64,000 bases of DNA from Lachnospiraceae bacterium (GTDB lineage: Bacteria > Bacillota > Clostridia > Lachnospirales > Bianqueaceae), in NCBI GenBank assembly GCA_022794035.1, contig JAAWDX010000003.1, positions 62,001 through 126,000 on the forward strand, read 5' to 3'. Position numbers and translations under genes: made by a program. Shown here piece by piece: positions 1-64,000 of the stretch; position 1 is the first letter of the stretch; the number at the start of each line of letters is the position of its first letter. The notes under the pieces were generated by a model. That model searched no databases. It had not been told where the DNA came from and was given only the letters and a program-made list of their open reading frames with translations.

Positions 1-385
1 TACGGAAGGCAAGGTAAGCGGCGTGCGCGTTGCCTATACAGCCTTTCAGAATACGTTGACCCAGATTCCGCAGCTTATGCAGCTGTTTCCTCTTAATCGA
101 GAGGATTTTCAGGCAGAGGAAGATCTGGTCTCTATGAATTATGAGCCGGGAGCAGAGGAGGTAATGGCGAGGATTATGCCGTTATATATCTCCGGTGTAC
201 TGCATGGCGCGTTAGCAGAAGCGGCTGCCAGCGAGCAGGGAGCGCGTATGACCGCTATGGATGCCGCTACGGACAATGCAGGGGATATCATCGACCGTTT
301 AACGCTCCAGTATAACCGGGCCAGACAAGGACATATTACGCAGGAGCTGACGGAAATTATCAATGGCGCTGCGGCGTTAGAATAG
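1..385 (+). CDS. atpG: ATP synthase F1 gamma subunit, C-terminal part (5' end outside window)
   Basis: This is the last 127 residues of the gamma subunit, the rotating central shaft of F1Fo ATP synthase; the first complete codon begins at base 2 and the stop is TAG at 383-385. The C-terminal helix pattern (MTAMDAATDNAGDII, then LQYNRARQGHITQELTEII) is the conserved gamma tail that inserts into the alpha3beta3 ring. The beta gene starts 13 bases downstream, with an AGGAG between them, as expected for the atp operon. An internal GTG at 23 is not the start, because reading continues in frame to the window edge. Identity is secure from both motif and position. Confidence 0.95.
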   Translation, partial: TEGKVSGVRVAYTAFQNTLTQIPQLMQLFPLNREDFQAEEDLVSMNYEPGAEEVMARIMPLYISGVLHGALAEAAASEQGARMTAMDAATDNAGDIIDRLTLQYNRARQGHITQELTEIINGAAALE

Positions 386-1780
<1,395 letters not shown>

Positions 1781-1785
1781 GCCTA

Positions 1786-2196
1786 ATGGCAGAGCAGTTT
1801 AAGTTGCGAATTATAACGCCAGAGCGAATCTTCTATGAAGGCGATGTGGAAATGATCGTTTTTCAGTCTGTTGAAGGGGAGCTGGGAGTTTTAGCGGGAC
1901 ACATTCCGCTTACAACGGTGATTGACTCTACGGTGTTTTATTTGAAGCATACGATGGAGGAGCCGCAGAAAATGGCAGCTGTCCATGAGGGATTTGTTCA
2001 GATTTTACCAGATGAGGTAACAGTCCTTACGGAGTCTGCGGAATGGCCGGAGGAGATTGATGCAGAGCGGGCGAAGGCGGCGAAGGAACGGGCGGAGAAA
2101 CGCCTGGAGCAGAAAAGCGAGAATCGTGATCTGGATTTGCGCCGTGCGCAGCTGGCTTTGATGCGCTCTCTGACGAGACTGGAGCTGAAGCGGTAG
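1786..2196 (+). CDS. atpC: ATP synthase F1 epsilon subunit
   Basis: Epsilon subunit of F1, which couples the gamma shaft to the c-ring and can inhibit ATP hydrolysis. The N-terminal beta-sandwich (FKLRIITPERIFYEGDVEMIVF, with GELGVLAGHIPL after it) and a C-terminal helical hairpin rich in Ala, Arg and Glu are both present. Two ATGs are possible, 1777 and 1786. I chose 1786 because GAAGGG ends nine bases before it, while it is only touching 1777; the 1777 start would add three residues. It is the last gene of the atp operon: a strong terminator follows at 2214. Confidence 0.95.
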   Translation: MAEQFKLRIITPERIFYEGDVEMIVFQSVEGELGVLAGHIPLTTVIDSTVFYLKHTMEEPQKMAAVHEGFVQILPDEVTVLTESAEWPEEIDAERAKAAKERAEKRLEQKSENRDLDLRRAQLALMRSLTRLELKR

Positions 2197-2213
2197 AGGA
2201 ATCTGTTGAAAAG

Positions 2214-2243
2214 GCACCATCGAGAGAGATGGTGCTGTTTTTT
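2214..2243 (+). terminator. Rho-independent terminator of the atp operon
   Basis: Perfect 8-bp stem (GCACCATC, 2214-2221, with GATGGTGC, 2228-2235), six-base loop and a T-rich tail to 2243. It ends the atp operon and lies before the real hprK start, which argues against any longer hprK reading through it. Confidence 0.9.
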
Positions 2244-2259
2244 AGAAAGGGAAGTTTGC

Positions 2260-3252
2260 ATGTATGCAGTGGAAATGATGCGTATGGCGGAGCGGTTTTC
2301 GCTGAGCAATCTGACGCCGGGCCTTACGCTAAAGGATCGCTGGATTTGGCATTCGGATTTGAACCGGCCGGCGCTGCAGCTGACGGGATATTATGAATAT
2401 TTTGATGCGGAGCGGGTGCAGCTGATTGGAAATGTGGAGTATTCTTATCTGATATCGCTTAGTCCGCAGGATCGCAGGAATGTGTTTGAAAGACTGTTTG
2501 CAACGGATATTCCCTGTCTGATTGTCTGCAGAGGGCTGGGAAAGATGTTTGAAAAATCGATTCTGGAATTGGCAGAGAGTCATGATATTCCGATACTGAG
2601 CACAGAACAGGCGACGACGAGCTTTTCGGCGGATCTTACACAGTTTTTGCGGATGGAGCTTGCGCCCAGAATTTCGCTGCATGGCGTGATGGTGGACTGC
2701 TTTGGCGAGGGCGTTCTGATCATGGGGGAAAGCGGGATCGGCAAAAGTGAGACGGCGCTGGAGCTGGTGCAGCGCGGGCACCGACTGGTAGCAGATGATG
2801 TGGTGGAAATCCGAAAAATCTCGGATGCAGAGCTGATGGCGCAGGGATCAGAGGTTATTCAGAACTTGATTGAGCTTCGCGGTATTGGGGTACTGAACGT
2901 GAAGGAGCTGTATGGCGTGCAGTCGATCCGCATGAATAAATCGATTGATATGGTGATTAAGCTAGAGCCATGGGACCGCGAGAGACAGTATGATCGCATG
3001 GGGCTGGAAGTTGAAACCATTGACATTTTGGGCACGGATGTGGTATGCTATTCAATACCAATACGTCCCGGAAGAAACTTGGCCATCATCATTGAATCGG
3101 CGGCGCTGAACCATCGGCAGAAGAAGATGGGGTATAGTGCAGCAGAGGAGCTCAGAGAGCGGGTGAATGGCAATATTCGAAGGAGAAGGCAGGAGCGTGA
3201 GCTGCAGAAGCAGCAGAGCTTGAAGGAACAAAAGGAAAGCCCGGAAAAGTAA
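2260..3252 (+). CDS. hprK: HPr kinase/phosphorylase
   Basis: Bifunctional enzyme that phosphorylates or dephosphorylates the regulatory Ser of HPr-type proteins and so drives carbon catabolite control in Firmicutes. From the chosen start it has 330 residues. The conserved HGVMVDCFGEGVLIMG stretch precedes the P-loop GESGIGKS (about 156-163), and LVADDVVEI and the family signature ELRGIGVLNVKELYG follow. I start at the ATG at 2260, which has AAAGGGAAG upstream; an in-frame ATG at 2206 would put the atp terminator inside the gene. The tail is very rich in Lys, Glu and Gln. Glucokinase follows 21 bases later and a likely substrate, the Crh-like protein, lies at 8751. Confidence 0.96.
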   Translation: MYAVEMMRMAERFSLSNLTPGLTLKDRWIWHSDLNRPALQLTGYYEYFDAERVQLIGNVEYSYLISLSPQDRRNVFERLFATDIPCLIVCRGLGKMFEKSILELAESHDIPILSTEQATTSFSADLTQFLRMELAPRISLHGVMVDCFGEGVLIMGESGIGKSETALELVQRGHRLVADDVVEIRKISDAELMAQGSEVIQNLIELRGIGVLNVKELYGVQSIRMNKSIDMVIKLEPWDRERQYDRMGLEVETIDILGTDVVCYSIPIRPGRNLAIIIESAALNHRQKKMGYSAAEELRERVNGNIRRRRQERELQKQQSLKEQKESPEK

Positions 3253-3273
3253 AAGGGCGGAAAGGAACATACG

Positions 3274-4230
3274 ATGATTTATGCAGGAATTGACTTAGGC
3301 GGTACGACGATTAAGGGCGCTTTGGTCACAGAAGCAGGAGAGATTTTATGTGAGAAGAGCATTCCTACCGGCGGAGAGCGGCCGCAGAGAGAAGTTGTCC
3401 AGGATATGGCCAATCTGGTGCTGGAGCTGGTAGAGGCTCAGGGGATGAATATCCAGGATATTGCATCGGTTGGCATTGGCTCTCCGGGAGCTATTGACCC
3501 GGTAGAAGGCAAGGTTATGTTTGCTGCTAATTTTGCTGACTTTAGGGATGTGCCGATGGTCAGCATTATGAAGGAAACGCTGCCGGTGCCGGTTTATTTA
3601 GAGAATGATGCGAATGTGGCTGCACTGGGTGAGGCTATGTTTGGCGCCGGAAACGGAAGCGCCAATGCAATTACAATTACACTGGGAACTGGTCTTGGCG
3701 GCGGCATCATCATCGATGGAAAAATTTTCTCCGGTGCCTTTTACGGCGGCGGCGAGATGGGGCATCAGGTGATTGTGGCAGATGGACTGCCCTGTACCTG
3801 CGGCCGTAAAGGCTGCTGGGAGGTATACAGCGCAGCAACGGCTCTGATCCGTATGGGACGGGAAAAATGCGTACAGCACCCGGATTCCAAGATGTATGAG
3901 CAGGTGAAGGGGGATCTGCGCGAGCTGAATGCAAAGCATGTATTTGATGCGGCAGATGCCGGAGATGTGTATGCAAAAGAAGCCATTCAGGAATACGCTC
4001 ATTATCTGGCGATTGGTCTTGGCAATACGATCAATGTTTTCCAGCCGGAATATCTGATTATTGGCGGCGGCCCCAGTGCACAGGGAGATAAGCTGTTAAA
4101 TCCGGTTAAGGAGGAGCTGAAGAAGGAAGTATTTGGTGGCGTAACCAAAACGCAGGTAGTGATTGCTAAGCTTGGCAATAAAGCAGGCGTCATTGGTGCT
4201 GCCATGTTGGGAAAAACAAGAGAAGCATAA
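3274..4230 (+). CDS. glk: ROK-family glucokinase
   Basis: Phosphorylates glucose with ATP in the cytoplasm, the entry step of glycolysis for non-PTS glucose. Length 318 residues. The ATP site IDLGGTTIKG is at the N terminus, the sugar-binding END sits at about 110-112, LGTGLGGGIIIDG follows, and the ROK zinc motif CTCGRKGC is at about 174-181. The start at 3274 follows GGAAAGGAACATACG and is probably co-transcribed with hprK. The placement of a glucose kinase beside HPr kinase fits a carbon-flux control block. Other ROK sugar kinases are possible, but the END/GHQ (GEMGHQ) pattern favours glucose. Confidence 0.92.
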   Translation: MIYAGIDLGGTTIKGALVTEAGEILCEKSIPTGGERPQREVVQDMANLVLELVEAQGMNIQDIASVGIGSPGAIDPVEGKVMFAANFADFRDVPMVSIMKETLPVPVYLENDANVAALGEAMFGAGNGSANAITITLGTGLGGGIIIDGKIFSGAFYGGGEMGHQVIVADGLPCTCGRKGCWEVYSAATALIRMGREKCVQHPDSKMYEQVKGDLRELNAKHVFDAADAGDVYAKEAIQEYAHYLAIGLGNTINVFQPEYLIIGGGPSAQGDKLLNPVKEELKKEVFGGVTKTQVVIAKLGNKAGVIGAAMLGKTREA

Positions 4231-4291
4231 GCTGTGATACATATTGCTGCAGTTGGCTGCGGCGGAGTATCCTGACGTAAGGCAAACAACC

Positions 4292-4335
4292 GGCCCTCAA
4301 ATCGAATAAGGCAAATTCGGTTTGGGGGCGGCTTA
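4292..4335 (+). terminator. Probable terminator after glk
   Basis: A long imperfect stem including G-U pairs joins GGCCCTCAAATCGAAT (from about 4292) with ATTCGGTTTGGGGGC (to about 4330), with a short AAGGCAA-type loop and a weak TTATTAT tail. It is likely to end the hprK-glk transcript. Confidence 0.6.
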
Positions 4336-4388
4336 TTATCAGTATCTTCTTAAATAAAAATAAAAACTAATGAGGATAGGAATAGAAA

Positions 4389-5426
4389 ATGTTACAACAG
4401 ATTAGATTAGCACCAGGATATGTGTACGATATTATTTTGTTATTTATGATGAAGGTCAGCCCGGAGGAAGAATGGATTGCTCGGATCATTCCGCAGAAGA
4501 AAATGAAAGAGCTGTATCCGATGTACCAGGAAATTCTAAAAAAGATTCCGGAGATCGATCCTGCGCTTCGTGTGTTTTCTCTTGTGGAGGAAACCGTACA
4601 GGGGAAGTCAAAGCGGACGATGCATGTTTTGTGGGAATGCTGGAAGGAGCTTTGGCGTAAAAATCAAAAAAATTTTAATTTAAGTATTTTTGTGAAGGAA
4701 GTTTCCAATAGCAAATACCTGGTGGAAAAGCTATGGGGAGAATATTTCAGCGGCCGTTCTTCAAAAGCAACAGAAACGATTGCGGAAGAAGTGGAAAAGC
4801 TGAATTTGAGCGTTGATATGAAATTCCATCTGTTATGCTATTTATTGCAGCCAGAGGAGTATGGACAGAGACTGATTGAAGCAATCGAATTGATTGATCA
4901 GAGATACCGCTGGATCTATCGGCAGAAGCAGGCTGCTTTAATGGAGTGTATGGAGCGGATGGATCAGAAGGGATTAAATCAGAAGGTAGCGGCTGCTTTA
5001 GAGGAGCGTGAAGGCAGAAGGGTAGTGGATGTGTCGGCAGAGTATCTCTCGTTTTCTGCGATGAACCCCTATAGCCTGTATTATGGTGAAGAGAAAAAGC
5101 TCCTGCTGATTGGAGATGAATGGGATCAAAATCAGGACGGGAAAGTGCTGAGCAGTCAGAATGTACAGCAAATATGCGATGTGCTGGGCAGCAAGATAAA
5201 AAGAAATATTTTGCAGATGATTGCGCAAAAGGGAAAGATGGACTCGCTGCAGCTCAGCAAAGAATTAAGGCTTAAAGAAAATGTGAGCGGACGCTATTTA
5301 AGGGAGCTGTTTTTAACAGGACTTTTAAAAAGAGAAAAAGCAGGAAAAAGTTATGTCTATCGCATTCATGAGGCGCAGCTTAAGCAATATCTGTATCAGC
5401 TCTGGAATACGTTTGGCCAGAGCTGA
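4389..5426 (+). CDS. Unknown protein with C-terminal ArsR-like winged helix (paralogue 1)
   Basis: I do not recognise a named family. The 345-residue protein is soluble, with no signal peptide or membrane segment. Its N terminus (LAPGYVYDIILLFMMKVSPEEEW) matches that of the next gene (EPGALFDLIFVFSAKLNPEENW), so the two are tandem paralogues. The last 80 residues look like a winged helix: an ICDVLGSKIKRNILQMIAQKG helix, then LQLSKELRLKENVSGRYLRELFLTGLLKRE and a YVYRI wing, typical of ArsR-type repressors. The long helical N-terminal part may sense a ligand or partner. Start at 4389 follows TAGGAATAG. A DNA-binding regulator is inferred from the fold only. Confidence 0.75.
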   Translation: MLQQIRLAPGYVYDIILLFMMKVSPEEEWIARIIPQKKMKELYPMYQEILKKIPEIDPALRVFSLVEETVQGKSKRTMHVLWECWKELWRKNQKNFNLSIFVKEVSNSKYLVEKLWGEYFSGRSSKATETIAEEVEKLNLSVDMKFHLLCYLLQPEEYGQRLIEAIELIDQRYRWIYRQKQAALMECMERMDQKGLNQKVAAALEEREGRRVVDVSAEYLSFSAMNPYSLYYGEEKKLLLIGDEWDQNQDGKVLSSQNVQQICDVLGSKIKRNILQMIAQKGKMDSLQLSKELRLKENVSGRYLRELFLTGLLKREKAGKSYVYRIHEAQLKQYLYQLWNTFGQS

Positions 5427-5451
5427 GGGCAGAACGAGGAGGGGATAGGAT

Positions 5452-6507
5452 ATGGTATTAAATCTCCGCAAGGAACCAGGCGCTTTATTTGATCTAATAT
5501 TTGTTTTTTCTGCTAAGCTTAATCCGGAAGAGAACTGGATGTATGATCTGGTATTGGGTCCTAAAGATAAAGAGTCTATGCGGCTTATTCGCAGGCAGCT
5601 TGCAAAAGCGCCCAAAATTCCGCAGGAACTGCAAATATTTGCGCATTTTAAAGAAAATACAAAGGAATCATTTCTGAATGTGCTGCGCAATCAGTATATT
5701 TTAAAAAGAAATATGGAGAGAGGCTCTGTAGCACGGTATAGGGAGCAGCTTTGCGCTGAAAATCTGCATCATGCCGTGTGGAGGTTTTATTTTGCCTGTG
5801 ACTTTCCGGAATCAGAGATAGAGCGGGGAAAGATCATTGACAAGGCCTTTTATAAATGGGAGCTAAGATACCTGATGTTTTCTTATTTCTCCAGACCGGA
5901 AGAGTATCAGAAAAAACTGTTGAAGGCGTGGGATGAGGTGCAGGCTTATTATGATCTGATTTATCAAAAAAGAGCAGAGGATGTGATGGCCTGTCTGCAG
6001 CTTTTGGAGGAGAGAGACCTGCAGCTTATAGTTGCTAAGCTGACGCAGGGGCCGGTCGCCTTTGAAAGAGTTAAATGGGCATGGGTCTCTGTTTCGATTT
6101 TTAATCCGCATATGGTCTGGGTAGATGCTAAAGAGGGGACTCTGCTGTTAGGCTGGAGATATGAAAGGGAGAATCTGGAAAGTCTCAGTGTCTCAGATGA
6201 AAATGTATTGGCGTTTTTTGAGGTGATGGGAAGCCTGCAGAGGAGAAAAATACTTTTGTTTTTGACCAGAAGAGAGTGGGTGAGCACTAAAGAGGTGGTA
6301 GAAGAGCTGGGAATCCAAGAAGGGCCGACAGTGCGTCATCTGATGCAGATCCGCAAGATCAAATTATTGAAGACAAAGCGGCAGGGCCGGGAAAAGCTGT
6401 ACCGCTTAGATAAGGAACAGTTCGGAAAGTATCTGGAACAAGCGGGAGAGCTCTTTGTGAAGCGCAAAAATGAAGATCTTGAAGATGAAGATTTTGGTCT
6501 GAAATGA
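5452..6507 (+). CDS. Unknown protein with C-terminal ArsR-like winged helix (paralogue 2)
   Basis: Second copy of the family at 4389, 351 residues, separated by 25 bases and likely in the same transcript. It shares the N-terminal block, the YFSRPEEYQKKLLKAWDEV/YYDLIYQKRAEDVMACL region (compare YLLQPEEYGQRLIEAIELI/YRWIYRQKQAALMECM) and a C-terminal winged helix (FFEVMGSLQRRKILLFLTRREWVSTKEVVEELG). The end is acidic (EDLEDEDFG). Overall identity to its neighbour looks modest, which suggests an old duplication. No signal peptide or transmembrane segment. Function unknown; gene regulation is inferred. Confidence 0.75.
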   Translation: MVLNLRKEPGALFDLIFVFSAKLNPEENWMYDLVLGPKDKESMRLIRRQLAKAPKIPQELQIFAHFKENTKESFLNVLRNQYILKRNMERGSVARYREQLCAENLHHAVWRFYFACDFPESEIERGKIIDKAFYKWELRYLMFSYFSRPEEYQKKLLKAWDEVQAYYDLIYQKRAEDVMACLQLLEERDLQLIVAKLTQGPVAFERVKWAWVSVSIFNPHMVWVDAKEGTLLLGWRYERENLESLSVSDENVLAFFEVMGSLQRRKILLFLTRREWVSTKEVVEELGIQEGPTVRHLMQIRKIKLLKTKRQGREKLYRLDKEQFGKYLEQAGELFVKRKNEDLEDEDFGLK

Positions 6508-6622
6508 AGGAGAGAAGCGAGGATTTTGATTCATTGAAAAACTAATGGTTTTTAAATTTTAATTTATTAAAAAATTAAAATAGAAAACCCTAAAATATCA
6601 TAAAAACAGAGGCTAAAGCGAT

Positions 6623-6651
6623 TTTACAGAAACAAAAAAGTTTGCTATCAT
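6623..6651 (+). promoter_or_regulatory. Promoter of a putative short transcript
   Basis: TTTACA (6623-6628), exactly 17 bases, then TATCAT (6646-6651). The predicted start near 6658 lies less than 100 bases before a terminator-like hairpin, so the transcript would be about 90 bases unless it reads on into murB. Confidence 0.6.
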
Positions 6652-6657
6652 ATCGGT

Positions 6658-6755
6658 AAGGACGAAATGAGATTTAATATTACGTTTTAGTTGAGGAGGA
6701 GATTTCTGCGTATACATAAAAAATAAAACACGCAGAAAAGCTCCTCTTTTTCTAT
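6658..6755 (+). ncRNA. Putative small RNA or attenuated leader upstream of murB
   Basis: Inferred transcript between a 17-spaced promoter and a large hairpin: GAGGAG plus TTTCTGCGT (6693-6711) can pair with ACGCAGAAA plus CTCCTC (6729-6746), ending in TTTTTCT. The loop is A-rich. No open reading frame of note lies inside. It could be a free small RNA or a terminated leader of murB; murB has its own promoter just downstream. I do not recognise an RNA family. Confidence 0.4.
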
Positions 6756-6777
6756 CTTTCGACCTTTATTTCAGCTA

Positions 6778-6806
6778 TTGTTTTTGCGGCGTAAATGGTA
6801 TATAAT
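6778..6806 (+). promoter_or_regulatory. murB promoter
   Basis: TTGTTT (6778-6783), a 17-base spacer and a consensus TATAAT (6801-6806), about 32 bases before the murB start codon. Confidence 0.7.
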
Positions 6807-6838
6807 ATCGAATAACACAGGTTAGAAAGGAGAGTGTC

Positions 6839-7768
6839 ATGAACGGTCAGGAAAAAATGGCAGAAGTGCTTAGAAGCGTAGTCAGCCGGGTGCAGATCAA
6901 TTATCCGATGAAAAGACTCACGACTATGCGTGTAGGAGGGCCTGCCGCCTATGTCGTGACGCCCTCAACTGCGGAGCAGGTCAAAGCGATTATTCAGCTT
7001 TGTCAGGAGAATGGCCTTAAATTTTTTATTATGGGCAAGGGCAGTAACATTTTAGCAAGTGACGAAGGATTTCAAGGGGTTATCATTAAATTAGAATCCG
7101 ATTTTCAAAAGATACGATTTCAAAATAATATTATAGAAGCCGAGTGCGGCGCGTCCCTCTCTGCACTTGCCAAAAAGGCGGCAGATCGCGGATTAAGTGG
7201 TTTGGAATTTGCATCCGGTATTCCCGGCAGCTTGGGCGGCGCTATTTATATGAATGCAGGCGCATATGGCGGCGAAATGAAAGATATCATTCAAGAAGTC
7301 ACTGTCATGGATACAACAGGAGCGATTCGGCATTTGGATAAAACGGAGCTCGCGCTGGGGTATCGCAGCAGCATTTTTCAGTCTAAATCATGGATTATAC
7401 TGCGCGGCATCTTGCAGCTGGAGGAAGGCGATCCAGAAAGGATTAAATTAAAGATTAAAGAGCTGGCAGAAAAACGTGTGACAAAGCAGCCTTTAGATTT
7501 GCCGAGTGCTGGCAGCGTTTTTAAAAGACCAGAGGGATATTATGCCGCGGCTTTAATTGAGGAAGCAGGGCTGAAAGGGCATGCCGTAGGAGGAGCTATG
7601 GTATCGCCTAAGCATGCGGGATTTATTGTCAATACGGGCGAGGCCACCTGTGAGGATGTGCTCACATTGATTCGGCATATTCAGAAATGCGTGGAGGAAA
7701 GGTCAGGGGTACGGCTTGTACCGGAGGTTCGGTATTTAACGCCCAGAGGGCTGGATGTGATTCGATAA
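6839..7768 (+). CDS. murB: UDP-N-acetylenolpyruvoylglucosamine reductase
   Basis: FAD-dependent cytoplasmic enzyme that reduces UDP-GlcNAc-enolpyruvate to UDP-MurNAc with NADPH, the second committed step of peptidoglycan synthesis. Length 309 residues. The N-terminal FAD-binding fold shows MRVGGPAAYVV, MGKGSNILASDEGFQG and GIPGSLGGAIYMNAGAYGGE; the C-terminal MurB domain has the catalytic Ser in PSAGSVFKRP (about 226) and KHAGFIVN. AAAGGAGAG precedes the ATG. whiA begins 11 bases after the stop, so the two are in one operon; the rapZ gene usually found between them in Clostridia is missing. Confidence 0.96.
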   Translation: MNGQEKMAEVLRSVVSRVQINYPMKRLTTMRVGGPAAYVVTPSTAEQVKAIIQLCQENGLKFFIMGKGSNILASDEGFQGVIIKLESDFQKIRFQNNIIEAECGASLSALAKKAADRGLSGLEFASGIPGSLGGAIYMNAGAYGGEMKDIIQEVTVMDTTGAIRHLDKTELALGYRSSIFQSKSWIILRGILQLEEGDPERIKLKIKELAEKRVTKQPLDLPSAGSVFKRPEGYYAAALIEEAGLKGHAVGGAMVSPKHAGFIVNTGEATCEDVLTLIRHIQKCVEERSGVRLVPEVRYLTPRGLDVIR

Positions 7769-7779
7769 GGAGGGAATCT

Positions 7780-8736
7780 ATGTCGTTCTCTTCCAAAGTA
7801 AAGGATGAGCTGGCAGATCATGTCAGCAAGGCGAGACATTGCAGAATAGCGGAGCTGGCGGCTATTTTAGCCGGATGTGCGAAAATCCGCTTTAGTCCTC
7901 CTGAGATTGAAGTCCAGAGCGAGAACGTCGCTGTGGTAAAAAAGGTTTTTATTTTGCTGCAAAAGATATTTGGAATCCAGCCGTCTGTTTCATACCGAAA
8001 AGGACGGAAAGGAAGCAAGGTGCAGCAATATGGGGTTTGCCTTCAGGAGCCGGCACAGGTTTGGCGCGTTTTAACGGATCTGTGTTTTCTAAAAGAAAAA
8101 GAGGGAGTCTTATCTTTTCAGACTTTTTTGCCGGAAGAAATGCTGCAAAGACTATGCTGTCACAAGGCATATATACGCGGTGCTTTCTTGGCGGGTGGCT
8201 CTATCAATGATCCGCAGAAAAATTATCATATTGAGTTTCTGCATGAAGAGAAGGCGCAGGCAGAGTTGCTGCAAAGGCTGCTGCGAAGCTTCGAAATTGA
8301 GTCCAGAATTTTAGAAAGAACTCGGCCAAGTAAAAAGATGGTCTATGTGCTGTATCTGAAAAACGGTGAGCAGATCGTAGATCTTTTATCGGTGATGAAA
8401 GCGCATGTGTCGCTGATGGAACTAGAGAATGTGAGAATTGTTAAGGATGTAAGGAATAAAATCAATCGTCAGGTAAACTGTGAAACTGCAAATCTGAATA
8501 AAACGATTGGAGCAGCGGTAAAACAGATTGAAGATATTCGGTATCTGATGGATCACGGTATGTTTCAGCAACTGCCGCCGGAGCTGCTAGAGATGGCACA
8601 GGTAAGGCTGGAAAATGAGGATCTTCCATTAAAAGAATTGGGAAGACTGCTAAATCCGCCGGTGAGTAAATCGGGGGTTAATCATAGACTGCGGCGCTTA
8701 TCCGAAATGGCGCAGGAATTAAGAGAAAAAATTTAG
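7780..8736 (+). CDS. whiA: DNA-binding protein WhiA
   Basis: WhiA/YvcL-type protein, 318 residues from the ATG at 7780, which has AAGGAGG upstream. In Firmicutes it affects cell division and chromosome organisation; in actinomycetes it is a sporulation regulator. The N-terminal part is the degenerate LAGLIDADG homing-endonuclease fold (KAYIRGAFLAGGSINDPQKNYHIEF is its clearest motif), and the C-terminal helix-turn-helix appears as LPLKELGRLLNPPVSKSGVNHRLRRL. An earlier in-frame start inside murB (7687) lacks a ribosome site and is rejected. The HPr-like gene follows 14 bases later, a conserved pairing. Confidence 0.95.
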   Translation: MSFSSKVKDELADHVSKARHCRIAELAAILAGCAKIRFSPPEIEVQSENVAVVKKVFILLQKIFGIQPSVSYRKGRKGSKVQQYGVCLQEPAQVWRVLTDLCFLKEKEGVLSFQTFLPEEMLQRLCCHKAYIRGAFLAGGSINDPQKNYHIEFLHEEKAQAELLQRLLRSFEIESRILERTRPSKKMVYVLYLKNGEQIVDLLSVMKAHVSLMELENVRIVKDVRNKINRQVNCETANLNKTIGAAVKQIEDIRYLMDHGMFQQLPPELLEMAQVRLENEDLPLKELGRLLNPPVSKSGVNHRLRRLSEMAQELREKI

Positions 8737-8750
8737 AGGAGGGTATCATA

Positions 8751-8999
8751 GTGGAAAAAAAGGTTGTCATTACTCATTCGCAGGACCATGAATTTGAACT
8801 GGCGACAATGATCGTACAGCTAGCGAGCCGTTATCAGAGCAGAATTTCCATTTTGCTGGGAAATAAACGTGTGAATGCTAAAAGTATTATGGGTATGATG
8901 TCATTGGGCCTGATGGAAGAGGATGAGGTTACGATCATCGCAGAAGGAGACGATGAATCGGAAGCGATCGAATGCCTGACAAAGCTTCTGCATCAGTAA
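8751..8999 (+). CDS. Crh-like HPr paralogue lacking the active-site histidine
   Basis: An 82-residue HPr-fold protein starting at GTG (GAGGAGGG upstream). Aligning by eye with HPr, the usual GLHARPA active site reads DHEFELA: the phosphorylatable His is replaced by Glu14, the Arg by Glu16 and the Pro by Leu17. The regulatory serine region is intact (RVNAKSIMGMMSLG, Ser45, equivalent to Ser46). The protein therefore should not carry PTS phosphate, but should be phosphorylated by HPr kinase, as is Crh of Bacillus, which has Gln at that position. It is the last gene of the murB-whiA group, a site where Clostridia usually carry an HPr-family gene. Role as a CcpA co-regulator is inferred. Confidence 0.9.
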   Translation: MEKKVVITHSQDHEFELATMIVQLASRYQSRISILLGNKRVNAKSIMGMMSLGLMEEDEVTIIAEGDDESEAIECLTKLLHQ

Positions 9000-9008
9000 G
9001 GATATAAA

Positions 9009-9043
9009 AAAACGTTTTCGCATGATAGCGAAAACGTTTTTTT
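9009..9043. terminator. Bidirectional terminator between the Crh-like gene and the dipeptidase
   Basis: A perfect 13-bp stem (AAAACGTTTTCGC, 9009-9021, with GCGAAAACGTTTT, 9028-9040), six-base loop and T or A runs on both sides. It can end transcripts from both directions. Confidence 0.92.
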
Positions 9044-9048
9044 ATGCC

Positions 9049-10008
9049 TTATAATACTTCTTTTAAAATACGTTCTGCATTGCCATAGGCAAATTTTTCG
9101 ATGTTTGTCTGAGAAAAGCCGCGGCGCTGGAGCTCTTCGAAGATTTTATGAACATCTAATGGAGAAGCAACCTCTAGGCGGCCGCCGATGCCATCCCAGT
9201 CAGAGCCTAGGCCAACGGCCTCTATGCCGGCAACGTCGGCAATATGTTCAATATGGTCGCAAATGCGTGTAACGGTGCTTTCTGTACTGGTAACGCTTTC
9301 GCCGATAAATTCGGGAGCAAAGTTGATGCCGGTCATACCACCTTTTTCACCCAGTAAACGCAGCATATCGTCGGTTAGATTGCGCTGATGCGGGGTTAAG
9401 GAGCGAGCGTTGGAATGACTAGCGACGAATGGCTTTTTGGTGGTCTTTGCTACGTCATAAAATCCGCCGTCGGATAGGTGGGAGACATCAATAATCATAC
9501 CCAGCTGGTTCATATGCTCGACTGCCTCAAAGCCAAAGGGCGTGAGGCCTTTTTTCATTTCTTCCGCATCGGAGGAATTAGGAAAGCCGAAGCAATTGGC
9601 GCTGTTCCAGGTAAAGGAAATTAAGCGATATCCAAGCTGATAGTAGGTTTCTAGCTTTTCATGACTGCCATCTACCATACGGCCATCCTCGAAGGTGAGA
9701 AAGGCGCTCATCAGCCCCTTGGACTGATTGGCAATATACTCTTCATAGCTGCGGGCAAAGGCAATCATATCGGAATGAGCTGCGATCTCATTCATGAGGC
9801 CATCATACAGCGCTTGGCGAAATGGCTCATCCTCTGATTCTGGCATTCGTGTGCGCGGCGGCATAAAGGTCGCAAAAAACTGGGCGGCGCATTCGCCCTG
9901 CTGCATGCGGACGAAGTCTACGCTATGCTGATTTTGATAAAGACCTTCTGAATTAGCTCCGGGACGATACATCAGCAAAGTATCGCAGTGAAAATCAATG
10001 TATTTCAT
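9049..10008 (-). CDS. Membrane-dipeptidase-type (M19) peptidase
   Basis: Zinc-dependent amidohydrolase-fold dipeptidase, 319 residues, no signal peptide, so probably cytoplasmic. Metal and active-site motifs are in order: DFHCDTLL at the N terminus, the bridging Glu in LTFEDG, IIDVSHLSDGGF, ASHSNARSLTPHQRNLTDD and GSDWDG. I start at 10008 because GAGGG precedes that ATG; another ATG four codons upstream (10020) overlaps this ribosome site. The family cleaves dipeptides, including ones with a D-residue at the C-terminal side. It is a single gene with its own promoter. Confidence 0.93.
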   Translation of the reverse strand: MKYIDFHCDTLLMYRPGANSEGLYQNQHSVDFVRMQQGECAAQFFATFMPPRTRMPESEDEPFRQALYDGLMNEIAAHSDMIAFARSYEEYIANQSKGLMSAFLTFEDGRMVDGSHEKLETYYQLGYRLISFTWNSANCFGFPNSSDAEEMKKGLTPFGFEAVEHMNQLGMIIDVSHLSDGGFYDVAKTTKKPFVASHSNARSLTPHQRNLTDDMLRLLGEKGGMTGINFAPEFIGESVTSTESTVTRICDHIEHIADVAGIEAVGLGSDWDGIGGRLEVASPLDVHKIFEELQRRGFSQTNIEKFAYGNAERILKEVL

Positions 10009-10120
10009 AGAAACCCTCATTTCTGCGCTTTTTTATGCGCGATGTGTTGTATTGTGTGTTCTGCTTTGGCGATAAAGGAGGCTCAGAGATATGAATGGCC
10101 CAAAATATCTTGCCGCCTTT

Positions 10121-10150
10121 ATTGTACCATGAAGGGGTGAGGAAGAACAA
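10121..10150 (-). promoter_or_regulatory. Promoter of the M19 dipeptidase gene
   Basis: On the minus strand, TTGTTC (10145-10150), an 18-base spacer and TACAAT (10121-10126). It leaves a 5' leader of about 105 bases. Confidence 0.55.
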
Positions 10151-10218
10151 GGGAAAAGAAAAAACATTGTATAGAATATATAAAAAATACTTACTATAAA
10201 AGGGATATATAGTCGATA

Positions 10219-10247
10219 TTGACAAATATGAGTGGCTGTGATATAGT
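10219..10247 (+). promoter_or_regulatory. Promoter of the lipoprotein cluster
   Basis: Consensus TTGACA (10219-10224), 17 bases, TATAGT (10242-10247), about 40 bases upstream of the first lipoprotein gene. Confidence 0.85.
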
Positions 10248-10286
10248 AAAAACATAGAGATATTACAAATAGAGAGAAGGAGACGT

Positions 10287-11735
10287 ATGATGAGAAAAAT
10301 TTACTTGATGGGCATACTTATTGGATTATGTATGTTGATGCTAACAGCATGTCAAACGCAGGATAAAGTATATCACTGGGCAGTGCTGCAAAACGGCCGT
10401 CTGCCTCTTGAAGAAAAAAAGATTGAGCAAATAAATGAAAGACTTAAGGAATTAGGAGTCGAAGGACAAATAGAGTTTCATTTTATTAAAACAGAGGAAT
10501 TAGTGACACCGGCAGTGCTGCAGCAAACCTATCAAGATTTGAATAGGAAGATGGATTTTGTATCGATTAGTCCGTCCTTAGTGGCCCTTTACAAAGAGGA
10601 CTGGCAGGACAATTTCGTCGATCTAAGCGGGGCACTGCAGAGCGGTAAGCTGAAGGAATTTTATGAAATGCTTCCCGAGGCCGTTTGGAATGCGAATCGG
10701 ATAGCGGGCGGGATATATTCCTTTTCCAATAGCAAACAGGTGCAGGAGCATGGGTTTGGTTTCTATCAGGATATGGTAGATCAAATAGGAGCAGCTAAGC
10801 TGCAAACGCTGCAGGCCGCCGAAGGACTTGAAGATGAAGAGGTTTGGAAAGCACTGTATGAAGCGAATGGGGAGCAACCCATTTGCGCATGGACAACCAT
10901 TGACTGGAACGCTGCGCAGGGGACGCCGGAGAATCCTTATCCGCATGCTGTGCTGAAAAGGCTGGCGAATGGATGGCATGAGCATGAGTTTGCGATGCTC
11001 ACAGATGATATAGGATTTAATTACGAAACAGGCGCATTTGAATGGCTGGGAGATAGCCCGGCATATATAGAGATCAAGGACAAAGTGATAGATTTCTATG
11101 AAAAAGGATATATCAGAGCGCATGATATTGCAAAGATCCGGGAGGTCGGCGAAGATAAAGAGATCGGCAGAATGGTCTATGGAATGCAGGAGCAAAAAGA
11201 TGCATTTGCACTTTGGATTCCTTCTTATGAAACCATGCAGATCAGTGCAAGAGAAAATTATGCTTATATGTATTCTCTGGTGTATAAAAAGGCGCAGAAA
11301 GGCTGGGAGCAGATTCTGAATGCCATTGGCAAGGATGAACAAATCACGGGAATTCTTAATGATTATTATGATCTGACAGCAACCGCACTTTTGCAGAGCG
11401 AAGGCGCAGAGACGCAAGAGGATCGGTATGCCGCATTAAAAAGCATGTATGAAAAGGCAGAGCTTAGCGAGGTACAGAATTTTATTTTTAATCCGGCATC
11501 CGTACAGGATCTCTGGGAAGAATGCAATGGAAAGGCGGCTGTTCTGGGCGATATGAAGTTTAGGGAAGAGGCAGTTATTACCTTAGAGGATGGAACAGAA
11601 AAAACAGTAGAACAGATTTCTGTAAAAAAGATAAATCAATTTTGGAACTCATATAAGGAAATTCTTCAAGAGGCATCGATAAGAAAGCTTCTTATGGAGG
11701 TAAACCGGCAGTATCAGGAATGGACTCGAAAATAA
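10287..11735 (+). CDS. Solute-binding-protein-like lipoprotein, family A copy 1
   Basis: A 482-residue exported lipoprotein: signal peptide with lipobox LTAC, Cys22. The layout (INERLKELGVEGQIEFHFIKTEEL, a KMDFVSISPSLVALYKEDW block, LPEAVWNANRIAGGIYSF, and later LWIPSYETMQI) resembles the LplA/DUF3502-like extracellular solute-binding proteins, where the last motif corresponds to the GxxYxxP region. It is the most diverged of four family A copies here. A second ATG at 10290 has better spacing from AAGGAG. There is no permease or ATPase gene nearby, so its ligand and partner are unknown. Confidence 0.85.
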   Translation: MMRKIYLMGILIGLCMLMLTACQTQDKVYHWAVLQNGRLPLEEKKIEQINERLKELGVEGQIEFHFIKTEELVTPAVLQQTYQDLNRKMDFVSISPSLVALYKEDWQDNFVDLSGALQSGKLKEFYEMLPEAVWNANRIAGGIYSFSNSKQVQEHGFGFYQDMVDQIGAAKLQTLQAAEGLEDEEVWKALYEANGEQPICAWTTIDWNAAQGTPENPYPHAVLKRLANGWHEHEFAMLTDDIGFNYETGAFEWLGDSPAYIEIKDKVIDFYEKGYIRAHDIAKIREVGEDKEIGRMVYGMQEQKDAFALWIPSYETMQISARENYAYMYSLVYKKAQKGWEQILNAIGKDEQITGILNDYYDLTATALLQSEGAETQEDRYAALKSMYEKAELSEVQNFIFNPASVQDLWEECNGKAAVLGDMKFREEAVITLEDGTEKTVEQISVKKINQFWNSYKEILQEASIRKLLMEVNRQYQEWTRK

Positions 11736-11740
11736 AATAA

Positions 11741-11769
11741 AGGGGAGAGAATGCAAAGTTCTCTCCCCT
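11741..11769 (+). repeat. Intergenic hairpin, copy 1
   Basis: An 11-bp perfect stem (AGGGGAGAGAA / TTCTCTCCCCT) with a seven-base loop just after the stop of the first lipoprotein gene. It lacks a T run on the plus strand, so it may be a weak terminator, a processing or a stability element. A near-identical copy precedes the gene at 16941. Confidence 0.75.
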
Positions 11770-11798
11770 GCTTGTTACAGAAAGAGAGGGAAATAAGT

Positions 11799-13268
11799 AT
11801 GAGAAAATGGATATATATAATCATATTATCATTGTTGTTTTGGATGGCAGTCTTGGTTGGATGTAGTGAGAAAGATAAGACATATCATTGGGCAATTCTG
11901 CAAAATGGCAGGCGTCAGATGGATGAAGATCAGATGCAGCGTATCAATGAACGCTTGCAGGAGATGGGAATTGAAGGAAGGGTAGAGTTTCACTATGTTA
12001 CAGTAGAAGGGCTTGTAACGCCAGAAGTGGTGGAACAGGCCTATAAGGACTTAGGGAAAAAGATGGATTTTGTATCGATTAGCCCATCATTAGTTGCCTT
12101 TACAAAGCAGGAATGGAAGGACACGTTTTTGGAGCTAAGTGAAGAGCTGAAAAACGGAGGCCTGCAAGGCTTTTATGAACGGATTCCGGAAGCGGTGTGG
12201 GAGGCGAATCAGATGGCAGGAGGACTTTATTCCTTTTCTTGGAGTAGTATGATTCGTCCGCATGGGTTTGGGTTTTGTGAGCAAACAGTAGAGCGGGTAG
12301 GAAAGGAAAATTTGCTTAAGCTTACGCAGGCGAGAGGAACAGAGGAGAAGAGTATTTGGAAGGAATTATACGAGAAAGGAGAGGATCAGCCGTTTTGCCA
12401 ATGGACAGCAATTGATTGGGGATATCCAGAGTCAACAGCGGAGGTTCCATATGGAAGACAGACATTAGATAAGTTTACGAATGGCTGGAGAAGGCATTAT
12501 TTTTGGATGATTATGGATGACATAGGGTATAACTATGAGACAGAAAAATTTGAATGGCTTGGAGAAAGTGAGACGTATGAAAAGCTTTACCAGGATGTAA
12601 TTGAATTTTGTCAGAAAGGATATATCAGGGGAGTTAACATTGATCTTGTAATAGAATATGATGCAGATATAGAGACGGGACAGGTGTTCTTTGGATATGA
12701 TAATCAGGTAGAAGAGAATAAAATATATCCCCCACTTAGTTTATGGGTACCGTCATGGGAGGAGGTACAGCTTGATCCAAGACCAGTGTATGGGTATGTA
12801 TATTCGTTTGTATATAAAGAGGCTAGGGAGGGCTGGCAAGAGGTGCTGAATGCGATTGGAATGGATGAGGAGATCACAGAGATCATTAATAAAAAGGATG
12901 ATATGACGCTGACACGAATACTGTATGAGCAACTGGATGAAGGTACGCCTATTCCGCCTCAGGTAGATGATATGTATGCATTTTTGGAGAAAGTATACAG
13001 CAAGAGAGAAAAAAGAGAGGTGACAGACTTCATTTTTAACCCGCTGCCGGTGCAAGAGATTTTAGAGGAATGTGAGCGAAAAGCGGGTATGTATACAAGT
13101 GCAAATTTTCGTAGAGATGAGCCTAATTTAACTTGGACAGAAAGAAAAATAGCGATAGAAAAAGTAGAGGACTTCTGGCAGAAATATCAGGAGCTGATGA
13201 AGGATAGTCCGATTCGTGAGGTGGTGGAGGAAGTGAACCGGCAATATCAAGAGTGGATTCAAAAATAA
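11799..13268 (+). CDS. Solute-binding-protein-like lipoprotein, family A copy 2
   Basis: A 489-residue lipoprotein with lipobox LVGC (Cys22). It begins at the ATG at 11799, preceded by AGAGAGGGAAATAAGT; the in-frame ATG at 11751 lies inside the hairpin loop and is rejected. It shares with copies 3 and 4 long identical stretches, such as YHWAILQNGRRQMDED near the mature N terminus and EGWQEVLNAIGMDEEITEI near the middle of the C-terminal half, while the segment around residues 175-215 differs between copies. It forms a pair with the family B gene that follows 83 bases later. Surface anchoring is clear; ligand unknown. Confidence 0.87.
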   Translation: MRKWIYIIILSLLFWMAVLVGCSEKDKTYHWAILQNGRRQMDEDQMQRINERLQEMGIEGRVEFHYVTVEGLVTPEVVEQAYKDLGKKMDFVSISPSLVAFTKQEWKDTFLELSEELKNGGLQGFYERIPEAVWEANQMAGGLYSFSWSSMIRPHGFGFCEQTVERVGKENLLKLTQARGTEEKSIWKELYEKGEDQPFCQWTAIDWGYPESTAEVPYGRQTLDKFTNGWRRHYFWMIMDDIGYNYETEKFEWLGESETYEKLYQDVIEFCQKGYIRGVNIDLVIEYDADIETGQVFFGYDNQVEENKIYPPLSLWVPSWEEVQLDPRPVYGYVYSFVYKEAREGWQEVLNAIGMDEEITEIINKKDDMTLTRILYEQLDEGTPIPPQVDDMYAFLEKVYSKREKREVTDFIFNPLPVQEILEECERKAGMYTSANFRRDEPNLTWTERKIAIEKVEDFWQKYQELMKDSPIREVVEEVNRQYQEWIQK

Positions 13269-13351
13269 AAGAATATGAAAATGAAAAGATAAGGCAATTC
13301 TTAGAGACTAGTTTACAATGTTAGAATCATTTTATCTAACGGAGGTATATT

Positions 13352-14884
13352 GTGTATAAACGGTATTATTTTTTATTGATTTGTATGTTGATAACAAGTA
13401 TTTTATTATGTGCTTGTCAAAAAGAAGAAGTGCCAGTGCAAAAGTCTACAGAAATACCAACAGAAGAACTGAATATTTTTATTTTAGGCGATGCATTTAC
13501 AGTGTTCTATGCATCTGAAAATAAAAAGGAAGTAATTTATACAACATATATGAATTTGGGAGAATATGAGTCTACTATTTGTTACGGGGAAGAGGGCTTT
13601 CTCTTTTATGATGCATTTAATCAATATCAGCAACAAAACGGGATCCGTCTAAATCTACATTGGTATCAATATCCAGATGAATTAGAAAAAGCACTTTTAA
13701 CAATGGATAAAGAAGAATTGCCCGATATTATTATTACAAACTATAGCACGACTGGAGACTTTTATCAGTATATGAAACAAGGTTTCTTTTATGATATTAC
13801 TTCTTATACTGAGGCAGAGGAATTGTATACAAGTGATGAGTATTATAATTTGGTATTAGAGGCAGGGCGGTTGAATGGGAAACAATATATTTTGCCAATT
13901 CTTTTTAATATTGATACACTTATGGGCTGTGAGAAAAATTGGAATATATTAGAGCTAAATGAAAAAACAGCAGAGAGTCATGAACAATTGATGAATGTTG
14001 TGTTGCAGGCTCAGCGAGAACGACAATTACAAGAAGTAATTGGGCAATGGATTGCATATACGGCATATTATACACCTTATGCATTATATGATGCAGCGGG
14101 AGAAAGATGGATTGATTATGAAAAGGAAAATGTAAGCCTGAATAAACAACGGTTTTATCAGATGGCAGAGTTTTATAGAAATTTTTTACAAGAGCAATTT
14201 GGCGAAGTACAGATTGGACAGGATTTATTATGGGAGAAGACAAAACATATGGAGGCGAGAAAAGCAACTGAAAAATATATGGAGGAGTATATAGATAATA
14301 AAGGATGTATTATAGAAGGGGGCGGCGCTTTTCAGGGATTTATTCATAATGCGGCGGCGCAAGCATGGTACTATGAAAGTAGATACCAAGATATGGGAGA
14401 AGAGTTCAGACTAATGGCAATACCGGGAGCTGCTCAAGGGACGACGGCACATGTCTCCTGCTTTGGCGGTGTGTTAAGTACATCTAAACATCCGGAAGAG
14501 GCATACAATTTCTTGCGCTATCTAATGGATACAGAGATTTTTTGTGGTTTTGGCATTTCTGTTAATAAAGAAAATGTATCTAAGATGTTAGCGAATTTAA
14601 GTAAGTTAGAATATGAATTAAGATATGGATGTCAGCCCTTGAAAGAGGATGGAACTCCTTATACAGGGGATGGGGATTATATTATTCATCCAATGACTAA
14701 AGAGACTAAAGAAAGTCTAGAAAAGATGCTCGAAAATATAACAAGCGTATCACTGCCAGATTGGCCAGTATATGAAATTCTACGGAAACAATTGGAGAAA
14801 TATGGAAAAGGAGAAATATCTGTTGAAATAGCGTATGAAACGGCTTATCATCAGCTTGAAAATTATTTAAAAGAAAGGAAGTAA
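13352..14884 (+). CDS. Solute-binding-protein-like lipoprotein, family B copy 1
   Basis: A 510-residue lipoprotein, GTG start seven bases after GGAGG, lipobox LCAC (Cys22). It looks like a type-1 (MalE/UgpB-like) extracellular binding protein: LPDIIITNYSTTGDFYQYMK, GKQYILPILFNIDTLMG, and a late GGVLSTSKHPEEAYNFLRYL block that matches the SKHPEEAxxFL pattern of the family. It is 1 base from the next gene. Its codons are clearly richer in A and T than those of its paralogue at 18445, although the proteins are alike, so one copy may have a different history. No transporter partner nearby. Confidence 0.87.
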   Translation: MYKRYYFLLICMLITSILLCACQKEEVPVQKSTEIPTEELNIFILGDAFTVFYASENKKEVIYTTYMNLGEYESTICYGEEGFLFYDAFNQYQQQNGIRLNLHWYQYPDELEKALLTMDKEELPDIIITNYSTTGDFYQYMKQGFFYDITSYTEAEELYTSDEYYNLVLEAGRLNGKQYILPILFNIDTLMGCEKNWNILELNEKTAESHEQLMNVVLQAQRERQLQEVIGQWIAYTAYYTPYALYDAAGERWIDYEKENVSLNKQRFYQMAEFYRNFLQEQFGEVQIGQDLLWEKTKHMEARKATEKYMEEYIDNKGCIIEGGGAFQGFIHNAAAQAWYYESRYQDMGEEFRLMAIPGAAQGTTAHVSCFGGVLSTSKHPEEAYNFLRYLMDTEIFCGFGISVNKENVSKMLANLSKLEYELRYGCQPLKEDGTPYTGDGDYIIHPMTKETKESLEKMLENITSVSLPDWPVYEILRKQLEKYGKGEISVEIAYETAYHQLENYLKERK

Positions 14885-14885
14885 A

Positions 14886-16349
14886 ATGAAGAAAGTTAAA
14901 TATATAGTTGTATTATTTTTTTTCTTATATATGATAACCTTACTGGGATGCAGTGAGAAAGATAAGGTATATCACTGGGCGATTCTGCAAAACGGCAGGC
15001 GCCAGATGGATGAAGACCAGATGCAGCGTATCAATGAGCGCTTGCAGGAGATGGGAATTGAAGGAAGGATAGAGTTTCACTATGTTACAGTAGAAGGGCT
15101 TGTAACGCCGGAAGTAGTGGAACAGGCCTATAAAGATTTAGGAAGAAAGATGGATTTTGTATCGATTAGTCCATCGTTAGTGGCTTTTACAAAGCAGGAA
15201 TGGAAGGACACGTTTTTGGAGCTGAGTGAAGAGCTGAAAAACGGAGGCCTGCAAGGCTTTTATGAACGGATTCCGGAAGCGGTGTGGGAGGCGAATCAGA
15301 TGGCAGGAGGACTTTATTCCTTTTCTTGGAGTAGTATGATTCGTCCGCATGGATTTGGATTTTGTGAGCAAACAATAGAGCGGGTAGGAAAGGAAAATCT
15401 ACTTAAGCTTACAGAGGCAAATGGAACCAAGGATGAAGAAATCTGGAAGGAACTATATGAGGCAAATGGGGAACAGGCAATCTGTTTATGGACGGGAATG
15501 GACTGGGGACATCCAGAGCCGACAGCAGAGATTCCGTATGGAAGGCAGACTTTAGATAAGTTTACGAATGGGTGGAGAAGGCATTATTTTTGGATGATCA
15601 TGGATGATGTAGGATATAATTATGAAACAGAGAGATTTGAATGGCTGGGAGAGAGTGAGACATATCAAGATCTGTATCATGGAGTTGTGGAATTTTATAA
15701 GAAGGGTTATATCAGAAACATCAATATTGATACGGTGATAGAATATGATGCAGATATTGATGCCGGACAGGTGTTCTTTGGATATGATAATCAGGTAGAA
15801 GAAAATAATATTAGTCGATGGATATTATGGGTACCGTCATGGGAGAAGGTACAGCTTGATCCAAGACCAGTATATGGATATGTATATTCATTTGTATATA
15901 AAGAGGCTAGGGAGGGCTGGCAAGAGGTGCTGAATGCGATTGGAATGGATGAGGAGATCACAGAGATCATTAATAAAAAGGATGATATGACGCTGACACG
16001 AATACTGTATGAGCAACTGGACGAAGGTACTCCTGTTCCGCCTCAGGTAGATGATATGTATACATTCCTTGAGGAAATATACAGTAAGAGAGAAAAAAGA
16101 GCGGTAACGGATTTCATTTTTAATCCGCTGCCGATACAGGATATTCTGAGAGAATGCGAGCGAAGAGCAAGCGCATATGCTAGTACAGATTTTTACAATG
16201 AAGATGCAAAAGGCTGGTCAGAAAGAAAAATAGTGATAGAAAAAGTAGAAGATTTCTGGCAGAACTATCAAGATTTGATGAAGGATAGTCCGATCCATGA
16301 GGTAGTGGAGGAAGTAAACCGGCAATATCAGGAGTGGATTCAAAAATAA
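14886..16349 (+). CDS. Solute-binding-protein-like lipoprotein, family A copy 3
   Basis: A 487-residue lipoprotein (lipobox TLLGC, Cys22), starting one base after the stop of the family B gene with GAAAGGAAG upstream, so translation is probably coupled. Most of the mature protein is nearly identical to copy 2, including about 119 bases identical at DNA level (15903-16021 against 12819-12937), but the signal peptide and the 175-215 region are its own and partly resemble copy 1 (ELYEANGEQAIC). This mosaic suggests recombination between copies. Function unknown beyond a solute-binding-like fold. Confidence 0.87.
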   Translation: MKKVKYIVVLFFFLYMITLLGCSEKDKVYHWAILQNGRRQMDEDQMQRINERLQEMGIEGRIEFHYVTVEGLVTPEVVEQAYKDLGRKMDFVSISPSLVAFTKQEWKDTFLELSEELKNGGLQGFYERIPEAVWEANQMAGGLYSFSWSSMIRPHGFGFCEQTIERVGKENLLKLTEANGTKDEEIWKELYEANGEQAICLWTGMDWGHPEPTAEIPYGRQTLDKFTNGWRRHYFWMIMDDVGYNYETERFEWLGESETYQDLYHGVVEFYKKGYIRNINIDTVIEYDADIDAGQVFFGYDNQVEENNISRWILWVPSWEKVQLDPRPVYGYVYSFVYKEAREGWQEVLNAIGMDEEITEIINKKDDMTLTRILYEQLDEGTPVPPQVDDMYTFLEEIYSKREKRAVTDFIFNPLPIQDILRECERRASAYASTDFYNEDAKGWSERKIVIEKVEDFWQNYQDLMKDSPIHEVVEEVNRQYQEWIQK

Positions 16350-16385
16350 ATACTATATAAAAATAGAATAAAGGTAAAATAGAGG

Positions 16386-16414
16386 TTGACAAAAATAAAA
16401 TAAAATGATATATT
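16386..16414 (+). promoter_or_regulatory. Promoter of the small secreted protein gene
   Basis: Consensus TTGACA (16386-16391), 17 bases, TATATT (16409-16414). It leaves a leader of about 105 bases, rich in A, before the start at 16527. Confidence 0.8.
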
Positions 16415-16526
16415 TAAATCAACAAAAAATTTAGAACGGAATGGGTTGGAGGTGAGTCCGATGTTCCTATAAGAATCTGGATAGATAACAAAGGCCTAAA
16501 AATTAAAATAAAAAGGAGAAAACGAA

Positions 16527-16865
16527 ATGAAAAAGAAGTTTTTTGCAGGAATTTTAGTTGCGGCGATGTTATTGGTTAGTATAGGGGCATTGGCAAAAAC
16601 AAATAGTGATACAGTTCCCTTTGATGGAGGGGGATATGGTGTAATTACAATTGGGATTTCAGAGCAAGGATATAGTGCATGGGCAGAAACTGTATCCTAC
16701 AGTGCCAATAATGAGGTGCTTAGTACACGTGTAAAAGGATATGGTACAAGTGTGAAGGACGCTACAGGACATAGTGATGCAGCAGTAACAGGAAATTTTA
16801 CATCAGCAGAGTCATGGCATGCATTTTTTGGTCGATCAAGCTGTAACATGTATATATACCGATAA
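16527..16865 (+). CDS. Small secreted protein of unknown function
   Basis: A 112-residue protein with a clear Sec signal peptide (MKKKFFAGILVAAMLLVSIGA, 21 residues with probable cleavage shortly after) and no lipobox. The mature part of about 88 residues is rich in Gly, Ser, Thr and aromatic residues and looks like beta structure (GGGYGVITIGISEQGYSAW). One Cys near the C terminus, end SSCNMYIYR. Strong AAAAAGGAG ribosome site and its own promoter. It sits inside the lipoprotein cluster. I do not recognise the family; a faint likeness to lactococcin-972-type secreted peptides (SDAAVTGNFTSAESW) is not enough to name it. Confidence 0.8.
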   Translation: MKKKFFAGILVAAMLLVSIGALAKTNSDTVPFDGGGYGVITIGISEQGYSAWAETVSYSANNEVLSTRVKGYGTSVKDATGHSDAAVTGNFTSAESWHAFFGRSSCNMYIYR

Positions 16866-16883
16866 AGAATAATATGGTATAAG

Positions 16884-16912
16884 GGGGGAGAGAATGCAGA
16901 GTTCTCTCCCCT
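16884..16912 (+). repeat. Intergenic hairpin, copy 2
   Basis: A stem of GGGGAGAGAA with TTCTCTCCCC around a seven-base loop, followed by TGTTTGCTATAGAAAGAGGG. Sequence and position before a family A lipoprotein gene match the copy at 11741-11769. Confidence 0.75.
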
Positions 16913-16940
16913 GTTTGCTATAGAAAGAGGGAAAATAGGT

Positions 16941-18413
16941 ATGAGAAAATGGATGTATATAATCATATTATCATTGTTGTTTTGTATGGCAGTCCTGATT
17001 GGATGCAGTGAGAAAGATAAGGTATATCACTGGGCGATTCTGCAAAACGGCAGGCGTCAGATGGATGAAGGTCAGATGCAGCGTATCAATGAACGCTTGC
17101 AGGAGATGGGAATTGAAGGGAGAGTAGAGTTTCACTATGTTACAGTAGAAGGGCTTGTAACGCCGGAAGTAGTGGAGCAGGCCTATAAGGACTTAGGGAA
17201 AAAGATGGATTTTGTATCGATTAGTCCATCGTTAGTAGCTTTTACAAAGCAGGAGTGGCAGGACACGTTTCTGGAGCTGAGTGAAGATCTGAAAAACGGA
17301 GGTCTGCAAGGTTTTTACGAGCGGATTCCGGAAGTAGTGTGGGAGGCGAATCAGATGGCAGGAGGGATCTATTCATTCTCTTGGGCAAATGAAATTCGCC
17401 CACATGGGTTTGGATTTTGTGAGCAAACAATAGAGCGGGTAGGAAAGGAAAATCTACTTAAGCTTACGCAGGCGAGAGGAACAGAGGAGAAGAGTATTTG
17501 GAAGGAGTTATATGAGAAAAGCGGGGAACAGCCGTTTTGTCAATGGACAGGAATTGATTGGGGGAGGCCATCGCCGACAACAGAACGTCCTTATGATAGG
17601 ACAACATTGGATAATATTACGAATGGTTGGAGAAGGCATTATTTTTGGATGATCATGGATGACATAGGGTATAACTATGAGACAGAAAAATTTGAATGGC
17701 TTGGAGAAAGCGAGATGTATGAAAGGCTTTACCGAGATGTAATTGAGCTTTATCAAAAGGGATACACTAGGAGAATTAACATTGATCTTGTAATAGAATA
17801 TGAGGTAGATATAGAGGTTGGGCAGGTTTTTTTTGGTTATGATAATCAGATAGAGGAAAGACATACAGAAAATTCTAGTTATCGTTTATGGGTACCGTCA
17901 TGGGAGGAAATACAGCTTGATCCAAGATCAGCATACGGGTACGTATATTCATTTGTATATAAAGAGGCTAGGGAGGGCTGGCAGGAGGTGCTGAATGCGA
18001 TTGGAATGGATGAGGAGATCACAGAGATCATTAATAAAAAGGATGATATGACATTGACACGGATACTGTATGAACAACTGGATGAAGGGACGTCTGTTCC
18101 ACCTAAGGTAGATGATATGTATGCATTTTTAGAGGAGGTATATAGCAAACGAGAAAAGAAAGAGGTGACAGACTTCATTTTTAATCCACTACCGGTGCAA
18201 GAGATTTTAGAAGAATGTGAACGAAGAGCGGATATGTATGCGAGCACAAATTTTTGTAGAGATGAGCCTAATTTAACTTGGTCAGAAAGAAAAATAGTGA
18301 TAGAAAAAGTAGAAGATTTCTGGCAGAACTATCAAGATTTGATGAAGGATAGTCCGATCCATGAGGTGGTGGAGGAAGTGAACCGGCAATATCAGGAGTG
18401 GATTCAAAACTGA
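16941..18413 (+). CDS. Solute-binding-protein-like lipoprotein, family A copy 4
   Basis: A 490-residue lipoprotein, lipobox LIGC (Cys22), start preceded by AAAGAGGGAAAATAGGT. Its signal peptide is almost the same as that of copy 2 (MRKWMYIIILSLLF against MRKWIYIIILSLLF), as is the region upstream, so gene and leader were duplicated together. It diverges from copies 2 and 3 around RPSPTTERPYDRTTLDNITN. It is followed 31 bases later by the second family B gene, repeating the A-B order seen at 11799-14884. Ligand unknown. Confidence 0.87.
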   Translation: MRKWMYIIILSLLFCMAVLIGCSEKDKVYHWAILQNGRRQMDEGQMQRINERLQEMGIEGRVEFHYVTVEGLVTPEVVEQAYKDLGKKMDFVSISPSLVAFTKQEWQDTFLELSEDLKNGGLQGFYERIPEVVWEANQMAGGIYSFSWANEIRPHGFGFCEQTIERVGKENLLKLTQARGTEEKSIWKELYEKSGEQPFCQWTGIDWGRPSPTTERPYDRTTLDNITNGWRRHYFWMIMDDIGYNYETEKFEWLGESEMYERLYRDVIELYQKGYTRRINIDLVIEYEVDIEVGQVFFGYDNQIEERHTENSSYRLWVPSWEEIQLDPRSAYGYVYSFVYKEAREGWQEVLNAIGMDEEITEIINKKDDMTLTRILYEQLDEGTSVPPKVDDMYAFLEEVYSKREKKEVTDFIFNPLPVQEILEECERRADMYASTNFCRDEPNLTWSERKIVIEKVEDFWQNYQDLMKDSPIHEVVEEVNRQYQEWIQN

Positions 18414-18444
18414 TAGATTTAGGGATAGAGAAGGAGGATAGAGT

Positions 18445-19956
18445 ATGAGAAAATTAGTGATTGGCCTGTTGATGCTAAGCCTGCTGCTGGGATGCCAAAA
18501 AACGCAGACATCGCGGCGGACAGTAGAGGATTCCGTAGAAAAGCTGGATATTTATATTTTGGGTGATGCAACTACAGAGCATATTGTGTCAGAGAATAAA
18601 ACGAATGTATTTTATACAACGCTGATGCGCATAGGGGAGTATTGTTCGGCGGCATGCTATGGAGAGCAGGGCTTTCTTTTCTATGATGTTTTTCGGCAAT
18701 ACGAGGAGCAAACGGGCATACAGCTGGAGCTGCATTGGTACCGCTATCCGGATGAGCTAGAGAGTGCGCTTGCAAGTGCGGGGAAAAATGAACTGCCGGA
18801 TTTGATCATTACTAATTATACATCGACGGCAGATTTCTATCGGTATATGAAGCAGGGGATTTTTTGCGATTTAACGCCCTATACAGAAGAGGAGGAGCTG
18901 TATACACAGCAGAAATATTATAATCCGGTGCTGGAGGCAGGGCGTTTAGAAGGAAAGCAGTATATCCTGCCAATCATTTTTAACATCGATACTGTGATGG
19001 GAAATGCAGATAACTGGCAGAGACTGGGTCTTCGCTTTGAAAGCATACAAACGCATGAGGAATTTATGAATCTTTTGCTGCAAGCGCAGCAGGAAAAACA
19101 ACTGCCGGAAACGGCGGGGCAGTTCCTGACGGAAATTGCGCTGTATACGCCGTACGTGCTATATGATAGTGCGGGAGAAACATGGATTGATTATGAGACA
19201 GGCGAGGTGCATCTGGATCAGTCTCAATTTGTCCAGATGGCGGAATTCTACCGCAATTTTCTGCTGGAGCAATTTGATGAAGTAAAAAGCGGTGAAAAAT
19301 TGTCATGGGCCAAAACGCGGCATCTGGAGGTCATGCAGATGATTGCAGGACATACGGAAGACTATCTGGACGATAAGGGATGTATTGTAGAGGGCGGCGG
19401 CGCCTTTCAAAGTGCACTGCATAGCGCGGCAGCACAGGCGTGGTATTATGAAAGTCGTTATCAGGATATGGGGAGAACCTTTGCGGTAGAGGCCATACCG
19501 GGAAAAGATCAAGGCGTAACAGCGCATGTATCCTACTTTGGAGGAGTATTGAGTACAAGCGAATATCCGCGGGCTGCATATGATTTTTTGCGGTATTTGA
19601 TGGACGCAGAATTCTTTTGCGGATTTGGTCTGTCTGTCAACAAGGATAACACAGCCAACATGTTGAAGGAATTAACAGAGCTCGAATATGAGCTGCGGTA
19701 CGGTTTGCAGGCTGTGAAGGAGGATGGAACGCCTTATAAGAGTGATGATGATTATACAGTGCATCCGATGTCAGAGCAGACAAAGGAAAAGCTAGAAGCA
19801 ATGCTGGAGAGAATCAGCAGCGTATCTCTGCCGGACTGGCCGGTGTATGAAATTCTTTGGAAGCAGCTGGAGAGCTATGGAAAAGGGGAGATATCTGTAG
19901 AAGCAGCGTATGAAGCCGCCTGTCAACAGCTCGAGGAGTATCTAAAGCTTATCTGA
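18445..19956 (+). CDS. Solute-binding-protein-like lipoprotein, family B copy 2
   Basis: A 503-residue lipoprotein, lipobox LLGC (Cys17), with GAAGGAGGATAG before the ATG. It follows the family B gene at 13352 along its whole length (for example PDLIITNYTSTADFYRYMKQG and YILPIIFNIDTVMG), but uses many more G/C-ending codons such as CTG and GCG. Shared blocks EGGGAFQSALHSAAAQAWYYESRYQDMG and the C-terminal VSLPDWPVYEIL are family landmarks. It is the last gene of the cluster; no clear terminator follows. Function beyond a surface binding protein is not evident. Confidence 0.87.
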   Translation: MRKLVIGLLMLSLLLGCQKTQTSRRTVEDSVEKLDIYILGDATTEHIVSENKTNVFYTTLMRIGEYCSAACYGEQGFLFYDVFRQYEEQTGIQLELHWYRYPDELESALASAGKNELPDLIITNYTSTADFYRYMKQGIFCDLTPYTEEEELYTQQKYYNPVLEAGRLEGKQYILPIIFNIDTVMGNADNWQRLGLRFESIQTHEEFMNLLLQAQQEKQLPETAGQFLTEIALYTPYVLYDSAGETWIDYETGEVHLDQSQFVQMAEFYRNFLLEQFDEVKSGEKLSWAKTRHLEVMQMIAGHTEDYLDDKGCIVEGGGAFQSALHSAAAQAWYYESRYQDMGRTFAVEAIPGKDQGVTAHVSYFGGVLSTSEYPRAAYDFLRYLMDAEFFCGFGLSVNKDNTANMLKELTELEYELRYGLQAVKEDGTPYKSDDDYTVHPMSEQTKEKLEAMLERISSVSLPDWPVYEILWKQLESYGKGEISVEAAYEAACQQLEEYLKLI

Positions 19957-20017
19957 TGCCAAATGGGAAAAAACAGTTTAGAATCAAACTTTCCTAGAAA
20001 AGAAGCATCAGACATGC

Positions 20018-20023
20018 TATACT
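20018..20023 (+). promoter_or_regulatory. Extended -10 promoter before a very short reading frame
   Basis: TGCTATACT, an extended -10 element (TATACT at 20018-20023), with no good -35. It lies about 45 bases before the ATG at 20069. Confidence 0.4.
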
Positions 20024-20068
20024 ATCTATATTAAACTAAGGAATCGAAACTAAAAAGGAGGAGCTCTC

Positions 20069-20146
20069 ATGACGTTTGATCAGACTATTGTTAAGGGCCA
20101 TGCAAAGTTTAAGGTATTATACCGGCTTTGTATGGCGCAGCAATGA
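20069..20146 (+). CDS. Possible 25-residue peptide or gene remnant
   Basis: ATG preceded by AAAAAGGAGGAG at ideal distance, then 25 codons (MTFDQTIVKGHAKFKVLYRL...) and TGA. The ribosome site is among the best in the window and an extended -10 lies upstream, but the frame is too short to be sure. It may be a real small protein, or the 5' end of a gene whose rest was lost; the bases that follow to 20232 hold no continuation in another frame that I recognise. Confidence 0.35.
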   Translation: MTFDQTIVKGHAKFKVLYRLCMAQQ

Positions 20147-20232
20147 AATTATGAATTAAAGGCCATAGCACGACTATGATATTTTAAGCTTTGCTTCTTA
20201 ATGTGACGGAAGAATCAGAGAGGAGCAAACCG

Positions 20233-20499
20233 ATGAAATATATCAATGCGGAAACAATTTTACCAAAGGATCTCATTCAGAGGATCCAAACCTTTGTAGC
20301 CGGCGGCTATGTATATATCCCGGCGCCCGAACAGAAAAAGGCGTGGGGCACCAACACCGGCATCCGAAGGGAGCTGCAGGAGCGTAATGAAGAGATTCGC
20401 AGCCAATATGAGCGCGGACAGCAGATTCGAGAGCTTTCCCAGCAATATTGCCTGTGCGAATCCAGCATTTATAAAATCATCCGCGGAAAATCAGATTAG
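20233..20499 (+). CDS. CD3324-family small helix-turn-helix protein
   Basis: An 88-residue protein recognised as the clostridial CD3324 type, related to Mor-like HTH proteins: MKYINAETILPKDLIQRIQ, then FVAGGYVYIPAPEQ, a W-G-x-N-T-G-x-R motif, and a C-terminal HTH (IRELSQQYCLCESSIYKII). The start at 20233 follows AGAGAGGAG; an in-frame start at 20191 has no ribosome site. The family is usually a stand-alone gene and probably a DNA-binding regulator; its target is not known. A terminator follows directly. Confidence 0.82.
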   Translation: MKYINAETILPKDLIQRIQTFVAGGYVYIPAPEQKKAWGTNTGIRRELQERNEEIRSQYERGQQIRELSQQYCLCESSIYKIIRGKSD

Positions 20500-20503
20500 A
20501 TTT

Positions 20504-20556
20504 GAAATCGCCATAGCTTGCCGTAAAACAGACGGAGGCCATGGCGATTTGTTTTT
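20504..20556 (+). terminator. Terminator after the CD3324-type gene
   Basis: AAATCGCCAT (20504-20513) pairs with ATGGCGATTT (20541-20550), with an inner GCCGT/ACGG stem, followed by GTTTTT. Confidence 0.75.
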
Positions 20557-20606
20557 GGAAAAATAGAGCCAGAAATGAGAATTCCCGTGAAGAAGAGAGG
20601 AAAGTC

Positions 20607-20615
20607 TGCTATACT
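20607..20615 (+). promoter_or_regulatory. Extended -10 promoter of the ABC-F gene
   Basis: TGCTATACT (TATACT at 20610-20615) 22 bases before the ATG at 20637; no convincing -35. The leader would be very short. Confidence 0.5.
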
Positions 20616-20636
20616 CATTGTGAAAGGAAATAAGGT

Positions 20637-22175
20637 ATGAGTATTTTAGAGATTGAACATTTAAGCCATGAATATGGCGATCACATATTATATCAAGATG
20701 CCGCGCTGCGCCTCAATGCTGGTGAGCACATGGGCATCACAGGCATGAACGGAGCCGGCAAAAGCACGCTGTTTAGGATCATTATGGGAATGGTCGTGCC
20801 CGATGAGGGACGGATCTGGATCTCACCGCGCCACAGCATCGGATATCTCGATCAATATGCGGAAATAGACCGGGAAAGCAGCATCCGAGCCTATCTGCTG
20901 AGCGCGCATGCCGAGCTTTTTAAGCAGGAGCAGCAGATGCTCAGCCTCTACGAGCGGGGCGGACAGGATCCGCGGCAGCTGCAAAAAGCAGCACGCATCC
21001 AGGAGCATCTGGAGCAGGAAGGCTTTTATGAAATTGAGTATCAAATGGAACGGGTAGCCGGCGGCCTCGGCCTAAAGGAAATCGGCAGCGACGGACTGGA
21101 AACGCCTATTGAAAACCTGAGCGGTGGCCAGCGGGCCAAGGTCATCCTAGCCAAGCTGCTGCTAGAGGCCCCCGATATTCTGCTCATGGACGAGCCCACC
21201 AACTTTTTAGACGCAGCGCAGGTCGAGTGGCTGGTCAGCTTCTTGCAGCAATACGTCGGCGCGTTCATGGTCATTTCACATCAGCATGACTTTCTGGAGC
21301 GCATCACCACCTGTATCAGCGATCTCGAATTCAACAAGGTCACGACCTATCGCGGGAGCTTTTCTGCCGCCATGCGGCAAAAGGAATTTAAGCGTGAGGA
21401 GCAGCTGAGGCTGTATCATAGTCAGCAGAGGGAGATTCATAAGCTGGAGGATTACATTGCCCGCAACAAGGTGCGGGCTTCGACGGCGGCTATGGCGAGG
21501 AGCCGTGAGAAGGCGCTGGCGCGGATTGAGCGTATCTCTGCGCCGCAGCATCTGGCGGAGCCGCAGTTTGTGTTTCCGCAGATTGTATTGTCGGAGCAGG
21601 TGATTTTGGAGGCGGAAGAGCTGCAGATTGGATACGACCGGGTGCTTCTGCCGCCGATTACGTTTAAGATGCATACGGCTGATAAGCTGGTGATCCGCGG
21701 CTTTAACGGCGTGGGCAAGACGACCCTCTTGAAGACGCTGATGGGGCAGCTGCCGAAGCTGGGCGGTGCGTTTTATCTGTCGCATCGGGGTACAATTTCT
21801 TATTATGAGCAGGACCTTGCGTGGGACGACCCGCAAGCTACGCCGCTTGCCTATTTGGCGGCCGTGTATCCGAAGCTGCAGCCGAAGGAGCTTCGCGGGG
21901 CGCTGTCGCGCTGCGGCGTGAAGCAGGATCATATGGTGCAGGCGCTGGGGACGCTGAGCGGCGGAGAGCAGTCGAAGGTAAAGCTGGCGCAGCTGAGCCT
22001 TAAAAAAAGTCATTTATTGATTTTGGATGAGCCGACCAATCATTTGGACCAGAATGCCAAGCGGGCGCTGGTGCGGGCGATTCAGGCCTATGAGGGCGCG
22101 GTGATCATGGTTTCGCATGAGGATCGGTTTTATGAGGAAATCACAGATCGAATTATTGAGCTTGGAGGAATGTAA
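20637..22175 (+). CDS. ABC-F family ATPase (ribosome-associated type)
   Basis: A 512-residue soluble protein with two ABC ATPase domains and no membrane part, the mark of ABC-F proteins that act on the ribosome as translation factors or antibiotic-protection proteins. Domain 1: Walker A GMNGAGKS (36-43), signature LSGGQ (161-165), Walker B LLMDEPTN. Linker of about 80 residues, charged and helical (residues 240-320). Domain 2: GFNGVGKT (355-362), LSGGE (440-444), LLILDEPTNHLD. It resembles the Uup/YdiF/Vga-like range; I cannot tell a housekeeping factor from a resistance protein. Starts with AAAGGAAATAAGGT upstream and stands alone. Confidence 0.9.
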   Translation: MSILEIEHLSHEYGDHILYQDAALRLNAGEHMGITGMNGAGKSTLFRIIMGMVVPDEGRIWISPRHSIGYLDQYAEIDRESSIRAYLLSAHAELFKQEQQMLSLYERGGQDPRQLQKAARIQEHLEQEGFYEIEYQMERVAGGLGLKEIGSDGLETPIENLSGGQRAKVILAKLLLEAPDILLMDEPTNFLDAAQVEWLVSFLQQYVGAFMVISHQHDFLERITTCISDLEFNKVTTYRGSFSAAMRQKEFKREEQLRLYHSQQREIHKLEDYIARNKVRASTAAMARSREKALARIERISAPQHLAEPQFVFPQIVLSEQVILEAEELQIGYDRVLLPPITFKMHTADKLVIRGFNGVGKTTLLKTLMGQLPKLGGAFYLSHRGTISYYEQDLAWDDPQATPLAYLAAVYPKLQPKELRGALSRCGVKQDHMVQALGTLSGGEQSKVKLAQLSLKKSHLLILDEPTNHLDQNAKRALVRAIQAYEGAVIMVSHEDRFYEEITDRIIELGGM

Positions 22176-22309
22176 GGTGAAGAGTGTAGTACAGAAAAAT
22201 AAACAGGACTGGCTATGGTCAGGACGATGTGACTGAGTGTTTTCTACTGGGGCTGGCTGAAAATTAAAAAATGGTGGAAGGATTTCTACCACATATGGAG
22301 CACTGATGA

Positions 22310-22344
22310 GAGATGGCGGAAATTTTCCGCCATCTCTTGTTTTA
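22310..22344 (+). terminator. Rho-independent terminator after the ABC-F gene
   Basis: A perfect 12-bp stem (GAGATGGCGGAA / TTCCGCCATCTC) with a short loop, then TTGTTTT. It lies about 135 bases beyond the ABC-F stop. Confidence 0.85.
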
Positions 22345-22356
22345 GGAGACTTGCCT

Positions 22357-22704
22357 AACGGAGAGATTTTCGCTATTTTATAAGCGTTCCGCTATACACG
22401 GTGGAAAAAGTTCAGCTATATGGCCGAGTTCCGCCAGTGGCGACTGAAGCGGCAAGATGGCCAGTTAGCGCGCGAAAAAATAGAGAAATTAACGGGCTCC
22501 GAGGGGCTATAGGCACGTTAAGTGACTAGGAAAAAGTAGATTTTAACGGGTCAAATCGATAGATTTGCCCGTTGAATAGGCTATGTCGTGCTAAAATAAC
22601 GGAGAAAATGGCGGATTAGATACGTTAAAAGCAGTGGGATACACAGGTAGCAACGTTGAAAAAAGGGAAAAGAGTAGTTAATTTTCGGCATAAGCCAGAT
22701 GGGC
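22357..22704. repeat. Degenerate array of AACG...CGTT units with a period near 54 bases
   Basis: Units bounded by AACG and CGTT lie at 22357-22388 (32 bases), 22491-22519, 22545-22573 and 22598-22626 (29 bases each); a weaker one starts at 22652. Unit starts from 22491 on are 54, 53 and 54 bases apart. The unit at 22545 is a good hairpin (AACGGG and CAAATC pair with GATTTG and CCCGTT). The two windows before 22491 keep AGTT at the phase of CGTT. Interior sequences differ between units. Confidence 0.5.
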
Positions 22705-22750
22705 AACTGTGTACTGTTAAAACGGCTGTTCACAGATCGGGAATCCGCCA

Positions 22751-22779
22751 TTGACACTTCCAAACGCGAGCCGTATAAT
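22751..22779 (+). promoter_or_regulatory. Consensus promoter of the DUF4838-rhaB operon
   Basis: Perfect TTGACA (22751-22756), 17-base spacer, perfect TATAAT (22774-22779); start codon 35 bases downstream. Such a perfect match suggests high basal expression or control by a repressor. Confidence 0.92.
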
Positions 22780-22813
22780 GGGCATAAATACAAGCATAAA
22801 CGGGAGGAAGCCA

Positions 22814-24694
22814 ATGAATATCGAGATCACGACACAGGCGCGGCCGGTCGAGATGGCCGCGGCGGAGCTGAAGAGCTATTTGGGCCGCATGGGATCAGAG
22901 GAAATACTGCCAAGCACATGGCGAATAGGCATAGAAGACCTAACGCCCTATGGCATTACTGATCTGCCGGATGCAAAGCTGGATGACGCTTACTATATTG
23001 AGGTGGATGAAAAGGGAGCCTGCATTTTCGGCAGCAATGCGCGCAGCGTGCTGCTGGGCGTGTATCGCTACCTCACGGAGATCGGCTGCCGCTTCCTGCG
23101 GCCGGGCGCCGAATATGAGATCGTGCCCCAAAAGCAGCGCGCCGAAGAGTTTTTCGCGCACTGCGCGCATAAAGCCAGTCTGCGGCACAGAGGCGCATGC
23201 ATCGAAGGGGCTACCTCTGTCGAAAATATTCTGGATTTTATTGATTGGTCGCCCAAGATCGGGTTCAACAGCTTTTTCCTGCAGTTTAAATATCCGCATC
23301 AGTTTTTGCAGCGCTGGTATGATCATGTGCGGAGTCCCAAGCTTGCGCCGCAGCGCTGGAGCATGGAGCAGTCGATCGCGGTGGATGCGGTGCTGAGCGA
23401 TGCCATGGAGCAGCGCGGCATTTTGCAGCACCGCGTGGGGCATGGCTGGACAGGCGAGGCGCTGGGCTATACGGCCACGGGCTGGGAGACCGACGACACG
23501 CAGCTGCCGCCGGAGAAGATGGCGCTGCTGGCTGAGATCGGCGGAAAGCGCGAGCTGTTTGGCGGCGTGCCGACCAATACCAATCTGTGCTATTCCAATC
23601 CGCAGGTGGTGGAGCTTTACAGCGAGAAAGTGCTGGCGTATGTGCGCGAGCATCCGGAAGCGGACTATCTGCATCTGTGGCTGGCGGACATGTTCAACAA
23701 TGCCTGTGAATGCGAGCAGTGCAGGAAAAAGATCCTCACCGATCATTATATCCATATGATGAATGTGGTGGACGAAAAGCTGACACGCGAAGGGTTTGAT
23801 ACCAAGCTGGTTTTCCTCCTTTATCAGGAGCTTTTGTGGGCGCCCGAGACCGAGACGCTGCATAATCCCGATCGCTTTGTGCTCATGTTCGCGCCGATCA
23901 CGCGCACCTTCATGAAATCCTATCAACAGGCCGGTGAGCTGCCGCCTGCGCCTCCCTATGTGCTCAACCATATCAAAATGCCGCGCAGCATGGAGGATAA
24001 TCTCACCATGCTGAAGGGATGGCAGGAAAAGGTTTCATGCGACAGCTTTATTTACGATTATCATCTGGGCAAGGCCCATTACGGCGACCCCGGCTATGTC
24101 CGTCTGTCGCGGATTATCAGCGAGGACCTTAAAGCACACAAAGGCCTCGGCATGAACGGCATCAATAGCTGTCAGGAGCTGCGGGCCTTTCTGCCCAATG
24201 CGCTGCCCAACTATGTGATGGGACAGACCAGCATGGATACCAGCCTTGCCTTTGACGAGATCGCTTCCGATTATTATCAGAGCGCCTATGGCGCAAAGGG
24301 ATCGCAGGTCTTCGCCTATCTGGAGCAGCTCTCTGATTTATATGATATTGATTACTTTGTCGGTTACCGCGAGGCGCAAAGCGCCGACATGAAGGAGCGG
24401 TTTGAAAAGGTGCTGACGCTGACAAAGGCATTTGCGCCGGTGATAGAGGAAACGCTGGCAGGCGAGCTTGCCCCGGTGAACAGGCGGTTTTGGCGGGAGC
24501 TTTCTTATCATAAGGACTATGTAGAGAAGCTAACTCATGCCATGCTCCTGCGCGCAGAGGGAAAAGATACGAAAGAGGCTTATCGAGAATTTACCGATCT
24601 GGTGCGCGAGAATGAGCCGGAATTCCAGAAATCGCTGGACGTATACCGCATAGTTGAGGTGACGCAGGTGTATACCCGGTTTAAGGAGGCGTAA
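22814..24694 (+). CDS. DUF4838-type protein, alpha-glucuronidase-like
   Basis: A 627-residue cytoplasmic protein (no signal peptide). The N-terminal domain (MNIEITTQARPVEMAAAELK, then YYIEVDEKGACIFGSNARSV and LLGVYRYLTEIGCRFLRPG) resembles the N-terminal fold of GH67/GH115-like enzymes, and the central part matches DUF4838, a TIM-barrel-like domain; a CECEQC motif near residue 300 may bind metal. I start at ATG 22814, after GGGAGGAAGCC; a frame start at 22751 falls in the promoter. rhaB begins 4 bases after the stop. It probably cleaves a sugar linkage on an imported glycoside, but substrate and catalytic residues are not known to me. Confidence 0.78.
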   Translation: MNIEITTQARPVEMAAAELKSYLGRMGSEEILPSTWRIGIEDLTPYGITDLPDAKLDDAYYIEVDEKGACIFGSNARSVLLGVYRYLTEIGCRFLRPGAEYEIVPQKQRAEEFFAHCAHKASLRHRGACIEGATSVENILDFIDWSPKIGFNSFFLQFKYPHQFLQRWYDHVRSPKLAPQRWSMEQSIAVDAVLSDAMEQRGILQHRVGHGWTGEALGYTATGWETDDTQLPPEKMALLAEIGGKRELFGGVPTNTNLCYSNPQVVELYSEKVLAYVREHPEADYLHLWLADMFNNACECEQCRKKILTDHYIHMMNVVDEKLTREGFDTKLVFLLYQELLWAPETETLHNPDRFVLMFAPITRTFMKSYQQAGELPPAPPYVLNHIKMPRSMEDNLTMLKGWQEKVSCDSFIYDYHLGKAHYGDPGYVRLSRIISEDLKAHKGLGMNGINSCQELRAFLPNALPNYVMGQTSMDTSLAFDEIASDYYQSAYGAKGSQVFAYLEQLSDLYDIDYFVGYREAQSADMKERFEKVLTLTKAFAPVIEETLAGELAPVNRRFWRELSYHKDYVEKLTHAMLLRAEGKDTKEAYREFTDLVRENEPEFQKSLDVYRIVEVTQVYTRFKEA

Positions 24695-24698
24695 GAGG

Positions 24699-26102
24699 AT
24701 GGGCGCAGAAAACAGAGCCTATCTGGCCTTTGATCTGGGGGCCTCCTCCGGGCGGCTGATGGCTGGAATGTACCAGAAGGAGAAGCTGACTCTTACAGAA
24801 CTCCATCGATTCTCCAATGCGCCGGTGCGCATGGGAGAGCGGCTGTACTGGGATCTGCCCTATCTGCTCAGCGAGATGAAAACAGGATTAAAAAAGGCGG
24901 CCGAGGCCGGACTGGAGGCGGCCTGCATCGGCATTGATACTTGGGGTGTTGATTACGGGTATCTGGCGGAGGACGGATCGCTGCTGGCCATGCCGTTTTG
25001 CTACCGGGATCCTAAAAATCAGTGGGCCATGGAAAGCTGGCCGGTGGATTTTAAAGAGATATATCAGCTGGCAGGATTGCAGAAGGTCAGCCTCAACACG
25101 GCTTATCAGCTTTATTATGATGTCACCAAGCGGCCGCAGCTCTTAAAGGCGGCTAAGAAGCTTTTATTTATGCCCGACCTTTTAGGATATTTTCTCACAG
25201 GCGAGATAGCCTGTGAATATACCGTGGCTTCTACCTCTATGCTGGTGGATGCGAAAACCAGAGACTGGTCAGATGAAATTTTAGCGCGCTTACCCTTCCC
25301 CAAAGCATTGCTGCCGGAAATCCGGATGCCGGGGCAGATCCTCGGCACACTGCTGCCAGAGGTGCAGCAGGAGACCGGACTGGGCGCGGTGCCGGTGGCG
25401 CTGGTAGGCAGCCACGACACAGCCTCTGCGCTGGCAGGCATCCCGTTTACCGGGGAAAAGCAGGCCTTTTTAAGCAGCGGTACATGGTCGCTCATGGGGC
25501 TGGAGCTAGAGGAGCCGCTTATCAATGAAGCGGCCTATGAAGAAAATTTTGCCAATGAGGGCAGCGTATGCCGGAAAATCAAATTTTTAAAAAATATCTG
25601 CGGCCTCTGGGTGCTGCAGCAGCTGAGAAAGGAATGGCATACCGATTTTCCAACCATGATCCAGGAGGCAGAGAAGGCGCTGGATGCCGGATTTATCATT
25701 GATCCTGACGCAGAGGAATTTACCGCGCCGATCAGTATGGAAAAGGCCGTGAAACAGCACTGCAAAGCACATGGACAGGGTGAGCCGCAGACGCGGGGAG
25801 AAATTGCCGCCGCCGTATACGAGGGCTTAACCGAAAAATATCGGCAGTGCATTCTTGCCATGGAGCATGCCACAGGGCAGGCGGTGCAGGCCATTCACAT
25901 GGTAGGCGGCGGAATTCAGGATGAGCTGCTCTGCCGACTGACAGCGCAAAAGACAGGGCGGCCTGTGATCACAGGTCCCATTGAGGCAGCTGCCTATGGC
26001 AATATTTTATTGCAGCAGATGGCGCTGGGAGAGCTGTCATCTCTTGAAGAGGGCAGACAGCAGATCGGCCGGGCCGTATCGCTGCGCCGCTATGAAGGAT
26101 AA
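24699..26102 (+). CDS. rhaB: Rhamnulokinase (FGGY kinase)
   Basis: A 467-residue FGGY sugar kinase that phosphorylates L-rhamnulose, giving rhamnulose 1-phosphate. Landmarks: YLAFDLGASSGRLM at the N terminus, IGIDTWGVDYGYL, FCYRDPKN, TAYQLYYD and GSHDTASALAGIP, which fit RhaB rather than xylulokinase or glycerol kinase; the C-terminal MVGGGIQDELLCRLTA is the adenine-binding part. It follows the DUF4838 gene by 4 bases. Neither rhamnose isomerase nor the aldolase is in this window, so either they lie elsewhere or this kinase acts on a related ketose. Confidence 0.88.
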   Translation: MGAENRAYLAFDLGASSGRLMAGMYQKEKLTLTELHRFSNAPVRMGERLYWDLPYLLSEMKTGLKKAAEAGLEAACIGIDTWGVDYGYLAEDGSLLAMPFCYRDPKNQWAMESWPVDFKEIYQLAGLQKVSLNTAYQLYYDVTKRPQLLKAAKKLLFMPDLLGYFLTGEIACEYTVASTSMLVDAKTRDWSDEILARLPFPKALLPEIRMPGQILGTLLPEVQQETGLGAVPVALVGSHDTASALAGIPFTGEKQAFLSSGTWSLMGLELEEPLINEAAYEENFANEGSVCRKIKFLKNICGLWVLQQLRKEWHTDFPTMIQEAEKALDAGFIIDPDAEEFTAPISMEKAVKQHCKAHGQGEPQTRGEIAAAVYEGLTEKYRQCILAMEHATGQAVQAIHMVGGGIQDELLCRLTAQKTGRPVITGPIEAAAYGNILLQQMALGELSSLEEGRQQIGRAVSLRRYEG

Positions 26103-26124
26103 AATAAAAGGAGAATATAAGAAA

Positions 26125-27198
26125 ATGAATCAGACACATACGATGATCGAAGAATTGTCAAACGCATTCGGCGCTTCCGGTTTCGAGGATGAAGTGCTCA
26201 CGGTGGCCCGCCGCTATGCGCAGGACGTGACCAGCCATATTGAAGAAGACAGCATGCGCAATCTGTTTTTATACCGCAAAGAAAACGACGGGCAGCATCC
26301 GGTGCTCATGCTGGACGCTCACAGCGACGAAACAAGCTTCATCGTGCAGGCCATCCGTCCGAACGGTACACTGGAATTTTTGCCGCTCGGCGCGTGGACG
26401 CCGAACACAGTGCCCGCGCATAAGGTCAAAATTAAAAATAGGGACGGAAAGTATATATCTGGCATTGTAGCCAGCACGCCGCCGCATTTCATGACGGCTG
26501 CTGAAAAAGGCCGTGAAACCGCGATCGATCAGATGGTGATCGATGTGGGCGCCGTTTCCAAAGAAGAGATAATCCGTGATTTTAAAATCAGTGTAGGCGC
26601 GCCCGTGGTGCCGGATGTCACGGCAGAGTACAACGAAACAAACGGCGTATGGCTTGGCAAGGCCTTTGACTGCCGCATCGGCTGCGCCGTGGTGCTAGAA
26701 GCACTGCGCCGGCTGGCCGGCAAAAAGCTGGCGGTAGATGTGGTAGGCACGCTCACCTCGCAAGAGGAGGTAGGAGAACGCGGTGCCAAGGCGGCCATCG
26801 GACGGGTGAGGCCGGCCATTGCCATCGCCATTGAAGGCGCACCCGCAGATGATACCTTTACACCGGAGTATAAGATTCAGACCGGGCTCCACCGCGGGCC
26901 CATGCTGCGCCATATGGACGTAGGCATGATCACGAATCCGCGCTTTATCCGCTATGCGCTGGACACGGCAGAGGAAAAGGGCATCCCGGCTCAGGAAGCG
27001 GTGCGTAAAGGCGGCGGAACCAACGGAGCCATCTTCCATGTGTTCGAGGGCGGCGTGCCCACGATTGTGATCAGCGTGCCCGTGCGCTATACACATAGTC
27101 ATCACTGCTTTACGGCGATGGATGATTTTGAGAAAACAGTCGAGCTGGTCATGGAGATTCTCCAGCGGCTGAACGAAGAAACGATCAAGGGGTTTTAA
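26125..27198 (+). CDS. M42-family aminopeptidase (FrvX-like)
   Basis: A 357-residue metallopeptidase of family M42, often annotated as glutamyl aminopeptidase or endoglucanase. Metal ligands are visible: DAHSDET (His66, Asp68), the Asp of FDCRIGC, the catalytic pair in TSQEEVGERG, and a C-terminal His in RYTHSHH. The start at 26125 follows AAAGGAGAATATAAG; an upstream in-frame start lies inside rhaB. M42 genes are often found in sugar operons (compare frvX), so it may act on a modified sugar or peptide rather than on protein breakdown products. Confidence 0.88.
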   Translation: MNQTHTMIEELSNAFGASGFEDEVLTVARRYAQDVTSHIEEDSMRNLFLYRKENDGQHPVLMLDAHSDETSFIVQAIRPNGTLEFLPLGAWTPNTVPAHKVKIKNRDGKYISGIVASTPPHFMTAAEKGRETAIDQMVIDVGAVSKEEIIRDFKISVGAPVVPDVTAEYNETNGVWLGKAFDCRIGCAVVLEALRRLAGKKLAVDVVGTLTSQEEVGERGAKAAIGRVRPAIAIAIEGAPADDTFTPEYKIQTGLHRGPMLRHMDVGMITNPRFIRYALDTAEEKGIPAQEAVRKGGGTNGAIFHVFEGGVPTIVISVPVRYTHSHHCFTAMDDFEKTVELVMEILQRLNEETIKGF

Positions 27199-27201
27199 TT
27201 G

Positions 27202-27945
27202 ATGGAGTGGATGCAGGGAAGAGACCGGGTCTGGGTTGTGGGCCACCGGGGCGCGAAGGCGCTCTGGCCTGAAAATACCATGCTTTCCTTTGAAAAGGCG
27301 ATTGCACTGGGCGTAGACGGAATTGAGACCGATGTGCATATGACGGCAGATGGTCATTTGGTACTGATGCATGATCTTTTGCTCGATCGGACGACCAATG
27401 GGCATGGATCCGTGGAGGAGAAGACGCTGGCTGAGCTGCGCCGCTTGGATGCAGGCAGCGGAGAGCGGATTCCGCTTTTGTCTGAGCTATTAGACTTAGT
27501 CAAGGGCACGGATCTGATGCTGAATGTAGAGATGAAGGATTATCGCCCGCAGGTGCTGGATCGGACCATTGCTATGCTTGCAGACTACGGACTCTCAGAT
27601 CAGTATGTGATTGCTTGCTTTGACTGCCGGGTGACAACCTATGCGCATGAGCGCTATGGCGTGAAAACGCAGGGCTTTTTGCAGCATGATCTGAAGTACT
27701 GGGAACCCGGCTGCGAACGGCATTATTATAGTATTGGAACCGGTATGAAGGATGTGAGCAGTGTGATCTCTGAGCAGCTAAGGGCACAGGGAATTGATCC
27801 ATGGTGCTGGTGTCCCGATACGGAGGAAGCCGCGAGACTGGCGATTGAAAGCGGGTTTACGCTGATGACGTGTAACGATCCGCGGCCAGCGCTTAAAATC
27901 ATCAAAGGCATTGACATCAACTTTGGGGAATCCTATAATAATTAA
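27202..27945 (+). CDS. Glycerophosphodiester phosphodiesterase
   Basis: A 247-residue cytoplasmic GDPD-fold enzyme that hydrolyses glycerophosphodiesters to glycerol 3-phosphate and an alcohol. Catalytic motifs: GHRGAKALWPENT, the metal-binding GIETDVHMTADGHLVLMHD, LNVEMK and the late WCWCPDTEEAARLAI. It begins 3 bases after the M42 stop (AAGGGG upstream) and is in the same operon. Together with rhaB and an oxidoreductase, a role in breaking down a glycerophosphate- or phosphodiester-linked sugar is conceivable but only inferred. Confidence 0.9.
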   Translation: MEWMQGRDRVWVVGHRGAKALWPENTMLSFEKAIALGVDGIETDVHMTADGHLVLMHDLLLDRTTNGHGSVEEKTLAELRRLDAGSGERIPLLSELLDLVKGTDLMLNVEMKDYRPQVLDRTIAMLADYGLSDQYVIACFDCRVTTYAHERYGVKTQGFLQHDLKYWEPGCERHYYSIGTGMKDVSSVISEQLRAQGIDPWCWCPDTEEAARLAIESGFTLMTCNDPRPALKIIKGIDINFGESYNN

Positions 27946-27972
27946 AAAGGCAGATGAAAGGAGCTTAATACG

Positions 27973-29130
27973 ATGGCGGATATTTTAGACAGATTTAAAG
28001 AAAGCATTGAAAATACACAGGATTATGCAGCGCTTCCCAAGCTGAAGATTGGTATCATCGGTACTGGCTGGATCGCAGAGGCGCATGCGACAAGCTATAA
28101 GCGCTGTCCTGACATTGAAATCGTGGCAGCGGCAGATTTGGTACCCGGAAAGGCAGAGGCCTTCTGCAAAGCACAGGGTCTGGAAGGGGTGCGCTGCTAT
28201 CCGGATCATCAGAGCATGCTGGACAATGAGGAGCTGGATGCCGTCAGCATTTGTACCTATAACAGAACGCATGCCGAGTGCACGATTGCCGCGCTGAAAA
28301 AGGGCGTTCATGTTTTATGCGAAAAGCCCATGTGTGTTACGCTTGAGGAAGCGGTGCAGATGAGAAAGGCAGAAAAGGAAAGCGGCAAGATTCTGTCGAT
28401 TGGGTTCCAGCCCCGTCTGGATGCCAACATGCAGATGATTAAAAAAATCGTAGAATCCGGAGAGCTTGGTCAGGTGTATTATATTCAGACAGGCGGCGGC
28501 CGCCGGCGCGGGATTCCCACACCCTATGGCACATCCTTTATTGAGGATAAAACCGCAGGCATCGGCGCATTGGGAGATATCGGCTGCTATAGCTTGGATA
28601 TGGTATTAAATGCGATTGGGTATCCTAAACCGCTGACGGTATCGGGATATAAGTCGGCCTTCTTTGGCACGCAGCCCGGTTACTATCCGGATCATCCGGA
28701 GTATGCGGAAAAGTTTAGCGTTGATGATTTCGCTGCTGCCTTCATCCGTTTGGAGGGAGGGATCATTCTGGACTTTCGGATTGCGTGGGCTATGAATCTG
28801 GATACACCCGGTGATACCATCATTCTGGGCACCAAGGGCGGCCTGCGGATTCCTTCTACCGAATGCTGGAACGGTACGGTGGGCGGCCCGATGAAGATTT
28901 ATCATGAGGTAGCCGGCCAGGCGCAGGTGGATACGGAGATCCCGATTATCGAAAGCAATACGGGCGAGCTTTTCTATAAGAAAATCCGTTCTTTCCTGGA
29001 TGCAGCAAGAAACGGCGGCAAGGCGCCTGTTCCGACAGAACAGATCATTTATAATCAGGCGATTATCGACGGAATCCGCAGATCTGCTGAAGCAGGCTGC
29101 GAGGTTAAGATCGAAGTCCCGGAAATATAA
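27973..29130 (+). CDS. Gfo/Idh/MocA family oxidoreductase
   Basis: A 385-residue NAD(P)-dependent dehydrogenase. The Rossmann motif is KIGIIGTGWIAEAH, the pyridine-nucleotide site includes AAADL, and EKPMCVTLEEAVQM carries the family EKP signature; the second half is the alpha/beta substrate domain (GALGDIGCYSLDMVL with GDIGCYSLD). Members oxidise sugars, inositols or their derivatives. It is preceded by AAAGGAG and closes the enzymatic part of the operon; the metal regulator starts 9 bases after its stop. Exact substrate cannot be read. Confidence 0.9.
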   Translation: MADILDRFKESIENTQDYAALPKLKIGIIGTGWIAEAHATSYKRCPDIEIVAAADLVPGKAEAFCKAQGLEGVRCYPDHQSMLDNEELDAVSICTYNRTHAECTIAALKKGVHVLCEKPMCVTLEEAVQMRKAEKESGKILSIGFQPRLDANMQMIKKIVESGELGQVYYIQTGGGRRRGIPTPYGTSFIEDKTAGIGALGDIGCYSLDMVLNAIGYPKPLTVSGYKSAFFGTQPGYYPDHPEYAEKFSVDDFAAAFIRLEGGIILDFRIAWAMNLDTPGDTIILGTKGGLRIPSTECWNGTVGGPMKIYHEVAGQAQVDTEIPIIESNTGELFYKKIRSFLDAARNGGKAPVPTEQIIYNQAIIDGIRRSAEAGCEVKIEVPEI

Positions 29131-29139
29131 GGTGATAGA

Positions 29140-29514
29140 GTGATAAGGATTCAGGAATCGGCGGAAGATTATTTAGAGACTATTCTGATTTTGAGCCGCA
29201 GGCAGCAGCAGGTTCGTTCCATTGATATTGTCAATGAAATGAATTTCAGCAAGCCCAGCGTAAGCATCGCGATGAAAAACCTCAGAGAAAAGGGACAGAT
29301 TCAGATGGACAGCGATGGCTACATTACGCTGACAGAGGAAGGACATAAAATTGCCAGCCAGATCTATGAAAGGCATCTGCTTATTTCCAAGCTGCTGATG
29401 CAGATCGGCGTAGAGGAGCAAACGGCACTGGAGGAGGCCTGCCGGATTGAGCATGATATCAGTCAGGATACCTTTGAAAAGCTAAAGGGCTGGGCGGCGC
29501 AGCAGAGCTTCTAA
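29140..29514 (+). CDS. MntR/DtxR-type metal-dependent repressor
   Basis: A 124-residue regulator starting at GTG (AAGGTGAT upstream). An N-terminal winged helix (ESAEDYLETILILSR, then SIDIVNEMNFSKPSVSIAMKNL, wing DSDGYITLTEEG) leads into a short helical metal-binding and dimer domain with His in YERHLLISKLL and the EEACRIEHDIS motif, the site of Mn or Fe binding in MntR/DtxR. It lacks the SH3-like domain, as MntR does. Its place at the end of a sugar-type operon is unusual; its targets may be elsewhere. Confidence 0.9.
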   Translation: MIRIQESAEDYLETILILSRRQQQVRSIDIVNEMNFSKPSVSIAMKNLREKGQIQMDSDGYITLTEEGHKIASQIYERHLLISKLLMQIGVEEQTALEEACRIEHDISQDTFEKLKGWAAQQSF

Positions 29515-29524
29515 AATAAATCAA

Positions 29525-29577
29525 AGAGGGGTATCCCTTAAGTCTTTTTATGACTTTTGGGATACCCTCTATTTTTT
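29525..29577. terminator. Bidirectional terminator after the DUF4838-mntR-type operon
   Basis: AGAGGGGTATCCC pairs with GGGATACCCTCT (29559-29570), with inner AAGTC/GACTT pairing, and is followed by ATTTTTT; A's on the left side allow use by the minus-strand gene at 29598. Confidence 0.9.
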
Positions 29578-29597
29578 CGATAATCCAATTTATAGCA

Positions 29598-30446
29598 TTA
29601 TGAGTAGCGTTCTTTTTGCCGCACCGTATAGGCCGTAATATTTTGGTCATACGCGGGATACGGATAAGCAAAATACTCAGCCACAGCCTTAGAGGTTTCA
29701 CGGAACAGAGCCAGACATTCCTCCAGCGCATGCCACATCTGCGGATAAGAATCCATGCGGTAGGTCTTTAAAAGCCGTTCCCAGACCGCGGCAGGGAGAT
29801 ACTGCTGAATGAATTTATAATTCTTGCCAATACTGAAATCAAAGCCATATTCTATTCCCACGCTCCATGAGAGCATGCGCAGGAGCTCCTTGCGCACGAT
29901 CTCATTCAGATGGTCGATCGCAAATAAAATCTCGCGGCGGCAGAGCCCCTTGACCACATAGGTTGTGGTATTCCAAAATTCATTGCAGCAATCGTCAAAC
30001 ATCCTCGCGGTCGGCCGCTGCAGATGGTAATCAGCATCTGTGGGCACAGGAGGACAGGCAATGCGCGCATCCTTATCCAGCAGCACCTGCACCAGCTTAT
30101 CCCAGGTTAAGTAATCCTCAAGCATATCAACCGGCAGTAGAGAAAGATCCATCTTGGTATCATCCTCAAAGAGCATCAGATAGGAAAAACCACTTTCCTC
30201 AGCAGGAAAAAGCTCCATATCCTCCGGTTTCTGCAGAATCAGGCGTCTGCCAAACACGTCCAGCCAGGCATCATCCCGAATAAAGCTTTCCATATCTGTG
30301 ACAAAAAAGGTAATATCATAATCCTGAAAATCATCCCGCGGAATATGCACATTAGTGCGGGAGCCCTCCAGCGTGACAAGGCGGATACGCTCATCATTTT
30401 GGGCAAAGCCTAAAATTAGCTCATACATCTGTGATTCAGTTCTCAT
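29598..30446 (-). CDS. Aminoglycoside 6-adenylyltransferase-like protein
   Basis: A 282-residue ANT(6)-type nucleotidyltransferase (streptomycin adenylyltransferase family). Motifs: MRTESQMYELIL at the N terminus, LEGSRTN and DFQDYDITFFV, where GSR and DxD are the nucleotidyl-transfer residues, then FxxDDxKMDL-like EDDTKMDLSLLP. Acquired ANT(6) enzymes adenylylate streptomycin, but chromosomal relatives are common in Firmicutes and their substrate is often unproven. A GAAAGGAGAG lies before the ATG. The FkbM gene lies 12 bases upstream on the same strand, so they share a transcript. Confidence 0.88.
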   Translation of the reverse strand: MRTESQMYELILGFAQNDERIRLVTLEGSRTNVHIPRDDFQDYDITFFVTDMESFIRDDAWLDVFGRRLILQKPEDMELFPAEESGFSYLMLFEDDTKMDLSLLPVDMLEDYLTWDKLVQVLLDKDARIACPPVPTDADYHLQRPTARMFDDCCNEFWNTTTYVVKGLCRREILFAIDHLNEIVRKELLRMLSWSVGIEYGFDFSIGKNYKFIQQYLPAAVWERLLKTYRMDSYPQMWHALEECLALFRETSKAVAEYFAYPYPAYDQNITAYTVRQKERYS

Positions 30447-30458
30447 ATTTCTCTCCTT

Positions 30459-31529
30459 TCATCGGCAGTACAGATTCAGATCCCAGCAGGGCAGGCAGGG
30501 GTGGCGCCGCATAAAAATCTGATAGGCAGGCTGCAGCTCGTGGATCAGCAGCGGCAGAAGATACAGATCCTCACTGCGGTGATAGCAGGCAATATTGAGC
30601 TTGGGCTTCAGCCGTTTCAGCGTGTCAGCACCGCCGCGCAGAGCAGCAGCTTCAAAACCCTCCACATCCATTTTCAGATAGCTGACCGGCAGCGAAAGCG
30701 AGTCGATAGTCGTCATTTGGACCGGCGTAACGCCGGAGGCTGCAGAGGCAGAGGAGCCGCGCCCACGCCCAGTTTTCATATAAATCACCTCATTGCGGTC
30801 GGACACGCCGCAGCACATGGGCCGCACGGCGGCAAGAGGCTGCGAAAACTGCGTTAATTTTTTGAAGCTGCGAGCGTCTGGCTCTAAGGCTGTGATGGCG
30901 TCATACTTTCCGCCCGTGGCGGTGAGAAATTCCTGAATGGTATCGCCGCGATAGGCGCCTAGATCAAGGTAGTTCTCATGATCATGCAGGGGAAGCAGCT
31001 CAGAAAAGACTTCTTGCTTGGGCGATGCGCTTTGCAGGAGCGGCGTGAGGGCACCGGTGAGCTTATAGGTTAAAACCTGCTCAAATACTTGACGTGAGGC
31101 GTCGTCGGCGAGCAGGGCATAGGCGGCTTCGAGCTCGGCGGCATGGGAGTGAGCGAAGGAGCGGTTGAACAGGGTATGACCATAGACGGGAACGTCGGGA
31201 ATGACAAGGGGATGTTTTTGCGCCATAGCGGTTACCCGGTCTATGATTTCGGGAAGATGGGAGCCAAAGGCGACGACGATGATGAAATCGGACAGAGCAG
31301 TTTCGAGCTGAGCCAGAGTGGTGACGGGCAAACCGTGAAAATGCTGGCCCCGATAGAAATCATCGCTTACAAAGATGGCATGCAGAGGAATGGAGGCAGC
31401 CTGCATGACACTGATGATTTTGTCGGCTCCGTCCCCTGTGCCGTAAAAAACGATGGGCAGAGAGGCGTTTTGCAGGCGTTCCCAGACGGTTGGAGAGGAT
31501 TGCAGTAAGGAAGAGAGGGTAAATGCCAT
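30459..31529 (-). CDS. FkbM-family methyltransferase
   Basis: A 356-residue protein. The N-terminal part (IVFYGTGDGADKI, then FVSDDFYRGQHFHGLPV) looks like the nucleotide-binding-like fold often fused before FkbM domains. The C-terminal S-adenosylmethionine-dependent domain shows YLDLGAYRGDTIQEFL, ALEPDARSFKKL and the FkbM signature YLKMDVEGFEAAAL. The ATG at 31529 has AAAGGA upstream; an in-frame TTG at 31553 is less likely. Such enzymes O-methylate sugars or polyketides. It is co-transcribed with the ANT(6)-like gene, with no obvious link between them. Confidence 0.85.
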   Translation of the reverse strand: MAFTLSSLLQSSPTVWERLQNASLPIVFYGTGDGADKIISVMQAASIPLHAIFVSDDFYRGQHFHGLPVTTLAQLETALSDFIIVVAFGSHLPEIIDRVTAMAQKHPLVIPDVPVYGHTLFNRSFAHSHAAELEAAYALLADDASRQVFEQVLTYKLTGALTPLLQSASPKQEVFSELLPLHDHENYLDLGAYRGDTIQEFLTATGGKYDAITALEPDARSFKKLTQFSQPLAAVRPMCCGVSDRNEVIYMKTGRGRGSSASAASGVTPVQMTTIDSLSLPVSYLKMDVEGFEAAALRGGADTLKRLKPKLNIACYHRSEDLYLLPLLIHELQPAYQIFMRRHPCLPCWDLNLYCR

Positions 31530-31564
31530 AAATAAAATAATCCTTTCTTTCAAAGAATAAGTGT

Positions 31565-31572
31565 GATATACT
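31565..31572 (+). promoter_or_regulatory. Extended -10 promoter of the DUF1292 gene
   Basis: TGATATACT (TATACT at 31567-31572), 40 bases before the ATG at 31613; the -35 is weak. Confidence 0.45.
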
Positions 31573-31612
31573 GAAGCATGATACTAAGAATAATGAGAAA
31601 GGGAATTTTTTA

Positions 31613-31909
31613 ATGAGTGATCAGGAAAAGGAAGAGATGAATAGCATTATTTCTTTGACGGATGAGCAGGGAAATGAAGTGCAGTTTGAATTATTGGATG
31701 TTGTGCCATATAATGGAAATGAATATATTGCCATTGTTCCGGCAGAGGAAGAAGATGAAGAGGGCGATATGGTGCAGCTGTACAGGATTGTGCCGGATGA
31801 GGACGGCGAGACAGAGACGTATGTCGGTCTGGAGAGCGAAGAGGAGCTGGACGCGGTATACAGCGAGTTTCAAAAGAGAAATGCAGACTTTTTTGATTTT
31901 GCAGATTAA
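31613..31909 (+). CDS. DUF1292 domain protein
   Basis: A 98-residue, strongly acidic cytoplasmic protein of the DUF1292 family, which is widespread in Firmicutes and has no known role. The core pattern is IISLTDEQGNEVQFELLDVVPYNG, then EYIAIVPAEE, VQLYRIV and a final EEELDAVYSEF. AGAAAGGGAATTTTTTA precedes the ATG. The gene stands alone, between the divergent FkbM gene and a shared terminator. In many genomes the family sits near ruvX and fur; that context is absent here. Confidence 0.92.
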   Translation: MSDQEKEEMNSIISLTDEQGNEVQFELLDVVPYNGNEYIAIVPAEEEDEEGDMVQLYRIVPDEDGETETYVGLESEEELDAVYSEFQKRNADFFDFAD

Positions 31910-31910
31910 A

Positions 31911-31947
31911 GAAAAGGTGCCCCGATACGAAAAGGGCACCTTCTTTT
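31911..31947. terminator. Bidirectional terminator between DUF1292 and the lipoprotein gene
   Basis: AAGGTGCCC (31914-31922) pairs with GGGCACCTT (31934-31942); T-rich tail on the plus strand and AAAGAAAA on the left for the minus strand. Confidence 0.9.
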
Positions 31948-31968
31948 GTTTAACTCATTTAAAAGAAT

Positions 31969-32565
31969 TTATTGCCGTTCAAAGTAGATGAAGAAGGCGT
32001 CTCCGGTTGAATCATCATCATAAACCTCTAAGTAAGCGACGGCAAAATCGGTAGCGTCCTGCGGGACGGAGAAATAATAATGATAGGTGGCGGTTTCGGC
32101 GCGCTTCAGAGTATATTGCTCAGGGACGGTGTCCGCAGGTACGGTTTCATCGATGATGCTGTAGCAGCAGTCATAGTCGCCTTCGCCGTACTGCATCTGG
32201 AAATCGTTGTAGAACATGGGAATTTGATCGCCAAAGGTGTTTTTAACAGTGATGACGACATCTAAAATCATCATACCCTGCTCGGCAGGAATGTTTTCCG
32301 CAAGCTCTACAGAGTCAACGGTAAAATCAAAGAAGGCAGTGGAGAGCTTGTCGCCGATTCGTCCGTCGTAGAACTGCATCTCTGATGAATCAGAGTCGGT
32401 AGTAGCGGAGCTCTCGGGAGTGGAATTGGACGGCAATGAAATATCCGGCCGCGAGGAGTTTGCGGAGGAACTCTCGGAAGAGACTGGCGGCAAAGCTGTG
32501 CAGGCCGTGAGGAAAAGCAGAACAGACAGTATGCAAGACGTGCATAATAAAAATTGTTTTTTCAT
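31969..32565 (-). CDS. Lipoprotein with DUF4352-like (immunoglobulin-like) domain
   Basis: A 198-residue lipoprotein: lipobox FLTAC (Cys22), then a Ser/Thr/Pro/Asp-rich linker (about residues 25-65), then one beta-sandwich domain (IGDKLSTAFFDFTVDSVEL, MILDVVITVKNTFGDQIPM, YHYYFSVPQD) matching the pattern of DUF4352/DUF5067 proteins. It is anchored on the outer face of the membrane. The family is often stress- or antibiotic-linked but has no defined function. GGGGGATCACC precedes the ATG. Single gene. Confidence 0.82.
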   Translation of the reverse strand: MKKQFLLCTSCILSVLLFLTACTALPPVSSESSSANSSRPDISLPSNSTPESSATTDSDSSEMQFYDGRIGDKLSTAFFDFTVDSVELAENIPAEQGMMILDVVITVKNTFGDQIPMFYNDFQMQYGEGDYDCCYSIIDETVPADTVPEQYTLKRAETATYHYYFSVPQDATDFAVAYLEVYDDDSTGDAFFIYFERQ

Positions 32566-32631
32566 GGTGATCCCCCTCTAAAATTGAACTTGTTTTCTTG
32601 TACGCTTGATTAGCCAAAATATATCTAGCTG

Positions 32632-32732
32632 CGCTTATTTTATCATAAAGCCGCTGATTTTTCACTATCTAAATTCATTTTGTTTATAGTTTTATATGCG
32701 TACATTTGTGTATCGCTTATTTTATCATAAAG
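32632..32732 (+). repeat. Two identical 19-base direct repeats upstream of the Ogt-HAD gene
   Basis: CGCTTATTTTATCATAAAG occurs at 32632-32650 and again at 32714-32732. The second copy ends in the ribosome-binding site of the downstream gene. Between them is an AT-rich stretch without a gene. Confidence 0.8.
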
Positions 32733-32741
32733 GAGCAGTTT

Positions 32742-33866
32742 ATGTTATATCAGACAGTTTGTGATACGCCGGTGGGGCGGTTGACTGTTGTCTGTACAGA
32801 ACAGGCAATTCATTCTCTTGAGCGGATGGACGAGCCGGCCTACCCAGTCATGGATACGCCGCTCGCAAGGCTGGCCCAAAGGCAGCTTGCGGAATATTTT
32901 GCCGGCGAGCGCCGGGCTTTTGATCTGCCGCTGGATCCGGCGCAGGGGACGGCATTTCAAAAAAGAGTCTGGCAGGCAGTGCAGCAGATTCCGTATGGGC
33001 AGACACGCAGCTATCGGGAGGTAGCGCAAATGCTTGGAAAGCCGCGGGCAGCGCGGCCGGTGGGAGGTGCGATGGCACAGACGCCCTTTCCGATCATTGT
33101 GCCATGTCACCGGGTGGTGAGCGCAAGCGGCGGACTGGGCGGCTATGGCGGACGCAGCGATGAGAAAGCATTTTTGCTGGCGCTGGAAAAGCGAAGCAGG
33201 TGTAGGCAAGAGGGACAGACCCACATTTTGTTTGATTTGGATGGGACGCTGACAGATCCTAAAGAGGGGATTACTAAAAGCGTGCAGTATGCGCTGGCAG
33301 ATTTTGGGATTATGGAGCCTGATCTGGAGGCGCTTGTATGCTTTATCGGGCCGCCGCTTAAGGAAAGCTTTCAGGAGTACTATGGGATGGATGAGCCGGA
33401 GGCAGAGCATGCCGTGTGCAAATACCGCGAACGCTTTAGTGAAGTAGGGCTATATGAGAACCGCGTGTTTGAGGGAGTGAAGGAGCTTCTTACGGAGCTG
33501 CGGGCCGCCGGGAAAACACTGGCGGTCGCGACCTCAAAGCCGACTGTGTTTGCAAAGAAAATATTGAAAAAATATGAACTGACTGCCTACTTTGAAGAGA
33601 TCGTGGGCAGCGAGCTGGATGGGCGCCGCAGTCAGAAGGCAGAAGTGATAGAGGAGGCGCTGCACCGTCTGGATATGCAGGATAGGCGCGATCAGGTGAC
33701 CATGGTCGGAGACCGGCGGCAGGATGTGCAAGGCGCCAAAGCCTGCGGAGTCAAAAGCATCGGCGTGCGTTTTGGGTATGCGGAGCCGGGAGAGCTGGAA
33801 AGCGCCGGAGCGGATGCGATAGCGGCCGATATCTGTGAATTAAGGCATTTGCTGCTGACACGATAA
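32742..33866 (+). CDS. Fusion of O6-alkylguanine-DNA alkyltransferase and HAD phosphatase
   Basis: A 374-residue protein in one frame. Residues 1 to about 150 are an Ogt/MGMT-type repair protein: YGQTRSYREVAQMLGKPRAARPVGGA and the alkyl-acceptor PCHRV (Cys in IIVPCHRVV). From about residue 165 a HAD family IA hydrolase begins: HILFDLDGTLTDPKEG, then CFIGPPLKESF, AVATSKPTVFAKKIL and MVGDRRQDVQGAKACGVKSIGV. This half resembles phosphoglycolate phosphatase or 5'-nucleotidases. The junction (LALEKRSRCRQEGQTHILFD) has no start site, so it is a true fusion unless a sequencing error joined two genes. Start 32742 follows AAAGGAG. Confidence 0.88.
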   Translation: MLYQTVCDTPVGRLTVVCTEQAIHSLERMDEPAYPVMDTPLARLAQRQLAEYFAGERRAFDLPLDPAQGTAFQKRVWQAVQQIPYGQTRSYREVAQMLGKPRAARPVGGAMAQTPFPIIVPCHRVVSASGGLGGYGGRSDEKAFLLALEKRSRCRQEGQTHILFDLDGTLTDPKEGITKSVQYALADFGIMEPDLEALVCFIGPPLKESFQEYYGMDEPEAEHAVCKYRERFSEVGLYENRVFEGVKELLTELRAAGKTLAVATSKPTVFAKKILKKYELTAYFEEIVGSELDGRRSQKAEVIEEALHRLDMQDRRDQVTMVGDRRQDVQGAKACGVKSIGVRFGYAEPGELESAGADAIAADICELRHLLLTR

Positions 33867-33871
33867 ATGTC

Positions 33872-33900
33872 TTGCATTTTAGAAGGGCTTTTAGTACAAT
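33872..33900 (+). promoter_or_regulatory. Promoter of the nitroreductase-GNAT operon
   Basis: TTGCAT (33872-33877), 17 bases, TACAAT (33895-33900), 41 bases before the start at 33942. Confidence 0.7.
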
Positions 33901-33941
33901 AAGTTTTAAAGTATATTTGTTTTGAAATGGAGATTCTATAG

Positions 33942-34460
33942 ATGCAGGCAATGATTCATAATGAGGTTGTGGATGCAATCCTAGAGCGGCGCAGTGTGCG
34001 TGCATATACGGATGAAAGGCTGACAGAAAGCGAGCTCCAGACCATTGTGCAGTGTGCGCTTTGGGCGCCCTCTGCCCTGAACCAGCAGACGACCCGCATA
34101 GTAGCGACGCAGGATGCAGCACTCATTGCAGAGCTGGCGGAGGATGCCGGCCGCAGCGGCTTTTATTATCAGGCGCCGTGTTTTCTCTTTTTCTATGCAA
34201 AAAAAGAAAACAAATGGGGGGCCTGCAATGCCGCCCTTGCGGTGGAGAATGCGGCGCTCGCCGCAAAGGCTCTTGGCCTTGATTCTGTCGTTATTGGCTG
34301 TGTATATGACTATTTAAAATCGCAGGAAGGGGAGCAAAAGTGGCAGAAAAAGCTGCAGCTTCCGCAGGACTATGAGTTTGTGCTGGGCCTTGCCGTAGGC
34401 CATGGCAGCGAAGCGCCGCAGGCAAAGCCGAGAAATCAGGAGAATATCATATGGAAGTGA
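33942..34460 (+). CDS. Nitroreductase-family flavoprotein
   Basis: A 172-residue FMN-dependent oxidoreductase of the nitroreductase superfamily: ILERRSVRAYTDERLTESELQTIVQCALWAPSALNQQ is the classic N-terminal FMN-binding signature, and LAAKALGLDSVVIGCV with the C-terminal VLGLAVGHGSE completes the fold. It reduces nitro compounds, quinones or similar with NAD(P)H; natural substrate unknown. GGAG lies eight bases before the ATG; a second ATG at 33951 is possible. The GNAT gene overlaps its end by 10 bases. Confidence 0.9.
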   Translation: MQAMIHNEVVDAILERRSVRAYTDERLTESELQTIVQCALWAPSALNQQTTRIVATQDAALIAELAEDAGRSGFYYQAPCFLFFYAKKENKWGACNAALAVENAALAAKALGLDSVVIGCVYDYLKSQEGEQKWQKKLQLPQDYEFVLGLAVGHGSEAPQAKPRNQENIIWK

Positions 34461-35257
34461 TGTACCGGGCCTATCAGGAGCAGGATCGGGAAGCTGTATG
34501 GAAGCTTCTTGAGCAGGCGCATCTAACCCATGGCACATTGACGTATTGTATGCGTCATTTTCCGCAGTATGGGCTGGTTGCACTAGAAGGGCAGGAGATT
34601 GTAGGCTGCGGCTTTCGCGCAGCGGCGAATGAAAACGGCCGGGCAAGCTGCGGTGTATATGTCTGTCCTGTGTATAGAAGAAAACGCATTGGCACAACAC
34701 TGCTTTGGCGTTTGCAGGAGGCTATGAAGGAAGAAGGAATTCAAAAGCTGGCTTCTATGTATGAGCTGGGCACAGAGGGTGAGCTTTTTGCTAAAGCCAA
34801 AGGACTGGAGCCTGTGCATATGGTTCGCTATATGTCATATGAGGGCGAAGCATTGGAGGTGCAAAAGGGGGAATTTGCCCCATATCAGGATGAATATTAT
34901 GAAGAGATCCATGCGCTTCTAAATGAAGCCTTTGCGGAAAAGCGGGAATCCAATGAAGAAGAAAGGGCTCATTACCGGGAAGCGCAGCAGGATATTTTTG
35001 TGTGCCGGGAAGAGGGAGCGATCGTTGCCGTAGCTTTTTTGCAGGACAATGAAATCCGAAGACTGGCCGTGCGAGCGGACAAGCAAGGACAGGGCTGGGG
35101 ACGGGCCATGCTTTCTTTTTCTGTCAATACGCTGCAGCAGAGAGGATATGAAAAGTGCTATTTATGGGTGATGGTTGGCAATCAGGCCATTCGCGCTTAT
35201 CATAATATGAAATGGGTTGTTGAGGGTACATATGCATTTGCCAGTAAAAACATATAA
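34451..35257 (+). CDS. Two-domain GNAT N-acetyltransferase
   Basis: A 268-residue protein with two GNAT folds. The first (residues 1-135) has GVYVCPVYRRKRIGTTLLW as its acetyl-CoA loop; the second (about 140-268) has IRRLAVRADKQGQGWGRAML and a C-terminal LWVMVGNQAIRAYHNMKW. One domain may bind substrate or be degenerate. The ATG overlaps the nitroreductase gene by 10 bases, with CAGGAGAA upstream, so translation is coupled. Substrate unknown. A terminator follows at 35267. Confidence 0.9.
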   Translation: MEVMYRAYQEQDREAVWKLLEQAHLTHGTLTYCMRHFPQYGLVALEGQEIVGCGFRAAANENGRASCGVYVCPVYRRKRIGTTLLWRLQEAMKEEGIQKLASMYELGTEGELFAKAKGLEPVHMVRYMSYEGEALEVQKGEFAPYQDEYYEEIHALLNEAFAEKRESNEEERAHYREAQQDIFVCREEGAIVAVAFLQDNEIRRLAVRADKQGQGWGRAMLSFSVNTLQQRGYEKCYLWVMVGNQAIRAYHNMKWVVEGTYAFASKNI

Positions 35258-35266
35258 AGCAAGAAG

Positions 35267-35300
35267 GATCGATGCAAAGTGAGTTGTGTCGATCTTTTTT
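35267..35300 (+). terminator. Terminator after the nitroreductase-GNAT operon
   Basis: GATCGATGCA (35267-35276) pairs with TGTGTCGATC (35285-35294), two G-U pairs included, then TTTTTT. Confidence 0.85.
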
Positions 35301-35393
35301 CACAAAAAGTTCAAATTTTAGTTGCTGGCTATTCATAAAGAAAAGATAGAATATTCTGAAGTAAATAACAGGCAGAAAAGAAAGGGAAGAGGA

Positions 35394-37262
35394 ATGGAAG
35401 AAGTAAAGACTCCCAAAAGACCGTTATTATATTATTTGCTAATCGTGATGGTCGTGATGATGCTGCTCAATATGTTTGTATTCCCCCGTATGCTTTCGCC
35501 GCAGGTGGAAGAGGCGGATTACGGGCAGTTTTTAAAAATGGCTAAGGAAGGAAAGCTGACGGAAGTACAGGTGACAGATACTGAGATCGTATTTTCCGAT
35601 AACAGCGAGCCTAAAAAGTACTATACAACGGGACGCATGGAGGATCCGTTTCTGGTGGACCGGCTGGAACAGGCCGGCATTGCCACCTATGGTGCGCCCA
35701 TTGTCGAGGAGATGTCGCCGTTTCTTAGTATTTTGCTGAGCTGGGTGCTGCCGCTGCTCATTTTTGCTCTTCTGGGCCGATTCCTGATGAACTCTGTGAT
35801 GAAGAAGATGGGAGGCGCGGGCGGCCTTGGCGGCGGCAATGTAATGTCATTTGGAAAGAGCAATGCGAAGGTTTATGTGCAGTCAACCGACGGCATTCGC
35901 TTTAGTGATGTGGCAGGCGAGGATGAAGCCAAGGAGCTGCTGACCGAGATTGTGGATTATCTGCATAATCCGGGGCGGTATGCAGAGATTGGTGCTTCGA
36001 TTCCTAAAGGGGCGCTGCTGGTTGGCCCTCCGGGAACAGGTAAAACTCTTTTGGCAAAGGCAGTTGCCGGCGAGGCGAATGTGCCGTTTTTCTCTATTTC
36101 CGGTTCTGAATTTGTAGAAATGTTTGTCGGCATGGGAGCGGCTAAGGTGCGCGACCTGTTTAAACAGGCCAATGAAAAGGCTCCGTGTATTGTGTTTATT
36201 GATGAGATCGATACGATCGGCAAGAAGAGGGATACAGCTGCCAACATCGGCGGTAATGATGAACGGGAACAAACGCTCAATCAGCTTCTCACGGAGATGG
36301 ATGGCTTTGATGCCAGAAAGGGTGTCATCATCCTCGCGGCAACCAACCGTCCGGATTCGCTCGATCCAGCACTTTTGCGCCCGGGGCGCTTTGACCGCAG
36401 GATCCCGGTGGAGCTGCCGGATCTGGCCGGGCGTGAGGCCATTCTGAAGGTGCATGCTAAAAAGGTGAAGATTGGCGATAAGGTGAATTTTGCAGCTATT
36501 GCCAAGATGGCGGCCGGCGCTTCTGGTGCGGAGCTTGCCAATATGGTGAATGAGGCGGCGTTGCGTGCGGTGCGGGCCGGGCGTAAATATGTGACGCAGT
36601 CGGATCTGGAGGAAAGCGTTGAGGTCGTGATCGCAGGATATCAGAAGAAGAATGCGATTTTGTCGGATCATGAGAAGATGGTGGTGGCGTATCACGAAAT
36701 TGGTCATGCGCTGGTCGCAGCGCTGCAAAGCCATTCGGCACCGGTGACGAAAATTACGATTGTGCCGCGTACTTCTGGTGCGCTGGGATATACGATGCAG
36801 GTGGAGCAGGATGATCACAACCTGATGTCGAAGGAGGAGCTGGAAAATAAGATTGCGACTTATACAGGCGGGCGCGTGGCGGAGGAGCTGATTTTCCATT
36901 CGGTGACTACGGGCGCTGCCAATGATATTGAGCAGGCGACTAAGCTGGCGCGGGCGATGGTTACGCGCTTTGGTATGAGCGAGGAGTTTGGCATGGTGGC
37001 GCTGGAAACGATGAGTAATCAGTATCTGGGCGGAGATGCGTCCCTAGCCTGTTCGCCGGAGACGGCGACTGAAATTGACCGCAAGGTGGTGGCGCTTGTC
37101 AAGGAGCAATATGCCAAGGCGGAAGGGCTGCTGCGCTCGCATATGAAGGAGCTTAACTCGCTGGCGCAGTATCTGTATCAGTATGAGACCATTACAGGCG
37201 ATGAATTTATGGATGTACTGCATACAGAGGTAGAAACGGCTGAGGAGAGCGAAAAAGAGTAA
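35394..37262 (+). CDS. ftsH: ATP-dependent zinc metalloprotease FtsH
   Basis: Membrane AAA+ protease, 622 residues from the ATG at 35394 (AAGGGAAGAGGA upstream). Two N-terminal membrane helices ([18 protein letters not shown] and [18 protein letters not shown]) flank a small extracytoplasmic domain. The AAA domain has Walker A GPPGTGKT, pore motif FVG, Walker B IVFIDEID and the [23 protein letters not shown]. The zinc site reads HEIGHAL instead of the commoner HEAGH, keeping both His and Glu; the third ligand Asp lies in LGGDAS-type context further on. It degrades membrane and regulatory proteins. An in-frame start at 35322 lacks a ribosome site. Confidence 0.95.
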
Positions 37263-37278
37263 AATTAAAATGGCAAGA

Positions 37279-37316
37279 CAGGAGGAACAGCAAGACTAGG
37301 CGCTGTTCCTTCTTTT
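37279..37316 (+). terminator. Terminator after ftsH
   Basis: AGGAACAG (37283-37290) pairs with CTGTTCCT (37303-37310), then TCTTTT. Confidence 0.8.
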
Positions 37317-37342
37317 CATTTGCAAGCATGCGATTCAATAAG

Positions 37343-37372
37343 TTGACAAGCGAGTAGAAGGTTCAGTATAAT
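37343..37372 (+). promoter_or_regulatory. Consensus promoter of the lipoprotein-LytTR-kinase operon
   Basis: TTGACA (37343-37348), 18-base spacer, TATAAT (37367-37372), 32 bases before the ATG at 37405. Confidence 0.88.
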
Positions 37373-37404
37373 CACGGTATAGATATAGAATGAAGGAGAA
37401 TCTA

Positions 37405-38856
37405 ATGAGAAAAATTTGGATTAAGAGACTGCTTAGCTTACTGATAGCAGCGCTACTGGCGTTAGGCGCGGTATCTTGTAGGCAGCGTATGCGCGCAGAA
37501 AAGAGGGAGAGTACAGTTGCCAAAGAAGAACAGGAGCTGCTGATATTTGTAGAAGCGGGGATTGATTTGTCGTTGATGAAAAATTTTAAAGCAGCTTACC
37601 CAGATGTTGCTTATCGGCAGGTTTCATACCAGAGCATTGAAATCGCGGTCAAACAAAACGGAGATCCTGATATCATTTTGAGCGGATGTAATGCTTCGCT
37701 GCAGGAATTTTACAAGGAAGGTTATATTCTGGATATGACAACCCTATATGATTTGGATACAACCTATGATGCGCAGGCATATTATCCGCAGGCAGAATCT
37801 GTCGGTAAAATAAACGAACGCATTTATGCGCTTCCGCTAGGTTTGGAAACAAATTATATGACTGTGGCAGATTCTGATTGGCAGCAGATGACATTTAAAA
37901 TGCTGCCGGAAGAGTATTCCGTGCAGCAGCTGCTAGATGCAATGATAGAAGAGCTGTTAAAGGAAGATAGAGGAGAAAGGGCTGTCTTTTCCGGAGGATA
38001 TAAAGAGTCTTTTTATGATTGGCTTTGGGATAGCGGCGCAATAGAAGTAGCGCCAACTGAAGTTTATGTAAATCAAATGCTTTTTGAGCGGATTGCAGAG
38101 ATGCTGGAACTGAAAACACAAAATTACTGGCAGCAAAACAATAAAAATCCCCAAATTTTAGAATGGAATCATGCGCTGAACCCATTGGCGAATAAGGAGA
38201 TGTACTGTATCATCTGTTGGGGAGGAGCATCTGATTTTGATTTCAAGCTTAATGCTCCGCATATAGCACCGCAATCAGCACTCGTATATGCGCAAAGCGC
38301 ACAAAAAAGTTTGCTGGGAGAAAATATCCATGTATTGTGGAGGCCAAGTGAAAATCGAAACGGCCAATACGCAGCTAAGGTTAATGTATGCGGTATGATT
38401 GGAAAACACACAAAACAGGAAGAAAAGGCCTATGATGTACTGCGCAAGATGATGGATATGCCATGGGCCATCTGGCAGCTGCCGGATAGGATGAACGACA
38501 GCTCCTTTCCGATCAATTGCCAGCAATCGCTGGCAATGCTAGAAACAGTAGAGCAAGAAGGGACTGCAAGCTTTTATGTTGTTACTGAAACCGGCATAGA
38601 GACAATTGAAAAGCAGGTACTTTCGGATGAATTAAGGCAAGAACTAAACAATTACCTTACACATATTGCTTATGTGTACAGGACTGATAGACGAACGCAG
38701 GAAAAAGTGCAGGAAATTTGGGAAGCCTATATGAGAAAAGACAATATCTATAACCTGCAGATGCTGTATGAAGCCATTTATGGACTCTTGCAGAAGGAGC
38801 TTATTTTAGAAGGAATGAGTCATGAATCCACATATTCAGATTGCTATTTGCGATGA
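37405..38856 (+). CDS. Solute-binding-protein-like lipoprotein linked to a two-component system
   Basis: A 483-residue lipoprotein with signal peptide and lipobox AVSC (Cys25). Features of an extracellular binding protein: LLIFVEAGIDLSLMKNF at the mature N terminus, DPDIILSGCNASLQEFYKEG and RIYALPLGLETNY, equivalent to the GKxYxLP region. I start at 37405 because the AAGGAG at 37392-37397 serves this ATG; the ATG at 37390 is too close to it. The response regulator starts inside its last 35 bases, so the three genes form one coupled operon. It is more distant from, but of the same general type as, the lipoproteins at 10-20 kb. It may sense an outside ligand; how the signal would cross the membrane is unclear. 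Confidence 0.85.
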   Translation: MRKIWIKRLLSLLIAALLALGAVSCRQRMRAEKRESTVAKEEQELLIFVEAGIDLSLMKNFKAAYPDVAYRQVSYQSIEIAVKQNGDPDIILSGCNASLQEFYKEGYILDMTTLYDLDTTYDAQAYYPQAESVGKINERIYALPLGLETNYMTVADSDWQQMTFKMLPEEYSVQQLLDAMIEELLKEDRGERAVFSGGYKESFYDWLWDSGAIEVAPTEVYVNQMLFERIAEMLELKTQNYWQQNNKNPQILEWNHALNPLANKEMYCIICWGGASDFDFKLNAPHIAPQSALVYAQSAQKSLLGENIHVLWRPSENRNGQYAAKVNVCGMIGKHTKQEEKAYDVLRKMMDMPWAIWQLPDRMNDSSFPINCQQSLAMLETVEQEGTASFYVVTETGIETIEKQVLSDELRQELNNYLTHIAYVYRTDRRTQEKVQEIWEAYMRKDNIYNLQMLYEAIYGLLQKELILEGMSHESTYSDCYLR

Positions 38857-39568
38857 TGAGGCTAGTGAATTAAACTATGTACGCACAATTGTTGAAAGCT
38901 GGGCGCAGCAAAGCGGTCATCATATCAATATCGAGACCTTTGCAAGCGCAGAAGCATTTTTATTTCATTATGCCGAAAATAAAGCGTATGATATATTGCT
39001 GCTTGATATCGAGATGAAGGAAATGAACGGTATTATGCTGGCAAAGCAAATCCGCGCGCAGAACAAAACCATGCAGATCATCTTTGTCACCGGATTTGCC
39101 GACTATATGCAGCAGGGGTATGATGTAGCGGCGCTTCACTATTTAATGAAGCCAGTGAGCAGCGAGAAGCTTTCAGAGGTGCTCACGCGGGCCGCCAGAC
39201 AGATTGCACGCTGCCCTCAGGTTCTCTTTGTAGAGCACCGAGGAGAGAGCGTGCGCATTACGCTGGATGAGCTTCTGTATATTGAGGCGATGGCGCATGG
39301 TACCGAGCTGGTGCTTGAACAGGAAAAGGAAGGTCATAGGAGAATTCTGCGCCTAGAGGCTGCCGACTCCATCTCCCAATTTGAAAGCAGGCTGCAGAAG
39401 GATTTTGTGCGCTGCCACCGCTCTTATTTGGTCAATCTCATGCGCATAGAGCGCATTACCAAGACGGAAATCCTGCTTGATACGCAAAACAGCGTTCCGC
39501 TGTCGCGCCGCCGCTATGCAGCAGTCAATCAGGCCTTTATCGAGTATTATACAAAGGAGAAACCATGA
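38822..39568 (+). CDS. LytTR-family response regulator
   Basis: A 248-residue AgrA/VirR-type response regulator. The receiver domain has the acidic pair in IAICDDEA, phospho-acceptor Asp62 in LLLDIEMKEMNG, and the conserved Lys in YLMKPVSSEKL. The LytTR DNA-binding domain follows (about 140-245: VRITLDELLYIEAMAHG, then FVRCHRSYLVNLMRIERI). It overlaps the lipoprotein gene by 35 bases and its own end overlaps the kinase gene by 4 bases. Such regulators bind direct repeats in promoters; no obvious site was found by eye near 37343. Confidence 0.94.
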   Translation: MNPHIQIAICDDEASELNYVRTIVESWAQQSGHHINIETFASAEAFLFHYAENKAYDILLLDIEMKEMNGIMLAKQIRAQNKTMQIIFVTGFADYMQQGYDVAALHYLMKPVSSEKLSEVLTRAARQIARCPQVLFVEHRGESVRITLDELLYIEAMAHGTELVLEQEKEGHRRILRLEAADSISQFESRLQKDFVRCHRSYLVNLMRIERITKTEILLDTQNSVPLSRRRYAAVNQAFIEYYTKEKP

Positions 39569-40290
39569 ATCTGTTTGCAAAATGGCTTGACCGGCGCTTT
39601 GCTGCCATGCAGCAGGATCTCGTCAGCCGGCATTACGACGAGGTGCAAAACATCTATCAAACCATGCGCGGCTGGCGGCACGATTACCATAATCACATTC
39701 AGACCATGCTGGCGCTGTTAGAAACGCAGGAGCAAACGGCCGGCACAGCCGGAAACATGACGTCATTTGCGGAGGCGGCCAAGCCGCTTAAAGAGTATCT
39801 GCTGAGCCTCAACGATGATCTGACGCAGGTGGATACCGTGATCAAGACAGGCAATATTATGATAGACGCTATTTTAAACAGCAAGCTTTCATTGATTCAG
39901 AAGAAGGGTATTGAGGTAAGCGCTAAAGCCGTTGTACCGCATAATTTGGCCATATCAGAGATTGATTTGTGCAACATTCTGGGCAATCTTCTGGATAATG
40001 CGATGGAGGCCTGCCTGAGACAGCCGCCGGAGCAAAAACGGTTTGTTCGGGTGTATATGGGAATATTAAAAAAGCAATTATATATATCCGTATCCAATTC
40101 AATGGGGAAGACAGCCAAACAAGGCGAGGATCGTTTTTTGAGCAGTAAACAAGGAAGGCTGCATGGCCTTGGCTTGGGACGCATCGATCAAACAGTAGAA
40201 AAGTATGGCGGCTATGTCAATCGCAAGCAGGAAGAGGGCGTGTTTGCCACCGAGCTGCTGCTGCCGCAGCCAGTCATAGAGGAATGTTGA
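39565..40290 (+). CDS. Soluble GHKL-type sensor histidine kinase
   Basis: A 241-residue kinase of the AgrC/CitA-like GHKL group. It has no membrane segment at all: the protein begins with a basic, amphipathic stretch and goes straight to the dimerisation helix with the phospho-acceptor motif WRHDYHNHIQ (His39). The ATP-binding part shows the N box EIDLCNILGNLLDNAMEAC and a G box LGLGRIDQTVEKYGG. Canonical partners of LytTR regulators have five to seven membrane helices; here the input domain is missing and may be supplied by another protein. ATGA overlap with the regulator gene. Confidence 0.92.
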   Translation: MNLFAKWLDRRFAAMQQDLVSRHYDEVQNIYQTMRGWRHDYHNHIQTMLALLETQEQTAGTAGNMTSFAEAAKPLKEYLLSLNDDLTQVDTVIKTGNIMIDAILNSKLSLIQKKGIEVSAKAVVPHNLAISEIDLCNILGNLLDNAMEACLRQPPEQKRFVRVYMGILKKQLYISVSNSMGKTAKQGEDRFLSSKQGRLHGLGLGRIDQTVEKYGGYVNRKQEEGVFATELLLPQPVIEEC

Positions 40291-40298
40291 ACTATATA

Positions 40299-40324
40299 GG
40301 CGGGAAGAATTTCCCGCCGTTTTT
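40299..40324 (+). terminator. Terminator after the kinase gene
   Basis: GGCGGGAA (40299-40306) pairs with TTCCCGCC (40311-40318), then GTTTTT. Confidence 0.92.
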
Positions 40325-40350
40325 ATTGCTATATAAATTTGAAAAGATGC

Positions 40351-40404
40351 TTGACAAAATTGTCTACATAGTGTAGTCTCTATGTAAGACTACACTATGT
40401 AGAC
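40351..40404 (+). promoter_or_regulatory. blaI-type promoter with paired TACA/TGTA operators
   Basis: TTGACA (40351-40356), 17 bases and TAGTCT (40374-40379) form the promoter. Two 17-base arms, GTCTACATAGTGTAGTC (40362-40378) and its exact reverse complement (40388-40404), flank a nine-base centre. Each arm holds TACA-N3-TGTA, the half-sites known for BlaI/MecI repressors. The first lies between -35 and -10, the second across the expected start, so binding would block transcription. Confidence 0.9.
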
Positions 40405-40417
40405 GGAGGTTATATGT

Positions 40418-40783
40418 ATGGCAGAAATTCAATTAGGGGCAGTGGAGGCCCGTTTTGCGGATATCATTTGGGAGCGGGAGCCAGTGACATCCGCCGAACT
40501 TATAAAGCTGGCCGCGGCAAAACTCACTTGGAAACGGACAACGACACATACGGTGCTGCGCAGGCTCTGCGACAAGGGTCTGTTTCAAAATCATAACGGC
40601 GTGGTGACTTCTCTTCTATCCCGGCAGGAGTTTTATGCCCGGCATAGCAAGAAATATGTGGATGAGACCTTTGCGGGATCTCTCCCCGCTTTCCTTGCTG
40701 CGTTTACCAGAGAGAAGAAGCTGACAACCGAGGAAATTGCAGAGATTCGTGAACTAATCGACAAGGCGGGGGAATCACGTTAA
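40418..40783 (+). CDS. BlaI/MecI/CopY-family repressor
   Basis: A 121-residue winged-helix repressor (IQLGAVEARFADIIWEREPVTSAELIKLAAAKLTWKRTTTHTVLRRLCDKGLF), with the C-terminal dimer helices following. GGAGG lies eight bases before the ATG at 40418. The BlaR1-like gene follows 23 bases after its stop and two matching operators sit just upstream, so it controls its own operon. In known systems the partner protease triggers cleavage of the repressor; here the signal is unknown and no beta-lactamase gene is visible in the window. Confidence 0.93.
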   Translation: MAEIQLGAVEARFADIIWEREPVTSAELIKLAAAKLTWKRTTTHTVLRRLCDKGLFQNHNGVVTSLLSRQEFYARHSKKYVDETFAGSLPAFLAAFTREKKLTTEEIAEIRELIDKAGESR

Positions 40784-40806
40784 AACGCTTCGGAATGGAG
40801 GATACT

Positions 40807-43230
40807 ATGAGCGATATATTTTTGAAAATTTTGAATATGAGTATTGCTGTAAGCTGGCTGATCTTAGCAGTGGTGCTGCTTCGGTTCACATTAAAGAAAG
40901 CGCCGAAGTGGATTGCTGTTCTTTTGTGGGGCATTGTCGCTCTGCGGCTGGTGGTTCCTTTCTCCTTTGAAAGCGCACTCAGCCTGATTCCCAGTGCTGA
41001 GACTTTCAATGCGCATAACATCCAATATGAAACGCCTGCCATCAGCAGCGGCATTCCACAGGTCAACAATGCAGTTAATCCCATTTTGGGCAAAATATTT
41101 GAGCCAAACCTTGCCGGTAGCGTGAATCCGCTCTACGTCTGGACATTTATTGCATCGGTGATCTGGCTCATTGGAATCGCCATGATGCTGCTGTATGCTG
41201 TCATCAGTTATAGGCGGATACACCGGAATATTGCGGAGAGAATGCCCTATGAGGAAAACATCTTTCTGTGTGACTTTGTAAAATCGCCGTTTATCTTGGG
41301 GCTGGTTCGGCCCAAAATCTATCTGCCTTCCCATATGGACGCTGCATCCATGGAGTCGGTGATTGCCCACGAAAAGGCGCATTTGGCAAGACGCGACCAC
41401 TGGTGGAAACCGCTCGGGTTTTTGATTTTGGCGGTGTACTGGTTCAATCCCTTGTGCTGGCTTGCCTATGTGCTGCTTTGCCGTGATATTGAACTTGCCT
41501 GCGATGAAAAGGTCATCCGGCAGATGGATGTGAATGAGAAAAAGCAGTATTCTACAGCTCTGCTGGAGTGCACTGCCGGGCGGCGGCTGATCACAATCTG
41601 TCCGCTGGCCTTTGGGGAAGTTGGCGTAAAACAAAGAGTGAAAAACGTGTTGAATTACAAAAAACCGGCGTTTTGGCTTATAGCCACGGCCATCGCTGCC
41701 TGCGCAGTGGTAACCGTGTGCTTTGCGACAAATCCGAAGCAGGATCTTTCAAAAGAGCAGCACATAGTTCAGGCGCGGATTACGGAAATAGAAGATACTT
41801 CCCTCCTGGTCACACCAGTGGAAGGGGCTTGGGAATTGTCTTCGAGCGACCGGTTCCGGGTTCCTATCACGAATATGTCTCTGCCTGCTGAACCTCAGGT
41901 GGGAGATCTTGTGGAGATTTCCTACGATGGTTATATTCTAGAGATCTATCCGGCTCAGTTTGCCACTGTTTATAGTATGAAAGTGATTTCGCAGGAGAAC
42001 TCACTGAGAATAAACGAGTTGTGGGTGAAATATCCGGAATATTTTGAACTCGGAACCTTTAAGGGGCTGGAGGTCTATGTCTGGCAAATGGCCGGGAATG
42101 ACTATCGCTTTGGACTGATGCAGGGAACCAATCGTGAGAAAACGCTGGATGAAAAAATGGCATTAAAGGGCGCTACAGCGGAAGAAATGGCGCTGATCTT
42201 ATCCACTTTCGACATTGACGAAAAAGATATTTTTGTGATGCCATGGTCGAATCCCGCTTCCAGCTACATGATTACGGAGGAAATGGCGAAAGACCCAGAC
42301 TATATCAACAATATCTATAGCATGCTAGGCCTGAGTGATGTTTCGGCAGATGCGAGGGAGGGGACAGATACGCCGACTGCTGTTGAATCGGTTGCCGCCG
42401 TTACAGCGCTTTCCGAAGAACAGCTCATGATTCGTCAGGCGATTCTGGAGCATAATCGTTCCGAAAGCACAATAAACTTTTCTGCAGATCCAGAAATTCC
42501 TGTAGCCTGCATCAGTTTTATAGAACTCGCTTGTATTGTTGTAGACGGAAGTGATTTTTCGGAGTATACTCACTACGGATGGGCGCTCTATGAGGAATAT
42601 AGGATCACGGACAACGGACTGAAATCGGTCAGCGGTAGCCATGTTCCTGTTGCCATTACATTTCGGGAAGACTCGTCCGGCACTCTTACACTGGAGGAAT
42701 ATTGGAAGCCCAGAGACGGCAGCTACTATGCTCAGGATATCCGTGAAAAGTTCCCTGCCCAAATTGTTAAGGACGGTACGGACAGTCAGAAGTTCATTCT
42801 TCAGCAGACACAGGAGTGCTACGCTCAGGCGGTAGCATCTGCCGGACTGGATACCGATCACGTGATTGAGACGCTCATTGAAACAATTGGAAGCAGCCCT
42901 GCAGAGTCCTCAAATCCGGGGGATTATATCGAGGAGCACGCTGCCGAATATCGAGAACTGACATATTACGGCCAGTATACCCTAAAATACTGCTTCACGG
43001 AGTTTTTAAAGGGCGGGCAAACGGATCTGCATGGGCATATTATGAGGGCTGCCATTGATGATATAGCGCCGGAAGCCCAGCTTAAGCTATATGCACAAAC
43101 CGGACAGGAATATTTCGATGCATGGAAAGAGGCTGCAATATCCGTTGGGAAACAGCATGATATGGAATGGATTAAAATGCATCAGCCGGCTATGTATCTG
43201 CTGCTCAGTATGCTTGGTGAAGCAGCATGA
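40807..43230 (+). CDS. BlaR1-like M56 membrane metallopeptidase with very long outer domain
   Basis: An 807-residue protein from the ATG at 40807 (GGAGG six bases upstream; an ATG at 40795 is the alternative). The N-terminal 300 residues are the BlaR1-type membrane part: helices near 8-28, 33-52 and 108-135, zinc motif HEKAH (188-192) with the upstream IAHEKAHLARRD context, and a last helix (FWLIATAIAACAVVTVCFA). The outer 490 residues are not a penicillin-binding domain: I see no SxxK/KTG set. It seems to hold a DUF3221-like barrel (VQARITEIEDTSLLVTPVEG), then two or more domains I do not recognise. BlaR1 is usually about 600 residues. Confidence 0.85.
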   Translation: MSDIFLKILNMSIAVSWLILAVVLLRFTLKKAPKWIAVLLWGIVALRLVVPFSFESALSLIPSAETFNAHNIQYETPAISSGIPQVNNAVNPILGKIFEPNLAGSVNPLYVWTFIASVIWLIGIAMMLLYAVISYRRIHRNIAERMPYEENIFLCDFVKSPFILGLVRPKIYLPSHMDAASMESVIAHEKAHLARRDHWWKPLGFLILAVYWFNPLCWLAYVLLCRDIELACDEKVIRQMDVNEKKQYSTALLECTAGRRLITICPLAFGEVGVKQRVKNVLNYKKPAFWLIATAIAACAVVTVCFATNPKQDLSKEQHIVQARITEIEDTSLLVTPVEGAWELSSSDRFRVPITNMSLPAEPQVGDLVEISYDGYILEIYPAQFATVYSMKVISQENSLRINELWVKYPEYFELGTFKGLEVYVWQMAGNDYRFGLMQGTNREKTLDEKMALKGATAEEMALILSTFDIDEKDIFVMPWSNPASSYMITEEMAKDPDYINNIYSMLGLSDVSADAREGTDTPTAVESVAAVTALSEEQLMIRQAILEHNRSESTINFSADPEIPVACISFIELACIVVDGSDFSEYTHYGWALYEEYRITDNGLKSVSGSHVPVAITFREDSSGTLTLEEYWKPRDGSYYAQDIREKFPAQIVKDGTDSQKFILQQTQECYAQAVASAGLDTDHVIETLIETIGSSPAESSNPGDYIEEHAAEYRELTYYGQYTLKYCFTEFLKGGQTDLHGHIMRAAIDDIAPEAQLKLYAQTGQEYFDAWKEAAISVGKQHDMEWIKMHQPAMYLLLSMLGEAA

Positions 43231-43275
43231 ATTGATAAGAAATATGATTGTATAAAATCCAAAAAATGAGAACCG

Positions 43276-43306
43276 TTCGTGCAAAAGAAGTGCCATTCGT
43301 GCAAAA
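43276..43306 (+). repeat. Short direct repeat TTCGTGCAAAA
   Basis: TTCGTGCAAAA occurs at 43276-43286 and 43296-43306, 20 bases apart, just before the terminator. Confidence 0.6.
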
Positions 43307-43329
43307 AGAGGGTAAAAGACCCTCTTTTT
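43306..43329 (+). terminator. Terminator after the BlaR1-like gene
   Basis: AAGAGGGT (43306-43313) pairs with ACCCTCTT (43319-43326) around a short loop, then TTT. Confidence 0.85.
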
Positions 43330-43337
43330 GTATATAA

Positions 43338-43460
43338 TCGCGACTAGAAGTATCTCGGATATTTTAGCGCTTGAGTCGCGATATGAGTTTGTCGCTTCTC
43401 GACAAACTCCGATAGCGTCCATGTATCTAGTCGCGGCTAGAAGTATCTCGAGTACTTTAG
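43338..43460 (+). repeat. Pair of 30-base direct repeats around a 10-bp hairpin
   Basis: Repeats at 43338-43367 and 43431-43460 match at 26 of 30 positions and share CTAGAAGTATCTCG. Between them GAGTTTGTCG (43385-43394) pairs perfectly with CGACAAACTC (43400-43409). A TATAAT at 43333-43338 abuts the first repeat and the second ends 15 bases before the ABC transporter start. The whole unit is the leader of the ABC genes. Confidence 0.75.
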
Positions 43461-43475
43461 AAAGGGGGAGATTTT

Positions 43476-45302
43476 ATGAAAGAGCAAAAGGCTTCGCACC
43501 GTGCGTTTGATACAGCGTGGTGGGTACTTAAAAGAGAATGGAAATATGCAAAGCCGCTATTTTTGTTTCTCGTGGTATCGGCGCTCATCTATGTGGGAGA
43601 GCAGCTTTTAACGATTATTCTTTCGCAGCAGACAGTGCAGCAGATTCAGAGCAGTCATTCATACAGCCATATGATGCTGGTGCTGGGAGGCATCATCACG
43701 GGACTATGTCTCTTAAAAACAATCACCAATACGATGGCCACCGGAAAGTGGCCCTATGAATCCCTGTTTCGGGAGAAAATCCGCGGTGAATTTGTGAAAA
43801 AACATCTCAGCGTATCCTATATGACGGCCGAATCTCCGAAATTTCAGGATATGTACCGCAGAGGGCAGGAGGTGCTCTGGGCCAGCGGTTCTTACAGCTC
43901 ACTCACCAATTTGGCAGAATCCGCTGTGGGCTTCATCAAAAACATCATTGGCTATCTTTTGTTTGGGACAGTGATTTCTTTTGTCAGCCCATGGATTGCT
44001 ATCCTGCTGACAGCCTCGGCAGGTGTTCACTATTATTTCATGCAGCGCTATGTGCGATATGAGTATCAAAACAGAAAGAACTGGACGCCGATCGACCGCA
44101 AAATGGATTATATTTTAGGGAAAAGCCGCACCTTTGAAACGGCCAAGGATGTGCGGATCTATGGATTAAACACGTGGTTTTCTGATCTGTTTCAGCAGCT
44201 CGCCAAGCAGCGGCTTGCATGGGACCGAAAGCTTTTAAAAAAGAGCTTTTCTGCCAGCATGGCGGAGCTGGTGATCATTCTGCTGCGTGATGGGCTGGCA
44301 TATTATTTTTTGATTGCCCTTACCCTGCGGGGGGAGATAACAGCAGATGAATTTGTTCTTTATTTTGCTGCCATTGGCAGCTTTGCCACATGGGTGGGAG
44401 GAATCATGCAGGCCTGGAATACTGTGCATGCAGAAAACCTGAAGGTGTGCGACCTGCGCGATGTCATTGAATGGCAGGAGGAAGCCTGGTGGCAGGGAAG
44501 CTTTGACGAAGAAATTAACGAGGCATGCAGTCTTGAGCTGAGAGGCGTAAGCTTTTCCTATGCCGGCGCTGTAAAACCAGTGCTGGAGGATGTATCGGTA
44601 AAGATTGCACCAGGAGAAAAGATTGCCATTGTAGGGCTTAACGGTGCAGGCAAAACAACACTGATCAAAAACATCTGCGGCCTTTATCATCCTACCAGTG
44701 GTGAAATTTTGGTAGACGGCCGCCCGCAAAAGCAGTTTACGAGACAGGGATATATGAAGCTATTTTCCGTAGTATTTCAGGACTTTCAGATGCTGCAGAC
44801 GGGCATTGCCGAAATGGTATCCTCCGAGGCACCGGATAAAACAGATCGGAAACGCGTCCAGAAGTGTCTGCAGCTGGCAGGGCTCTGGCATAAGATAGAG
44901 TCGCTGCCGCAGGGCATGGATACACCGATTGGACGTCAGATCTATCAAAACGGCATCGATCTATCGGGCGGAGAACGTCAGAAGCTAATGTTGGCAAAGG
45001 CCATTTATAAGGCGGCGCCCATGCTGATCTTAGATGAGCCCACAGCCGCGCTGGATCCGATTGCAGAGAACGAGATGTATCAGCAGTACCATGCGCTGAC
45101 AAAGGGGCGGACCTCGATTTTTATTTCTCATCGCTTGTCCTCTACGCGCTTCTGCGACCGCATTCTGCTGCTGGAAGATGGACGGATCATTGAAAGCGGA
45201 AGCCATGAGGAATTAATGACGCTTGGCGGGCGGTATGCCGAGCTGTATGAAACACAAAGCCGCTATTATGAAGAGGAGGTGCAGGCAGATGGCGGAGAAT
45301 AA
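43476..45302 (+). CDS. ABC exporter half-transporter 1
   Basis: A 608-residue type IV ABC exporter subunit: N-terminal membrane domain (about six helices, residues 20-320; for example FLFLVVSALIYVGEQLLTIIL) and C-terminal ATPase with Walker A GLNGAGKTT, Q loop VVFQDFQML, signature LSGGERQKLMLAKAIY and Walker B MLILDEPTAALDP. AAAGGGGGAG precedes the ATG. The partner gene overlaps its end by 14 bases, so the functional pump is probably a heterodimer. Cargo unknown; such pairs export lipids, peptides or drugs. Confidence 0.92.
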   Translation: MKEQKASHRAFDTAWWVLKREWKYAKPLFLFLVVSALIYVGEQLLTIILSQQTVQQIQSSHSYSHMMLVLGGIITGLCLLKTITNTMATGKWPYESLFREKIRGEFVKKHLSVSYMTAESPKFQDMYRRGQEVLWASGSYSSLTNLAESAVGFIKNIIGYLLFGTVISFVSPWIAILLTASAGVHYYFMQRYVRYEYQNRKNWTPIDRKMDYILGKSRTFETAKDVRIYGLNTWFSDLFQQLAKQRLAWDRKLLKKSFSASMAELVIILLRDGLAYYFLIALTLRGEITADEFVLYFAAIGSFATWVGGIMQAWNTVHAENLKVCDLRDVIEWQEEAWWQGSFDEEINEACSLELRGVSFSYAGAVKPVLEDVSVKIAPGEKIAIVGLNGAGKTTLIKNICGLYHPTSGEILVDGRPQKQFTRQGYMKLFSVVFQDFQMLQTGIAEMVSSEAPDKTDRKRVQKCLQLAGLWHKIESLPQGMDTPIGRQIYQNGIDLSGGERQKLMLAKAIYKAAPMLILDEPTAALDPIAENEMYQQYHALTKGRTSIFISHRLSSTRFCDRILLLEDGRIIESGSHEELMTLGGRYAELYETQSRYYEEEVQADGGE

Positions 45303-47184
45303 GCTAACACGCAAAGAGCATATTTCACTGTTTAAAAGAAGCTGGCGGCTTTTATGGCAGCTCGATAGAGTTTATACGATGACGCAGACAGCCGCCGCTG
45401 CGCTGCGTGGTATCATTCCTTATATATCGGTGTACATGTCAGCGCTCATCCTGGATGAGCTCATTGATGCAAAACGGATAGACCGCTTAGTGCTCTATGC
45501 TGCGCTCACGGTAGGGCTCACCTTTCTTCTGCAGACGGTGCGCTCAGCACTGGAAAAGGTGCAGGAGTACCACCTCAGAATTCTCTATCAAAATGAAGAG
45601 CGGATCTTTTCGGATAAGCTGATGAGCATGGATTATGCGCAGATTGAAAGCGCAAAGCTCTCTGCGCTGTATCACCGGATCAGAATGGAAAGCCAGACCG
45701 GGTACAATCTGTATTATCTGAGAACAGGAGCCGATAAGCTGGTAAGCAACCTGATCAGCGCTGCAGCGGCGCTGGGAATCACGCTGTCGCTGTTCGGCAT
45801 GGGAGCGATCCCGCTCTGGATGAAGCTGATGATGGTTGGCGCGCTCACCCTGCTCGTCCTGCTTAATCAATATATGTTAGGCCGTGAGCAGAAGCTGCAG
45901 ATGCGCTTCTTTGAGGACTGCGTTGATTCAAACCGGATGTTTAATTATCTGGATGAGCATTTTGCCAATTATCATACCGGCATGGAAACACGTCTTTACG
46001 GTATGGAGGAGCTCGCGATGCATACCTGCGAGTCATATGAGCATCAGGTCAATGAAGAGAATTTCCGCATGCGTAAAAAAACGCTTCCCTATCGTGTGGG
46101 AAGCGAGCTGATCATGAGCCTTTTCCTGCAGCTTCTGGCCTATAGCGTTGTCATCTATGGGGCGGCCGCCGGAGGGATTTCTGTTGGCTCTGTGGCCAAA
46201 TACGCCAGCAGCATGACGCTGCTGGTCTGGAGCATTCAGAATCTGGTCGGCGCTCTACATCAGATGGCCAACAATCATCAATATTTAAAACGCTATTTTG
46301 CCTATATGGACATTCCTTCCCAAATGCAGCGCGGAACGCTTCCGGTTGAGAAGCGCATTCTCTGCGAGGGCGGGGATAAGGAATATGAAATTGAATTTCG
46401 CAGCGTAAGCTTCCGCTATCCGGAGACAGAGGCCTATGCGCTGCAAAATGTATCGCTCAAATTTAAGATCGGCGGGCGGCTGGCCGTCGTCGGCCGGAAC
46501 GGCAGCGGCAAAACAACCTTTATCAAGCTGCTCTGCCGTTTGTATGACCCCACCGAGGGTCAGATCCTGCTTAACGGCATCGACATCCGCAAATATGATT
46601 ACGAGGAGTATCTATCGATCTTTTCGATTGTATTTCAGGATTTTAAGCTGTTTCCCATGTCGCTCGGCCAAAATATCGCAGCTGACACAGCGTATGACTG
46701 CGGCAAGGTCAGGGACTGCATCCAAAAAGTAGGCTTGCAGGAGCGGTTTGAAAAGATGCCGCAGGGCCTTGAAACCTGTCTGTATAAGGATTTTGACGAA
46801 AGCGGCGTCGAAATCTCCGGCGGTGAGGCGCAGAAGATCGCGCTGGCGCGCGCCCTGCACAGAAACGCACCCTTTATCATTCTCGATGAGCCCACGGCCG
46901 CGCTCGATCCCATTGCCGAGGCCGAGATTTACGAAAAATTCAACCAGATCGTGCAGGATCGTACGGCCGTCTACATCTCGCACCGGCTCTCCAGCTGTCG
47001 GTTCTGCGATGAAATCGTCGTATTCGACGGCGGCCGGCTGGTGCAGCAGGGCAGCCATGAGGCTTTGCTAAAGCAAGCAGACGGCCCGTACTATGCCCTG
47101 TGGCAAGCACAGGCACAGTATTACTCGTCCAAATCCAGCGCCGAAGGAAATACAATGACGCCCGCATCTGCTTCCTGCAGATAG
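45289..47184 (+). CDS. ABC exporter half-transporter 2
   Basis: A 631-residue partner of the previous protein. Membrane helices in the first 320 residues and an ATPase domain with Walker A GRNGSGKTT, Q loop IVFQDFKLF, a less typical signature ISGGEAQKIALARAL (Ile for Leu) and FIILDEPTAALDP. The start at 45289 has GAGGAGG upstream and lies within the end of gene 1; an earlier frame start at 45223 is rejected. The C terminus (SSAEGNTMTPASASCR) runs 64 bases into the 3' end of the convergent GNAT gene, an unusual antisense overlap. Confidence 0.92.
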   Translation: MAENKLTRKEHISLFKRSWRLLWQLDRVYTMTQTAAAALRGIIPYISVYMSALILDELIDAKRIDRLVLYAALTVGLTFLLQTVRSALEKVQEYHLRILYQNEERIFSDKLMSMDYAQIESAKLSALYHRIRMESQTGYNLYYLRTGADKLVSNLISAAAALGITLSLFGMGAIPLWMKLMMVGALTLLVLLNQYMLGREQKLQMRFFEDCVDSNRMFNYLDEHFANYHTGMETRLYGMEELAMHTCESYEHQVNEENFRMRKKTLPYRVGSELIMSLFLQLLAYSVVIYGAAAGGISVGSVAKYASSMTLLVWSIQNLVGALHQMANNHQYLKRYFAYMDIPSQMQRGTLPVEKRILCEGGDKEYEIEFRSVSFRYPETEAYALQNVSLKFKIGGRLAVVGRNGSGKTTFIKLLCRLYDPTEGQILLNGIDIRKYDYEEYLSIFSIVFQDFKLFPMSLGQNIAADTAYDCGKVRDCIQKVGLQERFEKMPQGLETCLYKDFDESGVEISGGEAQKIALARALHRNAPFIILDEPTAALDPIAEAEIYEKFNQIVQDRTAVYISHRLSSCRFCDEIVVFDGGRLVQQGSHEALLKQADGPYYALWQAQAQYYSSKSSAEGNTMTPASASCR

Positions 47185-48035
47185 CGCGTCACCAGCGGGT
47201 CATCCGCTACATTCAGCATAAAAAAGGCAGGAGAGGTAGCCCTCGCATCCCGGGCCGTAAGGCCAAGTTCCGCCGCGCAAGCGGCAAGCAGAGGCAGGGC
47301 TATCTCTTTTTTGTCGCTGATCTGGCGCAAAATAGCAGCGCCGTGCTGACCAAGCGGCACAAGATCCTTGATGACATCACCCGTGTAGCGGGCATAGCCC
47401 AGAATTTCATCGCCGCGGGTAAACACGCTGGCTCTTACCTGATTCGGTGAATGATTGAACCACTGCACAATCAGATCGCCAGGATAAAAGGCGAGCCGGT
47501 CATTCATATGGAGCTCTTTCCAGCGGCGGGTGAGCCAAGGCAGGTCGCTCTGGCGTACAGGACGCTCCTGGATGCTCTGATCGGGGGCGGCTTCATTGAG
47601 GGCGATGCAGCCCTGCAGCGAGAATGCATGAGGCTGATAGCCGAATTTGCTGTAATACTCCGGATGGCCTAAAAGCAGAAGGAAGGCCATCCCTTTTTTT
47701 CGCGCCACGCGCGCGCCTTCTTTAAGCAGCGCGCTGCCTATGCCCTGATGCTGATAGGAGGGCGCCACGGTGAGCGGAGCGAGATAGGCGGCTTTACGCT
47801 CTTCGCCTAAAAGGATGGCGGGCAGGAAGGAAAAGAGGGCATGGCCGAGAATGCGGCCGGTTTCTTCTTCTTCGGCTACGAGCGCGAGCTCGGGATCGTA
47901 AAACTGGCCGGAGCGCAGAGCATCGACGATGCCGGGTTCACCGCGCCAGGGCCGCGGTTTCCAATTGGAAAAGGCTTCATAGGTGATGTCGGCGATCTGA
48001 CTGTAATCCTGCGGGGTTTCGGGGCGAATGATCAT
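47121..48035 (-). CDS. GNAT N-acetyltransferase
   Basis: A 304-residue acetyltransferase. The N-terminal GNAT domain is complete: MIIRPETPQDYSQIADIT, then AYLAPLTVAPSYQHQGIGSALLKEGARVARKKG (acetyl-CoA loop QHQGIG) and GHPEYYSKFGY. The C-terminal half is less conserved and may be a second GNAT-like or sterol-carrier-like domain, as in Eis-type proteins. Its start overlaps the stop of the EamA gene by 4 bases (ATGA), so the two are co-transcribed. The 3' end overlaps the ABC gene by 64 bases. Substrate unknown. Confidence 0.88.
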   Translation of the reverse strand: MIIRPETPQDYSQIADITYEAFSNWKPRPWRGEPGIVDALRSGQFYDPELALVAEEEETGRILGHALFSFLPAILLGEERKAAYLAPLTVAPSYQHQGIGSALLKEGARVARKKGMAFLLLLGHPEYYSKFGYQPHAFSLQGCIALNEAAPDQSIQERPVRQSDLPWLTRRWKELHMNDRLAFYPGDLIVQWFNHSPNQVRASVFTRGDEILGYARYTGDVIKDLVPLGQHGAAILRQISDKKEIALPLLAACAAELGLTARDARATSPAFFMLNVADDPLVTRYLQEADAGVIVFPSALDLDE

Positions 48036-48934
48036 GGGCGTTTTCTCCTTTTGAAATATTTGGTGAGAAATGAGAAATGGTTTTCTACGAGAAGGACGGC
48101 GAGGAACATGAGCGTGCAGCCGGCGGCCATGCGGAAGGTGAGGCGTTCATTTAAAAGCAGCACTGAGAAGAGGACGCCGAATACGGATTCAAAGGACAGC
48201 AGCAGGGAAGCGGTGCTGGGCGCTGTGTATTTCTGACAGACATTTTGCAGCAGAAAGCCGAGAAGCGTGCTGAAAAGGCCGAGGTAGAGCATGCCGGTGA
48301 GGGTGCTGAGCTGCAGTGCTTCTGCTGGAAAGGCTCCGTCCAGAAGGGGGGCGGTGAGCCAGGAGAGAAGCGCAGTAAAGGAAAGCTGCAGCAGGGTCAG
48401 CAGCACGGGATCCTGCTTTCCGGTGTATTTGTCGATATAGACCATATGGATGGCGAAGCCAAAGCCGCAGATGAGGGTGAGCAGATCGCCGATTGAGGCG
48501 CTGCCTTCGCCCTGCAGGGAGAGGAGCGCAATGCCGATCAGAGCGGTGATGGCGCCGATAATGGCGTACATATTCGGGCGCTTGTGATTGATCAGCCAAT
48601 GCAGAAATGGTACGATGATGACATAAATTGTGGTCAGAAAGGCGTTTTTGCCGGCCGTTGTATATTGGCAGCCGATGGTTTGAAAGGCATAGGCGAGAAA
48701 AAGAAAAAGTCCAAGTACAGCGCCGCTTTTGAGGTCGGCTTTGGTGATGCGGGCGAGGCGCGGCCCCAGCGCTAGCGCTAAGGCGGCGGAGGCAATGGTG
48801 AAGCGAAAGGCGAGCATATAGAGTGGCGGGATCAGGTCGAGCGAGTTTTTGACGATCACAAAGGCAAAGCCCCAGATGAGGGCGGTGAGTAAAAGACCCA
48901 GCGGGGCCAAAAGCTGTGTGCGGGATGTATGCAT
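48032..48934 (-). CDS. EamA/DMT-family transporter
   Basis: A 300-residue membrane protein with about ten helices in two EamA repeats (LLTALIWGFAFVIVKNSLD with the family GxxF motif; second repeat near LGFLLQNVCQKYTAPSTASLLLSFESVFG, with the SLLLSFESVFG motif typical of the family). It probably exports or imports small metabolites such as amino acids. The ATG at 48934 has GGAG nine bases upstream; a start five codons earlier (48949) coincides with that ribosome site. First gene of a minus-strand pair with the GNAT gene. Confidence 0.9.
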   Translation of the reverse strand: MHTSRTQLLAPLGLLLTALIWGFAFVIVKNSLDLIPPLYMLAFRFTIASAALALALGPRLARITKADLKSGAVLGLFLFLAYAFQTIGCQYTTAGKNAFLTTIYVIIVPFLHWLINHKRPNMYAIIGAITALIGIALLSLQGEGSASIGDLLTLICGFGFAIHMVYIDKYTGKQDPVLLTLLQLSFTALLSWLTAPLLDGAFPAEALQLSTLTGMLYLGLFSTLLGFLLQNVCQKYTAPSTASLLLSFESVFGVLFSVLLLNERLTFRMAAGCTLMFLAVLLVENHFSFLTKYFKRRKRP

Positions 48935-49016
48935 ATGTAAAATCTCCATGATTTGATGATAAGTCAGTGAAACGTATAGTATTATACAAGAAAAGCGGAG
49001 AAGATGCAATTGAGGA

Positions 49017-49047
49017 TTGACATGGAGCTGGGTCTAAGTGGTATGAT
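49017..49047 (+). promoter_or_regulatory. Promoter of the aldo/keto reductase gene
   Basis: TTGACA (49017-49022), a rather long 19-base spacer and TATGAT (49042-49047), 43 bases before the start. Confidence 0.6.
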
Positions 49048-49089
49048 AGAAAGAAATCATAGAGCTAATGATGGAAATAGGAGGGAGCC

Positions 49090-50097
49090 ATGAGAACAGT
49101 AACATTAGGAAAAACCGGTATTACCGTAAACCGCAATGGCTTTGGAGCGCTGCCGGTGCAGCGCGTGTCGAAGGAGGAGAGCACTCGTATTCTGCGAAAG
49201 GCTTATGAGCATGGGATTCGCTTTTTTGACACGGCCAGAGCCTACAGCGACAGTGAGGAAAAGATAGGGCTGGCGCTCAGCGATGTACGGGAGCAGATCA
49301 TCATTGCCAGCAAAACGATGGCGACTACGCCGGAAGGGTTTTGGCAGGATCTGCAGACAAGTCTCTCGCTGCTGAAAACAGACTATCTGGATATTTATCA
49401 GTTCCACAATCCTGCGTTTTGCCCAAAGCCCGGGGATGGAAGCGGTCTGTATGAGGCCATGCAGGAGGCCGTGGCGCAGGGGAAGGTGCGTCACATCGGC
49501 ATTACGAATCACCGGCTGGCCGTCGCGCAGGAGGCCATAGATTCCGGTCTGTATGAAACGCTGCAGTTTCCGTTTAGTTATCTGGCCAGTGAAAAAGAAG
49601 AAGCACTGGTGAGGGCCTGTGCGGAGAAAAATATTGGCTTCATCTGCATGAAGGCGCTGTCCGGCGGACTGATTACGCGTTCCGATGCTGCATATGCGTA
49701 TCTAGCGCAGTTTGAAAATACGCTGCCCATCTGGGGCATCCAGCGCGAGCGCGAACTGGACGAATTTTTGTCGTATCAGGCAAGCGAGCCGCAGCTCACG
49801 GAGGAGATCCGGGCTCTGATCGAAAAGGACAGAGCAGAGCTTGCCGGCGATTTTTGCCGCGGGTGCGGCTATTGTATGCCTTGCCCTGCCGGGATTGAGA
49901 TCAATACCTGCGCGAGGATGTCGCTGCTGCTGCGCCGCTCGCCGGCGGCCGGGTGGCTTACCGAGCGGGGGCAGGCGATGATGGCTAAGATTAAGGATTG
50001 CCTGCACTGCGGACAGTGTCAGTCAAAATGTCCGTATGGGCTGAATACGCCGGAGCTTTTGCGGAAAAACTACGAGGATTATAAGACGTTTTTGTGA
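49090..50097 (+). CDS. Aldo/keto reductase with C-terminal 2x[4Fe-4S] domain
   Basis: A 335-residue protein. The TIM-barrel AKR part shows LGKTGITVNRNGFG, FFDTARAYSDSEEKIG, IIIASKT (Lys) and DYLDIYQFHNP (His), and GKVRHIGITNH. From residue 255 two cysteine sets follow: CRGCGYCMPCPAGIEI and CLHCGQCQSKCPYGL, which bind iron-sulfur clusters. This form, seen in anaerobes, probably moves electrons between ferredoxin-type clusters and a carbonyl substrate. AGGAGGGAGCC precedes the ATG. Single gene; substrate unknown. Confidence 0.93.
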   Translation: MRTVTLGKTGITVNRNGFGALPVQRVSKEESTRILRKAYEHGIRFFDTARAYSDSEEKIGLALSDVREQIIIASKTMATTPEGFWQDLQTSLSLLKTDYLDIYQFHNPAFCPKPGDGSGLYEAMQEAVAQGKVRHIGITNHRLAVAQEAIDSGLYETLQFPFSYLASEKEEALVRACAEKNIGFICMKALSGGLITRSDAAYAYLAQFENTLPIWGIQRERELDEFLSYQASEPQLTEEIRALIEKDRAELAGDFCRGCGYCMPCPAGIEINTCARMSLLLRRSPAAGWLTERGQAMMAKIKDCLHCGQCQSKCPYGLNTPELLRKNYEDYKTFL

Positions 50098-50432
50098 TGA
50101 TCGCAGTAAGTAAATTGAGAAAGCGATATAAAAGAGGTAAGGGGAAGGTCGCTCTAGACCAGTGCTGGAACGTGACCGACATGCAGATATGATATTGGCA
50201 TGTTGGTATGAATTCAAGTTTTAATGATCACCGACATGCAAAACAGCAAAATGCATGCCGGTGCTATTTTATTTACACAGATGGACAACCTGCAAAACAG
50301 TCTATTGCATGTCGGTTTATAGCGCTGTTGAGCAGGCGACCGGCATGCAGAAGAGCTACTTGCATGCTGATCGGTGCAGATTTCAGATCATGACCGGCAT
50401 GCAAAAAAGTATAAAAAGAGCGGATTCAGAAG
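50098..50432. other. Non-coding region between convergent genes holding a palindrome array
   Basis: No gene seen. The right part (50175-50409) is filled by five palindromic units; the left 75 bases show nothing notable, and no classic terminator with a T run is visible for either flanking gene. Confidence 0.6.
50175..50409. repeat. Array of five ACCGGCATGCA-type palindromes, period 51-56 bases
   Basis: Units lie at 50175-50207, 50229-50263, 50285-50317, 50336-50376 and, as a left half only, 50392-50409. Consensus arms are ACCGGCATGCA and TGCATGCCGGT around an 8-14 base loop. Several differences between arms are G-T wobbles that keep pairing; unit 3 lacks four bases of its left arm. Linkers of about 20 bases are not conserved. 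Confidence 0.85.
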
Positions 50433-51581
50433 TTATCCTTCTTGAATCCACTCGGCAGATACGATTGCAAAGTCAATATGCGTTCCCGCGCCCGTCGGTT
50501 CATATAAAATGCCGATCCGCCCGTCCGAGAGCTGGGTCATGCAGCTATATACAAAGTCTCCCTTGCAAAACAGGCGACTATGCGCAAAGGTTTCACCACC
50601 ATCGAGCGATAGCCGAAGCACGCCGTCTTTCCTTTCTTCCCGGCTGGCCGGGTTCAGAAAAACAACGCGGCCGTCGGCGAGCGTCAGCACCGAAAGCTGG
50701 CAGATGGGCTGCGGCAGCTGCGGGTCAAAGCGAAAGTCCGTCCAGGAGGCGCCGCCGTCATGGCTGCAAGCGGTGGCTACGCAGCGGCTATCATCGTGAT
50801 TGCGCATGAAATATTTGAGCGTGCCGTCGGCCTGCTCGATCAGCTGTGATTCGGTCAGCATCTGCGTTTCGGTAATGCTGCGGTCACAGAGCTGCACACC
50901 ATTTGCAAAGCGTGTATTATTGGGCGACTCGCCCATGCGCCAGTTTTCGCCGCCGTCATCGCTGTAGATCACGCAGCAGGAAAGCTGCAGAGGCCACACA
51001 CGGGTTCCATAATAAACAGGGATCAGGATGCGTCCCTGATGCGGCGCATGCTGCTTAACAATCCCAATGCCGGGGCCAGGCCCCAAAAAGCTCATGTAGT
51101 CCTTTTTAACCTGATGGTTCAGCGAGCGGGGCGCAGACCAGGTGAGGCCCTCGTCGTCGCTGTGGCAGATCATGAGATAGGCAGTGGGCGCGTCGTTAGG
51201 CGGGCGCTGGCCGTTGGCATCCTCGCCGATCGTCTGCGCGCAGTTGCGGATGCCAATGCCGGCCGGTGTGTGGCAGTACAGAAGATAAATGCGGTTTTGC
51301 GCGGCCACATAGACCATGACGGGGTCGATGGCCGCAGAGGATTCCAGCTGCTCCGTGCCCTGTTCGGAGACCGCGAGGATGAAATCACCCCAGCTCTCGC
51401 CGCCGTCGGTGCTGCGGCGCACGACCTTGTCGATACGGTTGGGATTGTCGGCAGCAGAGCAGTAGCGTGCGTCGGCGCAGGCTACGAGAGTACCGCTTTT
51501 GGTAGTGATGATAGAAGGAATCCGGTAATAGTTAGAAGGGCCACCAAGGCCGGGGCCAAAGATAGTTTGCGGCTTAAGCAT
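50433..51581 (-). CDS. Sialidase-type (BNR repeat, GH33-like) glycosidase
   Basis: A 382-residue six-bladed-propeller protein without signal peptide, hence cytoplasmic. The sialidase arginine motif YRIPSI is near residue 20 and several Asp boxes follow: STDGGESW, SDDEGLTW, SDDGGENW, SHDGGASW and SLDGGETF. Intracellular members act on imported sialosides or related sugars. It is the last gene of an operon with YdcF and fucosidase genes on the minus strand. The catalytic Tyr/Glu pair could not be fixed by eye, so a related exo-glycosidase or epimerase-like role is possible. Confidence 0.85.
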   Translation of the reverse strand: MLKPQTIFGPGLGGPSNYYRIPSIITTKSGTLVACADARYCSAADNPNRIDKVVRRSTDGGESWGDFILAVSEQGTEQLESSAAIDPVMVYVAAQNRIYLLYCHTPAGIGIRNCAQTIGEDANGQRPPNDAPTAYLMICHSDDEGLTWSAPRSLNHQVKKDYMSFLGPGPGIGIVKQHAPHQGRILIPVYYGTRVWPLQLSCCVIYSDDGGENWRMGESPNNTRFANGVQLCDRSITETQMLTESQLIEQADGTLKYFMRNHDDSRCVATACSHDGGASWTDFRFDPQLPQPICQLSVLTLADGRVVFLNPASREERKDGVLRLSLDGGETFAHSRLFCKGDFVYSCMTQLSDGRIGILYEPTGAGTHIDFAIVSAEWIQEG

Positions 51582-51583
51582 GA

Positions 51584-52183
51584 TCAGAGCTTAAACTGAT
51601 TGATGTCAGCCACTGTAAACTGGTCGCCGATGCGGCGCAGCTCGCCCAGCACGCGGTTGATCGCAGCCTCTGACTGATACCAGTTTTCTTTAGTAATATC
51701 GTAGCCGGTCACGGGGATCACGGAAAAATCAACGGTGGGAAACGCAGCCTGATAGGACATGAGGCAGCGTCTGGCATGAAAGGCTTTGCAGACAAGCAGC
51801 GCCTTGCGCACCGAAATCTGCTTTTCATCCACCAGCTGACGCGCAAAAATGGCATTTTCACGCGTGAAGGAGGATTGATCCTCACCGATAATGGCTTCCT
51901 CCGGCACGTCATTTTTGAGCAGGACATCGAGAAAGAAGTCGTGCTCGGTCTGATAGTCTCCGTTATAGATCTTGGCCTTGGTTTTAGGGCCGGGGAATTT
52001 GCCGGTCGTGATACTCACGCCGCCGCTGATTAAAATGAGCGGGGCATAATCCTGATGATAGAGCTGAGCCGCTGTCTCCGCCGGCTCCGGATAGGAGCCG
52101 CCGGCTACCATAATAATATCCGCTGGCTCCGGGGAATCTGAAACAAAAATAAAATCGCTGATGTCCTGAATAATATGATTCAT
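51584..52183 (-). CDS. YdcF/SanA-like DUF218 protein
   Basis: A 199-residue protein of the DUF218 (ElyC/SanA/YdcF) family: PADIIMVAGGSYPEP near the N terminus, APLILISGG, the conserved EDQSSFTRENAIFARQL (E-x-x-S-x-x-T-x-E-N) and ALLVCKAFHARRCLMSY. The start at 52183 has GGAGG five bases upstream; a much longer in-frame extension to 52366 lies inside the fucosidase gene and has no ribosome site. It is soluble, like E. coli YdcF, which binds S-adenosylmethionine. Its role between two glycosidases is unknown. Confidence 0.88.
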   Translation of the reverse strand: MNHIIQDISDFIFVSDSPEPADIIMVAGGSYPEPAETAAQLYHQDYAPLILISGGVSITTGKFPGPKTKAKIYNGDYQTEHDFFLDVLLKNDVPEEAIIGEDQSSFTRENAIFARQLVDEKQISVRKALLVCKAFHARRCLMSYQAAFPTVDFSVIPVTGYDITKENWYQSEAAINRVLGELRRIGDQFTVADINQFKL

Positions 52184-52196
52184 AGAAACCTCCATT

Positions 52197-53228
52197 TTAT
52201 AAAATAGTCTGGTCAAGCCGCGCCGCCTCGCGCAGGATCTGCTGGCTTTTGAGCGGGATCCGTCCCAGGCCGTCAGGCCCCACATTGAGCAGATAATTGA
52301 TGCCCAGCCTGCGCAGCTTTTGGCGGTTGGCCGCGATGGTTTCGGCGCTCTTCCAGTCCTGATCATGTGCGCAGTAGCCCCAGCTGTGATTCATCGTGGC
52401 CGCCGTTTCATAGAGCCCATAGGGAGAGGGCTTGAAGCCATTGATCTCATTCATCGCATTGGCGTCAAACTCCTCCGAATCCGGCAACTGCTCAGGGATC
52501 TCGTTATCGCCCAGAGACACATAATCATAAGCGCCGTTGCCCAGCCGGGAATTAATCAAGCATTCTGGCTGATATTTTTTGATCGCATCAAAAAGGCGCT
52601 GGCTCTGCTCCTTTTTCAGGGTCATAGGCATATCGAACCAGATCAGGCAGAGCTCGCCGTAACGAGTCAGCAGCTCCTCCACCTGAGGATAAATTTTGTT
52701 TTCAAAGCAGATATCATAGTTCTTTTCCTGTTTATCCGGAAAGTCCCAGCTGTTTTCCCATGTTACGCCCTGGGCGTAAGCAGGATCCGATAAATAGCCG
52801 CCGCCATGTCGTTCATGCCAGTCCAGATCCTGAGAATAGTAGAGCCCCATCCGGAGGCCATGCTTATAGCAGGCCTCTCCGATCTCCGCAACTACATCGC
52901 GCCCAAAAGGTGTGGCATCCACGACGTTGTAGCGATCTACTTTAGAACGGAACATAGCAAAGCCATCATGATGCTTGCTGGTGACCACAAAGTATTTCAT
53001 GCCGCATTCTTTGGCTAGCCGCACCCATTCCTCGGCATCAAAATAAACGGGATTAAAGGCAGCGGCCAGACGGCCGTAATCCTCATTGGGAATTGCCAGA
53101 TTTGCCTGAATCCATTCGGCATAGCAGCCGCTGAAATGGCCGCGCCATTCGCCGCCGAGCAGAGAGTAGAGCCCCCAGTGCACCATCATGCCATATTCAG
53201 CTGATTTAAACCATTCTTTCATATTCAT
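52197..53228 (-). CDS. GH29 alpha-L-fucosidase
   Basis: A 343-residue GH29 enzyme with no signal peptide. Landmarks: WFKSAEYGMMVHWGLYSL, YFVVTSKHHDGFAMF, GLYYSQDLDWHE and LIWFDMP, whose Asp is the expected nucleophile. It lacks the C-terminal beta-sandwich of many secreted fucosidases, so it is a short form. It should remove fucose from imported oligosaccharides in the cytoplasm. AGGAAG precedes the ATG. It is the first gene of the minus-strand fucosidase-YdcF-sialidase operon. Confidence 0.92.
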   Translation of the reverse strand: MNMKEWFKSAEYGMMVHWGLYSLLGGEWRGHFSGCYAEWIQANLAIPNEDYGRLAAAFNPVYFDAEEWVRLAKECGMKYFVVTSKHHDGFAMFRSKVDRYNVVDATPFGRDVVAEIGEACYKHGLRMGLYYSQDLDWHERHGGGYLSDPAYAQGVTWENSWDFPDKQEKNYDICFENKIYPQVEELLTRYGELCLIWFDMPMTLKKEQSQRLFDAIKKYQPECLINSRLGNGAYDYVSLGDNEIPEQLPDSEEFDANAMNEINGFKPSPYGLYETAATMNHSWGYCAHDQDWKSAETIAANRQKLRRLGINYLLNVGPDGLGRIPLKSQQILREAARLDQTIL

Positions 53229-53265
53229 AGTGATCTTCCTATTCTTTAGAAAATAATGTGGTGTG

Positions 53266-53294
53266 ATTATATCAAAAAAACAGATGATCTACAA
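53266..53294 (-). promoter_or_regulatory. Promoter of the fucosidase operon inside the MerR terminator
   Basis: On the minus strand TTGTAG (53289-53294), 17 bases, TATAAT (53266-53271). The -35 covers the stop codon of the MerR gene and the spacer contains the terminator T run. Confidence 0.65.
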
Positions 53295-53306
53295 CCATTT
53301 CTCATC
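53272..53306 (-). terminator. Terminator overlapping the end of the MerR gene
   Basis: On the minus strand CAGATG and CATCTG pair around an 16-base loop that contains the stop codon, followed by seven T's. Confidence 0.6.
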
Positions 53307-53615
53307 TGTTTCTTCGAGCTCCTGTTCCTGTTGGCGGACAATTTCCAGCTGCTTAAACAATAAACTAAAACGCTGATTGGCACTGCGGGTGTTTTGCATG
53401 GCAAGATGAACAAATTCTCGGATATCGTTGAGCTGTAGCCCTGCTTGCTTCAGATAATGAATGAGCTGCAGCCAGCGATAGTCCTCTTCTCTGAAAATGC
53501 GAATCTGTCCTTTAGAACGCTGCACAAAAGGAAGCAATCCCTTTTTATCATAATAGCGCAGCGTTGAAGGGGCAACATTCAGCCGTTTGGCCATTTCCCC
53601 AACTGTATAGAGCAT
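53289..53615 (-). CDS. MerR-family regulator, short C terminus
   Basis: A 108-residue regulator with a complete MerR winged helix: YTVGEMAKRLNVAPSTLRYYDKKGLLPFVQRS, then RIFREEDYRWLQLIHYLKQAG. The coiled-coil helix (LLFKQLEIVRQQEQELEETDEKWL) ends abruptly, whereas relatives usually continue about 15-25 residues past KW with a YYETA-type tail; it may be truncated or a short natural form. GAAAGGAAG precedes the ATG. It lies upstream of the fucosidase operon on the same strand and may control it. Confidence 0.9.
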   Translation of the reverse strand: MLYTVGEMAKRLNVAPSTLRYYDKKGLLPFVQRSKGQIRIFREEDYRWLQLIHYLKQAGLQLNDIREFVHLAMQNTRSANQRFSLLFKQLEIVRQQEQELEETDEKWL

Positions 53616-53676
53616 ATGAACTTCCTTTCCCTAGCAACTTAAACATAAATATCTATAATAAATAAAAAATTTGACT

Positions 53677-53707
53677 TTATTATCTAATGATAGGGAAGGG
53701 TTGTCAA
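53677..53707 (-). promoter_or_regulatory. MerR-type promoter with 19-base spacer
   Basis: On the minus strand TTGACA (53702-53707), 19 bases, TAATAA (53677-53682). MerR activators act on such overlong spacers; the spacer contains the dyad TATC-N4-GATA, a possible operator. Confidence 0.5.
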
Positions 53708-53722
53708 GTCATTCGTCTAAAT

Positions 53723-54157
53723 TTAACGAATGCCGTGCTTTTGAGCATATTCCGTTACAATACGAATCCAATGCGCATGGGTAAAGCCCTTTTGAATATC
53801 CGACAGATCTTTACGGTCAACGCCCTCGATGGCGCCGATATAAAACAGATTATCTTTTCCAAGCAGTTCTCCCAATTTGACAAAGCATTCAATTCCTTCA
53901 CGGATCTGCGGCAGCGTGACCCTGCATTTGAAATCCAAAAGCCGGTCGCCGCCTAAAAGAATATGATCAATCGTAGTTTCCAGTACATTGGCCAGGTCTG
54001 CAAGCAGTGCAGTGTCAGGCAAGGTCTCGCCTCGCTCCCATTTGCATACGGCCTGAAAAGAGACGCCGAGCCGTTCTCCTAATTCATTTTGGGTAATGTT
54101 TTTGCGTTTGCGCAAAAAAAGAATTTGTTTTCCCACTTTTTCGGGATGGATCATCAT
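53723..54157 (-). CDS. XRE-family HTH regulator
   Basis: A 144-residue protein. An N-terminal Cro/C1 HTH is clear (GKQILFLRKRKNITQNELGERLGVSFQAVCKWERGETLPDTALLADLANVLETTID). The C-terminal half contains DNLFYIGAIEGVDRKDLSDIQK, a motif found in XRE proteins that carry a small sensor-like region. AGGAGG lies eight bases before the first ATG. A perfect palindrome lies upstream, so it probably represses itself. Target genes unknown. Confidence 0.9.
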   Translation of the reverse strand: MMIHPEKVGKQILFLRKRKNITQNELGERLGVSFQAVCKWERGETLPDTALLADLANVLETTIDHILLGGDRLLDFKCRVTLPQIREGIECFVKLGELLGKDNLFYIGAIEGVDRKDLSDIQKGFTHAHWIRIVTEYAQKHGIR

Positions 54158-54184
54158 CTATATATCCTCCTGCTGATTAAAAGT

Positions 54185-54196
54185 AAAAGCGCTTTT
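54185..54196 (-). promoter_or_regulatory. Perfect 12-base palindrome, possible XRE or cre-like operator
   Basis: AAAAGCGCTTTT lies between the XRE promoter and its start codon. It may be the operator of the XRE protein; it also resembles the core of a catabolite-response element. Confidence 0.45.
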
Positions 54197-54205
54197 CTAA
54201 GGTCT

Positions 54206-54233
54206 AGTATACAAGATGCTGAATGAATTACAA
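54206..54233 (-). promoter_or_regulatory. Promoter of the XRE gene
   Basis: On the minus strand TTGTAA (54228-54233), 16 bases, TATACT (54206-54211). Confidence 0.65.
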
Positions 54234-54419
54234 TAATGGCGCAAATTAGAAAGGAAGGGAAAAATCAAATAGGAGTTAAAATATTTGTTTATGAGACAAG
54301 TAGAAAAGCTTCTCTGTATATGGTAAAATGGAAAGTACATATATAAGCGTAGAACTTAGATAAAAGCGTATTTAAGAAGAGGAGTAAAGGCGGCGCCATT
54401 TGAAGAATTTATAATTAAT

Positions 54420-54459
54420 AATCGTTTTAATCATCCCATACAGGATTAATAAAACGATT
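54420..54459. repeat. Hairpin upstream of the GNAT gene
   Basis: AATCGTTTTA...ATC pairs with GAT...TAAAACGATT with a small bulge. No long T run follows, so it is not a clear terminator; it lies in the probable leader of the gene at 54539. Confidence 0.55.
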
Positions 54460-54538
54460 GTTAAATGCTGATAAAATGATGAAAAAGAATATTGGATAGT
54501 GAAGTAAAAAGGTAGAACATCTTCTAAAGGAGACTAAA

Positions 54539-55078
54539 ATGAATTACACAAAACTATTTAACAGCCTGCATCCCGGGTTTTTTGAGGAAGAAAACATTCG
54601 TACACTGCCTAGGGAGTGGGTCTATACAGAATTGGTTATGGATCTGCGAGGGGAGCTTCCTGATGTGACGCCGGTTTCTGATCTAAACGGAATCACGTTT
54701 GACGAGTATCATGGAGAGCTGGCAAGGGTTCAGAATGCGGTTCGCCGGGTGGACGAGGACTGGGTGCAGTACTTTAGAGAAGGTGACCGGTTCTATTGTG
54801 CCTTTGAAGGAAAAGAGATTGTTGCTTTCTGCGGCCTCACCGATATGGGGCGGTTTGAAGGCCTGCATATCGGCGGACCGGGCTGTGTCGGCACACTGCC
54901 CGAATTTCGCAGGCGGGGCATTGGCCTTGAAATGGTGCGGCTTGCCACGCAGACGCTAAAACAGGATGGATTTGATCTCTCCTGGATTCATTATACCCAT
55001 CTGGCGGATTGGTACAGCAGGCTTGGCTATCAGCCGGTTCTTCGCTGGAACAGCGGCGGACTGCTCGCTGACAAGTAA
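54539..55078 (+). CDS. GNAT N-acetyltransferase
   Basis: A 179-residue single-domain acetyltransferase. The acetyl-CoA motif is HIGGPGCVGTLPEFRRRGIGLEMVRLATQTL, followed by SWIHYTHLADWYSRLGYQPVLRW. The N-terminal 50 residues are an unusual lead-in (TKLFNSLHPGFFEEENIRTLP). AAAGGAG precedes the ATG. Probably a single-gene unit; the CobW gene starts 77 bases later after a possible cre site. Substrate unknown. Confidence 0.9.
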   Translation: MNYTKLFNSLHPGFFEEENIRTLPREWVYTELVMDLRGELPDVTPVSDLNGITFDEYHGELARVQNAVRRVDEDWVQYFREGDRFYCAFEGKEIVAFCGLTDMGRFEGLHIGGPGCVGTLPEFRRRGIGLEMVRLATQTLKQDGFDLSWIHYTHLADWYSRLGYQPVLRWNSGGLLADK

Positions 55079-55092
55079 ATAAAGCGCTTGCA
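55079..55092 (+). promoter_or_regulatory. Possible catabolite-response element
   Basis: ATAAAGCGCTTGCA agrees with 12 of 14 positions of the Bacillus cre pattern TGWAARCGYTWNCW. It lies between the GNAT stop and the CobW-type gene. HPr kinase and a Crh-like protein are encoded in this window, so CcpA control is plausible, but one site by eye is weak evidence. Confidence 0.3.
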
Positions 55093-55155
55093 AGTCTTCA
55101 GAAAAAGCATTAAAATATAAAACGATAGCAAATTAAAAGAAAGGAAGTGTCATTC

Positions 55156-56202
55156 ATGACCAAAATAGATATTTTTTCTGGCTTTTTAGGAGCCGGAAAA
55201 ACAACATTGATTAAAAAACTGATTGCAGAGGCCTATCAGGGAGAGAAGCTGGTGCTGATTGAAAATGAGTTTGGTGATATTGCCATTGACGGCGGTTTTT
55301 TGCAGGATGCCGGCGTGGAGATCACCGAGATGAACTCCGGCTGTATTTGCTGCAGCTTAGTGGGAGACTTTGCGGAGGCACTTAAAAAGGTGATTACGCA
55401 GTATTATCCTGACCGCATTTTGATCGAGCCCTCGGGCGTGGGCAAGCTCAGCGATGTGATCCGGGCAGTGCAAAATCTGCACATGGAGGATATCGTCTTA
55501 AACAGCTTTACGACGGTAGCAGATGCGAATAAATGTAAAATGTACATGAAAAATTTCGGGGAGTTCTATAATGATCAGGTGGAGCATGCCAATGCCATTA
55601 TTTTAAGCCGCACAGACGGACTGGCACAAAATAAGCTGGATGCTTGCCTTAAGCTTTTAAGAGAGCATAACGAGAAGGCAGAGATCATCATTGCTCCGTG
55701 GGAGGAGCTGAGCGGCCGGCAGATTTTAGAAGCCATGGAGCATACCAATACGCTCGAGACAGAGCTGCAGGAACTGGCAGAAGAGCATCACCATCACCAT
55801 CATCATCATGACCATGAGGAGCATGAATGCTGCTGCCACGACCATCATCACCATGATCACGATCATGACCATGAGGAGCACGAATGCTGCTGTCATGACC
55901 ATCATGAGCACCACCATCACCATCATGCAGATGAGATTTTTACCAGCTGGGGACTGGAAACGGCCCGTAAATTTACGAAAGAAGAGATCGAAGCAGCGCT
56001 GGCAGCGTTTTCTGATGAAGCCGCTTATGGGACTGTGCTGCGGGCGAAGGGCATCGTAGCCGGCGCGGACGGAAGCTGGATTCATTTTGACTATGTGCCG
56101 GAGGAGACCAATGTGCGCACAGGCTCCGCGGCTGTGATGGGCCGGCTGTGCGTCATCGGCTCAGAGCTAAACGAGCAGGCCATTCAGAAGCTATTTGCAT
56201 AA
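55156..56202 (+). CDS. G3E GTPase metallochaperone (COG0523/CobW-like) with His/Cys-rich tract
   Basis: A 348-residue GTPase. P-loop GFLGAGKT (9-16), the metal-binding CxCC in SGCICCSLVG (63-66), and GTPase motifs EPSGVG and SRTD. Residues 211-257 are a metal-binding tract: eight His in a row, then two copies of DHEEHECCCHDHH separated by more His/Asp. The CobW C-terminal domain follows (TARKFTKEEIEAALAAF, then GSWIHFDYVPEE). Such proteins deliver or store Zn, Ni or Co. The ATG at 55156 has AAAGGAAG upstream; a GTG nine bases earlier is less likely. The next gene starts 18 bases later. Confidence 0.92.
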   Translation: MTKIDIFSGFLGAGKTTLIKKLIAEAYQGEKLVLIENEFGDIAIDGGFLQDAGVEITEMNSGCICCSLVGDFAEALKKVITQYYPDRILIEPSGVGKLSDVIRAVQNLHMEDIVLNSFTTVADANKCKMYMKNFGEFYNDQVEHANAIILSRTDGLAQNKLDACLKLLREHNEKAEIIIAPWEELSGRQILEAMEHTNTLETELQELAEEHHHHHHHHDHEEHECCCHDHHHHDHDHDHEEHECCCHDHHEHHHHHHADEIFTSWGLETARKFTKEEIEAALAAFSDEAAYGTVLRAKGIVAGADGSWIHFDYVPEETNVRTGSAAVMGRLCVIGSELNEQAIQKLFA

Positions 56203-56220
56203 AGCACACAGGAGGATCAT

Positions 56221-57165
56221 ATGCAGGAGATTCCGGTATATCTTTTTATTGGTTTTTTAGAGGCCGGCAAAACCAGATTCATTCGCGGGACATTAGAAGA
56301 TCCCCGCTTCAATGAGGGCGAGCGCACGCTTTTGCTTCTTTGCGAGGAGGGGGAGGAGGAGCTGGATCCGGCGCTTCCTTATATGGAAAACATTTTCATC
56401 GAGACCATGGAAAATGAGTCCGATTTAACGCCCAAGGTGCTCCAATATCTTGTGAACAAGCACCGGGCCACGCGCGTCATCGTAGAATATAACGGCATGT
56501 GGCAGCTTGGCTCGCTGTTCATGAATATGCCCGAGCAGTGGGCTGTCTATCAGGAATTTATGTTTGCAGACGCAGGCACGTTTCTAAGCTACAATGCCAA
56601 CATGCGGGGGCTCGTAGTGGACAAGCTTGCCAGCTGTGATGTCGTTATTTTCAACCGCTTTACGGACGAGCTGGACAAGATGGATTTTCACAAGCTGGTT
56701 CGCGGCGTAAGCCGGCGTGCAAACATTGCTTATGAATTTGAAAACGGCGACGTCGAATATGACGATATCGAAGATCCGCTGCCGTTTGACATCGATGCGC
56801 CGGTGATCGAGATCGCCGATGAGGATTATGCGCTGTGGTACCGCGATATCGCGGAGGAGCCTAAAAAATATCAGGGCAAGACGGTAGCGCTGAAGGGGCA
56901 GGCGATGACCAATGCGCGCATAGCGCCAAATAACTTCGCGTTTGGCCGCAGGGTGATGACCTGCTGCGAGGCCGACATTCAATTCGCCAGCCTGCTGGCG
57001 CAGTGCAGCAAGGAGCAGGCGCCGGAAAACGGCGCATGGTATCAGCTTACATGCAGAATTGACATCAAATTTCATAAGCTGTATGGCCGCAAGGGGCCGG
57101 TGCTGACGGTACTGGAAATAGAAAAGGCACAGGCGCCGCAGCAGGAAGTAGCCACATTTTTCTGA
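56221..57165 (+). CDS. CobW-like P-loop protein fused to a YcgQ/TIGR03943-like domain
   Basis: A 314-residue protein. The N-terminal half is a G3E-type P-loop domain with GFLEAGKT (11-18) and VEYNGMWQL in the place of the EPSG motif, but it has no CxCC metal site, so it is a divergent member. The C-terminal part (about 195-314: APVIEIADEDYALWYRDIAEEPKKYQGKTVALKGQ and the following CCEADIQFA) matches the soluble domain of YcgQ/TIGR03943 proteins, which pair with the membrane protein YcgR. Follows the first GTPase by 18 bases with CAGGAGG. A joint role in metal handling is inferred. Confidence 0.85.
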   Translation: MQEIPVYLFIGFLEAGKTRFIRGTLEDPRFNEGERTLLLLCEEGEEELDPALPYMENIFIETMENESDLTPKVLQYLVNKHRATRVIVEYNGMWQLGSLFMNMPEQWAVYQEFMFADAGTFLSYNANMRGLVVDKLASCDVVIFNRFTDELDKMDFHKLVRGVSRRANIAYEFENGDVEYDDIEDPLPFDIDAPVIEIADEDYALWYRDIAEEPKKYQGKTVALKGQAMTNARIAPNNFAFGRRVMTCCEADIQFASLLAQCSKEQAPENGAWYQLTCRIDIKFHKLYGRKGPVLTVLEIEKAQAPQQEVATFF

Positions 57166-57179
57166 AAAGAGAGTAAGCA

Positions 57180-57881
57180 ATGAAAATCGGAATATTTACG
57201 GATGCGCATTACAGCTCGCAAACGCTCACCTGCGGAAAGCGCTATAACAGCCGCTCTTTAGAGAAAATTCAAAAAGCAGTTGCCGCCTTTGAGGCCGCAG
57301 GCTGCGATTTGATCGTTTGTTTAGGAGATTTAATCGATCGGGAGAGCGATCATACACGTGAGGTTGCAAATCTGCAGGCCGTTTCTCAGGTGCTGCACAG
57401 CAGCAAAATACGAACGGTCTGCATCATGGGAAACCATGACGCCTTCGCCTTTACGCCAGAAGAATTTCGGGACGTATCGCAGCTGGAAACGGCGCCTGCC
57501 CTTATTTCAGAGGGCTCAAAGCATCTAGTGTTTTTAGATGCCTGTTATTTCAGGACCGGCGTTCATTATGAGCCGGGGGACACGGATTGGACGGATACCT
57601 TTTTGCCGGCGGCAGAGCAGCTGCGTGAGTGTTTGCCTGCCCTGCAGGGCGAGGTCTGGGTGCTGATGCATCAAAATATTGATCCATCTGTGCCGCAGGA
57701 TCACTGCCTGGCGAATGCGCGAAAGGTGCGTCAGATTCTGGAGGAGAGCGGTCGCACGCGCGCTGTATGGCAGGGACATTACCATCCGGGGGCAGCTTCG
57801 TGCGTAAACGGGATTGAGTACAGGACGTTTCCGGCGATGTGCGAACGGGAAGAGGATTTTTATTGGATTCAGGAGATTTAA
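57180..57881 (+). CDS. Calcineurin-like metallophosphoesterase
   Basis: A 233-residue cytoplasmic phosphoesterase with all metal motifs: FTDAHYS (D-x-H), CLGDLIDRE, IMGNHDAF, LMHQNI and GHYHPGAA. It resembles small phosphodiesterases acting on nucleotides or phospho-sugars; the substrate cannot be told. GAGAGTAAGCA precedes the ATG. It lies 14 bases after the second GTPase gene and may be dependent on the same metal supply, as the last gene of that operon. Confidence 0.9.
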   Translation: MKIGIFTDAHYSSQTLTCGKRYNSRSLEKIQKAVAAFEAAGCDLIVCLGDLIDRESDHTREVANLQAVSQVLHSSKIRTVCIMGNHDAFAFTPEEFRDVSQLETAPALISEGSKHLVFLDACYFRTGVHYEPGDTDWTDTFLPAAEQLRECLPALQGEVWVLMHQNIDPSVPQDHCLANARKVRQILEESGRTRAVWQGHYHPGAASCVNGIEYRTFPAMCEREEDFYWIQEI

Positions 57882-57948
57882 AAGGGCTGTTTGGAGAAGA
57901 AACAGCGTAAAATACAAAAGGCAGTTATAAAGGATGTAGGTGAACAGG

Positions 57949-59361
57949 ATGAGAAAGACAAAAATAGTATGTACGCTGGGCCCCGCCTGCTCGGACGCGG
58001 ATACGCTTGCAAAGATGTGCCGGGCCGGCATGAATGTTGCCAGGCTTAATTTTTCACATGGCACGCATGAGGAGCATGCGGAGCGGATCGCGCTTGTAAA
58101 GAAGGTGCGCGGGGAGCTGGGGCTGCCCATTGCGATTATGCTGGATACCAAAGGGCCGGAATACAGAATCAAAACCTTTAAAAACGGCGGTATTCTCCTG
58201 CATGAGGGGGATCGCTTTGCGTTTACCGCAGAAGAGATAGAGGGTGATGAAAGCAGGGTGTCCGTTAATTATAAGGATCTGCCGAAGGATCTTGAAACAG
58301 GGGATACCATTCTGCTTAACAATGGGCTTATGGCATTTGAGGTGACGGATACGACAGATACAGAGGTAAACTGCGTTGTTACGGTCGGCGGCGAGCTGAC
58401 CAACCGTAAAAGCATGAGCTTTCCGGGCAAGACCTTAAAGCAGGTGTATCTGAGCGAGCAGGATAAAAGCGACATTCGGTTTGGCGTAGAGCATGATATT
58501 GATTTTATTGCCTGTTCCTTTGTTTCCTGCCGGCAGGATATTCTGGATGTGAAAAATTATCTGCAGGAGATTGGGGCATCCGGCATAGATCTGATTGCTA
58601 AGATAGAAAATCGCTCCGGAGTTGATCATATCGAGGCAATTTGTGAGGAATGCGACGGCATCATGGTGGCGCGCGGCGATATGGGGGTTGAGATCCCCTA
58701 TGAGGAGCTGCCTGCCATTCAAAAGGAGATTATTATGAAATGCCGTATGCTGGGAAAACGCGTGATTACGGCCACGGAAATGCTGGAGTCTATGATCCAT
58801 CATGCGCGGCCTACGCGTGCGGAGATATCGGATGTTGCCAACGCGGTATACGACGGGACCAGCGCTGTCATGCTGTCAGGGGAGACAGCGGCCGGTCAGT
58901 ATCCGGTGCAGGCGGTGAAAGCGATGGCGCGCATTGCGGAAAGCACGGAGAAGAATATTCATTATGAAAAGCGCTTTCTTTCTTCTGAATTTAAGATAAA
59001 AAATACGGTCGATGCGATCTCGCATGCGACCTGCGGCATGGCGATGGATATTGGCGCAAAGGGGATCACGGTGTGCAGTCTGTCAGGCATGACGGTGCGC
59101 ATGGTGTCGCGCTTTCGCCCGCCGGTTGACATCGTAGGGCTGACCACTAACGAGAAAACATGGCGCAAGCTCGCGCTTTCATGGGGCGTTGTTCCCTGTA
59201 TGTGCGAAAACTATCCTTCTACCGAGGTGCTTTTCTATAAGGCGCAAAAGGTGACGAAAGAGGTTTTAGGGTTAAGCGAGGGGGATAGAATTGTGATTAC
59301 CGGCGGCGTGACGAACGGCAAATCCGGCAATACGAACCTGATCAAGGTTGAAAATATATAA
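57949..59361 (+). CDS. pyk: Pyruvate kinase
   Basis: A 470-residue glycolytic enzyme converting phosphoenolpyruvate and ADP to pyruvate and ATP. Motifs: KTKIVCTLGPACSD, NFSHGTHEEH, MLDTKGPEYRI, the catalytic KIENRSGVDHIEAI, DGIMVARGDMGVEIPYEELP and MLESMIHHARPTRAE. Its length is the plain form, without the PEP-utiliser-like C-terminal extension of some Bacilli enzymes. The ATG at 57949 has TAGGTGAACAGG upstream; a GTG three codons earlier (57940) is possible. Terminator at 59393, inside the convergent gene. Confidence 0.97.
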   Translation: MRKTKIVCTLGPACSDADTLAKMCRAGMNVARLNFSHGTHEEHAERIALVKKVRGELGLPIAIMLDTKGPEYRIKTFKNGGILLHEGDRFAFTAEEIEGDESRVSVNYKDLPKDLETGDTILLNNGLMAFEVTDTTDTEVNCVVTVGGELTNRKSMSFPGKTLKQVYLSEQDKSDIRFGVEHDIDFIACSFVSCRQDILDVKNYLQEIGASGIDLIAKIENRSGVDHIEAICEECDGIMVARGDMGVEIPYEELPAIQKEIIMKCRMLGKRVITATEMLESMIHHARPTRAEISDVANAVYDGTSAVMLSGETAAGQYPVQAVKAMARIAESTEKNIHYEKRFLSSEFKIKNTVDAISHATCGMAMDIGAKGITVCSLSGMTVRMVSRFRPPVDIVGLTTNEKTWRKLALSWGVVPCMCENYPSTEVLFYKAQKVTKEVLGLSEGDRIVITGGVTNGKSGNTNLIKVENI

Positions 59362-59378
59362 GGACTCCTTTGCATGTA

Positions 59379-60173
59379 TCAGCTGTCTTGCAGCAGCCGC
59401 TCGTAGGTAAAACGCGCGGCTGCTTTTTTTAGCAGCAAATATGCGGCGAGGGTGCATAAAAGGCCGATGACCAGCAAGATAGGAGCGCTGATGAGGAGAA
59501 TGCCGGTAAACTGACCGGCGATGAGGAGGATCAGCGGAAAAATCAGGAAAATAGCCCATTGCTGTGCATCCTCCATGCTATGGGCCTTGGCAGATACACG
59601 GACGATGAGGGTAATTGCAATTAAGGAGATGGCCGGCGAGAGTAAAAGAAGGATGACGAGCCATTGAAGGCCCGGAATCAAAAAGCTCTGAAAGAAGATA
59701 GAAGCTTCGGTTTCTAAAACCAAAAGCATGACAAAGAAGGAGATCAGGGAGACGCTCATACTGAGAATAAAAGAGGCGGCTACCTTGCTGCGGAAGATCT
59801 GTTCCAATGACAAAGGGCTATAGAGCAGCGTTTCAAGCGTGCGCTTTTCCTTTTCACCGACAAAGGAGCTGGCAGCTGTGATTGAGGCGGCCATGATCGG
59901 AATCAACAGAAAGAAAACAGGCATAAGATAGTTAAATAGCAGATGCAGCAGCGTAAGTGGAAGCTCCTGCGGCCGGCCAGAGGCCGGAAGCAGCTTAAGG
60001 AGCGGCTCAAGATCTCCTAAGTCGTCCGGAGACAGATGAATGGCCAGTACAAAGATGGTGGGAACAACGAGGGTGAGGAGGATGGGGACGATGAAAAGGG
60101 AAATATAGAGCCTTTTATTTAAGGTAACGCTTTTCAAATCCTTTTTGATGATGGCCAGCATTTCAGTCTTCAT
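59379..60173 (-). CDS. ABC-2 type transporter permease
   Basis: A 264-residue membrane protein with about six helices (YISLFIVPILLTLVVPTIFVLAI; FNYLMPVFFLLIPIMAASITAA; later clusters to the C terminus). The cytoplasmic SSFVGEKEKRTLETLLYSPLSLEQIFRSK is the typical ABC-2 coupling loop. The start at 60173 has AAAGGAG nine bases before it and overlaps the ATPase gene by 11 bases; a start at 60206 is rejected. With the ATPase it forms an exporter. Its 3' end carries the antisense terminator of pyk. Confidence 0.9.
   Translation of the reverse strand: MKTEMLAIIKKDLKSVTLNKRLYISLFIVPILLTLVVPTIFVLAIHLSPDDLGDLEPLLKLLPASGRPQELPLTLLHLLFNYLMPVFFLLIPIMAASITAASSFVGEKEKRTLETLLYSPLSLEQIFRSKVAASFILSMSVSLISFFVMLLVLETEASIFFQSFLIPGLQWLVILLLLSPAISLIAITLIVRVSAKAHSMEDAQQWAIFLIFPLILLIAGQFTGILLISAPILLVIGLLCTLAAYLLLKKAAARFTYERLLQDS
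59393..59430 (+). terminator. pyk terminator located inside the convergent permease gene
   Basis: GCAGCCGC (59393-59400) pairs with GCGGCTGC (59416-59423), followed by seven T's (59424-59430). It lies 32 bases past the pyk stop but within the last codons of the minus-strand permease gene. Confidence 0.85.
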
Positions 60174-61080
60174 GTGATTCTTCTCCTTTTTTAGGGGTAA
60201 GTGCAAAATATAGATCTTCTAAAGACGGCAGATGAGCAGAAACATGATAGATGCAGCCGTCTTTTTCGATGATTTGGCGGACCAGCTGCGGGATTTCCTG
60301 TTCTGATTTGACCTTGGTTTCAAAGGTAAGAGAATCAAGCTGACAGCAGGGCCTGACGGGAGCTACTGTTGATTTTATGGTTACAGCGATCTCAGAATTG
60401 ACTTTGCGGCGCAGTTGATCCAAAGTTCCTTCGGCCAGCAGCTGTCCCTCGGCCATCAGTCCATATCGGGTGCAGATTTCCTGCGCATACCGCAGTTGAT
60501 GGGTACAGAGAAAAATGGTAATGCCCTTTTCCTTGGCCAGATTCTGAATGAGCAGATGAACGGCCTGCGCACTTTCGGGGTCGAGGCCGGAGGTGGGTTC
60601 GTCGAGAAACAGAATCTGCGGTTCATGGATCAGGGCGCGAGCGAGAGCGAGGCGCTGGCGCATACCGGTGGAATAGGCGGATAATTTTTGATCTCTCGCA
60701 TCAGACAGCCCTAATTGGGTTAAGAGAGCATTTGTGCGCTCCGCGCTCTCGGCAGCGCTGCATCCGAACAAAGAGGCATAGAAAATAAGGTTCTGCAGGC
60801 CGGTCAGATGGTTGTACATCTGCGCGTGTTCGGTGACGATGCCGGCTAGTCGGTGGACTTTTTCCGGAGCCTGCTGGGGATCGAGACCGAAGACATGGCA
60901 GCGGCCCTGTGTGGGGAGAAGCATGCCGTTTAATAGTTTGACGGTGGTGGTTTTCCCGGCGCCGTTCGGACCGAGAAAGCCGAAGATTTCACCGGGAGCA
61001 AGGGAGAGTGTGAGTGAGTCGACGGCTTTTTTGCCGCTGTCATAAGTTTTGGATAGGGCTTCGATGGAAATGGCGTTCAT
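60163..61080 (-). CDS. ABC transporter ATP-binding protein (ABC-2 exporter type)
   Basis: A 305-residue ATPase: Walker A GPNGAGKTT, Q loop near GIVTEHAQMY, signature YSTGMRQRLALARALI, Walker B ILFLDEPTSGLDPES and the switch His in TIFLCTHQL. The C-terminal extension (SEIAVTIKSTVAP...) is the usual DUF4162-like part of drug, lantibiotic or sodium exporters. Start ATG follows GGAGGAATCCCT and overlaps the regulator gene by 4 bases. It works with the downstream permease; cargo unknown. Confidence 0.93.
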   Translation of the reverse strand: MNAISIEALSKTYDSGKKAVDSLTLSLAPGEIFGFLGPNGAGKTTTVKLLNGMLLPTQGRCHVFGLDPQQAPEKVHRLAGIVTEHAQMYNHLTGLQNLIFYASLFGCSAAESAERTNALLTQLGLSDARDQKLSAYSTGMRQRLALARALIHEPQILFLDEPTSGLDPESAQAVHLLIQNLAKEKGITIFLCTHQLRYAQEICTRYGLMAEGQLLAEGTLDQLRRKVNSEIAVTIKSTVAPVRPCCQLDSLTFETKVKSEQEIPQLVRQIIEKDGCIYHVSAHLPSLEDLYFALTPKKGEESHED

Positions 61081-62198
61081 AGGGATTCCTCCTTATCGGG
61101 CTGTAGCCGGGATAAAATGGTTTGAAAGAGCGGTTCGTTTTGCAGTGAAGCAAAGGCAGGAGCAGTGCTGACAGCTTCGAAGATGCTGCGCCGGATGAGA
61201 GCTTCGTCGCGGGGAGGGGCGGAGCCGAGCGGCAGATTTTGCTCGATCCACTGATCTAACAGGTCAAAATAGGAGTTGCCGTGGAGAGTGAAGGGATAGA
61301 TGCCGGAAAGGGCGAGATCGGCATAGGACTGCAGACAGGCAAGGGCCCTTTGGACGGAGCCCAGCTGCATAAAGCCTTGTGCGGCGGTGATATATACAGT
61401 CAGCAGAGAGGCTGGCTGCAGTGTTTCGAGCTGAAAGGCGGAGGCGACGGAGAGAATTTTGTGGTAGCTTTCCTCAAAAATGCGGGCATTTTGCATATGC
61501 AGCCGCATATAGGAGGTGAGCAGGTCGATTAGCTCAAGGCAGGACTGATAGATGCCGGACTGCAAAATCATGGAGGCGGCCTGCGGATTCTCCAGCATTT
61601 GGTGAGCAGCGGCGAGCAGTGGCTCGGGAGGAAGGTGCAGTGCGTCAAAAGGCTCGAGCAGCGTGAGCACTTCTTCGGGGTGGCGGAGATGGAGGGCGCA
61701 GAACGCTTCCATTTTTGTGGCTTGGGCGCGGAGCTCTACATCGGGGCTTTCGTTTTTGATCCGCCGAAAAAGAGTACGGGCTTCTTCTAAGACAGTTTCC
61801 GTCTGATGAGGGGCCTCTGCCAACATGCAGTGATTGACATATAGGCTGCCGATTTGAAAGAGAAGGGGAAGACAGGAATAGTATTCCTGAATGAGCTGAC
61901 GGCAGCGCTGCATGACTTCGTGAAAAGGCTCAGAGGAAAAGGCGTGGGATAAGGCGCGGTGCAGCTGCCGAATCTGAGACATTGTCATCTGAGGCTTGTA
62001 TCCCATGAGCGTATCGATGCTGATATTAAAAAAGGCGGCCAGCTGCGGGAGCAGGGCGATATCGGGATAGGTGGCTCCGGTTTCCCATTTGGAAACAGTG
62101 GCTTTGGAAACGCCGAAATGCTTGGCCAGCGCTTCCTGCGTTAGATGCAGGCGCCGGCGGTTTTCTGCTACTATGCGGCCGAGCTGAATTTGATCCAT
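61077..62198 (-). CDS. XRE-family regulator with TPR-like C-terminal domain
   Basis: A 373-residue protein. The N-terminal HTH (LGRIVAENRRRLHLTQEALAKHFGVSKATVSKWETGATYPDIALLPQLAAFFNISIDTLMG) is followed by about 300 helical residues arranged like tetratricopeptide repeats, a layout seen in RRNPP-like peptide-sensing regulators and in many clostridial XRE regulators of ABC-2 exporters. AAGGAAG precedes the ATG. First gene of a three-gene operon with the ABC exporter, overlapping it by ATGA; local control of the exporter is likely. Confidence 0.9.
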   Translation of the reverse strand: MDQIQLGRIVAENRRRLHLTQEALAKHFGVSKATVSKWETGATYPDIALLPQLAAFFNISIDTLMGYKPQMTMSQIRQLHRALSHAFSSEPFHEVMQRCRQLIQEYYSCLPLLFQIGSLYVNHCMLAEAPHQTETVLEEARTLFRRIKNESPDVELRAQATKMEAFCALHLRHPEEVLTLLEPFDALHLPPEPLLAAAHQMLENPQAASMILQSGIYQSCLELIDLLTSYMRLHMQNARIFEESYHKILSVASAFQLETLQPASLLTVYITAAQGFMQLGSVQRALACLQSYADLALSGIYPFTLHGNSYFDLLDQWIEQNLPLGSAPPRDEALIRRSIFEAVSTAPAFASLQNEPLFQTILSRLQPDKEESL

Positions 62199-62583
62199 AG
62201 ATATATACTTCCTTAAATTGATGGTTTTATTATAGAAGAAAGAGTGAGGGTTTACAAGGGAGCGAAAAGTAACTTTTGGGAAAAAAGTTTCTTAAAAGGA
62301 AACATAGATCAAAGTAAAAAATTTTGTTTTGCGAATATGGATACAGGATCTTGTATGTTGAAAATTACATATACAAATTATAGGATAAAGCTATTTTTGT
62401 TAAAATTTACAGAAAAAATGATTGTAAAATCGACAAAAATGCTATATACTTTTAAAGCATAATATATCTTGCAATTAGTACAGGCGAAATATAATACATA
62501 GCCAAAATGCAGAACCTGCCATTGTTAGATGTAAAATCGATCATAATTTAAAAGAAATGAACAGTGTTTAGGAGGGCAATTTT
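62199..62583 (+). other. AT-rich intergenic region before the large secreted protein
   Basis: No convincing gene in 385 bases; an open frame at 62244-62462 has no ribosome site and odd composition. It holds the promoter for the downstream gene and the divergent XRE promoter region. Confidence 0.55.
62423..62451 (+). promoter_or_regulatory. Promoter candidate of the large secreted protein gene
   Basis: TTGTAA (62423-62428), 17 bases, TATACT (62446-62451); it implies a leader of about 125 bases. Confidence 0.5.
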
Positions 62584-64000
62584 ATGAGGCAAAAGAGACG
62601 GGTATGTAGCTGGCTTTTATGCTTTGCTATGCTTTTGTCAGTGTTCGGGAACTGCTTTACGGCGCAGGCTGCGGATGTCATTCAGAATCCGGGCGAGGCG
62701 TGGAATAGCTATTTGGACCGCGTATATCAGGCGCGCAAGGCGGAATTTGATGCGCTGCGCGCTGCAAATGCGGACAATCTGGTGCCGGCAGAGGAGGTCT
62801 GGACTCTGAATGCGATGGAAGAGGCAACGGATGCAGACGGCAATGGCTTAGTTGACGTGTATAAGGCGTCACAGCTTCGGTGGGCTTTGGTCAATAAAAA
62901 ATCGCTGGAGCTGAAAAATGATGTGGACCTTGGCGGACGCAATGGCGTGAACTGGTCGCCCGTTGCAGATCCTGGTAATATCATTATCGAGGGTAATGGG
63001 CAGACGATTTATAATATGAACTGCGAAGGCGGTGCATATGTTGGTTTTATCTCTAGCGTAGCTGAAGCCAATAGCGCGTTTAAAATGCAAAATATCCGTT
63101 TCCGCTATTGCTACACGAGAGCCACGGGGCAGTATTCAGGTACTGTAATTGGCTGGATGCGTGGCGGTCAGATGAAGCAGGTATCGGTAGAGGATTCTGT
63201 ACTTTACGGTGCGGCCCATACGGGTGGTATTGTAAGCGGTTGGAGCGGTACAGGAGACGGTAACCTGCAAAGTTTTGTTGTAAAAATGGATCAGTGCCAT
63301 GTACGGAATATTACAGTATATGGTACAAGCTGTGTCGGGTCCTTTGTAGGGCCGGTTTCCGGCTATAAAATTACAAATAGTTATGGTATTGATAGCTATG
63401 ATATTTCTACTTCTAGCCATTCAGGCGGATTTGTTTCCTGCCCGGGCTATTGCTGGGTAGAAAACTGTTTTACGAACGTTAAGCTCTATTGTAATTCAGA
63501 TGGCGGTGTTTTTTCTGGCATTGGTCATTATGTGAATCATTTTGAGAATTGTTTTGCAGCAGGTGTTGTAGAAGGAACTTCATCAGTCGGTGGTTTTTTT
63601 GGCCGTGATGAGCAGACAACCGATACTTGTGTTAACTGCTACAGTACTTCCATGGTAGGCATGCAGAGTACGGCAAGTAATATGGGTGGTTTTTATGGTT
63701 CTACGTCTGGTACTTTAATTACAAACAGCTACTGTGCCGGAGAGGTTGGTACTACACAGACAAAGCCTGGACAAGCAAGCTCGTCAACGCTTGGCGGATT
63801 TGGCGGTGCGGGCGGCAGTGCAGCACAGATTCAGAATTGCTATTATGACAAGCAGACCTCTGGTATGGAAGAATATGTAATTGGCACAACTCAGCAAACT
63901 GCATTTACTGGAATCGATGGATATCTGACTGGTCAGATGATTGGCAGTGCTATGCAGGATGAGTTGGGTATGGATAATTGGGTATATCAGGAAGGCATGT
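62584..64000 (+). CDS. Large secreted GLUG-like repeat protein (3' end outside window)
   Basis: At least 472 residues, open to the window edge. Strong AGGAGGG site; signal peptide (VCSWLLCFAMLLSVFGNCFTAQA) with likely cleavage after AQA. From about residue 150 it contains repeating units of the type GGFxGxxx...xxNCYxxG: for example GGFVSCPGYCWVENCFTNV, GGVFSGIGHYVNHFENCF, VGGFFGRDEQTTDTCVNCY and LGGFGGAGGSAAQIQNCYYD. This matches GLUG-type right-handed beta-helix surface proteins of gut bacteria. Many Cys are spaced with the repeats. Likely a cell-surface or adhesin-like protein; anchoring domain is beyond the window. Confidence 0.85.
   Translation, partial: MRQKRRVCSWLLCFAMLLSVFGNCFTAQAADVIQNPGEAWNSYLDRVYQARKAEFDALRAANADNLVPAEEVWTLNAMEEATDADGNGLVDVYKASQLRWALVNKKSLELKNDVDLGGRNGVNWSPVADPGNIIIEGNGQTIYNMNCEGGAYVGFISSVAEANSAFKMQNIRFRYCYTRATGQYSGTVIGWMRGGQMKQVSVEDSVLYGAAHTGGIVSGWSGTGDGNLQSFVVKMDQCHVRNITVYGTSCVGSFVGPVSGYKITNSYGIDSYDISTSSHSGGFVSCPGYCWVENCFTNVKLYCNSDGGVFSGIGHYVNHFENCFAAGVVEGTSSVGGFFGRDEQTTDTCVNCYSTSMVGMQSTASNMGGFYGSTSGTLITNSYCAGEVGTTQTKPGQASSSTLGGFGGAGGSAAQIQNCYYDKQTSGMEEYVIGTTQQTAFTGIDGYLTGQMIGSAMQDELGMDNWVYQEGM

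Follow-up and report, generated by a model that had tools for sequence, protein, structure and literature searches.

An array of paired solute-binding-type lipoproteins encoded without a permease in a Lachnospiraceae genome

Binding proteins whose genes lack an accompanying transporter tend to be recorded and then not followed up. Among the described systems with which such proteins can be compared, AmiA, AliA and AliB are pneumococcal binding proteins that share one peptide permease; in this set, as in the Borrelia OppA sets, the proteins belong to the same family and are close to the permease's own binding protein. A different arrangement is that of XylFII with LytS, in which an extracellular binding protein serves a histidine kinase. 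The CuaD-CuaSR system provides a precedent for three-component sensing, with a binding protein that loads its ligand onto a histidine kinase (PMC10384115). In NgtS (SP_0092) of Streptococcus pneumoniae, Trp386 stacks on the sugar (PMC5215778); the residue number was worked out in this analysis from the protein construct that the authors of that paper used.

The array considered here lies in the 2.3-Mb genome (98% complete) of a gut-type Lachnospiraceae bacterium, within the window, i.e. the whole stretch of 64,000 nucleotides that was analysed. As the preliminary description had it, seven genes occupy 9.7 kb (positions 10287-19956) and encode four A-type and two B-type lipoproteins and one small secreted protein; all seven have the same orientation (Table 1). 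All six large proteins do carry a lipobox, with the cysteine at residue 22 (17 in B2) and the B sequences reading LCAC and LLGC; the lipoboxes are intact and all frames of the array are open. A and B represent two separate families by BLAST; with A3 as reference, identity among the A copies is 46-83%, and B1 is 63% identical to B2. The GC content is 38-44% in the array and near 50% in the downstream neighbours, and an Rfam search of the array returned no match. The further claim that neither a permease nor an ATPase is encoded in or near the array stands for the permease, a whole-genome PF00528 search having placed no importer permease inside the window. For the ATPase it needs a qualification: about 0.7 kb downstream, at 20637-22175, there is a gene for an ABC-F-type ATPase, which has no membrane domain and is kept in the sister species, where the array is absent. 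Just downstream of the array, at 20191-20499, a gene for a CD3324-family/Mor-like DNA-binding protein scores above the NCBIfam cut-off. Elsewhere in the window, two tandem paralogous genes (4389-6507; 345 and 351 aa) are, like the array, absent from the sister's syntenic site, and on the minus strand (51584-53228) two overlapping reading frames, which may be one broken glycosidase gene, adjoin a sialidase-like gene.

Table 1. Features of the array and the further B-type gene, in window coordinates.
Feature	Position	Strand	Remarks
Sigma-70-like promoter	10219-10247	+	upstream of A1; TTGACA-17-TATAGT, TG before second hexamer, 11/12
A1, A-type lipoprotein, 482 aa	10287-11735	+	most divergent A copy in the array
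Stem-loop, 12 bp	11741-11769	+	between A1 and A2; RNA fold z = -4.9
A2, A-type lipoprotein, 489 aa	11799-13268	+	start preferred because the mechanically listed start at 11751, which is unlikely, falls within the hairpin
B1, B-type lipoprotein, 510 aa	13352-14884	+	SBP_bac_8, E 2e-11
A3, A-type lipoprotein, 487 aa	14886-16349	+	starts 1 nt after B1
Second sigma-70-like promoter	16386-16414	+	upstream of the small gene; TTGACA-17-TATATT, TG before second hexamer, 11/12
Small secreted protein, 112 aa	16527-16865	+	signal peptide, no lipobox
Stem-loop, 12 bp	16884-16912	+	directly 3' of the small gene; z = -5.6
A4, A-type lipoprotein, 490 aa	16941-18413	+	
B2, B-type lipoprotein, 503 aa	18445-19956	+	SBP_bac_8, E 7e-10
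Further B-type lipoprotein, 488 aa	37390-38856	+	outside the array; overlaps LytTR response regulator gene

The two promoters listed in Table 1 are the only 11/12 matches in the region, and their positions suggest that the array is read as two transcription units, promoter-A1-hairpin-A2-B1-A3 and promoter-small gene-hairpin-A4-B2. Both hairpins share an identical 12-bp stem (GGGGAGAGAA...TTCTCTCCCC) and occupy corresponding places before A2 and A4, and the repeated unit is therefore taken to be the hairpin-A segment plus leader, followed by B.

The solute-binding layout attributed to the large proteins is borne out for B by Pfam and for A by a full-length profile match to NgtS structures. The B proteins are SBP_bac_8 solute-binding proteins: B1 and B2 reach 44.7 and 39.6 bits against a curated cut-off of 27, and a profile built from 22 B members matches CbpC plus other sugar-binding proteins. 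When the CUT1 criterion of an adjoining cognate permease is applied, a PF00528 partner is found beside none of the 12 B genes of the genome. At a separate locus (L001:5490-8862, minus strand), a B protein of 704 aa has a C-terminal extension homologous to an adjoining, separate 210-aa protein (E 1e-22). For the A proteins of the window, scores against DUF3502 are 11-15 bits, below the cut-off of 24.4, and paralogues in the same genome lie above it (40.6 bits in L004). The four window copies alone matched no solved structure; a profile of 24 A relatives matches the NgtS/SP0092 structures (5swa) over about 450 residues with an E-value of 1e-19. AlphaFold modelling of A (7 sequences; mean pLDDT 41) gave results too poor for fold comparison. 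By the profile evidence, the A proteins are related to the LplA/NgtS (DUF3502) class but have diverged from it.

Relatives that do adjoin transport genes allow the A proteins to be compared position by position. Outside the genus but within the order, 15 A relatives adjoin LplB and YtcP; in a maximum-likelihood tree these permease-linked relatives form one group (support 99/98), and the 21 permease-less A proteins of the genus form another (support 89/88, 92% of bootstrap trees). A column was counted as conserved if no more than one of the 15 permease-linked proteins departed from it, which yields 26 columns. Twelve of them are present in NgtS too (K81, E108, G127, P165, D278, L351, G365, E367, G394, G456, Q484 and D488 in the numbering of L090), and here the orphan A proteins keep 16 of 252 cells (6%), a contrast that may in part reflect ancestry and not docking loss, NgtS being close to the one permease-linked clade. 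Ten other columns (e.g. N75, G273, F428 and Q486) are 84% kept in the orphan proteins. Near the C-terminus, the permease-linked relatives present an ExQxQxD motif, of which the permease-less proteins lack the D and mostly replace the first Q by N. The segment with the aromatic position aligned to Trp386 of NgtS is missing from all four A proteins of the window. Taken together, the lost positions and the missing segment fit a loss of the transport role. Other contexts of A-type genes were recorded as well. In another genome of the order, three A-type proteins stand in tandem at a contig end, with no permease on the stretch read (L095:7240-10930). In other families, an A-type gene accompanies genes for a lipoprotein of about 390 aa, a GldA-type ATPase and a 12-TM protein (L011:1-11405, L080:7264-13397, L096:2392-8108 and L081:5991-8714), and the version in Thomasclavelia cocleata further includes the small secreted protein as well as a regulator of the LytTR type.

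Many A/B loci lack a permease, and the array is one of them; the family is specific to the genus, with fast turnover, and a scan of the genomes of named bacteria found T. cocleata and one MAG only. At least 7 A and at least 12 B genes (at least 19 in total) occur in this genome, and a permease adjoins none of them; in the sister species there are at least 15 A and at least 13-15 B genes, mostly paired. An adjacent B gene, no more than 120 nt away, accompanies 5 of the 7 A genes of this genome and 11 of the 15 of the sister species; among the B genes of this genome, 8 out of 12 stand without an A neighbour. Pairwise distances among A and among B proteins correlate across 14 pairs (Mantel r 0.84, permutation p 2e-4), as is partly expected from the co-duplication of adjacent genes. 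It follows that a pair is copied and diverges as one unit, and this co-divergence suggests a joint function of A and B.

Turnover was assessed by comparing two species of the genus. At the sister's syntenic site, murB-whiA-dipeptidase directly join the ABC-F and FGGY kinase genes (62-72% identity) without the array. Between species, the best A match reaches 35% identity and the best B match 45%, against a median of 67% for 37 other reciprocal-best proteins. Two sites carry A/B genes in both species, one beside nrdG and the other between pepF and a glycosidase-like gene, and the genes there are 25-34% identical. Arrays like this one, for which related genomes were to be surveyed, recur without permeases in the sister, and neither their order nor their place is kept. 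The proposal that the tandem expansion reflects selection for variation is not upheld: dN/dS among A2-A4 is 0.17-0.19, so that these copies are under purifying selection, and the idea of diversifying selection among them was rejected. A2-A4 form a mosaic of near-identical stretches around a middle part that has diverged in dN and dS alike, which looks like gene conversion. The variation lies in gene content between species and not among the recent copies of the array.

Genes without an adjoining permease could still serve a transporter encoded elsewhere, and the main rival explanation, although unlikely, is that A and B can replace one another as binding proteins and act in trans for the genome's only LplB/YtcP permease together with a lone MsmX-type ATPase. 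Stretches of 10-17 kb around each A/B gene were read for partner permeases, and none fit to be a partner in the same operon was found; the PF00528 systems within two of these stretches (L002 and L009) carry binding-protein genes of their own. Across the whole genome, the PF00528 search identified 12 permease genes in eight systems, each beside its own binding-protein gene. The preliminary description would have given up a non-transport role had an orphan permease set been found in constant company with these genes; this genome lacks an orphan sugar permease, and what could be shared is one complete LplB/YtcP set. This set (C1:58431-59937) is the only one of the eight systems of the matching sugar class, one MalK/MsmX-type ATPase gene stands alone in the genome, and the sister species has an equivalent set; use in trans would also suit the remote membership of A in the LplA class, which uses a permease of the LplB/YtcP kind. 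Against it, 19 candidates would face one permease that already has its own binding protein (582 aa), which neither the A nor the B profile recognises, most of the positions that permease-linked proteins keep are missing from the orphan A proteins, and such a scheme does not call for binding proteins to come in pairs. The only spot with a matching permease near is in the sister, at a contig end, where one A-B pair stands divergent beside MalF/MalG/MalK genes; it is possible that this pair shares that permease.

If A and B handed a ligand to a histidine kinase in the manner of CuaD/CuaSR or XylFII/LytS, they would be extracellular sensors, a reading we consider rather improbable for the array. 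It draws on the third B gene of the window, which overlaps a LytTR gene (38822-39568) with a gene for a GHKL kinase (39565-40290) behind it, so that the three genes span 37390-40290, and on an SBP_bac_1 lipoprotein gene of the same genome that overlaps a gene for a hybrid histidine kinase with HisKA, HATPase and two receiver stretches (L029:8114-12051, minus strand). The GHKL kinase in question, however, has no predicted membrane segment, and no kinase is encoded in the array or adjoining it. A search for LytS/YesM-type kinases (PF06580) gave no match in this genome or in the sister, and it is therefore unlikely that the array uses a route of exactly the LytS/YesM type.

The small secreted protein raises a further question, namely whether it is what the lipoproteins bind. 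Its family has one copy in this genome and four in the sister species, all five adjoining A/B genes, and a sixth copy precedes two A genes in T. cocleata (L011); among 390 genomes of the order no clear further copy was detected, and all clear copies adjoin A/B genes. In five of the six cases, a strong stem-loop (z -2.7 to -7.8) follows the stop codon of the small gene; the sequences of these stem-loops differ and their position is constant. A plausible role of the hairpin is partial termination, by which the small protein would be kept in excess. AlphaFold modelling of the small protein (2 sequences; mean pLDDT 47) likewise gave results too poor for fold comparison. In the sister species, similar 5' leaders of about 200 nt are located upstream of two small-protein genes (L040:8196-8710 and 12423-13020). 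It could be argued that the small protein is antibacterial or signalling, and that A and B bind it as immunity proteins or receptors. The gene order, with the small gene first, then the hairpin and then the lipoproteins, would suit this idea, as would the rapid turnover and non-syntenic placement between species. Its probability is nonetheless put at a low level, since most A/B pairs have no small gene and we know of no immunity protein with this fold. An identity as lactococcin 972 was rejected because the match (TIGR01653, 19.9 bits against a cut-off of 32.1, E 7e-4), weak as it is, disappears without the signal peptide. That A and B are functionless, decaying duplicates of old transport binding proteins, as their divergence, the deletions in A and the many unpaired copies might indicate, is very improbable in view of the open frames, the intact lipoboxes and the low dN/dS among A2-A4.

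The reading placed first, tentatively and with somewhat less than even confidence, is that A and B together form a receptor on the cell surface, or a complex that captures a ligand there, and do not serve a dedicated ABC importer as its binding subunit. The more general statement, that these proteins capture or detect something extracellular and do not take it up, is probably correct; the non-transport role raised in the preliminary description has gained in weight from the permease-less A clade and its lost conserved positions. Under the receptor or capture reading, the array would be a module in two copies, each producing a membrane-anchored pair of solute-binding type, A plus B, with one copy headed by the small secreted protein. 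A and B would touch each other; the ligand would be held by B, the better-scoring of the two as a solute-binding protein, and A would act as a degenerate partner. The CbpC/YesO-like relatives of B point to a glycan or glycopeptide as the likely ligand. The hairpin would keep the small protein more abundant than the lipoproteins, and the small protein itself might be released into the cell's surroundings as a ligand, carrier or effector. A bolder version, which we regard as a long shot, is that two classes of solute-binding protein have been co-opted from sugar transport into a receptor for the co-encoded, fast-evolving small protein, each species having its own pairs for self-recognition or self-protection.

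In this genus, about twenty or more such genes per genome, many of them in co-diverging two-family pairs with a signature that sets them apart from transport relatives, make the wholesale recruitment of binding proteins to a non-transport role testable. For annotation, the difference in the ExQxQxD motif offers a practical marker that warns against calling these proteins nutrient importers.

When the array is set beside the known systems, the A proteins resemble NgtS and LplA-DUF3502 proteins in size and in being lipoproteins, and match them over the full length through the family profile. Relatives in other families of the order adjoin LplB/YtcP, whereas the A genes here, judged by the same LplA criterion, have no permease; A also differs in mostly lacking the 12 transport positions, in the missing Trp386 segment of the window copies and in its frequent pairing with B. 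The B proteins are like the CUT1 sugar-binding proteins CbpC and YesO (SBP_bac_8/SBP_bac_1) in scoring above the Pfam cut-off and matching CbpC, yet their genes lack the permease that accompanies the two nearest relatives outside the genus (L130 and L131). The sets with a GldA-type ATPase and a 12-TM protein (L011, L080 and L096) also contain permease-less A relatives, with a small protein and hairpin in front in T. cocleata, but there the partner is another lipoprotein with an exporter-type ABC system and not B, and the tree keeps them outside the orphan clade. With CuaD-CuaSR (PMC10384115), the locus shares a binding protein that stands outside a transporter and adjoins two-component genes, as seen for the third B gene, whereas the array itself has no kinase and PF06580 is absent from the genome. 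The array is comparable to the AmiA/AliA/AliB and Borrelia OppA sets in that many binding proteins stand against few permeases, one of which, LplB/YtcP, is of the matching class; it differs from them in that its binding proteins come from two families, arranged pairwise, and that the permease itself has a binding protein of yet another kind.
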